Below are positions 1-42,916 of a DNA stretch of 42,916 nucleotides, one piece after another (position 1 is the stretch's first letter; every line of letters begins with the position of its first letter). Source of the DNA: Candidatus Poseidonia sp. (GTDB lineage: Archaea > Thermoplasmatota > Poseidoniia > Poseidoniales > Poseidoniaceae); assembly GCA_030827745.1 (NCBI GenBank), contig JAURDW010000010.1:1-42916 (forward strand). Reading direction: 5' to 3'. Made by a program: the position numbers and the translations under genes. Under the pieces are notes generated by a model. That model saw nothing but the letters and a program-made list of their open reading frames with translations. It was not told the origin of the DNA and searched no databases.

Positions 1-326
1 ATGAACAAGGGGATTTCACGCTGACCATTCGTGGCTTGCCAAAGGCCGTGGCACAATTTGTTCGGCTCAGCAAAACATTGATTCCACCCTCAACCGTGAG
101 CGTACAACATATTAACAGCAATTTTGAACGGTTTGAAGAACACCTCACGCCTCGTCAATTGGAATGCTTTCTCCTCGCTTCGCAACACGGGTATTACGAC
201 GACCCAAAACGCATCACTGTTCAGGGTCTCGCCGAGGTCAAAGGCATCGCACGCTCGACGTTTCAAGAACATCTCAGCATGGCCGAACAAGCTGCGCTCA
301 AATGGATGGCGGACGGCTTAAACTAG
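1..326 (+). CDS. HTH_10 (bacterio-opsin activator-type) regulator, 3' end
   Basis: This is the C-terminal part of a gene that begins upstream; the frame is open from base 3 with no stop or convincing start, so the 5' end is missing. The last ~55 residues, from LTPRQLECFLLA through a helix-turn-helix with GIARSTFQEHL, match the HTH_10 domain of the archaeal bacterio-opsin activator family, where 'LT.RQ.E.L..A...GYY..PR' is typical. Such proteins are DNA-binding regulators, often with an N-terminal sensor domain that would lie outside this window. The stop is 40 bp before the aromatic operon on the same strand, so read-through or local regulation is possible but not shown. Confidence 0.8.
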   Translation, partial: EQGDFTLTIRGLPKAVAQFVRLSKTLIPPSTVSVQHINSNFERFEEHLTPRQLECFLLASQHGYYDDPKRITVQGLAEVKGIARSTFQEHLSMAEQAALKWMADGLN

Positions 327-366
327 CCAGCAAGATACAAACCTTTGATGAACGAGGGGGCCTCCC

Positions 367-1170
367 ATGGCCATGAACAAGGAACAACGTCTCGCTTCCC
401 TGCTGCCCCAAGGCAAGGGCGTCTGGATTCCCATTGACCACGGAGCTTCCGACTATCCGAATGAAGGGCTGGAAGACCTCGAAGGGTTGATTATGCACCT
501 CATTCGCGCCGAGGTGGACGTCATTCTCGCTCAGAAGGGCGTGGTGAGCCGGTACGCCCACCTCTGCGAGGGCACGGCGACCAACATGGTCATCCACTAT
601 TCCGTTTCAACCCGTCACAGCGGACCAAACAGCAACAACAAGGTGTTGGTGGGCGGGGCGGATGAGACGTTGAGTCGAGGCGGCCTGGGCGTTTCAAGCC
701 AAGTCAACATGGGAAGCGAAACCGAGCCCGAGATGATCGAACGTATGGGGGAATTGAACCGTCAAGCCCACCTTCTCGGCCTGCCTGCTTTTGGTATGGT
801 CTATGCACGTGGACCTCACCTCAACCCCTTGGATGGCGACCCCACCGGTGGCCAGGCCCACGCTGTCCGATTGGCGTTTGAATTGGGGTGCGATGCAGCA
901 AAAACGACCTGGACGGGGTCTTCCAATTCCTTCGCAACGGTGGCCGCCGCTGCTCCCATTCCTTTGCTGGTGGCCGGCGGCCCAGCCTCGGGTGACCAGC
1001 GAGCCGTGCTCGAAATGGTGGCTGCTGCGTTGGAGGTTGGTGCAAGCGGGGTGTGCATGGGACGCCAAGTCTTCGCCCATCCTCGCCCCGAATCAATGGC
1101 CCGGGCATTGGTGTTGCTCGTCCACAAAGGAGCAAGCGTCGATGAGGCTCTGGCCGCATGCGAGTGGTAG
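367..1170 (+). CDS. aroA': 2-amino-3,7-dideoxy-D-threo-hept-6-ulosonate synthase (ADH synthase)
   Basis: Class I aldolase of the DhnA/FbaB family, 267 aa, close to the usual length. In archaea lacking DAHP synthase it condenses L-aspartate semialdehyde with 6-deoxy-5-ketofructose 1-phosphate as the first step to dehydroquinate. Visible features: the PIDHG motif (Asp24, His25), Tyr146 in MVYARG, the Schiff-base lysine Lys179 in AAKTTWTG, and the phosphate-binding LVAGGP (201-206) and GVCMGRQVF segments. The start follows a purine-rich gaggggg stretch; Met3 is an equally good start. It leads the operon and is followed by DHQ synthase II, its pathway partner, which argues against a fructose-bisphosphate aldolase role. 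Confidence 0.9.
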   Translation: MAMNKEQRLASLLPQGKGVWIPIDHGASDYPNEGLEDLEGLIMHLIRAEVDVILAQKGVVSRYAHLCEGTATNMVIHYSVSTRHSGPNSNNKVLVGGADETLSRGGLGVSSQVNMGSETEPEMIERMGELNRQAHLLGLPAFGMVYARGPHLNPLDGDPTGGQAHAVRLAFELGCDAAKTTWTGSSNSFATVAAAAPIPLLVAGGPASGDQRAVLEMVAAALEVGASGVCMGRQVFAHPRPESMARALVLLVHKGASVDEALAACEW

Positions 1171-1178
1171 GTGAACGC

Positions 1179-2207
1179 ATGGAACTCTGGCTTCGTCTTG
1201 CTCCGGGAGAGGAACCAGCGGGAGAGGAGGGCGTTGACCGATACCTCTCAACAACACCGAGCGACGAGCATCTGCATGTTTCCTCGGGCGTTCTTACTGG
1301 ACCTGACGGTCCGCTCGGCGCTCATGTGGTCATCACCGACGGCGAAACGCAGACGAGCGGCATTGAATTGATGGGCAGTGTCGAGTGGATCCTTGTTGAA
1401 TGCGAATCATGGTCAATGATTCCTCTTGAGAACCTCATTGCTGCACGAACGGGGAGCCCAACAAAAATCGCCGCCATCATCAACGCCCCGATGCAGGCAC
1501 AAGGCGCAGGCTTTGCCCTCCACGAAGGCGTGGACGCCTTGGTCGTCGACCGTGTGGAGGCGATGCTCCAAGCCGCTATGGCGGTGAAATCGCAACGTTT
1601 GGAGCAAGCTCCCGCTCCCACGCCGGCCACGCTTCACACCGAAGACCTCGCCGTTTCCACGATGCTTGTCCAACACGTCGAAGAAGCGGGTGTAGGCGAC
1701 CGTTACTGCTTGGACTTCCTTTCCCTGTTTCAGCCCAACGAGGGCTTGCTTGTCGGGTCCTCAGCCTCGACATTGCTTCTTGTTCACAGCGAAACCGTGC
1801 CCTCCATGTTTGTCCCGACCCGCCCGTTCCGAGTGAACGCCGGGGCGCCTCATGCGTACGTGATGATGGCCGACGGTGCAACGAAATACATGGCTGAGTT
1901 GACGGCGGGAGACGCCGTTTTGGCAGTGGCGTCCACCGGTGATGCACGGAGCGTTGTTCTCGGGCGTGTCAAAATTGAGCAACGGCCAATGGTCAAAATT
2001 AGCGTTGTGACATCGGGGAACAACGAACGGAAACCTCAAATGTCCCATGTGTTCTTGCAACAAGCAGAAACGGTTCGTTTGATGGCCAATCCCAACACAC
2101 CTGTCTCCGTGACCGACATCGCCGCGGGCGATTCTGTCCTTGGCTGGTGCGGGCACGGTGGGCGTCATTTGGGGAAAGCCATCGGCAGCCGAGTGGAGGA
2201 ACGTTAA
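1179..2207 (+). CDS. aroB': 3-dehydroquinate synthase II (archaeal type)
   Basis: Converts ADH to 3-dehydroquinate by NAD-dependent oxidative deamination and cyclisation, replacing the bacterial AroB reaction. Family signatures are clear: VGDRYCLDF, EGLLVGSSAS, the strongly conserved RPFRVNAGAPHAYV, LGRVKIEQRPM, and a C-terminal GGRHLG. Length is 342 aa from the ATG at 1179, 8 bp after the stop of the ADH synthase gene. An upstream in-frame start at 1158 would overlap that gene and adds seven residues. It belongs to the same operon and pathway as the flanking genes. The match to DHQS-II is unambiguous and no essential motif is missing. Confidence 0.92.
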   Translation: MELWLRLAPGEEPAGEEGVDRYLSTTPSDEHLHVSSGVLTGPDGPLGAHVVITDGETQTSGIELMGSVEWILVECESWSMIPLENLIAARTGSPTKIAAIINAPMQAQGAGFALHEGVDALVVDRVEAMLQAAMAVKSQRLEQAPAPTPATLHTEDLAVSTMLVQHVEEAGVGDRYCLDFLSLFQPNEGLLVGSSASTLLLVHSETVPSMFVPTRPFRVNAGAPHAYVMMADGATKYMAELTAGDAVLAVASTGDARSVVLGRVKIEQRPMVKISVVTSGNNERKPQMSHVFLQQAETVRLMANPNTPVSVTDIAAGDSVLGWCGHGGRHLGKAIGSRVEER

Positions 2208-2209
2208 CG

Positions 2210-3103
2210 ATGGCGGTTTTGGGCAAGGGTTCGGCGCACGGTGCGTGCAGCCTTTTGCATGCTGCCCCACTTGGCTACGGTTCTTGCATGGCCCTCAACC
2301 TCCCCATAACCGTCCGCTTGCTCGATCGGCCCAGCAAGCGAGAACTCAACGACCCCGACGGTGTTCTCGACCGCGTGCTGGAGGCTTGGCAATCGGCAGA
2401 CCACCCGCTTCCCGAAGGGTACGAAGCCGATGAACTCCACTGGGGCGTGAATTCAAAAATTCCTGCAAAACAAGGCCTCAAATCCTCTGCAGCCACCTGC
2501 ATCGCCGCCCTGCGAGCGCTTGTGCATGCGACCGGGGCTCACCTCGAGCCTCACGAGATGGTTCATCTTGCGGCCACGGCCCAGTTGGCCGCAGGCGTTT
2601 CCTTGACCGGGTCCATTGACGACGCGTGGGGGTGCATGACGCCCGGCTGGAAACTTGTGGATGTTCAGGCCCCTATCGCCGAAGGCGTGTTGCTGGAAGA
2701 CCAAGGTTTGCCCAGCGAAGAGTGGATTGTGGTCTTGGTCCTTCGTGGACCCCGAGAACACCAGCCGCAGCTCGCTGATTTTGAGCCTCATTTACCCGCC
2801 TTTCAACAAGCGTTGGATGCTCTCCAAACACGAAACCCGCTGGTGGCCTTGACTTGGAACGGGCGAGGAAGCGCTGCAGCCTTCAAGGACATTGAAGGCA
2901 GAAAGATGACGAACGACTCGTTCATGAACAGCGCCCGTGCCGCCGGCATCACCGGTTCTGGACCGGCCTTGGTTCTCGTCATCCCCCAAAACCAACGACA
3001 AGCCATTGACCGCATCAGGTCATGGTACACCGGGCGCTACAGCAACGTGGAGATTGTTGAAACCACCTTTCTCTCCCGAGAAGGGGATGACGAACTCGAG
3101 TGA
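2210..3103 (+). CDS. aroK: Shikimate kinase, archaeal GHMP type
   Basis: Phosphorylates shikimate to shikimate 3-phosphate. This is the archaeal GHMP-superfamily enzyme, unrelated to bacterial AroK. The 297-aa protein shows the GHMP phosphate-binding loop PAKQGLKSSAAT (about 85-96), the acidic pair Asp127-Asp128 in SLTGSIDDAWG, and the C-terminal glycine motif GITGSGPALVL (about 246-256). The start at 2210 is set by gtggagga about 10 bp upstream; it lies 2 bp after the DHQ synthase stop. A longer frame from 2147 would overlap that gene and adds residues that do not look like the family. Other GHMP kinases are possible on motif alone, but the operon makes shikimate kinase the best call. Confidence 0.9.
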   Translation: MAVLGKGSAHGACSLLHAAPLGYGSCMALNLPITVRLLDRPSKRELNDPDGVLDRVLEAWQSADHPLPEGYEADELHWGVNSKIPAKQGLKSSAATCIAALRALVHATGAHLEPHEMVHLAATAQLAAGVSLTGSIDDAWGCMTPGWKLVDVQAPIAEGVLLEDQGLPSEEWIVVLVLRGPREHQPQLADFEPHLPAFQQALDALQTRNPLVALTWNGRGSAAAFKDIEGRKMTNDSFMNSARAAGITGSGPALVLVIPQNQRQAIDRIRSWYTGRYSNVEIVETTFLSREGDDELE

Positions 3104-3124
3104 ACACCTTCTAAAAGGGCAAGG

Positions 3125-4228
3125 ATGTGGAAATTCCCGTTCATCATGCAGATGCGTTTGGGTGAGGTCGTGCGCATCACCCTCAACGGGTCAAGCCATG
3201 GTCCTTCGGTCGGAGCGGTTCTCGAGGGCATTCCTGCGGGTTTAACCGTCGACGATGCTCAAATCAACGCCGATATGATGTTGAGAAAAACAGGCGGCAC
3301 CTTCAGCAGCAAGCGGAAGGAGGCGGATGTGGTCGAATGGCTCAGCGGCGTTGAGGACGGTGTGACAAGTGGAGAAACCATTGAGTTGCAGATCGCCAAC
3401 GCCGATGCCCGCTCGACCGATTACAGCTTCCTGCCGCATCACCCAAGACCCGGCCACCAAGACCTCGTGATGCACAAACGCATGCAGGGAGAGGCGGACC
3501 TCCGTGGCGGAGGCACCTCAAGCGCCAGAATGACGGCCCCCTTGGTGGCCGCTGCCGCTCTCCTCCGTCCTTGGCTGAAGGCTCACGGCATTGAGGTGGA
3601 AGCCCACGTTGGCGCTGTTGGCGGCGTTCAAGCGAAGCCCATGAACGCCAGTCCTCCTCGATGGAGTTCGGACCTTTGCCAATCGCTGCGTTGTCGCGAC
3701 CCGGAGGCCGCCCAACAGATGGCAGAGTTGATCGAAACCACGAGGAAGCGACGCGATTCAATCGGTTCGAGGGTTGATTTGGAGATTCGGGGCCTTCCCC
3801 TTGGATTGGGCGAACCGTGGTTTGACGGTTTGGAACCCGCTCTGGCTCGTGCCCTCATGGCCGTTCCTGCAGCCCGAGGGGTTGAATTCGGTTCGGGCTT
3901 TGGTGTTCAAACCATGCTCGGTAGCGAGCACAACGACATGTGGGGTGGGAGCGCCGAAGCACCGGAATTGGAAGGTGAGCGCCCAGACGGGGCTTTGGCT
4001 GGGCTTGCAACCGGTGCCACGGTTCACGTCGGTGTGGCCCTCAAACCTCCCTCAAGCATCCCTCAAGAGCAAGTCACGCTGAATTTGGCAACCGACCGGC
4101 AAGAGCCCTTGCTGGTAAAGGGGCGGCACGACCCCGTGTTGGCGCCGCGAGGCGTGGCGGTCGTCGAAGCGATGGCCATCCTCGTCATCGCTGACCTGCA
4201 CGTGCGTGGAGGGTTCAACAATGCGTGA
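3125..4228 (+). CDS. aroC: Chorismate synthase
   Basis: Converts 5-enolpyruvylshikimate 3-phosphate to chorismate using reduced FMN. Signatures: GSSHGPSVG near the N-terminus (the conserved His of the GxSHG motif), HPRPGHQD with the second conserved His, GGGTSSARMTA, EFGSGFG and the C-terminal GRHDPVLAPRGVAVVEAM. Up to 367 aa, the normal size. The first two motifs are slightly divergent: Ser in place of Glu in GESHG, and Thr where GGGR is common. The start is uncertain: 3125, 3146 and 3152 are all ATG, and the usual N-terminus fits 3152 best. EPSP synthase and dehydroquinase/shikimate dehydrogenase are not in this window and must be encoded elsewhere. Confidence 0.93.
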   Translation: MWKFPFIMQMRLGEVVRITLNGSSHGPSVGAVLEGIPAGLTVDDAQINADMMLRKTGGTFSSKRKEADVVEWLSGVEDGVTSGETIELQIANADARSTDYSFLPHHPRPGHQDLVMHKRMQGEADLRGGGTSSARMTAPLVAAAALLRPWLKAHGIEVEAHVGAVGGVQAKPMNASPPRWSSDLCQSLRCRDPEAAQQMAELIETTRKRRDSIGSRVDLEIRGLPLGLGEPWFDGLEPALARALMAVPAARGVEFGSGFGVQTMLGSEHNDMWGGSAEAPELEGERPDGALAGLATGATVHVGVALKPPSSIPQEQVTLNLATDRQEPLLVKGRHDPVLAPRGVAVVEAMAILVIADLHVRGGFNNA

Positions 4229-5534
4229 ATCTCCAGAGGTGCACAAGTTTGGAGGCTCCTGCCTTCGCGACCGAAGCGACCTCGAGCGCATCGCTCACAT
4301 CGTCCACGAGGCGGAGCGGCCGGTCGTGCTCGTCGTTTCGGCCCTTTGGGGGACCACGGACCGCCTGATGCGGGCCGCCAAGGAACCGAGGTATGCCGGA
4401 CGGTTGGTCAACGACCTCGCCAGCCATCACTTACGATTTGCACCCTCGCTTGTTGATTCCCCACTCTACGAACTCTTTCAAGGCGTTTTGGGCGGTATCG
4501 AAACCTCGCTCGCCTCCCTTGCAAGCAACGACGGCGATACCTTGGCCTACAACCGTCTGCTCGCCGCTGGAGAACGGCTTTCCGCGTTGGTCATCGCTCA
4601 CGACCTCGTGCAGCGAGGCATCCCCGCACATCCTTTGGGAGCAGAAGATGTTGGGCTTTGCCTGGAAGGCGTCGGCACGGCGAGGACTGTTGATATGGTG
4701 CGTTCAGCACAAAAAATCGACCAAAGTGCCTTCTCAGACGTTCCCGTCGTCACGGGTTGGTTTGGAGAGGGAAGCGACGGCCACATCGCCCTCTTGGGAC
4801 GGGGCGGTAGCGACCATACCGCAACCGCTCTGGCGGCCTTGTTGAAAGCTCAGCGTGTCGTTCTTTGGAAGGATGTTCTTGGCATCTATCCCATCAATCC
4901 TCGATGGGGTATCGCTTCCTCGCCCATTCCCTACCTTGGTTACGCCGAGGCTGTTGAATTTGCGAACGCCGATGCCACCATCATCCATCCAGCAACGGTG
5001 GAACCTGTTTACACGCTTGGCATCCCTATCGAAATACGTCATCTGGCCGGTCACGGCCAGGATAATCTGAAAACGGTGATCGGTCCCGACATTGAAGGCC
5101 CTTCTTTCATCAAGGGCGTAGCCTGTATTCCTCGCGTGGCCTGTTTGGACGTTCGTCCTAACTCCATGCGAGGGCCTGCCAATGCCCTCGGAGATGTGTT
5201 GACGGAACTCCAAGAAACCGACGTCCGGATTTGTTCGTTTGAAACGACGCCAAACCGTTGGCGGTTCATCATCCCGCAACACGACGTCAAACGCAGCGTG
5301 GACGTTCTCAAGCGCCATGAGGCTGAGACGACGTATGCCTACTACGCTGCAATGTTGTCCTTCATCGGATGCAAAGATAGCGCCGACCTCAAGGTATTGC
5401 TCGGTGATGACAGTTCCATTGAGCAGGGCCTGCTCCATGTCACCAAAGCCTCGGCGCATCTCCTCACGCAGCGCGTGGACATCTCGGCAATGCTCGATGA
5501 ATTGATGACCACCATCAAAACCTCACAGGCCTGA
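4221..5534 (+). CDS. Aspartokinase
   Basis: Phosphorylates L-aspartate, the entry to aspartate semialdehyde. Motifs: KFGGSCLRD at the N-terminus, VVSALWGTTDRL, AGERLSALV, LGRGGSDHTATALA for nucleotide and aspartate binding, and WKDVLGIYPINPR, followed by an ACT-like regulatory region over the last ~140 residues. About 437 aa, normal for a monofunctional enzyme with ACT domains. The ATG at 4221 overlaps the chorismate synthase stop by 8 bp, with gtggagg as ribosome site, indicating translational coupling. Its place at the end of the aromatic operon makes sense because aspartate semialdehyde is a substrate of ADH synthase. Feedback by lysine or threonine cannot be judged. Confidence 0.92.
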   Translation: MRESPEVHKFGGSCLRDRSDLERIAHIVHEAERPVVLVVSALWGTTDRLMRAAKEPRYAGRLVNDLASHHLRFAPSLVDSPLYELFQGVLGGIETSLASLASNDGDTLAYNRLLAAGERLSALVIAHDLVQRGIPAHPLGAEDVGLCLEGVGTARTVDMVRSAQKIDQSAFSDVPVVTGWFGEGSDGHIALLGRGGSDHTATALAALLKAQRVVLWKDVLGIYPINPRWGIASSPIPYLGYAEAVEFANADATIIHPATVEPVYTLGIPIEIRHLAGHGQDNLKTVIGPDIEGPSFIKGVACIPRVACLDVRPNSMRGPANALGDVLTELQETDVRICSFETTPNRWRFIIPQHDVKRSVDVLKRHEAETTYAYYAAMLSFIGCKDSADLKVLLGDDSSIEQGLLHVTKASAHLLTQRVDISAMLDELMTTIKTSQA

Positions 5535-5542
5535 GGTGTCGT

Positions 5543-6466
5543 TTACTCTGCTTGCTTCTCGCGGAAGCGTTGCAAGTGGGTTGGAAGGTTTAATCCAAAC
5601 AAAATGCCCACGGTGATGAAAACGAACAACGTGCCGAGGGCAACACCGTACACCGAAGTCAGTTCAACCGACTCCCGCATGCGAAGGGCGGTGTCGCTGG
5701 AGAAGATCCCGACGATTGCGGGAAGAATGGTGTTTGCCGAAAGGACAAACCAAGCCAACAACGTGGCAAGAACGGGGTTGATGATGAGCGAGCGGTGGTA
5801 TTTCGACACGATTTTCTTTGGATTCATCACGTAGACTTCGTTGGTCCTGATGCTCGTGTCGAGCATGGAGTATCGGATAACCCCGTTGCTGAGTTCAAAA
5901 TACATGATGAGCAAAACCGAATACACCACCACGAGGATGGAGAGCATGGTGGGGCTGTCCTGCAGACCGAAGAGGTCGTTGGACAGAGCCGTGGTGGAAG
6001 AAGCAAAGCGAAGAATCGCGAGGATGAAGAGCAAGTTGCTTCCCAAGGAAAGTCGAGCGTCGCGCTTGAACGCTCCCATGAACCCGAGAACGGTCGCACC
6101 GGCGATGACCACCAGTTGCATGATGTTGGCGAAGCCGAGACTTCCCGTCAAAATGTACCACATGGTCCCCTGCGGGGGAGAGATGATGTAGGTGAGGAAG
6201 GCCAAGGCGACCAAGACACCGTACACGCCGATCTGCAGGTTTTGGACCATCTTGTCGGGGGGAAGGAACTTCATCTTGGGAACCAGAGGTCCACCGAGAA
6301 GACTTTCGATAAAACTGGGGATTTCAACCGTTGGGATGGCGTCTTTTGGAATGTCGCTTCCAGAGCCGACTTGACCGGCTGCCTTCTTTCGGGAAGGAGC
6401 GGATGAACGAACCGTCTTTCCGTCGTACAGGTGGGAAGTGTCGGCCGATGGCTTGTTGATCGTCAT
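5543..6466 (-). CDS. Multi-pass membrane protein of unknown function
   Basis: A 307-aa protein I do not recognise. The first ~70 residues are polar with Ser, Lys and Pro, then about six hydrophobic segments follow (around 78-98, 105-132, 142-165, 172-193, 228-258, 270-297), with a short charged C-tail. There are no enzyme motifs. It is the last gene of the DUF4350-MoxR-DUF58 run; the start has gaggtgag as ribosome site and lies 9 bp after the DUF58 stop, so co-expression is very likely. It probably forms part of the same envelope complex. Its stop lies 8 bp from that of the convergent aspartokinase gene. Confidence 0.75.
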   Translation of the reverse strand: MTINKPSADTSHLYDGKTVRSSAPSRKKAAGQVGSGSDIPKDAIPTVEIPSFIESLLGGPLVPKMKFLPPDKMVQNLQIGVYGVLVALAFLTYIISPPQGTMWYILTGSLGFANIMQLVVIAGATVLGFMGAFKRDARLSLGSNLLFILAILRFASSTTALSNDLFGLQDSPTMLSILVVVYSVLLIMYFELSNGVIRYSMLDTSIRTNEVYVMNPKKIVSKYHRSLIINPVLATLLAWFVLSANTILPAIVGIFSSDTALRMRESVELTSVYGVALGTLFVFITVGILFGLNLPTHLQRFREKQAE

Positions 6467-6475
6467 GCACTCACC

Positions 6476-7789
6476 TCAGAATCCTCGTGCCCCCGCAAGG
6501 GCGGTTGAAAGCAACATGTCAGGCTCCCAGTCCATGATGTTCACACCAAGACCACGGAGTTCGCCGATAAGCACGTCCCGTTCGGTCTTCATGACTTCGT
6601 AACCCGTCCGGTCGATGCGCTTGGCGTCAAATTCAAACTCGAGCGAGGACGGCGAAAGCACCGTGACGTCAAAGTCTCGAGCGCGGAAGTCACGCAAGGC
6701 GTTGACGATGGTGGGGTCGTCCTCAAGGTTGGAGAGGAAGATGATCGGACTTCCTTTGTTGATGTGAGGCAGGATGCGGTTGACCACGACTTGCAGTGGG
6801 ATGTTGCCTCGGGCGACGGCTCCGGCGAGCTTGGTCAAAATCACGTAGAGTTGCTTCTTTCCAGTGTCGCGGTCCACGCTGACAACTTCGTCTCCGTAAA
6901 CGATCACGCCGACGGAGTCGCGACGGCCGAGGAAGTACTTCGCCAGCGATGCGGCCGCTCGGGTCGAGTACACCAACGCGTTGCGGGAAACGGGTCCCGT
7001 CTCTGCAACCGCTCGCGAATCGACGATGATGATGACGTCGGAAACAGCATCACGCTCACGCTCGTTGACCATCAATTTCCCCGAGCGTGCGTAGGCGGAC
7101 CAGTTGATGGCCCGGAACGAATCGCCCTCGAAGTACTCACGCAACGAGTAAAACTCGGAACCAGGACCTGGTTGACGAATGTTCACCGCACCGGTGAAAA
7201 TCTTCGGCACACGCGACTTGACGAAGGTCTCTTTGAGGTCTTCCATCTTCGGGAACACAAGGAAATCGTTGTAGACATGCAATTCTTTCTCCTTGTGGAA
7301 CAACCCGAAGGCGTCTTGAATGCGCACCGTGACCGGGCCGAGGCTGTAGAAACCACGAAGCGGGCACTCAACGGTGTATTCGATGAAGGTCTCTCGGCGG
7401 GGGCCGAGCTCCATCAAAATGTAGTTGGCGCCTTCCTTGATTCGCATAACTTCGGGAACACGGTCTCGCACCTCCAGAATCTTCGGAAGAGATGATGTGT
7501 TTTGCATCCTGAGCGTGACGTTCAGCTCACCGTCTTCGAACATGCGGGCGCTGGAGAGTTTGCGCATGGCGACGACGCTGCCAAGGGCAGCACCTTCCTC
7601 TCCCGACCATTCTTCAGCTCGTCGGCCGCTTGAAGCCACGTCGGCGTGGTTCCCCAGGAGTGCAGCCCATGTGAGGAACACAAAAATGACGACGGCAATG
7701 GTGACAAGTTGGGTGTTTCGGAGGGTCAAGCCAAGAAGATACATGGCAACAGCTAGGCTGCCAAGCATGGCTGACTTGCGACTCCACAT
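6476..7789 (-). CDS. DUF58 domain protein (MoxR-associated)
   Basis: A 437-aa protein with two N-terminal membrane segments (about 5-22 and 26-46), a beta-rich region, then the DUF58 signature: SLREYFEGDSFRAINW followed by SAYARSGKLMVNERE. The following part resembles a von Willebrand factor A fold (DVIIIVDSRA), but the MIDAS is incomplete because DxSxS is not preserved. DUF58 proteins are regularly encoded next to MoxR ATPases and are thought to be their membrane-bound partners or substrates. A gaggtga ribosome site precedes the start, 30 bp after the MoxR gene. The exact role here is unknown. Confidence 0.88.
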   Translation of the reverse strand: MWSRKSAMLGSLAVAMYLLGLTLRNTQLVTIAVVIFVFLTWAALLGNHADVASSGRRAEEWSGEEGAALGSVVAMRKLSSARMFEDGELNVTLRMQNTSSLPKILEVRDRVPEVMRIKEGANYILMELGPRRETFIEYTVECPLRGFYSLGPVTVRIQDAFGLFHKEKELHVYNDFLVFPKMEDLKETFVKSRVPKIFTGAVNIRQPGPGSEFYSLREYFEGDSFRAINWSAYARSGKLMVNERERDAVSDVIIIVDSRAVAETGPVSRNALVYSTRAAASLAKYFLGRRDSVGVIVYGDEVVSVDRDTGKKQLYVILTKLAGAVARGNIPLQVVVNRILPHINKGSPIIFLSNLEDDPTIVNALRDFRARDFDVTVLSPSSLEFEFDAKRIDRTGYEVMKTERDVLIGELRGLGVNIMDWEPDMLLSTALAGARGF

Positions 7790-7819
7790 GTTCGATTCAC
7801 CTCGGTGTGCGGTTCAACT

Positions 7820-8947
7820 TCAAACCGTGGGCACAGGGACTTCTCGGAGGATGGCCTGAATGACCTCCCCTGATTCGAGACCCTTGATTTGGTGCTCGGG
7901 CTTCAAGATGATACGGTGGGCGATGGCAAGCTCTGCGATGGCCTTGACGTCGTCGGGTGTGACGAAGTCGCGACCACGAAGTGCTGCGGCTGCGCGAGAC
8001 GTCTTCAACAGGGCTTGAGAGCCACGAGGTGAAGCGCCAACGAGCACACGGGGGTCCTCACGGGTGCGGGACACGATCTCGACCATGTACATCCGCAGCG
8101 CAGGGTCGACGTAGACGTCTTCACAGGCTTGCTGCATGGCGATCACACGGGCGGGGTCGGTAATGACATCAACGTCAACAGCGTCCTTTCCACGGCTGAT
8201 ACGGCGGGCGAGGATTTCGTCTTCATCGGCTCGGTCAGGGTAACCCACGGACATCTTGAACATGAATCGGTCAAGTTGTGCTTCAGGAAGCGGGTAGGTA
8301 CCTTCCTGCTCAACGGGGTTTTGCGTGGCCATAACGATGAACGGGGCTGGCAACTTGTGCGTCACCGTACCGATGGTCACCTGCTTCTCCTGCATGGCCT
8401 CAAGCAGAGCAGCTTGGGTCTTGGGAGGTGCACGGTTGATCTCGTCAGCCAGAAGAAGGTTGCAGAACAACGGGCCGGGCTTGAACGTAAACTCGCCCTT
8501 CTTGGCGTCGTAAATGTTCGTACCGGTGATGTCAGCAGGGAGCAAGTCAGGCGTGAACTGAACACGCTTGAAGTCGCAACCAAGAGCGTCGGCAAAGGTG
8601 TTGGTCATCAACGTCTTGGCCAATCCAGGGTAGTCTTCGAAGAGAAGGTTCCCGTTGGACAGGATGTTGATCAACACGTTGTCGATAACGTGCGACTTTC
8701 CGATGATGACCTTTTGGACTTCGGCTGCGATTGCTTGCGCAATCGCACCGACGGCCTTGAGGCGCTCTCGGACTTCGGGGGTGCTTTGGTGCTTCGGCTG
8801 GGCCGGAGCGGCCGGTGCTGCAGGCGCGGCGGGTGCGGCGGGTGCCACCGGTGCCGCTGGAGCGGCGGGGGCGGCAGGGGCCACGGGTGCTGCGGGCGCT
8901 GCAGGAACAGGCGCGGGCGGGGCTGCTGGGGGGGCTGGGGGTTGCAT
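7820..8947 (-). CDS. MoxR-family AAA+ ATPase with Pro-Ala N-terminal tail
   Basis: A 375-aa ATPase. Residues 1-50 are almost purely Ala and Pro with some Val, a tail not usual in MoxR proteins. The AAA+ core follows: Walker A in EDYPGLAKT (Lys111-Thr112), Walker B in LLLADEIN (Asp168-Glu169), sensor 1 in MATQNP (Asn210), and the family hallmark EQEGTYPLPEAQLDRF. MoxR proteins act as chaperones in assembly of enzyme or envelope complexes together with VWA/DUF58 partners. An aaggagga ribosome site lies 8 bp before the ATG. It sits between the DUF4350 and DUF58 genes, the classic arrangement. Confidence 0.92.
   Translation of the reverse strand: MQPPAPPAAPPAPVPAAPAAPVAPAAPAAPAAPVAPAAPAAPAAPAAPAQPKHQSTPEVRERLKAVGAIAQAIAAEVQKVIIGKSHVIDNVLINILSNGNLLFEDYPGLAKTLMTNTFADALGCDFKRVQFTPDLLPADITGTNIYDAKKGEFTFKPGPLFCNLLLADEINRAPPKTQAALLEAMQEKQVTIGTVTHKLPAPFIVMATQNPVEQEGTYPLPEAQLDRFMFKMSVGYPDRADEDEILARRISRGKDAVDVDVITDPARVIAMQQACEDVYVDPALRMYMVEIVSRTREDPRVLVGASPRGSQALLKTSRAAAALRGRDFVTPDDVKAIAELAIAHRIILKPEHQIKGLESGEVIQAILREVPVPTV
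8805..8945 (-). repeat. GC-rich degenerate repeat encoding an Ala-Pro tail
   Basis: About 140 bases of imperfect 9-15 bp repeats of the form GCNGCNCCN on the coding strand, encoding repeated PAAPAAP/PVAPAAP units at the start of the MoxR gene. The units are not identical, so this is a diverged low-complexity tract, probably prone to length change between strains. The encoded stretch would be extended and flexible, acting as a linker or a binding arm. Confidence 0.75.
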
Positions 8948-8964
8948 GTCTTATCCTCCTTGTT

Positions 8965-10548
8965 TCAATTTCCCCAACGACGGATGTGCGGGATGAGTTC
9001 CCTCAATTCATCGCTGGAGTAGACGCGGTTCGAACTCACGAGTTCGACCAATCGGGGTTCGCGGACCATTTGCATGATCTCTGCGGGGGACTTGCGCGCA
9101 AAATCGTCGCGCGTCAGGTCGTTGAAGTTGCGGACCTTGGCGAGGAAAGCCTCACGGGTCCGCCGTTGGTATTGAGAAGGGTCCAATTTGGAAGGACGTT
9201 CTCGGAATCGGGTCAAGTCAAACACATGACGCCAATTCTCTTTCTCTGGCACCACCATGATGGCGATGGCGAGGAGAGCGAACAAATTGAGGATGATAAG
9301 CCACTTGAGGACTCCATCGCTCGTGAGCAAGACGATGGCGCCCATGGCTTCCGTGAACGGCATCGAAAGGGTGCTTGAAACGTGCCGGCTTTCGTCGAAC
9401 ACGATGTTGAACGCCCCGGTGTTGCGAGAGACGGTAGCAGACAAATCTTCGTTGTCAAACTCCATCATATCGTTGATGAGCGCCGTGAAGAAGAATTCGT
9501 TTCCTCTCCAAGTGGTGTCACCCAGTCCTTTGTTCAGGCCTTCGGAATCGGTGTCCCAACACATGTGGCCGTTCTGAATGTACAACTCGGAGTCGCACTG
9601 TTCCTTGCCGGTTTCCTCTGCGACGGCTTGGTCCCAAAGGTGGTTGGCGAGGACAGAATGGTCCGAAACGAAGACAATACTTCCCGTTGCGCTGATTTCG
9701 CCGATGTCACCGCCTTTTGCGATCTTGCGCTGGTCAAGGACCTCTTGTCCAGGGTAATCAATGCGGATGATAAGACCGGTCTCGCCTTCACCGAGGGTGG
9801 GATTGGATTCGCCTTTGCCTGCGTCGATTTCGGCGGAGGTGGAAGCCGCAGCAAGAACATGAATTTGCCGTTTGGTGTCGGCTTGGTCGTCGAGGACTTG
9901 GATGGCCGTGGGACGGTGGAAGAGCACCGGTGTGCGACAATTGGCGACCGATTGTTGGCTTACGTCGTCTTCAGAGCAGGGGACGGCCTTTTCCTCGCCC
10001 ATGGCGTCAACGCCTCGGGTGATGCCGGCAACCGCCCATATCTTTCGAGTATCGGGAGAAACCCGAGTCCCGTCGTCTGCGGTGACCTCGTAATAGCGGC
10101 CGGTGTTGATGTCGTCCCGGATGGGGGAATCAAAGTATTTCACGCCAAATTCCTCAGCGACGAGTTGGGCGTTGGTCGAGTTGGAGGCGAGGATCACCTT
10201 TCCAGCGCGTTCGGTGACAAAGTCGTGGAGGGCTGCGGCCTCAGCGGCGTCAAACGGCTTCTCTGGAGCTGCGATGACCAGCAAGGTGCGGTGCGGGTTT
10301 TGCCAGTCGTTGACCAGCATGGGCGTGGACATCGTGTTGGCGACGTTGAAACTCTGGTCGTCGAGCGTGGACCGCATGAGCGTGAGTTGTTGTTCAGAAT
10401 ACTCATCGTCGTTCTGGTAAGGGGAAAAGACCGTGGTTTTGCCGGCCGAGACAACGGCGATCACCAGGGTTGAAAGGGCAACGGAGGCTACGAGACCAAT
10501 CATGAGCCAGGCTTCGAGGCTCAATCCCGATTTGTTTGCGTCCGCCAT
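8965..10548 (-). CDS. Membrane-anchored DUF4350-like protein
   Basis: A 527-aa protein with an N-terminal membrane segment (about 13-36), a large domain outside or inside the membrane, a second membrane segment near residues 420-445 (WLIILNLFALLAIAIMVV), and a polar C-terminal ~80 residues rich in Arg. The region around RTLLVIAAPEKPFDAAEAAA, followed by a 'FDSPIRDD' stretch, resembles DUF4350, whose members lie beside MoxR/DUF58 genes and look like modified class I glutamine amidotransferase folds without catalysis. A ggaggagag ribosome site precedes the ATG. It is 17 bp upstream of MoxR and heads this module after a 176-bp spacer. Confidence 0.75.
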   Translation of the reverse strand: MADANKSGLSLEAWLMIGLVASVALSTLVIAVVSAGKTTVFSPYQNDDEYSEQQLTLMRSTLDDQSFNVANTMSTPMLVNDWQNPHRTLLVIAAPEKPFDAAEAAALHDFVTERAGKVILASNSTNAQLVAEEFGVKYFDSPIRDDINTGRYYEVTADDGTRVSPDTRKIWAVAGITRGVDAMGEEKAVPCSEDDVSQQSVANCRTPVLFHRPTAIQVLDDQADTKRQIHVLAAASTSAEIDAGKGESNPTLGEGETGLIIRIDYPGQEVLDQRKIAKGGDIGEISATGSIVFVSDHSVLANHLWDQAVAEETGKEQCDSELYIQNGHMCWDTDSEGLNKGLGDTTWRGNEFFFTALINDMMEFDNEDLSATVSRNTGAFNIVFDESRHVSSTLSMPFTEAMGAIVLLTSDGVLKWLIILNLFALLAIAIMVVPEKENWRHVFDLTRFRERPSKLDPSQYQRRTREAFLAKVRNFNDLTRDDFARKSPAEIMQMVREPRLVELVSSNRVYSSDELRELIPHIRRWGN

Positions 10549-10724
10549 AGTCTCTCCTCCAGTTGTCGATGCAAAACGACAGATTTACATCCTTCGGAGA
10601 CACATTCCACACATAATAGTTGCTCAGCCTTGGGCAGGGCATCATGAGCGTTTTCCGTCCATAGCGGCGTTCCTTGGGTTCCGGAGAACGGCCAAAAATA
10701 TCCAAAAATTACATTCTTCCTGCA
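10549..10724. other. Spacer between secreted-protein and DUF4350 genes
   Basis: This 176-bp spacer separates two minus-strand genes. It contains no coding frame of note. It is AT-richer than its surroundings, and probably holds the terminator of the upstream gene and a promoter for the DUF4350-MoxR-DUF58 module. No clear BRE/TATA pair could be fixed. Confidence 0.5.
10688..10713 (-). terminator. Candidate oligo-T terminator
   Basis: Read on the minus strand, just after the stop at 10725, there are two T5 runs separated by GGATA (ATTTTTGGATATTTTTGG). Archaeal RNA polymerase stops at such oligo-T tracts without a hairpin. The position right after a gene and before a 140-bp leader fits a terminator, but this is by pattern only. 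Confidence 0.4.
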
Positions 10725-11675
10725 TTAAGCATCAAAACGGCGACGGTGGAGGAACAGCAAGAACGCCATCACCACCGTTGCAAACGTGTCCAAGCCGCTG
10801 AACCAAGAAAGTGTCTCGCTGGACGAGGATGGGTCTTCATCGTCATCGCTTGTATCCGGCACGGAAGTGTCCACTTTGGGAGCCTTCACCGCCACGTCCA
10901 TGGTGCTGGACCGTTGGTTGTTGTCCCCTTCGGATTCAACGGAAACCGAGACTTCACAAGTTCGTTCTTGATGGCTGCTGGTCGCTTCGAGGCGGAGAGT
11001 GAAGACAGCAGCATTGTCGCCGTTGGCGTTGGTGACTGGGACAACGCTGTCCTCAAGCTGGTCCAAGCCTTCGACCGAAAGATGAGGGCAACTGCGGACG
11101 GTGGCCTCCCCGAGGGTGATGGCGTCTTGGGTGTTGCCCATGTTTTTGACTTCGAGTGTAAACTCGACCCATGAACCAGCAAAGAGCGTCTCTGTGGGGG
11201 GTGTGAGGTCAGGCAGGAGGCGGTACATTCGAGGGACAGTAACATCCGCCGACACCTCTTGGCTACGCAAGGTTGAACTCCCCACCTGCTCTTCTGCGAG
11301 AACCGTGAGTTCAATTTTGGAACTCGGCGAGAAGGCCCGAACCTCTTCAGCGGAGCCTCCCTCGATGTTGATGGTGAAGGTCTCGTTGGTGTTCCCCGAG
11401 ACAGAAACACTTTCTGGACCGTCAAAGGTGAACGGGCCGTCCTCATCGTAGTCGTAGGTGATGGCAAGGTTCAACTCACCAAGTCCCTCGTTGTTCACAA
11501 AAAACACCAACGAACCGGTCAGATCCCAATCGTCTTCCAACTCCACGACGTATTTTGGGTCAACATCGGTAACCCACCCCATTTCCCAAGATGGGCCTTG
11601 CATCCCCTGGCCTGCGACGGGGTACGAGGTGAGCAGAAGGGCGAGCGCCAAAACCACGGGAATGGCTCGTCGCAT
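10725..11675 (-). CDS. Secreted, membrane-anchored protein with CARDB-like domains
   Basis: A 316-aa protein from the ATG at 11675; a GTG at 11684 is also possible. It has a signal peptide (RRAIPVVLALALLLTSYPVAG), then two beta-rich regions of the kind seen in CARDB/NPCBM-like archaeal surface proteins: the first about residues 30-140, the second from about 155 with WVEFTLEVKNMGNTQDAITL. A Ser/Asp-rich linker follows, then a single C-terminal membrane segment ending in LHRRRFDA, an archaeal anchor layout. The start overlaps the context of the previous stop (TGAGATG), so it is translationally coupled to the FAD subunit gene. Function is unknown; it may be an adhesin or a scaffold. Confidence 0.75.
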   Translation of the reverse strand: MRRAIPVVLALALLLTSYPVAGQGMQGPSWEMGWVTDVDPKYVVELEDDWDLTGSLVFFVNNEGLGELNLAITYDYDEDGPFTFDGPESVSVSGNTNETFTINIEGGSAEEVRAFSPSSKIELTVLAEEQVGSSTLRSQEVSADVTVPRMYRLLPDLTPPTETLFAGSWVEFTLEVKNMGNTQDAITLGEATVRSCPHLSVEGLDQLEDSVVPVTNANGDNAAVFTLRLEATSSHQERTCEVSVSVESEGDNNQRSSTMDVAVKAPKVDTSVPDTSDDDEDPSSSSETLSWFSGLDTFATVVMAFLLFLHRRRFDA

Positions 11676-11676
11676 C

Positions 11677-12645
11677 TCACTCACCCATCAACGCCTTGAC
11701 GGCTCGTTTGGTGAGGGTTCTCACCATTGAACGGCGGTAACGAGGGGGGAGAGCCGTGTTGTTCACGGGTTTCACGGCCTTGTGGACGGCTTTGGCAAGG
11801 GCACTACCATTCATGCCGTCGGTTTGGAGCACCTGCGCCACTTCTTCTGCGTGGAGACGCGGTATGGACTCAAGGGCGGTGCTGGCGAGAGCGAGCGATT
11901 CGGGCTGACCTTGAATCCACGAGGCTGCGATGCCGGCCTCGGGGAAATCCCACGAATCGCGAACACGGAGTTTTTGATAGGAACCGGTCCTTTCAAGCGC
12001 CGTTTCGGGAAGGACGACCTTGAGCAAGAATTCACCTTCCTCCAGGACGTTCTTCTTCATACCGTCGAGGGCGTAAAACTCGTGAAGCGGGAGGGTGCGT
12101 TCGCCCTTGGGGCCAACCAACACCACTTCGGCACCAAGGACCATGAAATTGGGGGCGAGATCGCCCTGGTAGGTGGCCACGCAGAGCGTGTTTTGGTTGG
12201 GAATCACTCGGCAATCCGCACCTGTACCGCAATCGGCCTTGTGGCACCAGTCAATGGAACGCCGCCAATCTTCGCCCTGGTTGTACCAGAAGCAACGGGT
12301 GTCGAGGCAAAGGTTGCCGCCGACCGTCGCACTCTTCCGAATCAAAGAAGAGGCAACTTTCGCAGCCGCCTCGGCCAGCAGTGGATGGACGCCGTTGGCC
12401 ACGGTCAGGGAGGCAAGGGGAACCATGCATCCGATTTCCAATGGACTGAGCGCGTGGGCGCTTTCAATGCCGGCGAGGGAAATAACATGAGGTTTCGGAT
12501 TGATGTGCCATTTGTAATTGGGCAAGACATCGGTGCCGCCAGCGACCCAATCAAAGGCTTCCCCTGCCTCCAGCAACGAAGCAGCGAGCGCGACAGCGTC
12601 TTCCACACTGGCCGGGTGATGCAGTTCGAAAGGTGGCATCAGCAT
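11677..12645 (-). CDS. Molybdenum hydroxylase FAD subunit with extra 4Fe-4S loop (HcrB-like)
   Basis: FAD-binding subunit of a xanthine dehydrogenase-family enzyme, 322 aa. The FAD motifs are AGGTDVLPNYK (about 35-45) and TVGGNLCLDTRC (107-118). The stretch after this carries Cys118, Cys134, Cys145 and Cys155. These align with the four Cys that bind a [4Fe-4S] cluster in 4-hydroxybenzoyl-CoA reductase HcrB (Cys122, 138, 146 and 155 as I recall); surrounding residues (DTRCxxYNQ, WRRS, CHK, CRV, CVATYQGDLAP) also match. Ordinary xanthine dehydrogenase or CO dehydrogenase FAD subunits lack this loop. The enzyme is therefore closer to 4-hydroxybenzoyl-CoA reductase or a related dehydroxylase, but the substrate is not proven. 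Confidence 0.87.
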   Translation of the reverse strand: MLMPPFELHHPASVEDAVALAASLLEAGEAFDWVAGGTDVLPNYKWHINPKPHVISLAGIESAHALSPLEIGCMVPLASLTVANGVHPLLAEAAAKVASSLIRKSATVGGNLCLDTRCFWYNQGEDWRRSIDWCHKADCGTGADCRVIPNQNTLCVATYQGDLAPNFMVLGAEVVLVGPKGERTLPLHEFYALDGMKKNVLEEGEFLLKVVLPETALERTGSYQKLRVRDSWDFPEAGIAASWIQGQPESLALASTALESIPRLHAEEVAQVLQTDGMNGSALAKAVHKAVKPVNNTALPPRYRRSMVRTLTKRAVKALMGE

Positions 12646-15455
12646 CAGGCATCATCCTCCATGTGGCGCTGTTCTTTCTTCAGCCAAGCGCGTCCCGCGA
12701 AACCCAACTCAGCAAGTTGTTCGGGCAACGGCTCGTCGGCCTCGCGCCAACCCTCGACTTGATCGGCCAACGGCCTGTCAGGGTCAAAACCGAACAAGAC
12801 CCCGTTCACATAGGCCGAGGTGTCCTCGCTGCGCTGGCGCAAACGGTCACGCTCTCGGTGGGATTCCCCCCGGGCTTTGAGCGTGGCTTGTAAGGTCCCG
12901 TGCTGCAGGCGTGGAGATGGAAGGTCAAGCGGGTCCTCAAGACCTGTTTTCTTCAGGTGTTTTTCGATACCGTTGTAGACAACGTCGGGGGTCAGGGGCA
13001 AGTCCCGTAGTCGAATGCCAATGGCGTCGTAGACCGCGTTGACAACCGCTGGAAGGATGGGGAGGAGGGGGCCTTCGCCGGCTTCCTTTGCGCCAAATGG
13101 CCCCTCGGGGTCGCTCGATTCGACGATGATGGCTTCGACGTGGGGCATTTCATGCACGGAAGGGATCTTGTATTCCAGCAAGTTTGCATTTTGAAGGTGG
13201 CCGGTTCGGCCGTACACCATTTTTTCGGTGAGAACTTGGCCCAAGCCCATGTGGCACGAGCCAATGATTTGGCCTTTGACCGCCAAGGGATTCAGCGCCT
13301 TGCCGCAATCGTGGGCCGCCCAAACATTGGTGCAGGAAACCAAGCCAGTTTCCACGTCAACGTCAACCTCAGCCACATAGGCCGAGAAGGAGTAGGCGGG
13401 TGCAAGGCCCGCAGCTGCTCCTTTGTGGACACCGCCCATGGGAGGGGAGCGGTAAGCCCCCCGCGCAATGAGGGCGCCTTTGTCCTCTTGCGCTTTGTGC
13501 AGGGCTTCAAGGTACGACACGCCGATGGAAGGGTCGTGCTTGTAGTAGATGCGCCGGTCGTTCAAAACCAGCACGTTGGGGTGATACCCTAACATCTGCC
13601 AGGCTGCATTGAGCAACTGGTCCCGAATCTCAATCGCTGCACGGATGGCTGCGTTGGCGTTCATGAACGTCACTCGACTCGAATAGGAACCGAGGTCGAC
13701 AGGACTCGTGTCGCTTTCGTGGCTTCGGACGTGAATCATCTCCACCGGGAGGGCCAAGACCTCAGAGACCACCTGAGCCACGGCGGTGGTGGAGCCTTGA
13801 CCGATGTCGGCAGCGCCGGTGTGAACCGTGACTCCCCCGTCCATGTCAACTTGGATATGAACGGTGGCATGAGGGAAATTCTTCGGGTCCCAATGGATGG
13901 GAAGGCCCGAGCCTGAAATAAAGAAACCGCAACCGATACCAATGCCCTTCCCGAGGGGCAGTTGGCGGAATTTCTCGTCCCAGTTTGAACCTTCTCGCAC
14001 CCGTTCAAGCGCTTCACGCATCCCGTTGGACGTGATTCGGAAGCCGCTGATGGTTCGGCTGTGGGGTGGGAGGAGATTGGCCAAGCGAAGGTCAATAGGG
14101 TCCACCTGCATGCTCTCGGCCATCTCGTCCAATCCGACCTCGACGGCGCATCGGGTGTTGACCGCACCGTGCCCTCGCATGGCTCCCGAAGCGGGTTTGT
14201 TGGTCCACACACGAGCGCCCGTGTAATGGAATGAACCGAGTTCGTACGGTGCGGTGGCTAAAACCCCGTTGTAGTACGAAGTAACGTGGCCAAAAGAGGC
14301 AAAGCCTCCACCGTCAATCAGGGCGTCGATATCAAAGCTGGAGATGCGGCCTTCCTCGTCCGCCGTCATCTTGACGTCGATGTGACTGGGATGTCGGCCT
14401 CGGTTGATCCAGTACACCTCCTCCCGGTCGAACGTGATTCGAACCGGCTTTCCAGAACTTCGGGCCAGAAGGGCAGCGCACATCTCGTGAGGGAACGGGT
14501 CGGATTTCCCGCCAAAGCCGCCACCGACGAACGTGCGGATGACGTTGATTTGATGCATGGGGACATCAAGAACCGTTGAGAGAGCCCGGTGGGTGTAGTG
14601 AGGCACCTGTTGGGGCGTGTAGAGTTGCAAGCGACCGTTCGGGTCCCAGTGAGCCACCACGGCGTGGGGTTCGGTGAACCCGTGGTGGACGCCTAACATC
14701 GTCCACGAGCCATGGGAGGCTGCGTGAGGATTGTTGACCAAGGAACGGTCGCCAAACTCTTGAAACACACGCTTTTGCACGTTGGTGCGCGCAAGGTGGT
14801 ACTTTCCGCGCCAATGGATGGGCTCATCATGGTCCTCTAGACCTTCTTTCGGGTCAAAGACGGGCTCCAAAACCTCCCACTCAATTTCAAACAACGAAAG
14901 CGCCTCAATGGCGGTCGCTTCGTCAACGGCAGCAACGCAGGCCACCAAATCGCCGACGTGACGAACTTTTTCCACCGCCATCGCGTGTTCATCCTTAGTC
15001 ACCGGGAGCACACCGAAACGGTTGGGTGCATCTTGACCTGTCGCAACGGCAACAACACCTGGGAGCGCTTCAACCTTGGAAGTATCAATCGATTTAATCC
15101 GAGCGTAATGATGAGGCGAGCGAAGGATTTTCCCAATCAACTCACCGGGAAGTCGAACATCATCACCGTACCAAGCCTGACCGGTGACTTTCGCATTCGA
15201 ATCGACCAGCGGCATCGCCTTCCCGACGGAAGTTCCGGTCCTCGCACGGTCGTGGATGTGGTCACCTGCCGGTTTGGGCTCCCTTCCACCGACGGTTTCG
15301 GGAATGAAATCCAGGTCTCTTGGGCGCATGGATGGGTCCGACCCGCCTGAGCCAGGTGGAGGGAAAGATTGCTTCCCAGCAACGCGCTTGCCGTCCTTTC
15401 GGATTTCGGCGGACGACGCGCCCGGTTGCTGTTTGTACGACCCCATGGTGATCAC
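12645..15455 (-). CDS. Molybdenum hydroxylase large (Moco) subunit
   Basis: Catalytic subunit holding molybdopterin cytosine dinucleotide, 936 aa from the GTG at 15455 (933 from an ATG at 15446). Family motifs: FVGGGFGGK, GAMRGHGAVN, ADIGQGSTTAVAQV, AAHDCGKALNP, and the C-terminal GAKEAGEGP with the catalytic Glu. The core aligns with HcrA/XdhA-type subunits of about 770 aa. An N-terminal stretch of ~75 residues and a C-terminal one of ~90 polar residues are extra. There is no AYRCSF-type loop of CO dehydrogenase. It overlaps the small subunit gene by 4 bp and meets the FAD subunit gene, so the three genes form one tight operon. Confidence 0.9.
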   Translation of the reverse strand: MITMGSYKQQPGASSAEIRKDGKRVAGKQSFPPPGSGGSDPSMRPRDLDFIPETVGGREPKPAGDHIHDRARTGTSVGKAMPLVDSNAKVTGQAWYGDDVRLPGELIGKILRSPHHYARIKSIDTSKVEALPGVVAVATGQDAPNRFGVLPVTKDEHAMAVEKVRHVGDLVACVAAVDEATAIEALSLFEIEWEVLEPVFDPKEGLEDHDEPIHWRGKYHLARTNVQKRVFQEFGDRSLVNNPHAASHGSWTMLGVHHGFTEPHAVVAHWDPNGRLQLYTPQQVPHYTHRALSTVLDVPMHQINVIRTFVGGGFGGKSDPFPHEMCAALLARSSGKPVRITFDREEVYWINRGRHPSHIDVKMTADEEGRISSFDIDALIDGGGFASFGHVTSYYNGVLATAPYELGSFHYTGARVWTNKPASGAMRGHGAVNTRCAVEVGLDEMAESMQVDPIDLRLANLLPPHSRTISGFRITSNGMREALERVREGSNWDEKFRQLPLGKGIGIGCGFFISGSGLPIHWDPKNFPHATVHIQVDMDGGVTVHTGAADIGQGSTTAVAQVVSEVLALPVEMIHVRSHESDTSPVDLGSYSSRVTFMNANAAIRAAIEIRDQLLNAAWQMLGYHPNVLVLNDRRIYYKHDPSIGVSYLEALHKAQEDKGALIARGAYRSPPMGGVHKGAAAGLAPAYSFSAYVAEVDVDVETGLVSCTNVWAAHDCGKALNPLAVKGQIIGSCHMGLGQVLTEKMVYGRTGHLQNANLLEYKIPSVHEMPHVEAIIVESSDPEGPFGAKEAGEGPLLPILPAVVNAVYDAIGIRLRDLPLTPDVVYNGIEKHLKKTGLEDPLDLPSPRLQHGTLQATLKARGESHRERDRLRQRSEDTSAYVNGVLFGFDPDRPLADQVEGWREADEPLPEQLAELGFAGRAWLKKEQRHMEDDA

Positions 15456-16054
15456 TTCGCATGGCCGGGAGGCATGGTGGGCTCTTCGGGCCCGGAGGGG
15501 TGCGGGTCGGGATGAGGCGAACTGGCCGGCTCGGCACCCTCTACCTCGCCCCGGTGAATGGCAGCGGCTGCCTCAATGGCATCGATGATTTGCTGATAAC
15601 CCGTGCACCGGCAGAGGTTGCCTTCAATCGCCGTCGCGATTTCGTCTCGTGAAGGTGAATCGTTTTCGTTCAGAAGGGCTTGTGAAGCCACCAAGAACCC
15701 TGGCGTGCAAAATCCACATTGCGAGCCGCCGTGCGTCGCAAAGCAGGTTTGAATCGGAGCGAGGTGAGCCCCGTTGGACAAGCCCTCAACCGTGATGATT
15801 TCGGCACCTTCAACCTGACCGGCGAGGGTGAGGCACGAGAGTTTCGGAACACCGTTTATCATCACTGTGCAACATCCGCAGGTCCCCAGATCGCAGCCAC
15901 GTTTGACACCAAGTGTTCCGACTTTGTCACGCAAAACGTCCAACAAAACCGCATTGCTTGGCGCCAAGACCTCAACGGGCGTTCCGTTCACCTTTGCAGA
16001 CCAAGGTTGGCCCTTTGGCGTGGGTATCATGGATACGTGTTCCTTGCCCACCAT
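15452..16054 (-). CDS. Molybdenum hydroxylase 2Fe-2S subunit
   Basis: Electron-transfer subunit with two [2Fe-2S] clusters, 200 aa. The ferredoxin-like N-domain has Cys54, Cys59, Cys62 and Cys74 (CDLGTCGCC then Cys after 11 residues). The C-domain has CGFC (113, 116) and CRC (148, 150) separated by 31 residues, the exact family spacing. The last ~35 residues are Pro, Glu and Ser rich and are an addition to the usual length of about 160. It is the first gene of the molybdenum hydroxylase operon and overlaps the large subunit gene by 4 bp. Confidence 0.93.
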   Translation of the reverse strand: MVGKEHVSMIPTPKGQPWSAKVNGTPVEVLAPSNAVLLDVLRDKVGTLGVKRGCDLGTCGCCTVMINGVPKLSCLTLAGQVEGAEIITVEGLSNGAHLAPIQTCFATHGGSQCGFCTPGFLVASQALLNENDSPSRDEIATAIEGNLCRCTGYQQIIDAIEAAAAIHRGEVEGAEPASSPHPDPHPSGPEEPTMPPGHAK

Positions 16055-16120
16055 GGTCGTCCCTGCCTCTGCCTAGGTCATTCACCCTTTGATAATTGGG
16101 GGCCAGTTGCTTCCCAATCA

Positions 16121-17200
16121 TCACTCCTCTTCTTGGAATTCACCACCAAATTTTGATTCCATCGCTTCGAGGGCGTTGCGAAGCACCAACCCGTGGTACA
16201 CTCGAATTTTTTTGCCCTTGACTTTCTTGTTGACTTCTTGCTCCAAATCCTTGAGCACATCGAGGGTTTTTGCAGTATCGATTTCGAAAAGCAGTTTACG
16301 ATATTCGTTGCGACGAGCGATGAAGAAGCCAAGGTAGACTGGAATCAAAAGAAACGGTATGACGAGCTCCTCAAACACGATTTCTGCCACACCTGACATC
16401 GAAATTTCAAACGAGTCCGTGTCGTAATCGAAACCGAAGGAACCCGGCCCAAGCCCGCCGGCGTAGAAAATACCGGTGTTGACTCCGAAATACATGGTGA
16501 ACGGCGTTTCCGTGTCGTCGTAAATATCAGAGCCTCGATCCAATTCAACTGCATCTGGCCAACCGTCGTTATCGTTGTCTTTGTCAAGGACATCGGGAAT
16601 GGTGTCTTGGTCAGCGTCGGGGGGCGTGGAGGCCGCATTAAACGGGTCGTAGAGGACGGTGCCCGAGGAAGCCGACCGCTCCATTTCGTTGCGTATGCCG
16701 TCGCCGTCGGCGTCGTCATCGTAGATATCGGGAATGAAATCACCGTCGATGTCCGAACATCCCTTCAATCGAATTTTGCTTTTCCCGTACGTGTGGGGGC
16801 AGTTGTCGGTCAACGGATGTTGCCCTTGGTCGGCATATCCGTCGCCATCGTCGTCCGACCAAATACCCGCGTCTTCGGGCCAAAGGTCCTCCTCATCAAG
16901 GGCGCCGTCACCGTCCATGTCCTCGTCGATGTCGTCACCTAAACCGTCCTGATCGAGGTCTCGGTGTTCGCTTGCATTTTCGGGAAAAGCATCGGCGCCC
17001 ATGGAGACGTTCCAATTCTCGTCGGGGTCCGACCAACCGTCCCCATCTGAATCCAAACAACCGAGGCGGTCCTCTGTGGAGTCGCCTTGGACGGCGCAGG
17101 TGGGTTCGGTTTGCGCTTGGGCATGCATCGCACCGAGAACAGAGAGAAGGAGAACGGTGGCGAGCAGAAAGGTACGATGAACCGCCACATGGCGAACCAA
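16121..17200 (-). CDS. Secreted thrombospondin type 3-repeat, membrane-anchored protein
   Basis: A protein of up to 359 aa. A signal peptide (LLATVLLLSVLGAMHAQA) is followed by about 170 residues of Asp-rich repeats such as DSDGDGWSDPDE, DLDQDGLGDDIDEDMDGDG and DADQDTIPDVLDKDNDNDG. These are thrombospondin type 3 / dockerin-like calcium-binding loops. A membrane segment lies around 283-305, and a cytoplasmic tail of ~55 residues is Lys and Glu rich and probably helical. The start codon is TTG at 17200 or GTG at 17188; the ATG between them is out of frame. Likely a cell-surface calcium-binding protein; partner unknown. It is transcribed in the same direction as the molybdenum hydroxylase genes, 66 bp before them. 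Confidence 0.82.
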   Translation of the reverse strand: MVRHVAVHRTFLLATVLLLSVLGAMHAQAQTEPTCAVQGDSTEDRLGCLDSDGDGWSDPDENWNVSMGADAFPENASEHRDLDQDGLGDDIDEDMDGDGALDEEDLWPEDAGIWSDDDGDGYADQGQHPLTDNCPHTYGKSKIRLKGCSDIDGDFIPDIYDDDADGDGIRNEMERSASSGTVLYDPFNAASTPPDADQDTIPDVLDKDNDNDGWPDAVELDRGSDIYDDTETPFTMYFGVNTGIFYAGGLGPGSFGFDYDTDSFEISMSGVAEIVFEELVIPFLLIPVYLGFFIARRNEYRKLLFEIDTAKTLDVLKDLEQEVNKKVKGKKIRVYHGLVLRNALEAMESKFGGEFQEEE

Positions 17201-17269
17201 CCGACCCTTCCTAATGGCTTTTTTTCAACTGCAAAACAGGAGGAAGGTTTGAATAGGGAACAGTATCAA

Positions 17270-17818
17270 ATGAATAGCATGACCAAAATATTGGCTTTTC
17301 TGACCTTGACGCTGCTGTTGACTCCACTTACGGGGTGCACGGCTGAAGAGGAAGAGGAGGCAGTGGCGTTCCCTGCGTTCTCGAGCCTTGCGGACAACGA
17401 CGAAACCTACGACAATGCGCGCATGGCCGGTTCGCCGTTCATCGTGGTGTTTTCGGCCGAATGGTGCAACAGTCCGTGTTACACCACCATGCACGCTCTT
17501 TGGGCGGCACAACCGGAGTTGCCCGTGCTGGTGATGTCCACCGACCCCGTTGAGAACGCAACCGGCGTTACACTCTCCGAATGGCATGCCTCGGCAGACG
17601 CTCACGACGACGACGACACAACCGGTGACGCCGGTGTTTCCCTCACGACGTATGCCTTCATGAAGGGAAGTGAAGTCGCCGCTGCCCTCGACATCACCCG
17701 CCCAGGCTCGTTGGCCTTCGTCAACGGGGAAGGGGAGGTCACCTACCTGCACGAGGGGCGCATGGACGACACCGATGAGATTCTCAAACGGTGGTCGGAA
17801 GCCTCGGGCACGGCCTGA
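17270..17818 (+). CDS. Thioredoxin-fold lipoprotein with CxxxC motif
   Basis: A 182-aa exported protein. The signal peptide ends in a lipobox (LTPLTGC), so the Cys is likely lipidated and the protein tethered to the outer face of the membrane. Acidic residues follow (EEEEEA), then a thioredoxin-like domain with FIVVFSAEWCNSPCYT. The active-site pair is spaced CNSPC (three residues between) instead of CxxC. A later ITRPGSLAFVNGEGEV stretch corresponds to the cis-Pro strand region. ATG is at 17270 with a second at 17279; a TTG at 17249 lies closer to aggagga (17238-17244). Probably a surface disulfide-handling or redox protein, single-gene unit. Confidence 0.8.
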   Translation: MNSMTKILAFLTLTLLLTPLTGCTAEEEEEAVAFPAFSSLADNDETYDNARMAGSPFIVVFSAEWCNSPCYTTMHALWAAQPELPVLVMSTDPVENATGVTLSEWHASADAHDDDDTTGDAGVSLTTYAFMKGSEVAAALDITRPGSLAFVNGEGEVTYLHEGRMDDTDEILKRWSEASGTA

Positions 17819-17834
17819 TTCAAGCAAAACCGTT

Positions 17835-19814
17835 TCATTGAACGAGTTCGGCCTCGTCGGCAACGGCTTCGATGTCATCGTCGTTGCCGAAGACCTTCTC
17901 GACCATCGTCGCTTCTTCAACTCTGTTCAGGACGAAGATACCGAGAACGACAAGGAGAACAAGGAAAACGGCGGTGGCGGGAACGACCCAGTCGGAGAGA
18001 CCGGAGAAGAGACCGTCCTCTTCGCTCATCGTCTTGGCGTTGGCCGTGTCCATGAGCATCACGTTAAGGGTGACGATGGGCGTTGATGAAGGCGGTCCGA
18101 GCGGGTCGGTTTCGTTGGCGATCAGCCCTCGAAGCGAGAACGTGTGGTTGCCCTCCACTTCAATACCGGGGAGGTGTTCCAGTTGGTGAACGATGGTGAC
18201 CAGTTCAAGCGATGCTTGTGCGTCGCCCTCGTCAAAGGTGTGCAAGTTGGCCCAATCGTCGCGAAGATGGTTGCTTCGCCACTGAACCGTGCTGACCTCG
18301 CCTTGAACGTCAACATCAATGCTGTCTCCGGGCATGAGGTGAATACGGTCGTCCATGCCTACATCGGTGGTGACCAGGAGCGAACGTGAGGTGTCAAAGG
18401 CGTAGTCGCGCTGTGCCGCTTCCATCACGGCAGCCAAGGCTTCAACGTGACCGTGACCGTAGACGTTGTTTTGCCGATTCTTTGGAATCTGGTCCTCGAG
18501 GCAAGGCTCGTTGGCCAGCATGTAGTGGCATTGGCGGTAGGTTGAGGTTTCCTGCAGAATATTGCGGACATCAAAGGGTGAAAGGTCGGGGTTCGCCTGA
18601 AGCATCAAGGCCACGGTGCCTGCGACACCGGGTGTGGCCATGCTCGTCCCGCTGAACGCCACGTAGCCGTCACCCGAATTGTGTTGCACGGACATCACAT
18701 CGGAACCAACGAAGGCGATGTTGGGTTTGACGCGACCCTCTTCGGTGGGCCCTTGGCTGCTGTAGACGGCGATGGCCGTGTTCTTGTCCAGTGCCCCCAC
18801 GGTAATGACGTCCTCTGCTGAGCCGGGCGTGCCGATTTGAGCCGAAGCGAAACTGTTGCCTGCTGCAATGAGCATCGTGATGCCTGCACGGACCATTTCG
18901 TTGGCGTAGCGATTGACGCTGTCTTCCTCGGAGGACGTCCACTCGATAGGACCTGGGCCACCGAGACTCATGGATGCCGCCCGGATGTTGAATTTGTAGC
19001 GGTTGTCCACCGTCCATTCCATGCCCGCCATGACGGTGGCGAAGCTTCCCGAGCCACCTGCATCCAAGACTTTGACGCCCACAAGGTAGGCCTGTGGTGC
19101 CATGCCGGGGTGCTCAAAGGTTGGAGCGCCCGTCCCCGCCACCGTGCCTGCACAGTGGGACCCGTGGCCTTGGTCGTCGTAGGCTTGAATTTCCGTTCCG
19201 TTGGTCTTGTCAGGGTTGTTCACCGGGTCGTAGAAACCAATCACTTTCGGGTCGTACGTGCTGTTGTCATCATCGAGGTCATCCAAACCAACGTGGGTGC
19301 TGTCGATGCCCGTGTCAATGATGGCCACGGTCACCCCTGAGCCATCGTAACCGGTTTGTTGTTGGGCCAAATCCACTTCGTGAATGACGGCAGCATCGCC
19401 GTTTTGGACGGTGAGGATGCCGTCGAGCTCCAGCATCACCACGCCGGGAAGGGTGGTGGTTTCAAGCACCATGGCATGCGGCACCCGCCCAGCAACAGCA
19501 TCGATGTGCTTGAGGGTCCATTGGTGTTGAAACCCAACTTCCCGCTCGAGCATGGCCACGTCCGCCTCCGTTGGCGTGTGGTCAAAATCAACGATAAGCG
19601 GCAACGTGTTGTCCTCATCAAGGAAGAGCGGGTGGTCGTTGAATTTCTCAACCATATCCCCAATGCCGTTTTTGTTTCGGTCCACCGTGGTGTCGACCCA
19701 CCATCCGATGTCCTCAGATTCGGTCGTGGCGCCATGGACGGGGACCGCCGAAGCCAGCAAAGGCAGCGTCATCAATACAAAACAAAAAGCAGAGAGAAGG
19801 GCACGCTTCATCAT
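17835..19814 (-). CDS. Secreted subtilisin-like serine protease (S8), membrane-anchored
   Basis: A 659-aa protein from the ATG at 19814, with a signal peptide (MKRALLSAFCFVLM onward) and a ~110-residue N-terminal inhibitor/propeptide region. The S8 catalytic domain has Asp167 (AIIDTGID), His217 (GHGSHCAGT), oxyanion Asn320 (IAAGN) and Ser391 (SGTSMATPG). A C-terminal beta domain of ~150 residues follows, then a membrane segment (about 620-641) and an acidic cytoplasmic tail. Secreted peptidases of this kind are prominent in marine heterotrophic archaea that live on protein. The gene ends 16 bp from the convergent thioredoxin-fold lipoprotein gene. The extended frame upstream of 19814 lacks a signal-like start and is not favoured. 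Confidence 0.92.
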   Translation of the reverse strand: MMKRALLSAFCFVLMTLPLLASAVPVHGATTESEDIGWWVDTTVDRNKNGIGDMVEKFNDHPLFLDEDNTLPLIVDFDHTPTEADVAMLEREVGFQHQWTLKHIDAVAGRVPHAMVLETTTLPGVVMLELDGILTVQNGDAAVIHEVDLAQQQTGYDGSGVTVAIIDTGIDSTHVGLDDLDDDNSTYDPKVIGFYDPVNNPDKTNGTEIQAYDDQGHGSHCAGTVAGTGAPTFEHPGMAPQAYLVGVKVLDAGGSGSFATVMAGMEWTVDNRYKFNIRAASMSLGGPGPIEWTSSEEDSVNRYANEMVRAGITMLIAAGNSFASAQIGTPGSAEDVITVGALDKNTAIAVYSSQGPTEEGRVKPNIAFVGSDVMSVQHNSGDGYVAFSGTSMATPGVAGTVALMLQANPDLSPFDVRNILQETSTYRQCHYMLANEPCLEDQIPKNRQNNVYGHGHVEALAAVMEAAQRDYAFDTSRSLLVTTDVGMDDRIHLMPGDSIDVDVQGEVSTVQWRSNHLRDDWANLHTFDEGDAQASLELVTIVHQLEHLPGIEVEGNHTFSLRGLIANETDPLGPPSSTPIVTLNVMLMDTANAKTMSEEDGLFSGLSDWVVPATAVFLVLLVVLGIFVLNRVEEATMVEKVFGNDDDIEAVADEAELVQ

Positions 19815-19956
19815 CTCACCGGTCAAAGCGACGGGCGGGAAGGTCTTCAACTCATTGGAGGGCCCGCAGGCCGAGGGAGAAGGTGAAAACCTCTTCCCTC
19901 CACGGCAATGCAGGGTCAAATCTTAACATCCTGTGAGGTAACGTTAACCGATTGTC

Positions 19957-22900
19957 ATGGCAGCACCTCGGCGTCGGATCACACAAGTTCAACCTTCACA
20001 AAGCACCTCGGCCCCCAACGCAGCAATCGCTTCACCGCTGCAAGGCGGCATCAGGGCTCATGAAGAACCTGCTTCCCCGTCCATGACCGTCCACGTCCCA
20101 GGGACAAGCCAGCGAGAGCAGGACCAGTTCATGCTCAAACTCTCCCAAATGGTGATGATGGGCATTGGCTTCTTGGCCATTTGGGGCGGGATTTTCAGCG
20201 TTGCCTTTGACGAAGAGGCGACAAATGAAAACTTCCTCGTCCTCTTCGTCGGGGGTTTGGCCTCGTTCGCTGTGTCCGTCGCTTTGATCGAGATGCAAAG
20301 CAAAAAAAATGAACACCACCTTCTCGATATTCAAAACTATATTTTGGGAATTGCATTTTTCTTCTCTACCGTCGGGGTTCTCTGGGGCACGCGGTACGCC
20401 GTGGGTTTCGCCACCGGGGTCTTGGAACTGGACTTTTTTGGTGACCCCACATACTACACAGAAACGGATTGGTCCCCGAACGCCAACGCCATCTATGCCC
20501 AAACCTTGACCTGTTTGCTTCTCACGTACGGGCATTACCGCCTGCTTCAACGCTACAAAGGCCAAACCAGCTTCGGCTGGGGCGTGGCCACCTACGCCCC
20601 AATGGCCATCCTCTTGGCCGGCGTCGGCCCTTGGATTCGCTGGTCGAACGATGTGGTCAGTTGGGAACTCGGCATCGCCATGTTGAGCATCACCTTGGTC
20701 TCGTTGGAAATGTCCTTGCGTTCAAACAAAGCTCTCAACTTTGTCGTGGTGGCCTTTGTTGCCGGATTGGTTCCCCTCGTTTACGAGGGATTGAACACCA
20801 ATGCACCCGCAGACGGAGCTGGAGGCGCCCTTTCGTTGATGGTGTTCGTGATCGCCATCCAAGGTTACTTTGCCGCCCGACAGGACCTCCGCAAGGAAGT
20901 TATGGAGCGGGCTTCGTTGCTCTTGATCGGTCAAATCGTCTTCGCACTCTTCTTGGTCCGCATTTCGACCAACGAGTTCAACCTCATCCTCGGGCCTTTC
21001 AGAGCAGGTGACTACCCTGCCCTGGCAGATTACATCAACGTCCCTGTCGCCCTCTGGTGCACCGTTTTGTTCGCCTACTTTCCTGCGGTGCTCAAGCAGC
21101 GAGTCCCTTGGATGCCCATTGGGCTAGCGGGCGCTCTCGTCTTGATTCCCTCGGATGCATCAACGGTGCCTTGGGTGTTGAGCATGCTCATCCTCCCCTA
21201 CATGGTGTTCATTTCCAAGGTCGCCCGAACGTGGGTCGTGAACCTGACGATGTTGGCGTTTAGTGCCTCCTATTTGTTAACGGATTGGTATGCCTATACC
21301 CAAGACATTCCGGCGAAGGAAGCCTTCGGAGGGACGTGGCTCCACGTTTTGATTCCAGTTTTCCTTTTGGCCGTAGCCGAACTCGGACGCTCCCAACAAC
21401 GGCTCCAGACCAGCATTACGCTCGCCATGATTGGAGCCGTTGTCCTCTCGAGAGCCATCCTTGACCCTGAATGGTATCTTCCATGGTTGCTCGTTGCGTA
21501 CATGTTTTTCCTCAATTGGAACACGTTGCAAACGGCCGATATCCAGCGCGTTCAGCACCGAAAGGACGCCACCCTCGCCATGCTTTTCACCACCTTCACG
21601 GTCATCCTTTTGGCCGTCCTTGACAACCTCACCCTACCAGAAGTTCAAGCGATTGAGCGTGTTGTCGATGTTGGGTTTCGACCTCAATTTTTGGTCCTAA
21701 GCATCGCCTTTTACGTCCTTTCCGCAAGGGGGCGACACGTGGAATTTGACGTTGGTTCTCTCCTGAAGTGGTTGGACCAAGGCAACGCCCATGCACCTCG
21801 ATACGACGCCGAAACGGGCACGTGGGTCGTGAAGAGCGTTGATGAGGTGGACAAAGACCAGAGCATCACCGAAGCCGCTTGGGGGCCCTTAGCACGGTTC
21901 TCCGTGGTAGGTTGGCTGATGATGTTCACTTTTTCCATCAACCTTCTCCGCGTTGACGTTTGGGGAACCAGCCCGTTCATCGTTCTCTTGCTTGCCCTTC
22001 CGGTGGCCATGCTCGTGCGTGAATTCCTCCGCATGGAAGCCATCGGTTCGACGGACAGAGCAACGGGCGTTGGGCTCCTCATCTTCCTCGCCGTTCCACT
22101 TGCATGGCAACTCAACGACGCTGCTTGGATGGGCGTTGATGTCTTTGGAGCAAGCGTGCTTCTTGATGCGGTCTTGGTGACGGCACCTCTGGTGGTCAAC
22201 GCCGTGATCCAGCGACGTGGCATCGATGAAACGGTGCTGAATCGAGAAGCGGATGGAGCCACGTACCTGTTGTTGCTCGGTTTGGCCCTTTTGGACACCT
22301 CAGGAGGAATCCTGTTCCTTCCGTTGGCCGTTTTGGTGGCTTGGCGAACGGTTCGGCACCGCTACCACGCCATCACGTTGTTCGTCCCGTTGGCAGCGTG
22401 GCTGGCCGATGTGGGTCGGGACGCCAATGGGTTGGTCGGAAGAGGCCTCGAGGCCCTTCCTCAGAATGTGAGCGATTACCTTGCGAGCGACCACAACGGG
22501 CCGTTTCAGGCCTACCTTGGGATCTTTGTGGCGGTGCACATGCTTGCCCAGCTTTACAACATGTACAAGGTTGAAGAATCAGAAAACGAAAACGCCCTTT
22601 GGGTTTGGGGTGCCATCCTTTGGTTTACCCTTGCTCTCCTTTCCATCCTTCCGGACGGCTACTGGATTCCGACCCTCGTCGTTCTTTTACTCATGCCGTA
22701 CCTTTACGCAACCAACAGAAGCGATGGGCTTCCATACGCCTTGGGGTTGCTCTTTGTTGCGCTGTTTTTCGGATTTTCATTCAGCAACACGTTTCAGCCG
22801 ATCAGCGACGGCGATGCGGCAGGCTGGAGCGGGGTGCTCACCGGTGCAACCGGTTGCTTGATGGCGGCGCTTCACGCCAAAGGCATGCTGTTTAAACAGG

Positions 22901-24042
22901 CGGCTGAAAACGAGGAAGAACTGCGGCAACAAAACGACGTTGCTCAACTGAGCATCCAAATCGGAGGGTTGGGTTTTGTCGCTGGCTACAGCGTATTCTA
23001 CGGACTTGGTCCCGTCATGGGGTTGGCTGTTCTCACGTGGTCCATGGTTCGTGATGGGAAACTCGGTGGAATTGTCCTCTTTCCGCTCCTTTCGACGTTC
23101 AGCGTTGTCAACATCTTGCTGCAAAGCGAGTTGGGTTCCAACGACCAACGCACCACCATCGCCGGTGTTGCATTAGCAGTGCAAGGCGTGATGTTGACCT
23201 TCCTTTCTGCAAAAGACGACCTCGTGTACGACTTTGAAGGCGCATCATGGCCTTCGGACAACGAGTTCTTTGCTTTCATGGACCGGCTGGGTCTTGCCGG
23301 GCTTGCGTATTCGCTCATCGGTGTGTATGTGGCCTTGAACACTGCTGACTTGGATTCGGCGGCCTTCTTGCTCATGACGGTGTACCTCGTCGTTATCGGC
23401 GTTCAAGGATTTGATGAGGAGAACGATGCTGTGTGGCGTCGCGGATTGGGGGGTTACGGCTCCATCTTCACCTCTTTCTTGTTTGCAAACTCGCTTGAAA
23501 ACGCTCTCTTTGGAGCCATCGGGTTTGTGTTGATGGGCATCGTCGCCCTCGGCTTTGGTTTCTTGTTCATGCAGCGTATGAACGAAGACGACGGCATTTT
23601 TGTTGGGCCAGAAGAGCCAATCGCCCCCTCGGATCCGTCCGAGGAGAACGAGACTGAGGCGCTCAACAAGGCTGATGAGGACGATGGGAGGGAGCAAAAA
23701 GACGAGGCCGATGATTTGGAGAGCAAACCACAAGCAGAGGACACGGAGGTTGAGGCAGGGGATGAAACCGAACCGGTCGAGGCCACAAGCGCCAGCGAAG
23801 CAACGGCGTTCCTTGAGCGACTGTCAAACACGACCAAAGGAAAGGATGCACCCCTTCCACACAGCGGCCTGCTTTCAACCGCCGAAGGCTTCTCTGTCCG
23901 CCTGCCATCGGATGCGGTGACGAAGATTCTTGACACGTTAAACGCAACACCGCACGAAGGTTATCTCCCCGTGGTCGCCTTTGGACCAACCGGCGAGATC
24001 ATGCTTACGTTTGAGGAGGACAAGGGCGTACTCAGCAACTGA
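19957..24042 (+). CDS. Giant polytopic membrane protein of unknown function
   Basis: A 1361-aa protein I cannot place in a family. Residues 1-60 are polar. From about 64 to 1220 there are roughly 35 hydrophobic segments with short loops; the longest soluble loop is around 600-645. An acidic linker of ~80 residues (Glu, Asp and Ala rich) follows, then a conserved-looking small C-terminal domain (about 1285-1361) with SAEGFSVRLPSDAV-like character. No transporter, glycosyltransferase or channel motif is visible. The size and segment number recall large bacterial DUF2339-type proteins, but no specific similarity is claimed. It stands alone, divergent from the S8 protease gene. Confidence 0.85.
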   Translation: MAAPRRRITQVQPSQSTSAPNAAIASPLQGGIRAHEEPASPSMTVHVPGTSQREQDQFMLKLSQMVMMGIGFLAIWGGIFSVAFDEEATNENFLVLFVGGLASFAVSVALIEMQSKKNEHHLLDIQNYILGIAFFFSTVGVLWGTRYAVGFATGVLELDFFGDPTYYTETDWSPNANAIYAQTLTCLLLTYGHYRLLQRYKGQTSFGWGVATYAPMAILLAGVGPWIRWSNDVVSWELGIAMLSITLVSLEMSLRSNKALNFVVVAFVAGLVPLVYEGLNTNAPADGAGGALSLMVFVIAIQGYFAARQDLRKEVMERASLLLIGQIVFALFLVRISTNEFNLILGPFRAGDYPALADYINVPVALWCTVLFAYFPAVLKQRVPWMPIGLAGALVLIPSDASTVPWVLSMLILPYMVFISKVARTWVVNLTMLAFSASYLLTDWYAYTQDIPAKEAFGGTWLHVLIPVFLLAVAELGRSQQRLQTSITLAMIGAVVLSRAILDPEWYLPWLLVAYMFFLNWNTLQTADIQRVQHRKDATLAMLFTTFTVILLAVLDNLTLPEVQAIERVVDVGFRPQFLVLSIAFYVLSARGRHVEFDVGSLLKWLDQGNAHAPRYDAETGTWVVKSVDEVDKDQSITEAAWGPLARFSVVGWLMMFTFSINLLRVDVWGTSPFIVLLLALPVAMLVREFLRMEAIGSTDRATGVGLLIFLAVPLAWQLNDAAWMGVDVFGASVLLDAVLVTAPLVVNAVIQRRGIDETVLNREADGATYLLLLGLALLDTSGGILFLPLAVLVAWRTVRHRYHAITLFVPLAAWLADVGRDANGLVGRGLEALPQNVSDYLASDHNGPFQAYLGIFVAVHMLAQLYNMYKVEESENENALWVWGAILWFTLALLSILPDGYWIPTLVVLLLMPYLYATNRSDGLPYALGLLFVALFFGFSFSNTFQPISDGDAAGWSGVLTGATGCLMAALHAKGMLFKQAAENEEELRQQNDVAQLSIQIGGLGFVAGYSVFYGLGPVMGLAVLTWSMVRDGKLGGIVLFPLLSTFSVVNILLQSELGSNDQRTTIAGVALAVQGVMLTFLSAKDDLVYDFEGASWPSDNEFFAFMDRLGLAGLAYSLIGVYVALNTADLDSAAFLLMTVYLVVIGVQGFDEENDAVWRRGLGGYGSIFTSFLFANSLENALFGAIGFVLMGIVALGFGFLFMQRMNEDDGIFVGPEEPIAPSDPSEENETEALNKADEDDGREQKDEADDLESKPQAEDTEVEAGDETEPVEATSASEATAFLERLSNTTKGKDAPLPHSGLLSTAEGFSVRLPSDAVTKILDTLNATPHEGYLPVVAFGPTGEIMLTFEEDKGVLSN

Positions 24043-24088
24043 ATGTGGTCAGCGAAGAACCAAAGGATTCGGCCTTCACCGTTTGCGC

Positions 24089-24637
24089 ATGGGCGAAGAA
24101 TCGCATCGAATGGTTTGGATGGACTTGGAAATGACCGGACTCGATGTTGAAGCCGAATCCATCATTGAAATCGCCACCGTGGTGACCGATGGCGATCTCA
24201 ACATCCTCGCCCAAGGTCCCAACCTCGCCATTCGTGTCTCGGATGACCTGCTGGAAGGCATGGACGAATGGAACACTGCCCACCATCACAGCAGCGGGTT
24301 GGTCGACCGCATCAAGAACGAAGGGGTCTCCCTCAAATCGGCGGAAGACGCCACCTTGGCCTTCCTCACCCAATGGGTTGAGCCCAACACGGCCCCGCTC
24401 TGTGGAAACAGCATCTGGAACGACCGCCGTTTTTTGGAAAAGGAGATGCCCCGCCTGCTTGACTTCCTCCACTACCGAATGGTCGATGTTTCAACGGTCA
24501 AAGAACTGGCCCGCCGATGGCACCCCAGCCTTCCTCGCTACCCAAAAAAGGGGGCCCATTTGGCTTTGGACGACACGTTGGAGAGCATCGAGGAATTGCG
24601 CTACTTCCGAGCGAACGTCTTCCATCATGAAGACTGA
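24089..24637 (+). CDS. orn: Oligoribonuclease (DEDDh 3'-5' exoribonuclease)
   Basis: A 183-aa protein that degrades 2-5 nt RNAs to mononucleotides in the cytoplasm. The signature VWMDLEMTGLD holds the first Asp and Glu; CGNSIWNDRRFL holds the third acidic residue; AHLALDDTLESI holds the catalytic His and last Asp. Length and motif spacing match Orn well. The start at 24089 is chosen because the frame upstream overlaps the giant membrane protein and is unlike Orn. Its 3' end overlaps the convergent xdhC gene by 13 bp. Orn is mainly bacterial and eukaryotic, so presence in an archaeal context suggests horizontal transfer. Confidence 0.93.
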   Translation: MGEESHRMVWMDLEMTGLDVEAESIIEIATVVTDGDLNILAQGPNLAIRVSDDLLEGMDEWNTAHHHSSGLVDRIKNEGVSLKSAEDATLAFLTQWVEPNTAPLCGNSIWNDRRFLEKEMPRLLDFLHYRMVDVSTVKELARRWHPSLPRYPKKGAHLALDDTLESIEELRYFRANVFHHED

Positions 24638-25527
24638 CGCCAGGTGGCGTCGTTGGGGTCCACGTTTTTGTGTGCAGCCATGATTTGCGCAACGACGGCC
24701 ACAGCAATTTCTTGGGGCGTTTGCGCACCAATGTTCAGGCCGATGGGGCAGACCACTTGGTCGAGGAGGGAAGAAGCGATACCTTCGTTGCGACAAACGC
24801 TCTCAAAGGCTTGCCATTTTGAGCGGCTTCCAATCACGCCAACACGGGGCGCTTCTACCCCGTCAAGGGCCGCATTGGCACCGTGGGCAATCTGTAAGAT
24901 ACCGAGCAAGCGTTCTTGATCTTCAGCCCAATCATGCCCGAGGAGCACGATGTCCGAGAATCGCTTCAGCGACTGGAGAGTTTCGTTCGAGAATACCTCG
25001 TTGGCGGGTACAGTGGAACGCGCTTGAGCCACCGGATATTTTTCTATAGAAACGAAGTCTTCCCTGGTGTCGTGGACGGAATACGACCATTCGAGAGAAT
25101 GGAGGCATGCCGCTATGGCTTCCCCGCAATGACCGCCGCCCATGATGTACACGTGGGGCATGGGAATCATCACCTCAAGAGCCACGGTGACTCGGCCACC
25201 GCAAAGAGAATCAAGCGGCGTTACTTCATAGCCCTTCGCCCCTTTGTTCAAGCCGTAAGTGTGAACTTCAGCCGCAGGCGAAACGGTCTCTGAAAGGAGG
25301 GTGCGGCATCGTTGCAGCACGGTCTTCTCAAGGCCGGCACCGCCCACGGTGCCCACCCATTCTTCGCTCCGTGCGGAGAGGGCAAGCCTGGCTCCTGTCT
25401 TTCCCGGAACGCTCCCCGACGTGTTGAGGACGGTCGCCATGACGGTCCGATGGCCTGAGCGCTGCTCGTGCAGAACCCATTCAAGCACCCGAGCGGTCAT
25501 AGGGATGCCTCGGTGGGTGGCCCTCAT
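24625..25527 (-). CDS. xdhC: XdhC/CoxI-type molybdenum hydroxylase maturation protein
   Basis: A 300-aa protein of the XdhC family, which binds the molybdenum cofactor and aids its sulfuration and insertion into xanthine dehydrogenase-type enzymes. N-terminal domain: GSVPGKTGARLAL (38-50), TVGGAGLEKTV and CGGRVTVALEV (109-119). C-terminal Rossmann-like domain: VYIMGGGHCGEA (about 126-137), then IVLLGHDW and VGVIGSRSKW. The ATG at 25527 overlaps the MocA-type gene stop in ATGA, so the two are co-translated. The likely client is the three-subunit enzyme encoded at 11677-16054. No other molybdenum hydroxylase is in the window. Confidence 0.9.
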   Translation of the reverse strand: MRATHRGIPMTARVLEWVLHEQRSGHRTVMATVLNTSGSVPGKTGARLALSARSEEWVGTVGGAGLEKTVLQRCRTLLSETVSPAAEVHTYGLNKGAKGYEVTPLDSLCGGRVTVALEVMIPMPHVYIMGGGHCGEAIAACLHSLEWSYSVHDTREDFVSIEKYPVAQARSTVPANEVFSNETLQSLKRFSDIVLLGHDWAEDQERLLGILQIAHGANAALDGVEAPRVGVIGSRSKWQAFESVCRNEGIASSLLDQVVCPIGLNIGAQTPQEIAVAVVAQIMAAHKNVDPNDATWRQSS

Positions 25528-26135
25528 ATCCCTTCGCCTTGGGCGTAATAGGCCAGTAGGGCGTGCTCGTTTGTGCGAAGTTCTTCCAATTGTTGCGGCG
25601 TGTCGATGTTCAAATTTAGCCAAGGAGCGACCACACTCACTGGATGAAACGCAACGAGGTCTCGGAGCGGTGCGTCGGCGTTGGCTGCCAGCACCGCCTC
25701 AATGGCATCCTCATCCAAGACAACTGGATGGCCGCGCCCGTGCTGCCCTACGGGGCAAGCAGACCCTCCGTTGTCAAGCAACGACCGGACGAGGGAAGGG
25801 CGCCAGCCAGGACGGTCAACCGGAGCCATCACCGCACGACCAACATGAACGTTCAACGAACGAAGGCGTTGCAACCCGACTTGGAGACTCCCCGTTCGTC
25901 CCTTTTCCGGTTCAGGATTCACCACCGTGATGACGTTTGGAGGAAGCGTGTTCGGTTGAGGGCGAAGATGTTCGTTGATGACCACCACCACCGGTGAACA
26001 GCCCGCTTTGATGAGATGTCGACACGCCCAGGTCAACAAGGTGGCACCCCCCAGTTCGACCAAGGCCTTGGGTGAACCGAGACGCTGGCTCAGACCCGCT
26101 GCAAGAACAAGTCCCGAAACGGCGGCAGAGGCCAT
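25524..26135 (-). CDS. mocA: Molybdenum cofactor cytidylyltransferase (MocA-like)
   Basis: A nucleotidyltransferase of the MobA/MocA family, about 203 aa from the ATG at 26135 (a GTG at 26153 is possible). The N-terminal motif is LAAGLSQRLGSPK (about 11-23); the AAG form rather than AGG is typical of MocA, which uses CTP to make molybdopterin cytosine dinucleotide for xanthine dehydrogenase-type enzymes. APVDRPGW (about 104-111) is the metal-binding Asp region. It overlaps xdhC by 4 bp. An alternative is another NTP transferase, but pairing with xdhC strongly favours MocA. Confidence 0.88.
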   Translation of the reverse strand: MASAAVSGLVLAAGLSQRLGSPKALVELGGATLLTWACRHLIKAGCSPVVVVINEHLRPQPNTLPPNVITVVNPEPEKGRTGSLQVGLQRLRSLNVHVGRAVMAPVDRPGWRPSLVRSLLDNGGSACPVGQHGRGHPVVLDEDAIEAVLAANADAPLRDLVAFHPVSVVAPWLNLNIDTPQQLEELRTNEHALLAYYAQGEGI

Positions 26136-26180
26136 GACATGGTGTTTTGGCACGGCTTGAAGGAGTTTCTCCCCTTTTGG

Positions 26181-26200
26181 ACTTCAAATAGTCTTGAGGT
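26181..26200. promoter_or_regulatory. Imperfect inverted repeat, possible operator
   Basis: The arms ACTTCAA and TTGAGGT are separated by six bases (ATAGTC), with six of seven arm positions pairing. The repeat lies 15 bp before the ATG at 26215 and in the divergent spacer with the mocA gene. Such a dyad could be an operator for either gene. The AT-rich centre, about 27 bp before the ATG, could also be a TATA-like box for a leaderless transcript. Weak evidence. Confidence 0.25.
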
Positions 26201-26214
26201 ACAACCCCACCAGC

Positions 26215-26994
26215 ATGACAAACCTTTGGTCGCCACCGGGACATTGGAACAAAGAGCGCAGAGCAGCGCACGACCGCTCCATACAATTCGTGAGGGACAT
26301 TGCACATCAGTCACCTCACATCCACATCGATTTTCCCAAAGCCATCATTCCTGGGCTCTTTATTCGTGGGGTCTCGGGACGATGGTACAAAATTGACATC
26401 ACCATTCACGAACAAGAAGAATGGGTTCGAGGGGTTGGGTTCATCGATGAGACCGTGTTTAGCCTTCATGTCAGCGGCGCAGTGTACAAGAAGGACTTGA
26501 TTGAAGAAAACCTCTACGAGACTTCCATCTGTATCCATCCCCACGCTGAAGGTCAAAACCTCCCTGTCGGCGACCAGATCGCCGCCTTGGCCCTCTCGCT
26601 GCGCAACGACCGGGTCACTTCGCTCCGCATTCCCCTCCTCGCACAATTTATCGTCACGGAACGAGAGAAACTCAAGGAGATTTACCAGTTTGCCGAGGAG
26701 GGGGTCATGACCGTAGCGGACTTGGACCTCTCGTTTGTTCGAGACGGTTCGGTTGATGTCCAAGACCCGTTTGAAGACGTTTATGGGACTGAATGCGACG
26801 AGCCAACGCCTTCGTTGTTTGAAATCCATGAGGAATGGCTCATGGAAGCTGAATTGCGCGACGAGATAGCCTTTGATGAATGGTTCAAGGACAAGGACCA
26901 TCACTGCACCATCAAAGAAAGCGAAGTCCCTTGGCATCACGACCAAGACAAGATTTGGGCCGTTGAGGACAACTTGCGAAAGGGCAAATCGTGA
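26215..26994 (+). CDS. Hypothetical protein
   Basis: A soluble, acidic protein of about 259 aa from the ATG at 26215; a TTG at 26194 is possible. No family is recognised. The first ~35 residues are basic; residues ~40-160 alternate beta strands and helices (FPKAIIPGLFIRGVSG, KIDITIHEQEEW). The C-terminal third is very acidic and Trp rich (EIHEEWLMEAELRDEIAFDEW, then VPWHHDQDKIWAVED). No signal peptide, membrane segment or Cys-based metal site is seen. It is divergent from mocA-xdhC. The stop is directly adjacent to that of the convergent acyl-CoA dehydrogenase gene. Confidence 0.75.
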   Translation: MTNLWSPPGHWNKERRAAHDRSIQFVRDIAHQSPHIHIDFPKAIIPGLFIRGVSGRWYKIDITIHEQEEWVRGVGFIDETVFSLHVSGAVYKKDLIEENLYETSICIHPHAEGQNLPVGDQIAALALSLRNDRVTSLRIPLLAQFIVTEREKLKEIYQFAEEGVMTVADLDLSFVRDGSVDVQDPFEDVYGTECDEPTPSLFEIHEEWLMEAELRDEIAFDEWFKDKDHHCTIKESEVPWHHDQDKIWAVEDNLRKGKS

Positions 26995-28143
26995 TCAAAG
27001 TCCCTTGGTGATTTCACGGCCGATAATCATGCGCTGAACCTGCGAAGAGCCCTCGTAAATCTGCATCACTTTGGCCCCCCGCATCAATCGGGCCACAGGG
27101 TATTCCTCGGAGTACCCGTACCCGCCGTAGACCTGAACAGCGTCGGTGGTGACCTGCATGGCCATATCAGCAGCGAAGCGCTTGGCATGGGCAGCGGATT
27201 CGGTGTTGCGAACACCCGCGTCGTACTCGGCAGCGGATTTCCATGTCAACATTCGAGCGGCTTCGATGTTCGTCTTCATGTCAGCCAGCATGAACTGGAC
27301 GGCTTGATGTTGATGGAGCGGTTTACCGAACGTGTGCCGCTCGTTGGCGTACTGCAAGGCATGCTCGTAGGCTGCCCTCGCAAGGCCGGTGGCGTGTGCA
27401 GCGATGTTGGGCCGACTCATGTCAAAGGCCTTCATGGCGTTCATCCACCCGCCGGATTCCGAACCTCCGATGAGGTGGTCGGCGGGCACTCTAACGTCGT
27501 CAAAGGAAATCGACCGGGTGTCGGAGCACCGCTGGCCCATGTTGCTCTCCTTCTTTCCGAGAGAAAACCCGGGAGTGTCCTTCTCGACGATGAAGCCCGA
27601 CATACCTCGATAACCGGCGTCTGGGTCGGTTTTGGCGAGGACGAAGAAAAAGTCGGCGTGTCCAGCACCCGTAATCCACATCTTGGATCCGTTGAGGACG
27701 TATTCATCGCCGTCCTTCAAGGCCGTCGTTTTGCAGGCGGCGACGTCCGACCCTGCTCCAGGTTCGGTGACGGCATAGGAGGCAAGCGCTCCTTCTTCGG
27801 CAATACGTCGCAACCAGATTTCTTTCTGATCTTCGGTTGCGCCCGTGATGATGGGGGCGCTTGCAAGGGCAGTGGCGTAGGCAGCGGTGGCAAAACCGGG
27901 GTCCCCCCAGGCAAGTTCTTCGTTCACAAGGACCTCCTCGAACGAACCAAGCCCCGCACCACCGTAGGCCTCAGGGATGTGGAGGTTCAGCAGCCCCATC
28001 TCATGAGCCGCCTGAATGGTTTCTTTGGGATAATGGGCGGCTTCGTCCCAATGCTCTGCATTGGGCCGGACTTCGTCAACCACAAACTCGTGGGCGAGTT
28101 CCTTGAGCATGGCTTGCATTTCATCCAGTTGGAAGTCCACCAT
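26995..28143 (-). CDS. Acyl-CoA dehydrogenase
   Basis: A 382-aa FAD enzyme catalysing alpha,beta-dehydrogenation of acyl-CoA. Motifs: YAVTEPGAGSD (FAD and acyl-CoA binding), the substrate-binding stretch around MSRPNIAAHATGLA, QVYGGYGYSEEYPVARLMRGA, and the catalytic base Glu364 in IYEGSSQVQRM near the C-terminus, the short-chain/medium-chain layout. The start at 28143 is set by family length; the frame extends upstream to 28206 only with a TTG that overlaps the antiporter stop. Chain length or branched-chain substrate cannot be told. Electron-transfer flavoprotein genes are not in this window. Confidence 0.92.
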   Translation of the reverse strand: MVDFQLDEMQAMLKELAHEFVVDEVRPNAEHWDEAAHYPKETIQAAHEMGLLNLHIPEAYGGAGLGSFEEVLVNEELAWGDPGFATAAYATALASAPIITGATEDQKEIWLRRIAEEGALASYAVTEPGAGSDVAACKTTALKDGDEYVLNGSKMWITGAGHADFFFVLAKTDPDAGYRGMSGFIVEKDTPGFSLGKKESNMGQRCSDTRSISFDDVRVPADHLIGGSESGGWMNAMKAFDMSRPNIAAHATGLARAAYEHALQYANERHTFGKPLHQHQAVQFMLADMKTNIEAARMLTWKSAAEYDAGVRNTESAAHAKRFAADMAMQVTTDAVQVYGGYGYSEEYPVARLMRGAKVMQIYEGSSQVQRMIIGREITKGL

Positions 28144-28202
28144 GAATCGGCGAAGGGTTGCCCCCTTATGAGCGATGTCTTTCAGGTGCGCCGTTGGAGG
28201 CT

Positions 28203-29333
28203 TCAAAGCACCAAGATGCCTTGCCGTTCAGCGACCAGAAGCGCAACAAAGACTGCGTAAATCATGATCAAAATCACACCTTCCCAACGTTTGAATTCGT
28301 ATTGCGAACGCATCATTGCGAGGGCGACACCGGTGCCAATGAACGTCGCTGGGATGATGAGGAAATAGGTCAAGTTGTAACTTGCTTCCGTTAACGCCAG
28401 GGGATGGACCATGGCGGCGAAGCCGATGGAAAGAAGCGGGTCGGTGATGTTGGAACCAATGAGGGTGCCGATAGCGACGCCTTCGCTGCGTTTTGCAGCC
28501 ATGAAAGCGATGGTTAACTCCGGTAAGGAGGTTCCAAGACCTGAAACCGTGGTCCCAATGACGGCGTGGGGGACGTTGAGAGCGTAGGCAAGGTCGCTGG
28601 CGACGTTCACCAAGTGGTGTGCAGCGAATAAGGCCAGCAAGAGGCCAAGTGTCACCATGACGGCGTAGGAGGCCGTGGTCCGGTTCAAACGACGCTCGAC
28701 CGGTTCACCAGAGCTCAGTTCGTCCTCCAGAATTTCCTCCCGATTTGAGAGCAACCAGTAGATGTAGGCGATGTACAACGACATCAAAATGGCCCCTTCC
28801 ACGCGATTGAGTTCATCTCCTGTGAAGAGGAAGAACGTGAGCAAGCCAATGGAAGAAAACATGATCATCCCGTCCCGCTTCAGCCAAGAGGGGCGAATTT
28901 TGACCCCACGGAATGCGACGACGACCCCGAGAATCAGCGTGATTTGAACCAAAACCGAACCGTAAATGCCTCCGATGGCCAAGTCTCCGATTTGGGGGTT
29001 GTTGGGTATGTCAGCAGCAGCGGTTGAGGTCACCAAGATTTCGGGGAGCGAGGTCCCGATAGACACGATGGTCAGTCCGATGACAACTTCGGGCAAACCC
29101 GCACGGTAGGCGAGTCCCTTCGCTCCTTCGATGAAAATATCCGCTGATTTGATGAGCAACAACAGGGCCATGGTGAGCAAAGCGAGTGAGAAGAGATGGT
29201 CGTTGTTGGACGAGCCTTCAACCGTTGAGCGGAGAAGGACAATGCCGAGGAAAAGCGCCCCGTTCAGGACGAGAGTGTTGCTCAAAACAAGTTGGGGGAT
29301 GCCCATGACACCGCTCGTCTGTTCACCCTCCAT
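28203..29333 (-). CDS. Ca2+/cation antiporter (CaCA family, YrbG-like)
   Basis: A 376-aa membrane exchanger with about 10 hydrophobic segments. The two alpha repeats are clear: GTSLPEILVTSTAA and GTSLPELTIAFMAAK. The second repeat continues as GTLIGSNITD, as usual. The first instead reads GGIYGSVLVQ where GNxxGSNIxN is typical, so the conserved Asn region is changed. The Glu in GTSLPE of both repeats is kept. Likely exchanges Ca2+ for Na+ or H+. The ATG at 29333 was chosen; one at 29306 is also possible. It is divergent from the aquaporin and precedes acyl-CoA dehydrogenase. Confidence 0.88.
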   Translation of the reverse strand: MEGEQTSGVMGIPQLVLSNTLVLNGALFLGIVLLRSTVEGSSNNDHLFSLALLTMALLLLIKSADIFIEGAKGLAYRAGLPEVVIGLTIVSIGTSLPEILVTSTAAADIPNNPQIGDLAIGGIYGSVLVQITLILGVVVAFRGVKIRPSWLKRDGMIMFSSIGLLTFFLFTGDELNRVEGAILMSLYIAYIYWLLSNREEILEDELSSGEPVERRLNRTTASYAVMVTLGLLLALFAAHHLVNVASDLAYALNVPHAVIGTTVSGLGTSLPELTIAFMAAKRSEGVAIGTLIGSNITDPLLSIGFAAMVHPLALTEASYNLTYFLIIPATFIGTGVALAMMRSQYEFKRWEGVILIMIYAVFVALLVAERQGILVL

Positions 29334-29367
29334 AGCGTTTCCAAAGGCCTCCACTTCTTGACCATTC

Positions 29368-29383
29368 CCACCACGTGGGGTGG
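29368..29383. promoter_or_regulatory. Palindromic element in divergent promoter
   Basis: In the 98-bp spacer between the antiporter and aquaporin starts lies CCACCACGTGGGGTGG. The core CCACGTGG is a perfect 8-bp palindrome and the flanks extend it imperfectly. It is centrally placed and could bind a regulator shared by both genes. No BRE/TATA could be fixed, and function is unproven. Confidence 0.25.
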
Positions 29384-29431
29384 CCGTTTGCAAGGGGGAA
29401 GGCTATCAGCCTCTTCTTCCTCCAAAAGCCG

Positions 29432-30043
29432 ATGCAAAAGGCCGTTGCGGGTGAATTCCTCGGGACCGCCCTGATGGTAGGCGTGGGTTGCGGGAGCGTG
29501 GCGCTCGGTGCAAGCCACCTCGCCGTCTCTATGACCTTTGGAGCGGTGGTCACGTTGGCCATTCTGTTGTTTGGACCTTGGAGCGGGGCCCACATCAACC
29601 CCGCCGTTTCACTGGCTTTTTGGCGTTCAGGTGACCTGCCGTCCAACCGGCTCCTTCCGTATTGGTTGGCCCAGTGCACAGGTGCCTTGCTCGCCTCATG
29701 GACGGTTCAAGCCGCAGCGCCGACGACCGTTTCGCCCTCGTTGACCTTGCTGGAGGGTTTTCTCATCGAAGTCGGCATCACAGCACTGTTGATGCTGAGC
29801 ATTTTCGCCGTCCTTCGTCGAACGGAACACCGAGTTCTTATCGCTGCTTGGGTGGGAGGGACGGTGGCTGTGTTGGCCTTCCTCGCCGGCCCGCTCACAG
29901 GCGCCAGCATGAACCCTGCACGTACGTTTGGACCGAACCTTCTTTCGGGGATGTGGGCGACGTTGCCGTTCTTTTTTGTGTCGACAGCGCTGGGTGCTTG
30001 GCTTGCGGTGGATCTGGACCGTCGACTTCACCGTCTTCGTTGA
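29432..30043 (+). CDS. Aquaporin (MIP family)
   Basis: A 203-aa channel, a little short for the family (usual 225-270). Six membrane segments and both NPA boxes are present: SGAHINPAVSLA and TGASMNPARTFGP. The residue after the second NPAR is Thr rather than Asp, and the following FGP is the water-channel form rather than the glycerol-facilitator form. So a water-selective aquaporin is likely, although small uncharged solutes cannot be excluded. The start at 29432 is set by family length; upstream residues are not hydrophobic. Its stop lies 2 bp from that of the convergent E1 gene. Confidence 0.9.
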   Translation: MQKAVAGEFLGTALMVGVGCGSVALGASHLAVSMTFGAVVTLAILLFGPWSGAHINPAVSLAFWRSGDLPSNRLLPYWLAQCTGALLASWTVQAAAPTTVSPSLTLLEGFLIEVGITALLMLSIFAVLRRTEHRVLIAAWVGGTVAVLAFLAGPLTGASMNPARTFGPNLLSGMWATLPFFFVSTALGAWLAVDLDRRLHRLR

Positions 30044-30045
30044 GG

Positions 30046-32706
30046 TCAGGCGTTGGTGGTGACTTTGAGCACTTCAATGACATGTTCAAGCGACGGAACG
30101 GTGTGATTTTCCAACGGCGGTGAGAACGGGACGGGGGTGTCAAGGGCACCGATGACCACGGGCGCGGCTTCGAGTTCGTAAAAACAGGATTCCAAGATGC
30201 GGGATTGAACCGTGTGGCCCAAGCCTCCGGACCATTGCCCTTCTTGGAGAACGACCAAGCGACCTGTGCGTTGAACGGAGGTGATGCAGGTTTCGGCATC
30301 AAACGGTAAAAGCGTCCGCAAATCAACCACCTCAACTTCAATGCCAACGGAGGCCATTGATTCAGCGGCTTCCAGTGCAACGTGAACCATGGCCCCCCAC
30401 GTGACGAGGGTGACATCACGGCCGCCTCGAATAACGGCTGCTCGACCAATTTTGTAGGGCGTCCCTGCCTCGACGTGGCGCTGAACAGTGGCGGTGTCCA
30501 CCTCTTGATTGATGTTCATTCCCCAACCCGTCCGGCCACCTCGCAAACCGTAGAGGCCAATGTGTTCAAGCATCAAAACCGGGTCAGGGAGGTTTGCACC
30601 CTCCACCAGCAAATCGTACGCGTCTTGCGGCGTTCCCGGGGCGAGGACCACCAAGCCAGGGTCGTTGGCGAACCACGATTCAATCATGTTGGCATGAAAA
30701 GGACCTGAGCGTGTGCGCGCTCCGAGCGGAATGCGGACGGTCATCGGGCAATCAGCTCCCCAGCGCCACCGCAGCATCGAGGCGTTGTTGACCAGCGCAT
30801 TGTAGCCCAGAGCTGCAAAACCACCAAACTGAATTTCCACCATGGGTTTCATGCCCGAAAGGGCTGCACCAACGCCGGTGTGGACGATGATGGCCTCGCA
30901 CAACGGCATGTCGATGAGTTTGTCATCATGGCCGGCGTTCTTCAGGGCCATGTTCATGCCGAAGGCCCCAGCAACTTCCATGTCTTCGCCGATAAAGACG
31001 CAATCGTCGCCGTGCATCGTGGCGATATCGGCCATGGCTTGTTGAATGGCACGGGCGTACGTCCATCCGCCTTTTTCGGCATAGGACCACGCTTGTTCAC
31101 CAGGTTCGAGCGGTGCGATGGTCGGAGTCGGTTGGATGGTCCCAGCGACGCGCTGAAGGTGATGGGCGTGGGTGTCGGCATCGTTGATGGACGTGACGCC
31201 TTTCGTGACGGTGTGAGGTTCGGGCCAGGCCATGGCCAAGAGTTCGTCGTGAGCGGCAGCCACCGCCTCTTCTTCCTCGGATTCCATGGCAGCAAGAAGC
31301 GATTCCTCCACACCCATCTCGAGCAACAACGCACGATGGGTAGGGACCGGGTCTTTTGCCTCCCAATAGGCCAGTAACTCTCGGTCAACGTATCCCGGAG
31401 GGGTGCCGCTTGGGTTGCCCAAGTAAAGGTCGTCGTGGTGATGGGCGTGGCCGCACCCCCGCATGGTTTCAACGTGAATCAAGGTCGGGCCGCCTCCTGC
31501 CATGGAAAACTCACGAGCGACGGCGGTTGAGGCGTGCCATGCGGCGGGATCTGAACCATCAATGGTCCACGCAGGGAAGCCCATCGCTCGCGCTTTGTCG
31601 GCCCAAAGTTCGACGCCCGATTGTTTTGCAGGAGGCGTGTCGAGGGCGATTTGGTTGTTCTGTAAAATGTAAGTAATCGGCAAGCCTCGAGCGCCAGCGA
31701 GGTTCATGGCCTCCCAAAACTCCCCGCTTGACGACGACCCCTCGCCGATGCAAGCCACGTGAAAGCGATCGAGTCCTTGACGCCATCCAGCGAACGCCAG
31801 TCCTGTCATGGTGGCGCTGGCGATAGGAAGGGGGGCGGTGGGGGGCAAAACCCCGACGTGCCAAGCACCCACATGCAAATCACGCCCACCAGCGTCCTCC
31901 CACCCGCCGTTTTGATTTGATTTGACCTTCCCGAGGTTGGCCGCCATCACGTCCAGCGGGGTGTCCCCCATCGCAAGACCCAACCCGATGTCCCGAATCA
32001 TGGGGGCCACGACATCGCCGTCGTACCCTGCTCCGGGGCGAGCGTCGCGAGGAGCGTTCGGTTGCCTGCGCAGTGCTGTGGCGACAGCAACGACGGCTTC
32101 CTGCCACGTTGAACGGAACCCTTTGCCTCCGAAGCGGCCGCCATCGGGTGTCTCCACGCCTTCAGCAAACATGGATTTCAGAGCGGTGTCAAGAGCTCGA
32201 GTTCGGGTCATGAAACGCTGCCATTCCAACCGGTGGTCCACGGTGATGGCCATGTAATGGGCCAAACGGCGCATCATCAGGCGAAGGTCAATGAGGAAAT
32301 GCGTCCGCCGACGTTCAAGCATCAGCGTCATGCTGCGCCGGGGGATAACCTCGCGCTCGAGTTCATCGCTGAGCGTGGCGTTCATTTGTTTCTTCAAGCC
32401 CCTTTCAAGACCCTCAACAAAGCGTTCGGAAAAGGTCCGCCATGACGGGCCTTCAAAGGTCTCGGGTTCGGCACCGATCATGTCGTCCCAAACATTGGCG
32501 ACCAGAAACAAATGAGCATCGTGTTGCTGAGCAACGAAACCCAAAACTTCGCTTCTGGCTGCCGTCGCCGGCAAGGGGCGAACGAAGTCAAGCGGGTGCT
32601 CGGGCCTCCAATCCTGACCAAAAATTTCTGGAAGGTCACCCTGTGCCATGGTCTGCCCCGCCCCTCCCAAGGGATGGGTGGTTTCAATGCTCTTCTCGCA
32701 GCGCAT
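30046..32706 (-). CDS. Fused alpha-beta E1 component of a 2-oxoacid dehydrogenase
   Basis: About 886 aa from 32706; 867 from an ATG at 32649, the more family-like start. The TPP-binding motif GEGSSSSGEFWEAMN through LQNNQ lies ~300 residues in. The beta half begins around residue 525 (WTYARAIQQAMADI, FIGEDMEVAGAFG, DMPLCEAIIV, EIQFGGFA). Such E1 enzymes decarboxylate pyruvate or branched-chain 2-oxoacids with E2 and E3 partners. Here alpha and beta are one polypeptide, and ~200 N-terminal residues of partly helical, Arg-rich sequence precede the usual alpha core. No E2 or E3 gene is in the window. Substrate unresolved. It is cotranscribed with an MFS transporter. Confidence 0.85.
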   Translation of the reverse strand: MRCEKSIETTHPLGGAGQTMAQGDLPEIFGQDWRPEHPLDFVRPLPATAARSEVLGFVAQQHDAHLFLVANVWDDMIGAEPETFEGPSWRTFSERFVEGLERGLKKQMNATLSDELEREVIPRRSMTLMLERRRTHFLIDLRLMMRRLAHYMAITVDHRLEWQRFMTRTRALDTALKSMFAEGVETPDGGRFGGKGFRSTWQEAVVAVATALRRQPNAPRDARPGAGYDGDVVAPMIRDIGLGLAMGDTPLDVMAANLGKVKSNQNGGWEDAGGRDLHVGAWHVGVLPPTAPLPIASATMTGLAFAGWRQGLDRFHVACIGEGSSSSGEFWEAMNLAGARGLPITYILQNNQIALDTPPAKQSGVELWADKARAMGFPAWTIDGSDPAAWHASTAVAREFSMAGGGPTLIHVETMRGCGHAHHHDDLYLGNPSGTPPGYVDRELLAYWEAKDPVPTHRALLLEMGVEESLLAAMESEEEEAVAAAHDELLAMAWPEPHTVTKGVTSINDADTHAHHLQRVAGTIQPTPTIAPLEPGEQAWSYAEKGGWTYARAIQQAMADIATMHGDDCVFIGEDMEVAGAFGMNMALKNAGHDDKLIDMPLCEAIIVHTGVGAALSGMKPMVEIQFGGFAALGYNALVNNASMLRWRWGADCPMTVRIPLGARTRSGPFHANMIESWFANDPGLVVLAPGTPQDAYDLLVEGANLPDPVLMLEHIGLYGLRGGRTGWGMNINQEVDTATVQRHVEAGTPYKIGRAAVIRGGRDVTLVTWGAMVHVALEAAESMASVGIEVEVVDLRTLLPFDAETCITSVQRTGRLVVLQEGQWSGGLGHTVQSRILESCFYELEAAPVVIGALDTPVPFSPPLENHTVPSLEHVIEVLKVTTNA

Positions 32707-32725
32707 GGAAGCGAGGGGCTCCTGC

Positions 32726-33976
32726 TCAAAGTTGACGTTTCTGAATTTCTGTTTCGTAACAATCTCGCAAGACCTCACGGTTGCTCAACGTGATGAACAA
32801 CGCCCCCGCCGCAGGAACGGCGAGGCCCCCGAGCGCCAGCGCCCAAGAACCGAACAGGTCGAAGACGGGGCCTACCAGCAACGGTCCGAGAATGGTACCC
32901 GCTGCCCACGCAGCGCCAAAGACGCCGAACGCCAAGCCAGGGTTGCCTTCGCCCAACGCTCGGTTGGTCGCTGTATCGATCATCGGCAACATGGGAATTT
33001 GTGCCGCAGCGATGGAGAATTGGAAAACGCCGAGCAAGCCAATCATCGCAAACACGGCCATGTCCCCCTCAAGCAACGCACCGGTGGCGCCCACTCCGAG
33101 CAGCGAGAGAACCACGAACGTCCATCCGATGACCATGTAACGGGTCGGTCCTTTCTGGTCAACAAGCCGACCCCAGACCACCGAACCGATGCCCTGCATC
33201 AACACCATCACCAAGAGAACGCCGCCAATTTGGGCTGAAGAGAGCCCCAACGTGTCGTTGAGAAAAAGCGGAACACCGGCCTCCAACGCCCCCGTGGCCA
33301 CCGTCGTGATGGCCAACAAAACACCCACCCGAAACAAAATGGCATCTTGAAAGAACACACGAATGGAAACCGAGGCTGAACTCCCCTCAAGGGGTCCTCC
33401 AATTTCCTTCCTCGCCAGAACCACCAGCGGGACAACAGCAAGCGTGAGGCAGCCCAACGCTGCGAAAGCCCATGCCTCCCCCCACGTGAACAAGAAACCG
33501 CCCAAAACCGGTCCAAACAGACCACCGATGGCTGCGATGCCGAGCAATTTTCCTGCCTGCTCTCCAAACCGCGTTGGCCAAAGCTGGGATGCAGAAGCAA
33601 GGCCAGCTGTCATGATGGTTGCGCCTGATGCCCCGTGCAACAGACGAGCGAGAGCGAGAAGGGCAAACGGACGACCCACCCATTCCTTGGTGGCCACGAC
33701 ATACAACCCGCTTGAAGCCGCCAGCAAAACCAAACTTACCGCAACGGTGCGACCGGCCCCGTGGCGGTCGGTGATGCGACCGGTGAGCGGGCCGAACAGA
33801 AACAACGGAACGGCCCAAAGAGAAACAAGAAGCGTGGCCTGGGTCGCATTCAAGGAAAATTGGGTCTGCCATGCGGGAAGGATGGGAACGATGAAGGCGT
33901 AGCCGAGAAAATTGACAAAAAAAGCGAAGAAAAGGGCCATGAAAGCCTTTTGATGCGAAGACTCGAGGGTGCTCAC
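32726..33976 (-). CDS. MFS transporter
   Basis: A 416-aa major facilitator with 12 predicted membrane segments. MFS signatures: GPLTGRITDRHGAGRTV between helices 2 and 3 (the GxxxDrxGrr loop), and the repeated loop VVWGRLVDQKGPTRYMV in the second half. It resembles drug/metabolite exporters of the DHA1 type, but the substrate cannot be told. The start is GTG at 33976, overlapping the receiver gene stop in GTGA, with a ggaggagga ribosome site. Part of the same minus-strand run as the fused E1. Confidence 0.85.
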   Translation of the reverse strand: MSTLESSHQKAFMALFFAFFVNFLGYAFIVPILPAWQTQFSLNATQATLLVSLWAVPLFLFGPLTGRITDRHGAGRTVAVSLVLLAASSGLYVVATKEWVGRPFALLALARLLHGASGATIMTAGLASASQLWPTRFGEQAGKLLGIAAIGGLFGPVLGGFLFTWGEAWAFAALGCLTLAVVPLVVLARKEIGGPLEGSSASVSIRVFFQDAILFRVGVLLAITTVATGALEAGVPLFLNDTLGLSSAQIGGVLLVMVLMQGIGSVVWGRLVDQKGPTRYMVIGWTFVVLSLLGVGATGALLEGDMAVFAMIGLLGVFQFSIAAAQIPMLPMIDTATNRALGEGNPGLAFGVFGAAWAAGTILGPLLVGPVFDLFGSWALALGGLAVPAAGALFITLSNREVLRDCYETEIQKRQL

Positions 33977-35067
33977 TCCTCCTCCTCCTTTGCGGGGAGG
34001 GCTTCGAGGATGTCGCTGGCCAATCGTTCCGCATCCTCAATCTGTGTGAGCAACGTGAGATCCGAAAGAGCCCCCGGGCGTTGCAGCGAGGTCATCAGTT
34101 CGAGGATAACCTCGGCCGAGAGACGGGTGAATTCCACCGTTTCGGGGTCGAGCCCGACCTTGTCTTGGTCAGAAAGCAGGGCCACATATTCCGGTTCTTC
34201 CGAAAGGATGCCTTCCATGGCGTTCTCAACATCTCGGGCGATGTCTTCTGCTTGACGCTCAAGGATGTCCTCCATCGAACTTTTCATACCGAGGTTGGTT
34301 GTGTTTGACGCAGGAGTTTCACCCAAAGTCGCGCCTTTGCTGAGATTCTTGAACGAGGGAGAGGGGCTTGAGGCGACGGTTTGGTCGCTTCCACTGGAGA
34401 GCGGTGCCGAAGAAATGGCGCCTTCGCCAGCACCCACCAGACGATTCAAGGCTAAGCGAAGCATTTCGGTCAGTGTGGCGGTGCTGACGCTCGCCTCCTC
34501 CTCGAGAGTCGTACCCTCATCGCCCATTTGTTCACGAAGTGAAGCGACAAATGCATCGTCGATGTTTCCGGATTCCACCAAACGGCGAAGCATGGGCATG
34601 GCCCACTGGCTGTCGTTTACGGTCGTGCCCACATCAAAACGAGGTGCACTGAAACCGCCGCCACCGGATGGCGCAACTTCGGCTGGTGGCGGGACAAATT
34701 GCTTGGAAGCGTGGCGCTGAATATGGGCGATGAGTTGGTTCATATCCACGGGCTTTCCAATCACCTCGGCAACACCCGCCATGGCTGCCGAAGCCAAGTA
34801 ATCGGGAGCCGTTGTTCGGGAAAGAACCACCACACGGGTGGCGTTCCGAAACTTGGATTGACCGGACAAACGCTGACTCGTGTCCAAGGCACTGCCTTGC
34901 GCCCACTCGCCCTCGAGCAGAAGAACATCAGGCAAGACCGCCCCCGCAGTCGCCTCGGCTTGAGCAAGGGTGCTCAACCTGGTCACTTCGAACCCTTGTC
35001 GGTCGAAGGTGTTGGCAAGAAGGTTGCGTCTGCCTTCGTTCTCATCTGCGATGATGATGCTGGCCAT
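33973..35067 (-). CDS. Degenerate receiver-domain protein
   Basis: A 364-aa soluble protein. Residues 1-120 have the CheY-like receiver fold: acidic pair Asp8-Glu9 (IIIADENE), conserved Ser83 (VVLSRTT) and Lys105 (VIGKPVD). At the phosphorylation position the expected Asp is Glu52 (DVLLLEGEW), so phosphorylation in the usual way is unlikely. The rest is Ser/Ala/Pro-rich linker and a predicted helical C-terminal region (AEVILELMTSLQRPG onward), which I do not recognise. It could be a scaffold or a constitutively 'on'-like regulator. It heads an operon with the MFS transporter and fused E1, sharing a promoter region divergent from the K+ channel. Confidence 0.8.
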   Translation of the reverse strand: MASIIIADENEGRRNLLANTFDRQGFEVTRLSTLAQAEATAGAVLPDVLLLEGEWAQGSALDTSQRLSGQSKFRNATRVVVLSRTTAPDYLASAAMAGVAEVIGKPVDMNQLIAHIQRHASKQFVPPPAEVAPSGGGGFSAPRFDVGTTVNDSQWAMPMLRRLVESGNIDDAFVASLREQMGDEGTTLEEEASVSTATLTEMLRLALNRLVGAGEGAISSAPLSSGSDQTVASSPSPSFKNLSKGATLGETPASNTTNLGMKSSMEDILERQAEDIARDVENAMEGILSEEPEYVALLSDQDKVGLDPETVEFTRLSAEVILELMTSLQRPGALSDLTLLTQIEDAERLASDILEALPAKEEEE

Positions 35068-35146
35068 GACCCCCCCTCCGTTGCAAAAGGGGAATGAAAG
35101 TCGCTATCAACCTCTCCCCTTCAAGCGAAGCCGGGGGCTGATTTTG

Positions 35147-35158
35147 GGTTTGGAAACC
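35147..35158. promoter_or_regulatory. Dyad GGTTTGGAAACC in divergent spacer
   Basis: The 12-bp sequence GGTTTGGAAACC has five-base arms around a two-base centre. It lies between the receiver-protein start (35067) and the K+ channel start (35218), about 60 bp before the latter. It could be an operator; no other support. Confidence 0.2.
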
Positions 35159-35217
35159 TCATCCCAAGGAGCATCAAGGCCGCAACGCATCTAAACGGAG
35201 AAAGGCGGACATGGGAC

Positions 35218-36042
35218 ATGGAACCTTCCGCCGCCGTCGGCCCGCACGACCGAAAGGCCGCCATCCATCGAGTGATTTTCGAGGCCGACACCGCTTCGGG
35301 GAAGTTCTTCGATGTGGCCCTTTTGTTCGCCATTCTCGCCTCCATCGTGACCGTTTCGCTCGAGACCGTGGACTCGGTCAACGCCGACCACCACGCCATG
35401 CTCCGAACAGTGGAGTGGGTGATCACGGTCTTGTTCACGGTGGAGTATGCTTTGCGCTTGTACTGCACCGAGAAATCAAAGGAATACGCCACATCGTTTT
35501 ACGGAATCGTCGATTTGTTGGCCATCCTCCCCACCTACCTCAGTTTGGTCTTTGTTGGAGCACAGAGTTTGTTGGTCATACGGGCCTTGCGTCTCCTCCG
35601 AATCTTCCGTGTCTTCAAACTGGGGAGGTACATCGCCGAAGCCAACTTGCTCGGCCAAGCCGTGGCTCAATCAAGAACACGTATCGTCATCTTTCTGTTC
35701 ACCGTCACGGTCCTCGGGTTCATTTCGGGTGCATTCATGTACCTCATCGAGGGCCCAAAGAACGGCTTTACCTCCATTCCTCAAAGCGTCTATTGGTCGC
35801 TGACCACCATCACAGGAACGGGCTACGGTGACACGGTCCCCGTGACGCCTGCCGGCAAAATGGTGGCGGTCTTCATCATGGTGTTGGGCTATAGCCTCAT
35901 CATCGTTCCAACAGGCATCCTCTCTTCAGAACTGGTGCGAATCAGCGAAATCACCACCCGTTCCTGCCAGGCCTGTTCGCGTGAAGGCCACGACGCCAAC
36001 GCCAAACACTGCAAGCATTGCGGTGAAGCCTTGCCTAGTTGA
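35218..36042 (+). CDS. Voltage-gated-type K+ channel with C-terminal zinc ribbon
   Basis: A 274-aa six-helix channel subunit. The S4 voltage sensor is visible as RALRLLRIFRVFK, with Arg every third residue. The pore helix and filter read TTITGTGYGD: the GYGD is present but the preceding pair is Gly-Thr where TV/TT is usual. Upstream is SVYWSLTTI. After the S6 helix, the C-terminus carries CQACSREGHDANAKHCKHC, a two-CxxC zinc ribbon. The start at 35218 has an upstream ggagaaagg site. A homotetramer in the plasma membrane is expected. Its stop overlaps that of the convergent MoeB-like gene by 8 bp. Confidence 0.88.
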   Translation: MEPSAAVGPHDRKAAIHRVIFEADTASGKFFDVALLFAILASIVTVSLETVDSVNADHHAMLRTVEWVITVLFTVEYALRLYCTEKSKEYATSFYGIVDLLAILPTYLSLVFVGAQSLLVIRALRLLRIFRVFKLGRYIAEANLLGQAVAQSRTRIVIFLFTVTVLGFISGAFMYLIEGPKNGFTSIPQSVYWSLTTITGTGYGDTVPVTPAGKMVAVFIMVLGYSLIIVPTGILSSELVRISEITTRSCQACSREGHDANAKHCKHCGEALPS

Positions 36043-37204
36043 CGAGGTCTTGGGGCGCTGCCGAAGACCATGCCATGATGCCGCCTTGAAGATTGAACAA
36101 GCGGTCAGCATCCCACCCTGCTGCGACCAAGGCGTTGGCTGCCAGTTGAGAACGCATGCCGCCCTTGCAATGGAGCAAGATGTCGGTGTCCCTCGGAAGT
36201 TCGTCGAGGACTGAAAGCACCTCGGGGTGGGGGACATGGAGGTTGACATCGGCGATACGAACCTGAGCGTACTCACCCTCCGAGCGGACATCGAGGATGA
36301 AGGGAGCCCAACCCCCGGAGCGGCGCTCCAGCACTTCATTCATCGATATTTGATGGACCATGTCTCCTTTGCCGTTGAGAGAGGATTTTTGTTCTTTCGT
36401 TTCGTTCGTGCTGCCGCCACCCACACCACACCACGCCTCGCCGCTTTGCAAGGCTGCGGCTTTGGAGAGGTCCTTCACAGGCTGGCGGTTTGGGTCGCTT
36501 GCAAACGAAAGGCGAGTGAAGTCCATTGTAAGAGCATCGTAAACGAGCAACACCCCGCTCAAGGAGGGGGCGAATCCAAGCATGAGTTTGATGGCTTCGG
36601 TGGCTTGCAACACACCGATAACACCCGGAAGAACGCCAAAAACACCAGCATCTGAGCACGAGGGGACGGCCTCAGGCGGCGGTGGTTCGGGAAACAAATC
36701 TCTGTAGCACGGGCCACCGTCGTGGTTGAACAAGGAGACTTGGCCCTCAAACCTGAACACGGAACCGTATACCCATGGTGTTCCGAGCATGGAGCATGCA
36801 TCGTCCACCAAGTAACGCGTGGGGAGATTGTCGGTGCCGTCGAGAACCAAATCCCAACCTTCCAGGATCTCAAGCGCATTTTCAGGTTGGAGTCTCGTCG
36901 AGTAGGTGACCACATCGACGTTAGCGTCCAAGGCGTTCAGCGTTGCACGAGCGGAGTCAACCTTTGGCGACCCAACGTCTTCGGCTGCATGGAGGATTTG
37001 GCGCTGGAGGTTGCTCAGGTCAACGTTGTCGTCGTCAACCAGGCCGATTCGCCCTACGCCGGCTGCGGCGAGGTACAGTGCAGCGGGTGACCCGAGCCCA
37101 CCCGCTCCGATGATCAACACGCTGGATGCCTTCAATCGCCGCTGCCCTTCAAGGCCAACGTTTGGCAGCGCGATGTGCCTGGCATGTCGCGCCGTATCCA
37201 CCAT
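36035..37204 (-). CDS. ThiF/MoeB-type adenylyltransferase with rhodanese domain
   Basis: A 389-aa E1-like protein. The adenylating domain (1-255) has GAGGLG (33-38), the DD/N-LQRQ region (57-69), Lys81 and DGTDN (122-126). PSCSDAGVFG carries the probable active Cys183. The rhodanese domain (about 285-389) ends with LLHCKGGMRS, active Cys346. The zinc-binding CxxC pairs of E. coli MoeB are not kept: PCYRDLFPEP has Asp169 for the second Cys, and the later pair is absent. Such MOCS3/Uba4/MoeZ-like proteins activate ubiquitin-like sulfur carriers for molybdopterin synthesis or tRNA thiolation. In this window that fits the molybdenum enzyme genes. Confidence 0.9.
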   Translation of the reverse strand: MVDTARHARHIALPNVGLEGQRRLKASSVLIIGAGGLGSPAALYLAAAGVGRIGLVDDDNVDLSNLQRQILHAAEDVGSPKVDSARATLNALDANVDVVTYSTRLQPENALEILEGWDLVLDGTDNLPTRYLVDDACSMLGTPWVYGSVFRFEGQVSLFNHDGGPCYRDLFPEPPPPEAVPSCSDAGVFGVLPGVIGVLQATEAIKLMLGFAPSLSGVLLVYDALTMDFTRLSFASDPNRQPVKDLSKAAALQSGEAWCGVGGGSTNETKEQKSSLNGKGDMVHQISMNEVLERRSGGWAPFILDVRSEGEYAQVRIADVNLHVPHPEVLSVLDELPRDTDILLHCKGGMRSQLAANALVAAGWDADRLFNLQGGIMAWSSAAPQDLVN

Positions 37205-37243
37205 GGGGGTTCCACAGAGCGACCCCCCATCAAAGACACGCCC

Positions 37244-38173
37244 TCAATGGACGTTCTCTTCAAGCCATTTTTCCACGTCAATGGCCGCCGAGCAACCCAT
37301 GCCCGCCGCCGTGATGGCTTGCTTGTATCGTGTGTCAACCACATCACCGGCTGCGAACACGCCCGGGACCGAGGTCATGGTGTGTTCCTTGTGAAGAATG
37401 TAGCCGTTGCTGTCGGTTTCAACTTGGCCGCCAAGGAAGTCGGTGATGGGGGTGTGGCCGATGGCGATGAAGGCGCCCGTAGCGTCGACGGTTTCGGTGC
37501 TGCCGTCTTGTGTGTTCTCCAAAACCGCTCCCGTCAAGCCTTTCTCATCAGAAAGCCATTCCTTGATTTGCCGGAAGGTTCGGATTTCGATTTTGGGGTG
37601 ATTTGCTGCCCTTTCGTACATGATGGTTGAGGCCTTGAAAACATCACGCCGGTGAATAAGGGTGACCTTGCTTGCAAACCGGGTCAGGAAGGTGGCTTCT
37701 TCGCAAGCAGAGTCACCACCGCCGATCACAAGTACGTGCTCGTCGCGGAAAAATGCCCCGTCGCAGGTGGCGCAGGTGGAAATGCCTCTGCCTTTTTGTT
37801 CGGCTTCGCCGGGAGCGTCAAGCCACACCGATTCCGCACCGGTGCACACGATGATGGCGTGGCTGAGGAAGGTTTCACCTTCAACCGTCACTTTAAACGG
37901 ACGTTGGGAAAGGTCAACCTCATCGACGTTGCGGTCCTGCACTTCGAGGCCAAAACGTTCGGCCTGTTCTCGCAACTGCATCATCATTTCAGGGCCGGCG
38001 ATGCCCTCGGGGTACCCGGGGAAGTTCTCAATGTCGCTGGTGAGCATCAACTGGCCCCCTGACATGTAACCGGCGAACATCAAGGGGTTGAGCATGGCGC
38101 GCCCGGCGTACAATCCCGCTGTGTAGCCTGCTGGACCGGAGCCGATGATGATGACGTTGTGTACTTCGGACAT
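37244..38173 (-). CDS. trxB: Thioredoxin reductase
   Basis: A 309-aa low-molecular-weight NADPH (or other donor)-dependent flavoprotein that reduces thioredoxin. The FAD motif is GSGPAG (11-16), the redox-active disulfide is CATC (134-137), the nucleotide motif is IGGGDSACEEA, and the C-terminal FAD contact is GVFAAGDVVDTRYKQ. Standard length. The ATG at 38173 was chosen over an upstream frame that runs into the divergent membrane-protein gene. It ends 39 bp before the start of the MoeB-like gene on the same strand. The external thioredoxin-fold lipoprotein at 17270 could be an indirect client, but this is only a guess. Confidence 0.94.
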   Translation of the reverse strand: MSEVHNVIIIGSGPAGYTAGLYAGRAMLNPLMFAGYMSGGQLMLTSDIENFPGYPEGIAGPEMMMQLREQAERFGLEVQDRNVDEVDLSQRPFKVTVEGETFLSHAIIVCTGAESVWLDAPGEAEQKGRGISTCATCDGAFFRDEHVLVIGGGDSACEEATFLTRFASKVTLIHRRDVFKASTIMYERAANHPKIEIRTFRQIKEWLSDEKGLTGAVLENTQDGSTETVDATGAFIAIGHTPITDFLGGQVETDSNGYILHKEHTMTSVPGVFAAGDVVDTRYKQAITAAGMGCSAAIDVEKWLEENVH

Positions 38174-38276
38174 GGTGGTTCCCAACGGTCCGTGAAGAGC
38201 GGGGGTGTTTGAAGATTCGCCCGTGGCCGTCTTTCCATACAAAAAAGGAATAGAACTGGAACAACGGCGTCCCGCC

Positions 38277-38954
38277 ATGGTGAATCAACTCGCTGCAGCC
38301 TTGGGCATGGGAGTGTACGTTATGGGGGTCTTGTACGCCACGAAAATCCCCTACGCTATGATGGTCAACCGCGGCATGGAGCATATTCGAGCGGTGTATT
38401 ACAACCGGAAAATCGTTCACATGTTCGCCGGAGGCGTTGGCTCCCTCAGCGTTCCTTTCTTGTTCACCGATGTGTGGTATCCCATGATTTGCGGCATGCT
38501 GCTAACAGCGTTGCTTTACACCTCGCACCGGGCCGGGATTGTCATGCATTGGTTTCAAACCGAACAAAACCAAAACGACGTCAAATTCGGCTTGATGTGG
38601 TGGATGTCCATTTCGCTCATCTGGTGGTTGGTTGGCGACCCGTGGTTGGCCATTGTCCCATCGTTGTTCATGGCATTTGGCGACGGTGTGACCGGGGTGG
38701 TGCGCAACGCCGTTGTCCGGAAGCGCTCAAAAAGTCCCATTGGCAACGTCTTCATGTTCCTTGTCAGTGCACCGTTGGGGTGGTTTGCCGCCAAGGCTGG
38801 AGACCCCAGTATTCCCCTTTGGGGTATCATTTCTGCAACCGTCGCTACCTTCGTTGAACGCTATGAGTTTGGACCCATCGACGATAACATCCTCATCACG
38901 GTCTGCGCCACGATGGTGTTGCTGCTTGGTGTCCAAGTAGGGCCGCTGCTGTGA
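38277..38954 (+). CDS. Dolichol/phytol kinase-like membrane protein
   Basis: A 225-aa polytopic protein (about 6 membrane segments). Motifs shared with the dolichol kinase (SEC59) / phytol kinase (VTE5) / CDP-diglyceride-synthase-like group: NRKIVHMFAGG near the N-terminus, AFGDGVTGVVRN, a basic stretch then SPIGNVFMF, and EFGPIDDN near the C-terminus. These enzymes phosphorylate polyprenols using CTP or UTP. In archaea the substrate might be geranylgeraniol or dolichol for lipid or glycan-carrier synthesis. The start at 38277 matches the hydrophobic N-terminus; divergent from trxB with 103 bp between. Substrate is inferred. Confidence 0.72.
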   Translation: MVNQLAAALGMGVYVMGVLYATKIPYAMMVNRGMEHIRAVYYNRKIVHMFAGGVGSLSVPFLFTDVWYPMICGMLLTALLYTSHRAGIVMHWFQTEQNQNDVKFGLMWWMSISLIWWLVGDPWLAIVPSLFMAFGDGVTGVVRNAVVRKRSKSPIGNVFMFLVSAPLGWFAAKAGDPSIPLWGIISATVATFVERYEFGPIDDNILITVCATMVLLLGVQVGPLL

Positions 38955-38966
38955 GCGGTGATTCGT

Positions 38967-39311
38967 TCATTGCCCAACCAGCGTGTAGTCGTCGCTGAGC
39001 GGCGTGGCTCCGGTTTCCACATGGATGATTTGACCGTCCTTGAACCGATAGAACACGAGGACTGCCTCGGAGGTCGAGCCGTTCGAGAAATGGGCGATGG
39101 AGTGATCGACGCCAATTTCATCGTTTTCGTACAAGATGCGGTGCGCTTCGGTCCGAACGGTACCGCTGCCTGCAAATCCGAGGATGTCGGCCTTGGTCAT
39201 CACGGCCCCACCCACATGCGGGTAAAATTTGCACTCATCGTGAATGAGTTGGTCAAGTTCTTCGACGTTGCCGGATTTGAAGGCCGATTCGTATTTTGCA
39301 AGGAGGCTCAT
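38967..39311 (-). CDS. SnoaL/NTF2-like small protein
   Basis: A 114-aa protein from the ATG at 39311. The layout of an N-terminal helix (LLAKYESAFKSGNVEELDQL), then FYPHVGGAVMTKADILGFAG and a curved sheet ending in VLVFYRFKDGQIIHVET, fits the NTF2-like/SnoaL (ketosteroid-isomerase-like) fold. These small alpha+beta barrels bind hydrophobic ligands or act as non-catalytic dimers. No catalytic residues can be assigned. It starts 63 bp after the ribH stop, so it may be the last gene of the riboflavin run; the stop lies 12 bp from that of the convergent kinase-like gene. Confidence 0.7.
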   Translation of the reverse strand: MSLLAKYESAFKSGNVEELDQLIHDECKFYPHVGGAVMTKADILGFAGSGTVRTEAHRILYENDEIGVDHSIAHFSNGSTSEAVLVFYRFKDGQIIHVETGATPLSDDYTLVGQ

Positions 39312-39374
39312 GAAAGAGCGATGACGCCGAATCAAATAACCTCTTGCCCGCAAGTCGGGGGTTGCTCGTTCCAA

Positions 39375-39764
39375 TCAAGCACCCATGACAGCCCGAACAG
39401 CAGCTCGAGCGTGCGGCTCAAGGCGAGGCTCAATGTGATGTGGTTCAGCCCCTGGACCGATGATGCCCAAACCGATGGGTTTGTCGTGTTTAAGTTGGAG
39501 TTCAAGGACGGTTTTGATGACCGCTTGACCCATAGCAAGCCCGTGTTGAGTCTCCCCTTTTTCGATGATACCGAGGCAGGCGGCTGCATCGTGCGAGGCG
39601 AGCAAACGGTCGAGAGCGAGGGGGACCTCCATGGAGCCGGGCACCCACACAACATCACCAACGGCGAGACCTTGAAATTCAGCCTCCTCGCTGGCGAAGG
39701 CCAGCATCCGCTCCACTTCGTCCCGGTGAAACGAACCGCATACCAGCCCCAATCGCTTGCTCAT
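39375..39764 (-). CDS. ribH: 6,7-dimethyl-8-ribityllumazine synthase
   Basis: Condenses 5-amino-6-ribitylaminouracil with dihydroxybutanone phosphate. At 129 aa it is a little shorter than the usual ~150. VPGSMEVPLALDRLL (about 41-55) and EKGETQHGL (68-76) match the substrate-binding VPGsfElP and GeTxH motifs. The C-terminal stretch that usually reads 'LTT...QA' is replaced by IIGPGAEPHH. It overlaps the riboflavin synthase gene by 4 bp. Both ribH and ribE are present, so it is lumazine synthase rather than the archaeal riboflavin synthase, which has the same fold. Confidence 0.85.
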   Translation of the reverse strand: MSKRLGLVCGSFHRDEVERMLAFASEEAEFQGLAVGDVVWVPGSMEVPLALDRLLASHDAAACLGIIEKGETQHGLAMGQAVIKTVLELQLKHDKPIGLGIIGPGAEPHHIEPRLEPHARAAVRAVMGA

Positions 39765-40384
39765 GCCTCCCCCTCCGGGTTCTCCTGTTTCATCATTCGT
39801 TCCACCGTCGCAACCACCGTTTGGGTTATCGAGTCGATTTCAACGTTGATTCGACTCCCTTCTTGAAGCGTGCTAAATGTGGTGAGGCGGAGCGTTTCTG
39901 GAATCAAGTGAATGTTGAATCGGTTTTCTTCTACGGTGCCGACGGTTAACGAGGCGCCATTAAGCCCGATGTAGCCTTTTTCATGAATAAACTTCATCAT
40001 TTCAGAGGGGGCTTCAACGGCGAGGTCAACACCTTCTCCGACCGTCGTTCGGCCGATAAGGACACCCGCCCCCATGATGTGCCCTGAAAGCAGGTGGCCT
40101 CCAAGTTCGTCCCCCATTTTCAATGAGCGCTCAATGTTGACCTCATCACCTACCACGGCATCGGAAAGGTTGGTTCGCCCTAAGGTCTCGGCGATCACAT
40201 CAAACCAAACACGTCCGCCGTCAATTTCTGTCGCCGTTAAGCAGACGCCGTTGAGGGCGACGCTGGCACCGCGTTCCAACCCCTCGGTGTCAGGCAGGTC
40301 GACCCCGAACGTCCAAACCCTCTCTCTTTTTTCTATAGAACAGATGGTTCCAAGTCCTTGAACGATGCCAGTGAACACGTTCAT
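39761..40384 (-). CDS. ribE: Riboflavin synthase, duplicated-barrel (bacterial) type
   Basis: Dismutates two molecules of 6,7-dimethyl-8-ribityllumazine to riboflavin. At 207 aa it starts with FTGIVQGLG, the family's opening. Two similar barrels are visible: the first with ALNGVCLTAT and the second with GLNGASLTVG; GHLLSGHIMGAG links them. The C-terminal helix is short. Most methanogens use an unrelated lumazine-synthase-like enzyme, so this is the bacterial form. It overlaps its neighbours ribL and ribH by 4 bp each, showing tight coupling. Confidence 0.93.
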   Translation of the reverse strand: MNVFTGIVQGLGTICSIEKRERVWTFGVDLPDTEGLERGASVALNGVCLTATEIDGGRVWFDVIAETLGRTNLSDAVVGDEVNIERSLKMGDELGGHLLSGHIMGAGVLIGRTTVGEGVDLAVEAPSEMMKFIHEKGYIGLNGASLTVGTVEENRFNIHLIPETLRLTTFSTLQEGSRINVEIDSITQTVVATVERMMKQENPEGEA

Positions 40385-40821
40385 GCCCCCTTTTTCTCAG
40401 CCCGTTCGAGAATGCGTGCAATGATTTTTCGGGTTCCATCCAGATCGTCGCTCAGCCCTTCGACCCGGACAACCTCAATGCCGCCATGACCCCGTTCATG
40501 CAGCGCTTTTCGGATGGTTTCTTCGGCGTGTTCCTGGTCGTAGCCAAGGGCGATAACGTTTGGTTGAATTCTTGGAAGAATATCGAAAATGGGTACATCG
40601 GGTGGGTTTCCAACAACAACCTCGTCAACGGGTTTGAGACCTGCAACCATTCTCCGGCGCAAATCCTGATTCGTGACAGGTTCGTGCTTTCGCCGGCGAA
40701 CGGTATCGTCGTGCGCCACCACAACGGTCAGGTGGTCGCCAAGGGATTTCGCCTGTTCAAGGTAGTGAAGGTGGCCTGCATGGAGCAAGTCAAAGACGCC
40801 AACGGCAAGAATGCGCTTCAT
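40381..40821 (-). CDS. ribL: FAD synthetase, archaeal RibL type
   Basis: A 146-aa nucleotidyltransferase of the cytidylyltransferase-like fold that makes FAD from FMN and ATP (archaeal RibL). N-terminal VGVFDLLHAGHLHYLEQAK has the HAGH (14-17) signature; RRRKHEPVTN follows. The start at 40821 gives the family length; the frame upstream overlaps ribB and is unlike RibL. It overlaps ribE by 4 bp. A glycerol-3-phosphate cytidylyltransferase has a similar motif, but the riboflavin gene order favours RibL. Confidence 0.88.
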   Translation of the reverse strand: MKRILAVGVFDLLHAGHLHYLEQAKSLGDHLTVVVAHDDTVRRRKHEPVTNQDLRRRMVAGLKPVDEVVVGNPPDVPIFDILPRIQPNVIALGYDQEHAEETIRKALHERGHGGIEVVRVEGLSDDLDGTRKIIARILERAEKKGA

Positions 40822-40873
40822 TGGACCACCGTTTTTGGGTTGAGGTGTTGCTTCATGAGGATGACGGTCCGCC

Positions 40874-41581
40874 TCAACGAGCCAAAGCTTCGACGACATC
40901 GGCCCCTTCGAGGAACGGGATGCCGTTGGATTCAGCCCATGCACGTGCATCGGCCACTGAAAGAGCAAGGTCACCATCGGGTTGAAGCATTTCTGCTCCG
41001 ATCACCACCGGCGCCGTCCCAGCGAGCCGAGCAAGTCCCACGGCGAGTTCGGTGTGGCCTTGTCGGGCGGCCAGGCCGCCTTTTGCTTCCCGGCACACCG
41101 GAATATGGCCGGGGGTGCGGAACTCTTCACCAAGCAGTTTCATGGCCACTTCCTCCGTCTCGCCGTTGGCCAAGCAAGCAGTTGCCAACTCAGCAAAGCG
41201 GCGTGTGGTCAACGCTCGGTCGCGGTCGGTGATGCCGGTGTAGGTGTCTCGATGATTCAAGGAGAGCGTGAAAGCGGAGCGGGCGTCGTAACGGAGGTCG
41301 TTGGTGATGAGATGGGAAAGAACGGGATTTTGCTCAACGGCTTCCTGCGCCGTATGGAGGTCTTGAAGAAACGGTAGACCAAAACATGCACCGACCTCAT
41401 CCCCAATGGCGAGGAACAGCAAACCACCGCAGTCTTGCCGGAGTTGGCGCATGGTGGCAGGAACAGCGGAGGCAGCGGGAAACAACAAGTCGGTCTCGCC
41501 CTCTCGCTTTTCAGAATCGAAGAGACAGACGGGTTGACCCGCTTGAAACGCTTCGATGGCGCGTTGCACACGGGACTCCAT
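40874..41581 (-). CDS. ribB: 3,4-dihydroxy-2-butanone 4-phosphate synthase
   Basis: A 235-aa protein that makes dihydroxybutanone phosphate from ribulose 5-phosphate. Metal/substrate-binding motifs: SEKREGETDL (23-32, Glu of REGE), FRTPGHIPVCR, and QGHTELAVGLARLAG near the C-terminus. Size fits the archaeal stand-alone enzyme; there is no GTP cyclohydrolase II domain. It is the first gene of the rib run. The GTP cyclohydrolase step and the pyrimidine reductase/deaminase are not in this window. Confidence 0.93.
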   Translation of the reverse strand: MESRVQRAIEAFQAGQPVCLFDSEKREGETDLLFPAASAVPATMRQLRQDCGGLLFLAIGDEVGACFGLPFLQDLHTAQEAVEQNPVLSHLITNDLRYDARSAFTLSLNHRDTYTGITDRDRALTTRRFAELATACLANGETEEVAMKLLGEEFRTPGHIPVCREAKGGLAARQGHTELAVGLARLAGTAPVVIGAEMLQPDGDLALSVADARAWAESNGIPFLEGADVVEALAR

Positions 41582-41602
41582 GGCTCACCGCTCAGCCCTC
41601 AC

Positions 41603-41612
41603 CTTCATGAAG
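41603..41612. promoter_or_regulatory. Perfect 10-bp palindrome upstream of ribB
   Basis: CTTCATGAAG, a perfect palindrome, lies 22-31 bp upstream of the ribB start at 41581, where an operator would act on the promoter or the leader. No known riboflavin regulator site is claimed. No FMN riboswitch is visible in the 142-bp spacer to the divergent gene. Confidence 0.22.
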
Positions 41613-41724
41613 AGTCGTATCCTTTCAGTCTTGAAAACGACCCAACGCGGCTGATTTAGCGGACAGCCAACAGAAAGGGATTATCATGTGATGGCCCTTG
41701 GGTCGGTTTCGGGGGAGGGCACGA

Positions 41725-42840
41725 ATGTCGGTAAAACTTGGACCTGCTGGCGTACCGCTGTCTTGCAAAGGTCGGACCATCGTTGAAGGCATGGACGACA
41801 TCATCTCCCTCGGGCTTGAGACGATGGAGGTGCAAACCGTCCGCATGGTCGCTCCGCAACACTTTGAGCAATATTGGCAAGCCGGCGTCCTGGCCAACAA
41901 GACCGACTTCGAGATGAACATCCATGGCCCTTACTACTCGGAATTGCTTGGCAACCGCGTGGAGCGGGGCCGCTCGCTGGCGAAGATTGAGGCGACCCTT
42001 CAAGCCGCCCGCACCATCAACGCCCGTCACATCACCCTCCACACCGGGCATTACGGTGAATTTGGGCGGGGCCACGCCGCCAACGAACAAGTCGCCAACG
42101 TCTTTTCAGGGATTGTGGACCGTATTCACTCCATCTGGCACGATGACGAGGACGAGTTCCCTGTTTTCCCGTGGATAAAAGACGGCACGCCTTCAAAAAT
42201 CGGCGTGGAAACTTCGGGCCGTCAGGAACTTTGGGGCAGCCTCGAAGAAGTGCTCGAGGTGGTGAACCACGTCGATGGCACCGTCCCCGTGCTGAACATC
42301 GCCCACATTCACGCCCGAGGCCACGGCCAAATGCGAACATCCGAAGATTACGGTGAATTGTTTGACATGGTTCGTGAAACGATCGGAACCAAGGAGTTTT
42401 ACTGCCATTTCTCTGGCGTTGAACACCGTACGGGGAACGCCATGCACTACACCCAGATCAAAAAGTCGGACCTGAATTTTGAGCCCCTGGCTGAATTCAT
42501 TGTTGAGGACGGCGGCTGGTTGGACATCACCTTGATTTCAGACTCGCCGTTGCTCGAGCATGACGCCATGTACATGATGCAAAACATCGAGAAGTCACGC
42601 CACAAACAACTCGAGCGCAAAGCCCGAGAAGACCGACGTCGTGCCTTGGCCCTCCAAACGGGGAAGACCGAAGCAGAACTCCGCTCAAAGGAAGATTCCC
42701 TCGCCCAGGCGCGGACCGTGCCAGCCACCGAAGAAAACAACCCCCCCGCTGTTGAGCAACCTGCACCTACCAAAGCAACAAAGAAGACGGATGACAGCGA
42801 AATCATCGAGTTCGAAGACGACGATGACGATTTGTTTTGA
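41725..42840 (+). CDS. Endonuclease IV-like TIM-barrel protein with acidic C-terminal tip
   Basis: A 371-aa protein. Residues 1-290 form an AP-endonuclease family 2 (xylose isomerase-like) barrel. Candidate metal ligands: His67 (NIHGPYYSEL), His106/His109 (TLHTGHY), Glu152 (VETSG), His184/His186 (NIAHIHARG) and His218 (FYCHFSG). In endonuclease IV the fourth site is D-x-x-H; here the Asp is Asn. The rest is a charged coiled-coil-like stretch, a Pro/Thr linker and the terminal EIIEFEDDDDDLF. Probably DNA repair of abasic sites; another barrel hydrolase cannot be excluded. The start at 41725 has gggggaggg (41711-41719) upstream. Confidence 0.8.
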   Translation: MSVKLGPAGVPLSCKGRTIVEGMDDIISLGLETMEVQTVRMVAPQHFEQYWQAGVLANKTDFEMNIHGPYYSELLGNRVERGRSLAKIEATLQAARTINARHITLHTGHYGEFGRGHAANEQVANVFSGIVDRIHSIWHDDEDEFPVFPWIKDGTPSKIGVETSGRQELWGSLEEVLEVVNHVDGTVPVLNIAHIHARGHGQMRTSEDYGELFDMVRETIGTKEFYCHFSGVEHRTGNAMHYTQIKKSDLNFEPLAEFIVEDGGWLDITLISDSPLLEHDAMYMMQNIEKSRHKQLERKAREDRRRALALQTGKTEAELRSKEDSLAQARTVPATEENNPPAVEQPAPTKATKKTDDSEIIEFEDDDDDLF

Positions 42841-42891
42841 TTGGCGTCGCCTTCTTCATTCTGAAACGCCGACCTCGGTGGATTTTTGTCC

Positions 42892-42905
42892 CGAAATGGT
42901 ATAAA
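42892..42905 (+). promoter_or_regulatory. Candidate BRE/TATA promoter of next gene
   Basis: The last bases contain CGAAATGGTATAAA, which resembles an archaeal BRE (CGAAA) followed by a TATA-like box (TATAAA). It follows a T5 tract (42883-42887) that could end the endonuclease IV-like transcript. The downstream gene is beyond the window, so the call is tentative. Confidence 0.28.
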
Positions 42906-42916
42906 CCAACGAAGGA

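Follow-up and report, generated by a model that had tools for sequence, protein, structure and literature searches.

Arc3A of Pseudomonas aeruginosa (PA5114; DUF2339, PF10101) has 35 membrane segments and prevents the accumulation of lysophospholipids, by a mechanism given as unknown in its description (PMC8926400). The lipase resistance linked to Arc3A was confirmed in a second paper (PMC12663445). According to three further papers, Marine Group II archaea are missing the archaeal G1P dehydrogenase and hold bacterial-type fatty-acid and PlsC genes (PMC6962369, PMC7852524, PMC6461757), and may therefore have bacterial-like or mixed lipids. Here we describe a large and widely kept protein of these uncultured, abundant ocean archaea which falls into no family.

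The window (the whole stretch of DNA analysed, 42,916 nucleotides) contains an ATG-initiated ORF of 1361 codons (Table 1). An earlier note on this DNA had proposed a 1361-residue membrane protein at 19957-24042; the ORF was confirmed and is a real gene, with aligned relatives and evidence of purifying selection. Identity is as low as 18% among 36 aligned full-length sequences, and dN/dS against the two nearest relatives is ~0.10, a value that is only rough since dS is ~1.7. The chosen start is supported by relatives that open with the identical MAAPRR (e.g. L002, L003). Presence in related archaea, which the note had named as a check, was borne out: relatives were found in 191 of 292 genomes, and 18 of 25 genera, of the class Poseidoniia. 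A phylum-wide search matched 89 of 389 genomes, six of them outside the class, where the matches were partial (E 1.2e-10 to 9.9e-4). The one that was read (G328) was not accepted as a relative: its sequence, rather than a family search, points to a NosD-like surface protein, which has an acidic tail as well as several hydrophobic segments. No convincing relative outside the class was found among the 389 phylum genomes, with one of the six partial matches read. Within what was searched, the giant protein is specific to Marine Group II.

Table 1. Features of the giant-protein gene and its surroundings in the window.
Feature	Position	Strand	Basis
Molybdenum hydroxylase operon, medium/large/small subunits	11677..16054	-	PF00941; PF02738, PF20256, PF01315, PF01799
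S8 subtilase, C-terminal hydrophobic segment	17835..19919	-	PF00082 E=7.7e-54
Giant membrane protein gene, 1361 codons	19957..24042	+	ORF starting ATG; Poseidonia (Marine Group II) genome
Low-complexity N-terminal tail, residues 1-50, predicted to be cytosolic	19957..20106	+	Sequence; positive-inside count
Membrane-spanning part, residues 51-1207, predicted to cross 38 times	20107..23577	+	AlphaFold model; loop charges
Most conserved module, residues 90-448, predicted crossings 2-13	20224..21300	+	Conservation in 65 sequences
Signature RxPxMPIGLA, residues 382-391, predicted cytosolic face	21100..21129	+	Alignment of 65 sequences
Large loop with amphipathic helix, residues 592-647, predicted cytosolic	21730..21897	+	AlphaFold model; loop charges
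Acidic linker, residues 1208-1313	23578..23895	+	Mean composition over 36 members
Small C-terminal domain, predicted cytosolic, GF...LP......I...I..TPHEGF.PVV.....G.I.L.FE	23896..24039	+	Alignment
Exonuclease, RNase_T (presumably oligoribonuclease-like)	24089..24637	+	PF00929 E=1.2e-31
XdhC/CoxI-family maturation factor	24625..25623	-	PF13478, PF02625
MobA-like nucleotidyltransferase	25524..26153	-	PF12804

No Pfam, NCBIfam or PDB-sequence match was obtained for the giant protein, including when 36 homologues were scanned singly, and no known transporter, glycosyltransferase or polymerase family gave a profile match in Pfam or NCBIfam. Two statements of the earlier note, that no motif of such proteins was visible and that the protein is a candidate for a truly undescribed function, therefore stand as far as these profile searches assign families. 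The profile search of PDB sequences listed nine rows at chance level (best E 2.5), and PIEZO was not named in any. Nothing in a viral structure library matched with an E of 0.001 or below, and a role in defence was discarded because no PADLOC model matches. No experimental study of any member came up in the literature searched.

Given a shared size class and segment count, the giant protein might truly belong, as an extremely diverged member, to DUF2339, the family of Arc3A, which the earlier note had named; such a reading concerns ancestry and is compatible with lipid handling. The C-terminal helix pairs were indeed the best-scoring window in the archaeal DUF2339 protein L097, albeit weakly (38% probability), and also in L098, where the match was much weaker (0.7%). 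However, this C-terminal match was absent in a third protein of the comparison (L099), and the DUF2339 Pfam profile (cut-off 33.6 bits) matched neither the giant protein or two family consensuses nor anything in its own genome. DUF2339 was also not among the best 25 of 38 weak families for 36 members, and profile-profile blocks against archaeal DUF2339 and DUF2339-like proteins scored no better than reversed sequences (mean 14.4 vs 14.7). Plasmid records yielded no DUF2339 relative for a better profile and the phylum searches gave few. Membership is thus unsupported by Pfam, consensus sequences or blocks with reversed controls, and we regard this ancestry as quite unlikely. DUF2339 fails as a sequence match and is retained as the closest functional analogue.

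Alignment-averaged hydropathy gave 35 membrane segments, whilst AlphaFold helices combined with positive-inside loop charges predict 38 crossings with both termini cytosolic, so that the ~35 segments originally counted lie within three of either value. The count of 38 requires leaving out one amphipathic helix (residues 599-610); with this excluded, the loops are by turns rich (mean 2.28) and poor (mean 0.45) in K+R. The model of the giant protein (pLDDT 87.2, pTM 0.73), along with a separate model of residues 55-451 (pLDDT 91.1, pTM 0.88), predicts a two-layer row of antiparallel membrane hairpins, i.e. a membrane-embedded alpha-solenoid. Its best structural matches (VIA-align) are designed two-layer helical-repeat proteins: 8v3b (Z 17.2, 314 aligned, 5.7 A) and 8g9j (Z 13.4, 191 of 201 residues, 2.9 A) for the N-terminal part, and 8tl7 (Z 16.0, 280 aligned, 4.7 A) for the whole model, values not far above the best Z of ~14 that mostly helical models reach by chance according to the tool's note. 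The top PDB rows from Foldseek were soluble helical assemblies; their TM-scores lay mostly at 0.1-0.3, and they were not taken as relatives. A check for internal repeats, run on sequence, came out negative, with no repeat clearly above the controls among 64 block pairs (best real 26.1 vs best reversed 24.6); in an earlier block comparison, strong matches occurred only where blocks overlapped.

PIEZO has 38 helices with both ends inside, and the modelled giant protein equals it in both respects. Together with the solenoid-like row, this might point to a scaffold with a mechanical role, bending or stiffening the membrane or sensing tension in the manner of a PIEZO blade. However, PDB chains match the giant protein only at chance level, and PIEZO is absent among the fold matches listed, an absence which excludes no fold. 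We consider such a scaffold very unlikely.

Sequence conservation is highest in the module at residues 90-448: of the 69 positions shared by at least 85% of 65 sequences, 44 fall there. R382, P384, P387 and L390 of the signature are invariant (65/65). The conserved residue types are W, P, G, Y and interfacial R. At a level of at least 70%, a single His and not one Cys are conserved, which gives no indication of a metal or redox centre. Neither a conserved His/Cys pair nor a buried charge network was found in the protein, but a few conserved charged residues lie inside crossings (R146, D737). These charges and the many crossings would suit an undescribed kind of transporter or channel for a solute, ion or polymer. 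Against it, the sequence matches no transporter family, and the model matches hairpins in a row; natural transporters, like glycosyltransferases, do not appear among the fold matches listed, although this does not exclude such folds. A transporter or channel appears unlikely.

The C-terminal parts agree with what had been read from the letters. The linker is acidic (28% D/E against 5% K/R, mean of 36 members) and, like the small domain behind it, predicted to be cytosolic; this domain is conserved across the two families of the order Poseidoniales. It was considered as a shared module; however, in the five genomes searched it was seen only in the giant protein, extra matches (E 0.02-0.6) being regarded as chance.

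The giant-protein gene lies between xdhC and the genes for the small and large hydroxylase subunits, both in the window and in several lineages of the two families, and in L050 and L084 it directly adjoins the small-subunit gene. It could accordingly encode a partner of the molybdenum hydroxylase, one that serves the enzyme or its electron acceptor as membrane anchor or insertion factor. However, gene and cluster also occur apart, so that neighbour conservation, a further check proposed in the note, holds only in part. In genera g5, g12, g14 and g21 the gene is located elsewhere, outside an xdhC-cox cluster that is intact, whereas g13, g16, g18 and g20 carry the cluster and have the gene nowhere in the genome; all eight cluster regions read in such genera are without it. 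With the single conserved His and absence of conserved Cys also counting against it, a hydroxylase partner is highly improbable. Other neighbours are of lipid type. A CD36-family gene adjoins the giant-protein gene in all eight genomes examined of g15, g17 and g22, and in some lineages a ~540-aa acyltransferase-domain gene is found in the same cluster as these two. Both neighbours are absent from the window and most lineages. Acyltransferase PF01553 is present in 37/37 genomes, equally with or without the giant-protein gene, and hence gives no co-occurrence signal.

Of the three roles originally guessed, the ion-coupled and surface-polymer ones gained no support; lipid scaffolding fits best, given the predicted helix-row fold, the lack of a His/Cys pair or buried charge network, and the lipid-type neighbours in some lineages. 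We tentatively propose that the giant protein may act as a membrane-lipid-handling scaffold. The helix row would collect or enclose an area of bilayer lipid, or else damaged (lyso-)lipids, in the way suggested for Arc3A, and the cytosolic tail would recruit a partner. Such a role would make sense in Marine Group II if its lipids are bacterial-like or mixed, as the literature allows. A bolder version, to which we give a low probability, is a new protein class: a 38-helix, all-membrane alpha-solenoid forming a lipid-corralling wall, independent in origin of Arc3A/DUF2339, that orders the mixed membrane of a lineage with both bacterial-type and archaeal lipid genes.

Set against known systems, the hydroxylase cluster (CoxSLM/XDH-type) adjoins the gene in many genomes, whereas an accessory factor would always share its cluster. 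The designed alpha/alpha solenoids share with the model a two-layer antiparallel helix row of sequential hairpins, at Z values within the helical background; they are listed as nanocages and building blocks, whereas the giant protein is predicted to lie inside the membrane. Arc3A resembles it in having ~35 membrane segments, a giant chain and no evident catalytic residues (PMC8926400). The two differ in that there is no detectable sequence homology, and the archaeal protein is confined to one class, as searched, and has a C-terminal domain of its own. It would work like Arc3A with no kinship implied and, if lipid handling holds true, would be a second, apparently unrelated case of the Arc3A principle, in which a very long row of helices guards membrane lipids.

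The giant protein, of 1361 residues, is a real, widely kept and undescribed membrane protein of unusual predicted architecture. The contig carrying its gene (C10) is part of a 1.74-Mb draft genome, and the closest named relatives are Poseidonia MAGs. The earlier note had seen no motif of a known transporter, polymerase or glycosyltransferase, and this stood. As a single protein it scored nothing above chance in Pfam or NCBIfam, and no family was common to at least two of 36 aligned members in NCBIfam or among the best 25 of 38 Pfam families. Neither the single sequence nor the profile matched PDB sequences, PADLOC gave no match, and no description was found in the open PMC literature.

Class genomes were screened for relatives. 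The single-protein query matched 187 of 292 (E <= 0.001), and a profile of the 36 members matched 191 of 292 (E <= 1e-5), in 18 of 25 genera; presence across related archaea was a check proposed earlier. The gene was present in all 11 genera of family f1 and in seven of f2 (g12, g14, g15, g17, g19, g21, g22). With the same profile and genomes, no match was found in f2 genera g13, g16, g18 and g20, nor in at least g23 and g24 of family f3. Across the phylum, 89 of 389 genomes matched (E <= 0.01), the six outside the class only partially. Full-length relatives share a MAAPRR start. In a FastTree phylogeny of 65 sequences, genera stayed together apart from g2, and f2 formed two clades whose joint monophyly was not recovered. 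A single copy was found in its own genome; genome G176 has two full-length copies. A second copy in G061 (L141, on G061:C37) grouped with an f2 sequence, from another family of the order, and is probably a contaminant of that bin. dN/dS was 0.098 and 0.102 against relatives L002 and L003 respectively, with dS near saturation.

The earlier count of about 35 membrane segments was borne out approximately. Alignment-averaged hydropathy gave 35 at two neighbouring thresholds (28 at a stricter and 38 at a looser one). An AlphaFold model of residues 50-1212, built from 65 sequences, had a mean pLDDT of 87.2 and pTM of 0.73; several of its hydrophobic helices are short (12-13 residues). With 39 helices, loop K+R was not separated (1.32 per loop on the N side, 1.45 opposite). 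Leaving out amphipathic helix 599-610, which has the lowest hydrophobicity among the assigned membrane helices and was dropped after the counts were seen, separated it sharply (2.28 vs 0.45), and each of four stretches considered singly alternated cleanly. On this separation, 38 crossings are predicted, and the N- and C-terminus both fall on the K+R-rich side, the cytosol.

Residues 96-431 hold 44 of the 69 positions conserved in at least 85% of the 65 sequences, chiefly aromatic, Pro, Gly and small residues. Conserved Arg lies at cytosolic-side helix ends (R199, R382, R424, R701, R1161, R1162, R1207). Two conserved charges, R146 and D737, are the only ones within crossings to lie at least seven residues from an end; E112 is six residues from one. 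A conservation of 70% is reached by a single His and by no Cys, which speaks against a buried redox or metal site. That the protein is a transporter seems unlikely.

Foldseek gave no convincing PDB match to the models. The top VIA-align matches were designed two-layer helical-repeat proteins: 8tl7 for the whole model (Z 16.0, 280 aligned, 4.7 A), and 8v3b (Z 17.2, 314 aligned, 5.7 A) and 8g9j (Z 13.4, 191 of 201 aligned, 2.9 A) for the N-terminal 397 residues (pLDDT 91.1, pTM 0.88). By the tool's own warning, a top Z of about 14 is usual for any mostly helical model. The modelled fold may be read as hairpins laid in a row. Internal repeats had been suggested for checking, and no sequence repeat stood clearly over reversed controls. 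A mechanical scaffold is an improbable role for the protein.

Features of the window and of stretches of related genomes (L numbers)
Feature	Location	Remark
Giant gene	window 19957-24042 (+)
S8 subtilase		one side of giant gene; molybdenum hydroxylase operon beyond it
Oligoribonuclease-type exonuclease, then xdhC, mobA-like gene		other side of giant gene
Hydroxylase large subunit	window 12645-15455
DUF58, MoxR-type AAA ATPase, DUF4350 genes	window 6476-10548	in a row next to hydroxylase operon
Asp-rich repeat protein	window 16121-17200	hydrophobic segment; thrombospondin-type-3-like by eye
Lipoprotein	window 17087-17818	thioredoxin-like by eye; overlaps start of Asp-rich repeat protein, opposite strand
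Second subtilase-like gene, diverged	L042:6688-8067, L047:1384-2763, L153:6066-7499	between giant and exonuclease genes; many f1 genomes
CD36-family (PF01130) proteins	L152:1024-2889, L155:2869-5085, L156:883-3390	beside giant gene; f2 genera

Neighbour conservation, also raised previously, was found only in part. The xdhC gene adjoins the giant gene in 13 of 29 listed sources, with at most the exonuclease and second subtilase-like genes between; several of the other 16 end at contig edges. The second subtilase-like gene is also retained beside xdhC where the giant gene is missing. The giant gene lies elsewhere, among varied neighbours, in g5, g12, g14 and g21. The cox cluster was also read in one genome each of eight genera (g5, g12, g13, g14, g16, g18, g20 and g21), and in all eight it lacked the giant gene; in g16 the xdhC side falls beyond the contig end. 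For these reasons the xdhC-hydroxylase cluster looks like the ancestral place of the gene, not proof of a shared pathway, and a partnership with the molybdenum hydroxylase is very doubtful. That enzyme's large subunit reads GAMRGHG where form-I CO dehydrogenases have a loop containing Cys, and so is probably not a CO dehydrogenase. Neither the Asp-rich repeat protein nor the lipoprotein matches Pfam.

A CD36-family gene adjoins the giant gene in all eight genomes examined of g15, g17 and g22. Three matched Pfam (E 1.2e-16, 3.5e-17, 1.1e-12), that in L090 matched partially below the cut-off (3.2e-4), that in L053 had no Pfam match (36-46% identical to the others), and three were recognised by BLAST only. 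CD36 proteins are lipid receptors in animals; among the papers listed by literature searches, none was on archaeal members, judged by title, and none on Poseidoniales members. In G002, G043, G216 and G253 the gene for the small subunit of the hydroxylase is adjoined by one for an acyltransferase-domain protein (~540 aa), of which a cut-off part occurs in G034 and G235.

Of the functions considered, lipid handling is the likeliest, albeit tentatively. Marine Group II is described as having G3P routes and putative PlsC and fatty-acid genes and no G1P dehydrogenase (PMC6962369, PMC7852524, PMC6461757). Acyltransferase family PF01553 occurred in 37 of 37 genomes, which fits this lipid potential; being present with or without the giant protein, it gives no co-occurrence signal.

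Homology to DUF2339, a check proposed earlier, was not supported: the Pfam family did not match and profile blocks scored no better against L097, L098, L099 and L150 than reversed controls (mean 14.4 vs 14.7). The only hint came from the C-terminal helix pairs, which gave the best-scoring stretch in L097, a protein that matches DUF2339 above cut-off, and, much more weakly, in L098, but not in L099; L097, L099 and L150 are other lineages' own very large polytopic proteins from the same phylum. A diverged DUF2339 descendant is rather unlikely, and would be a question of ancestry compatible with lipid handling. The bacterial DUF2339 protein Arc3A has 35 segments and is reported to prevent lysophospholipid accumulation under phospholipase attack by an unknown mechanism (PMC8926400); a second source confirms lipase resistance (PMC12663445). 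Whilst no sequence homology to DUF2339 was found, the giant protein resembles Arc3A in its size, in how many segments it has and in having no catalytic residues.
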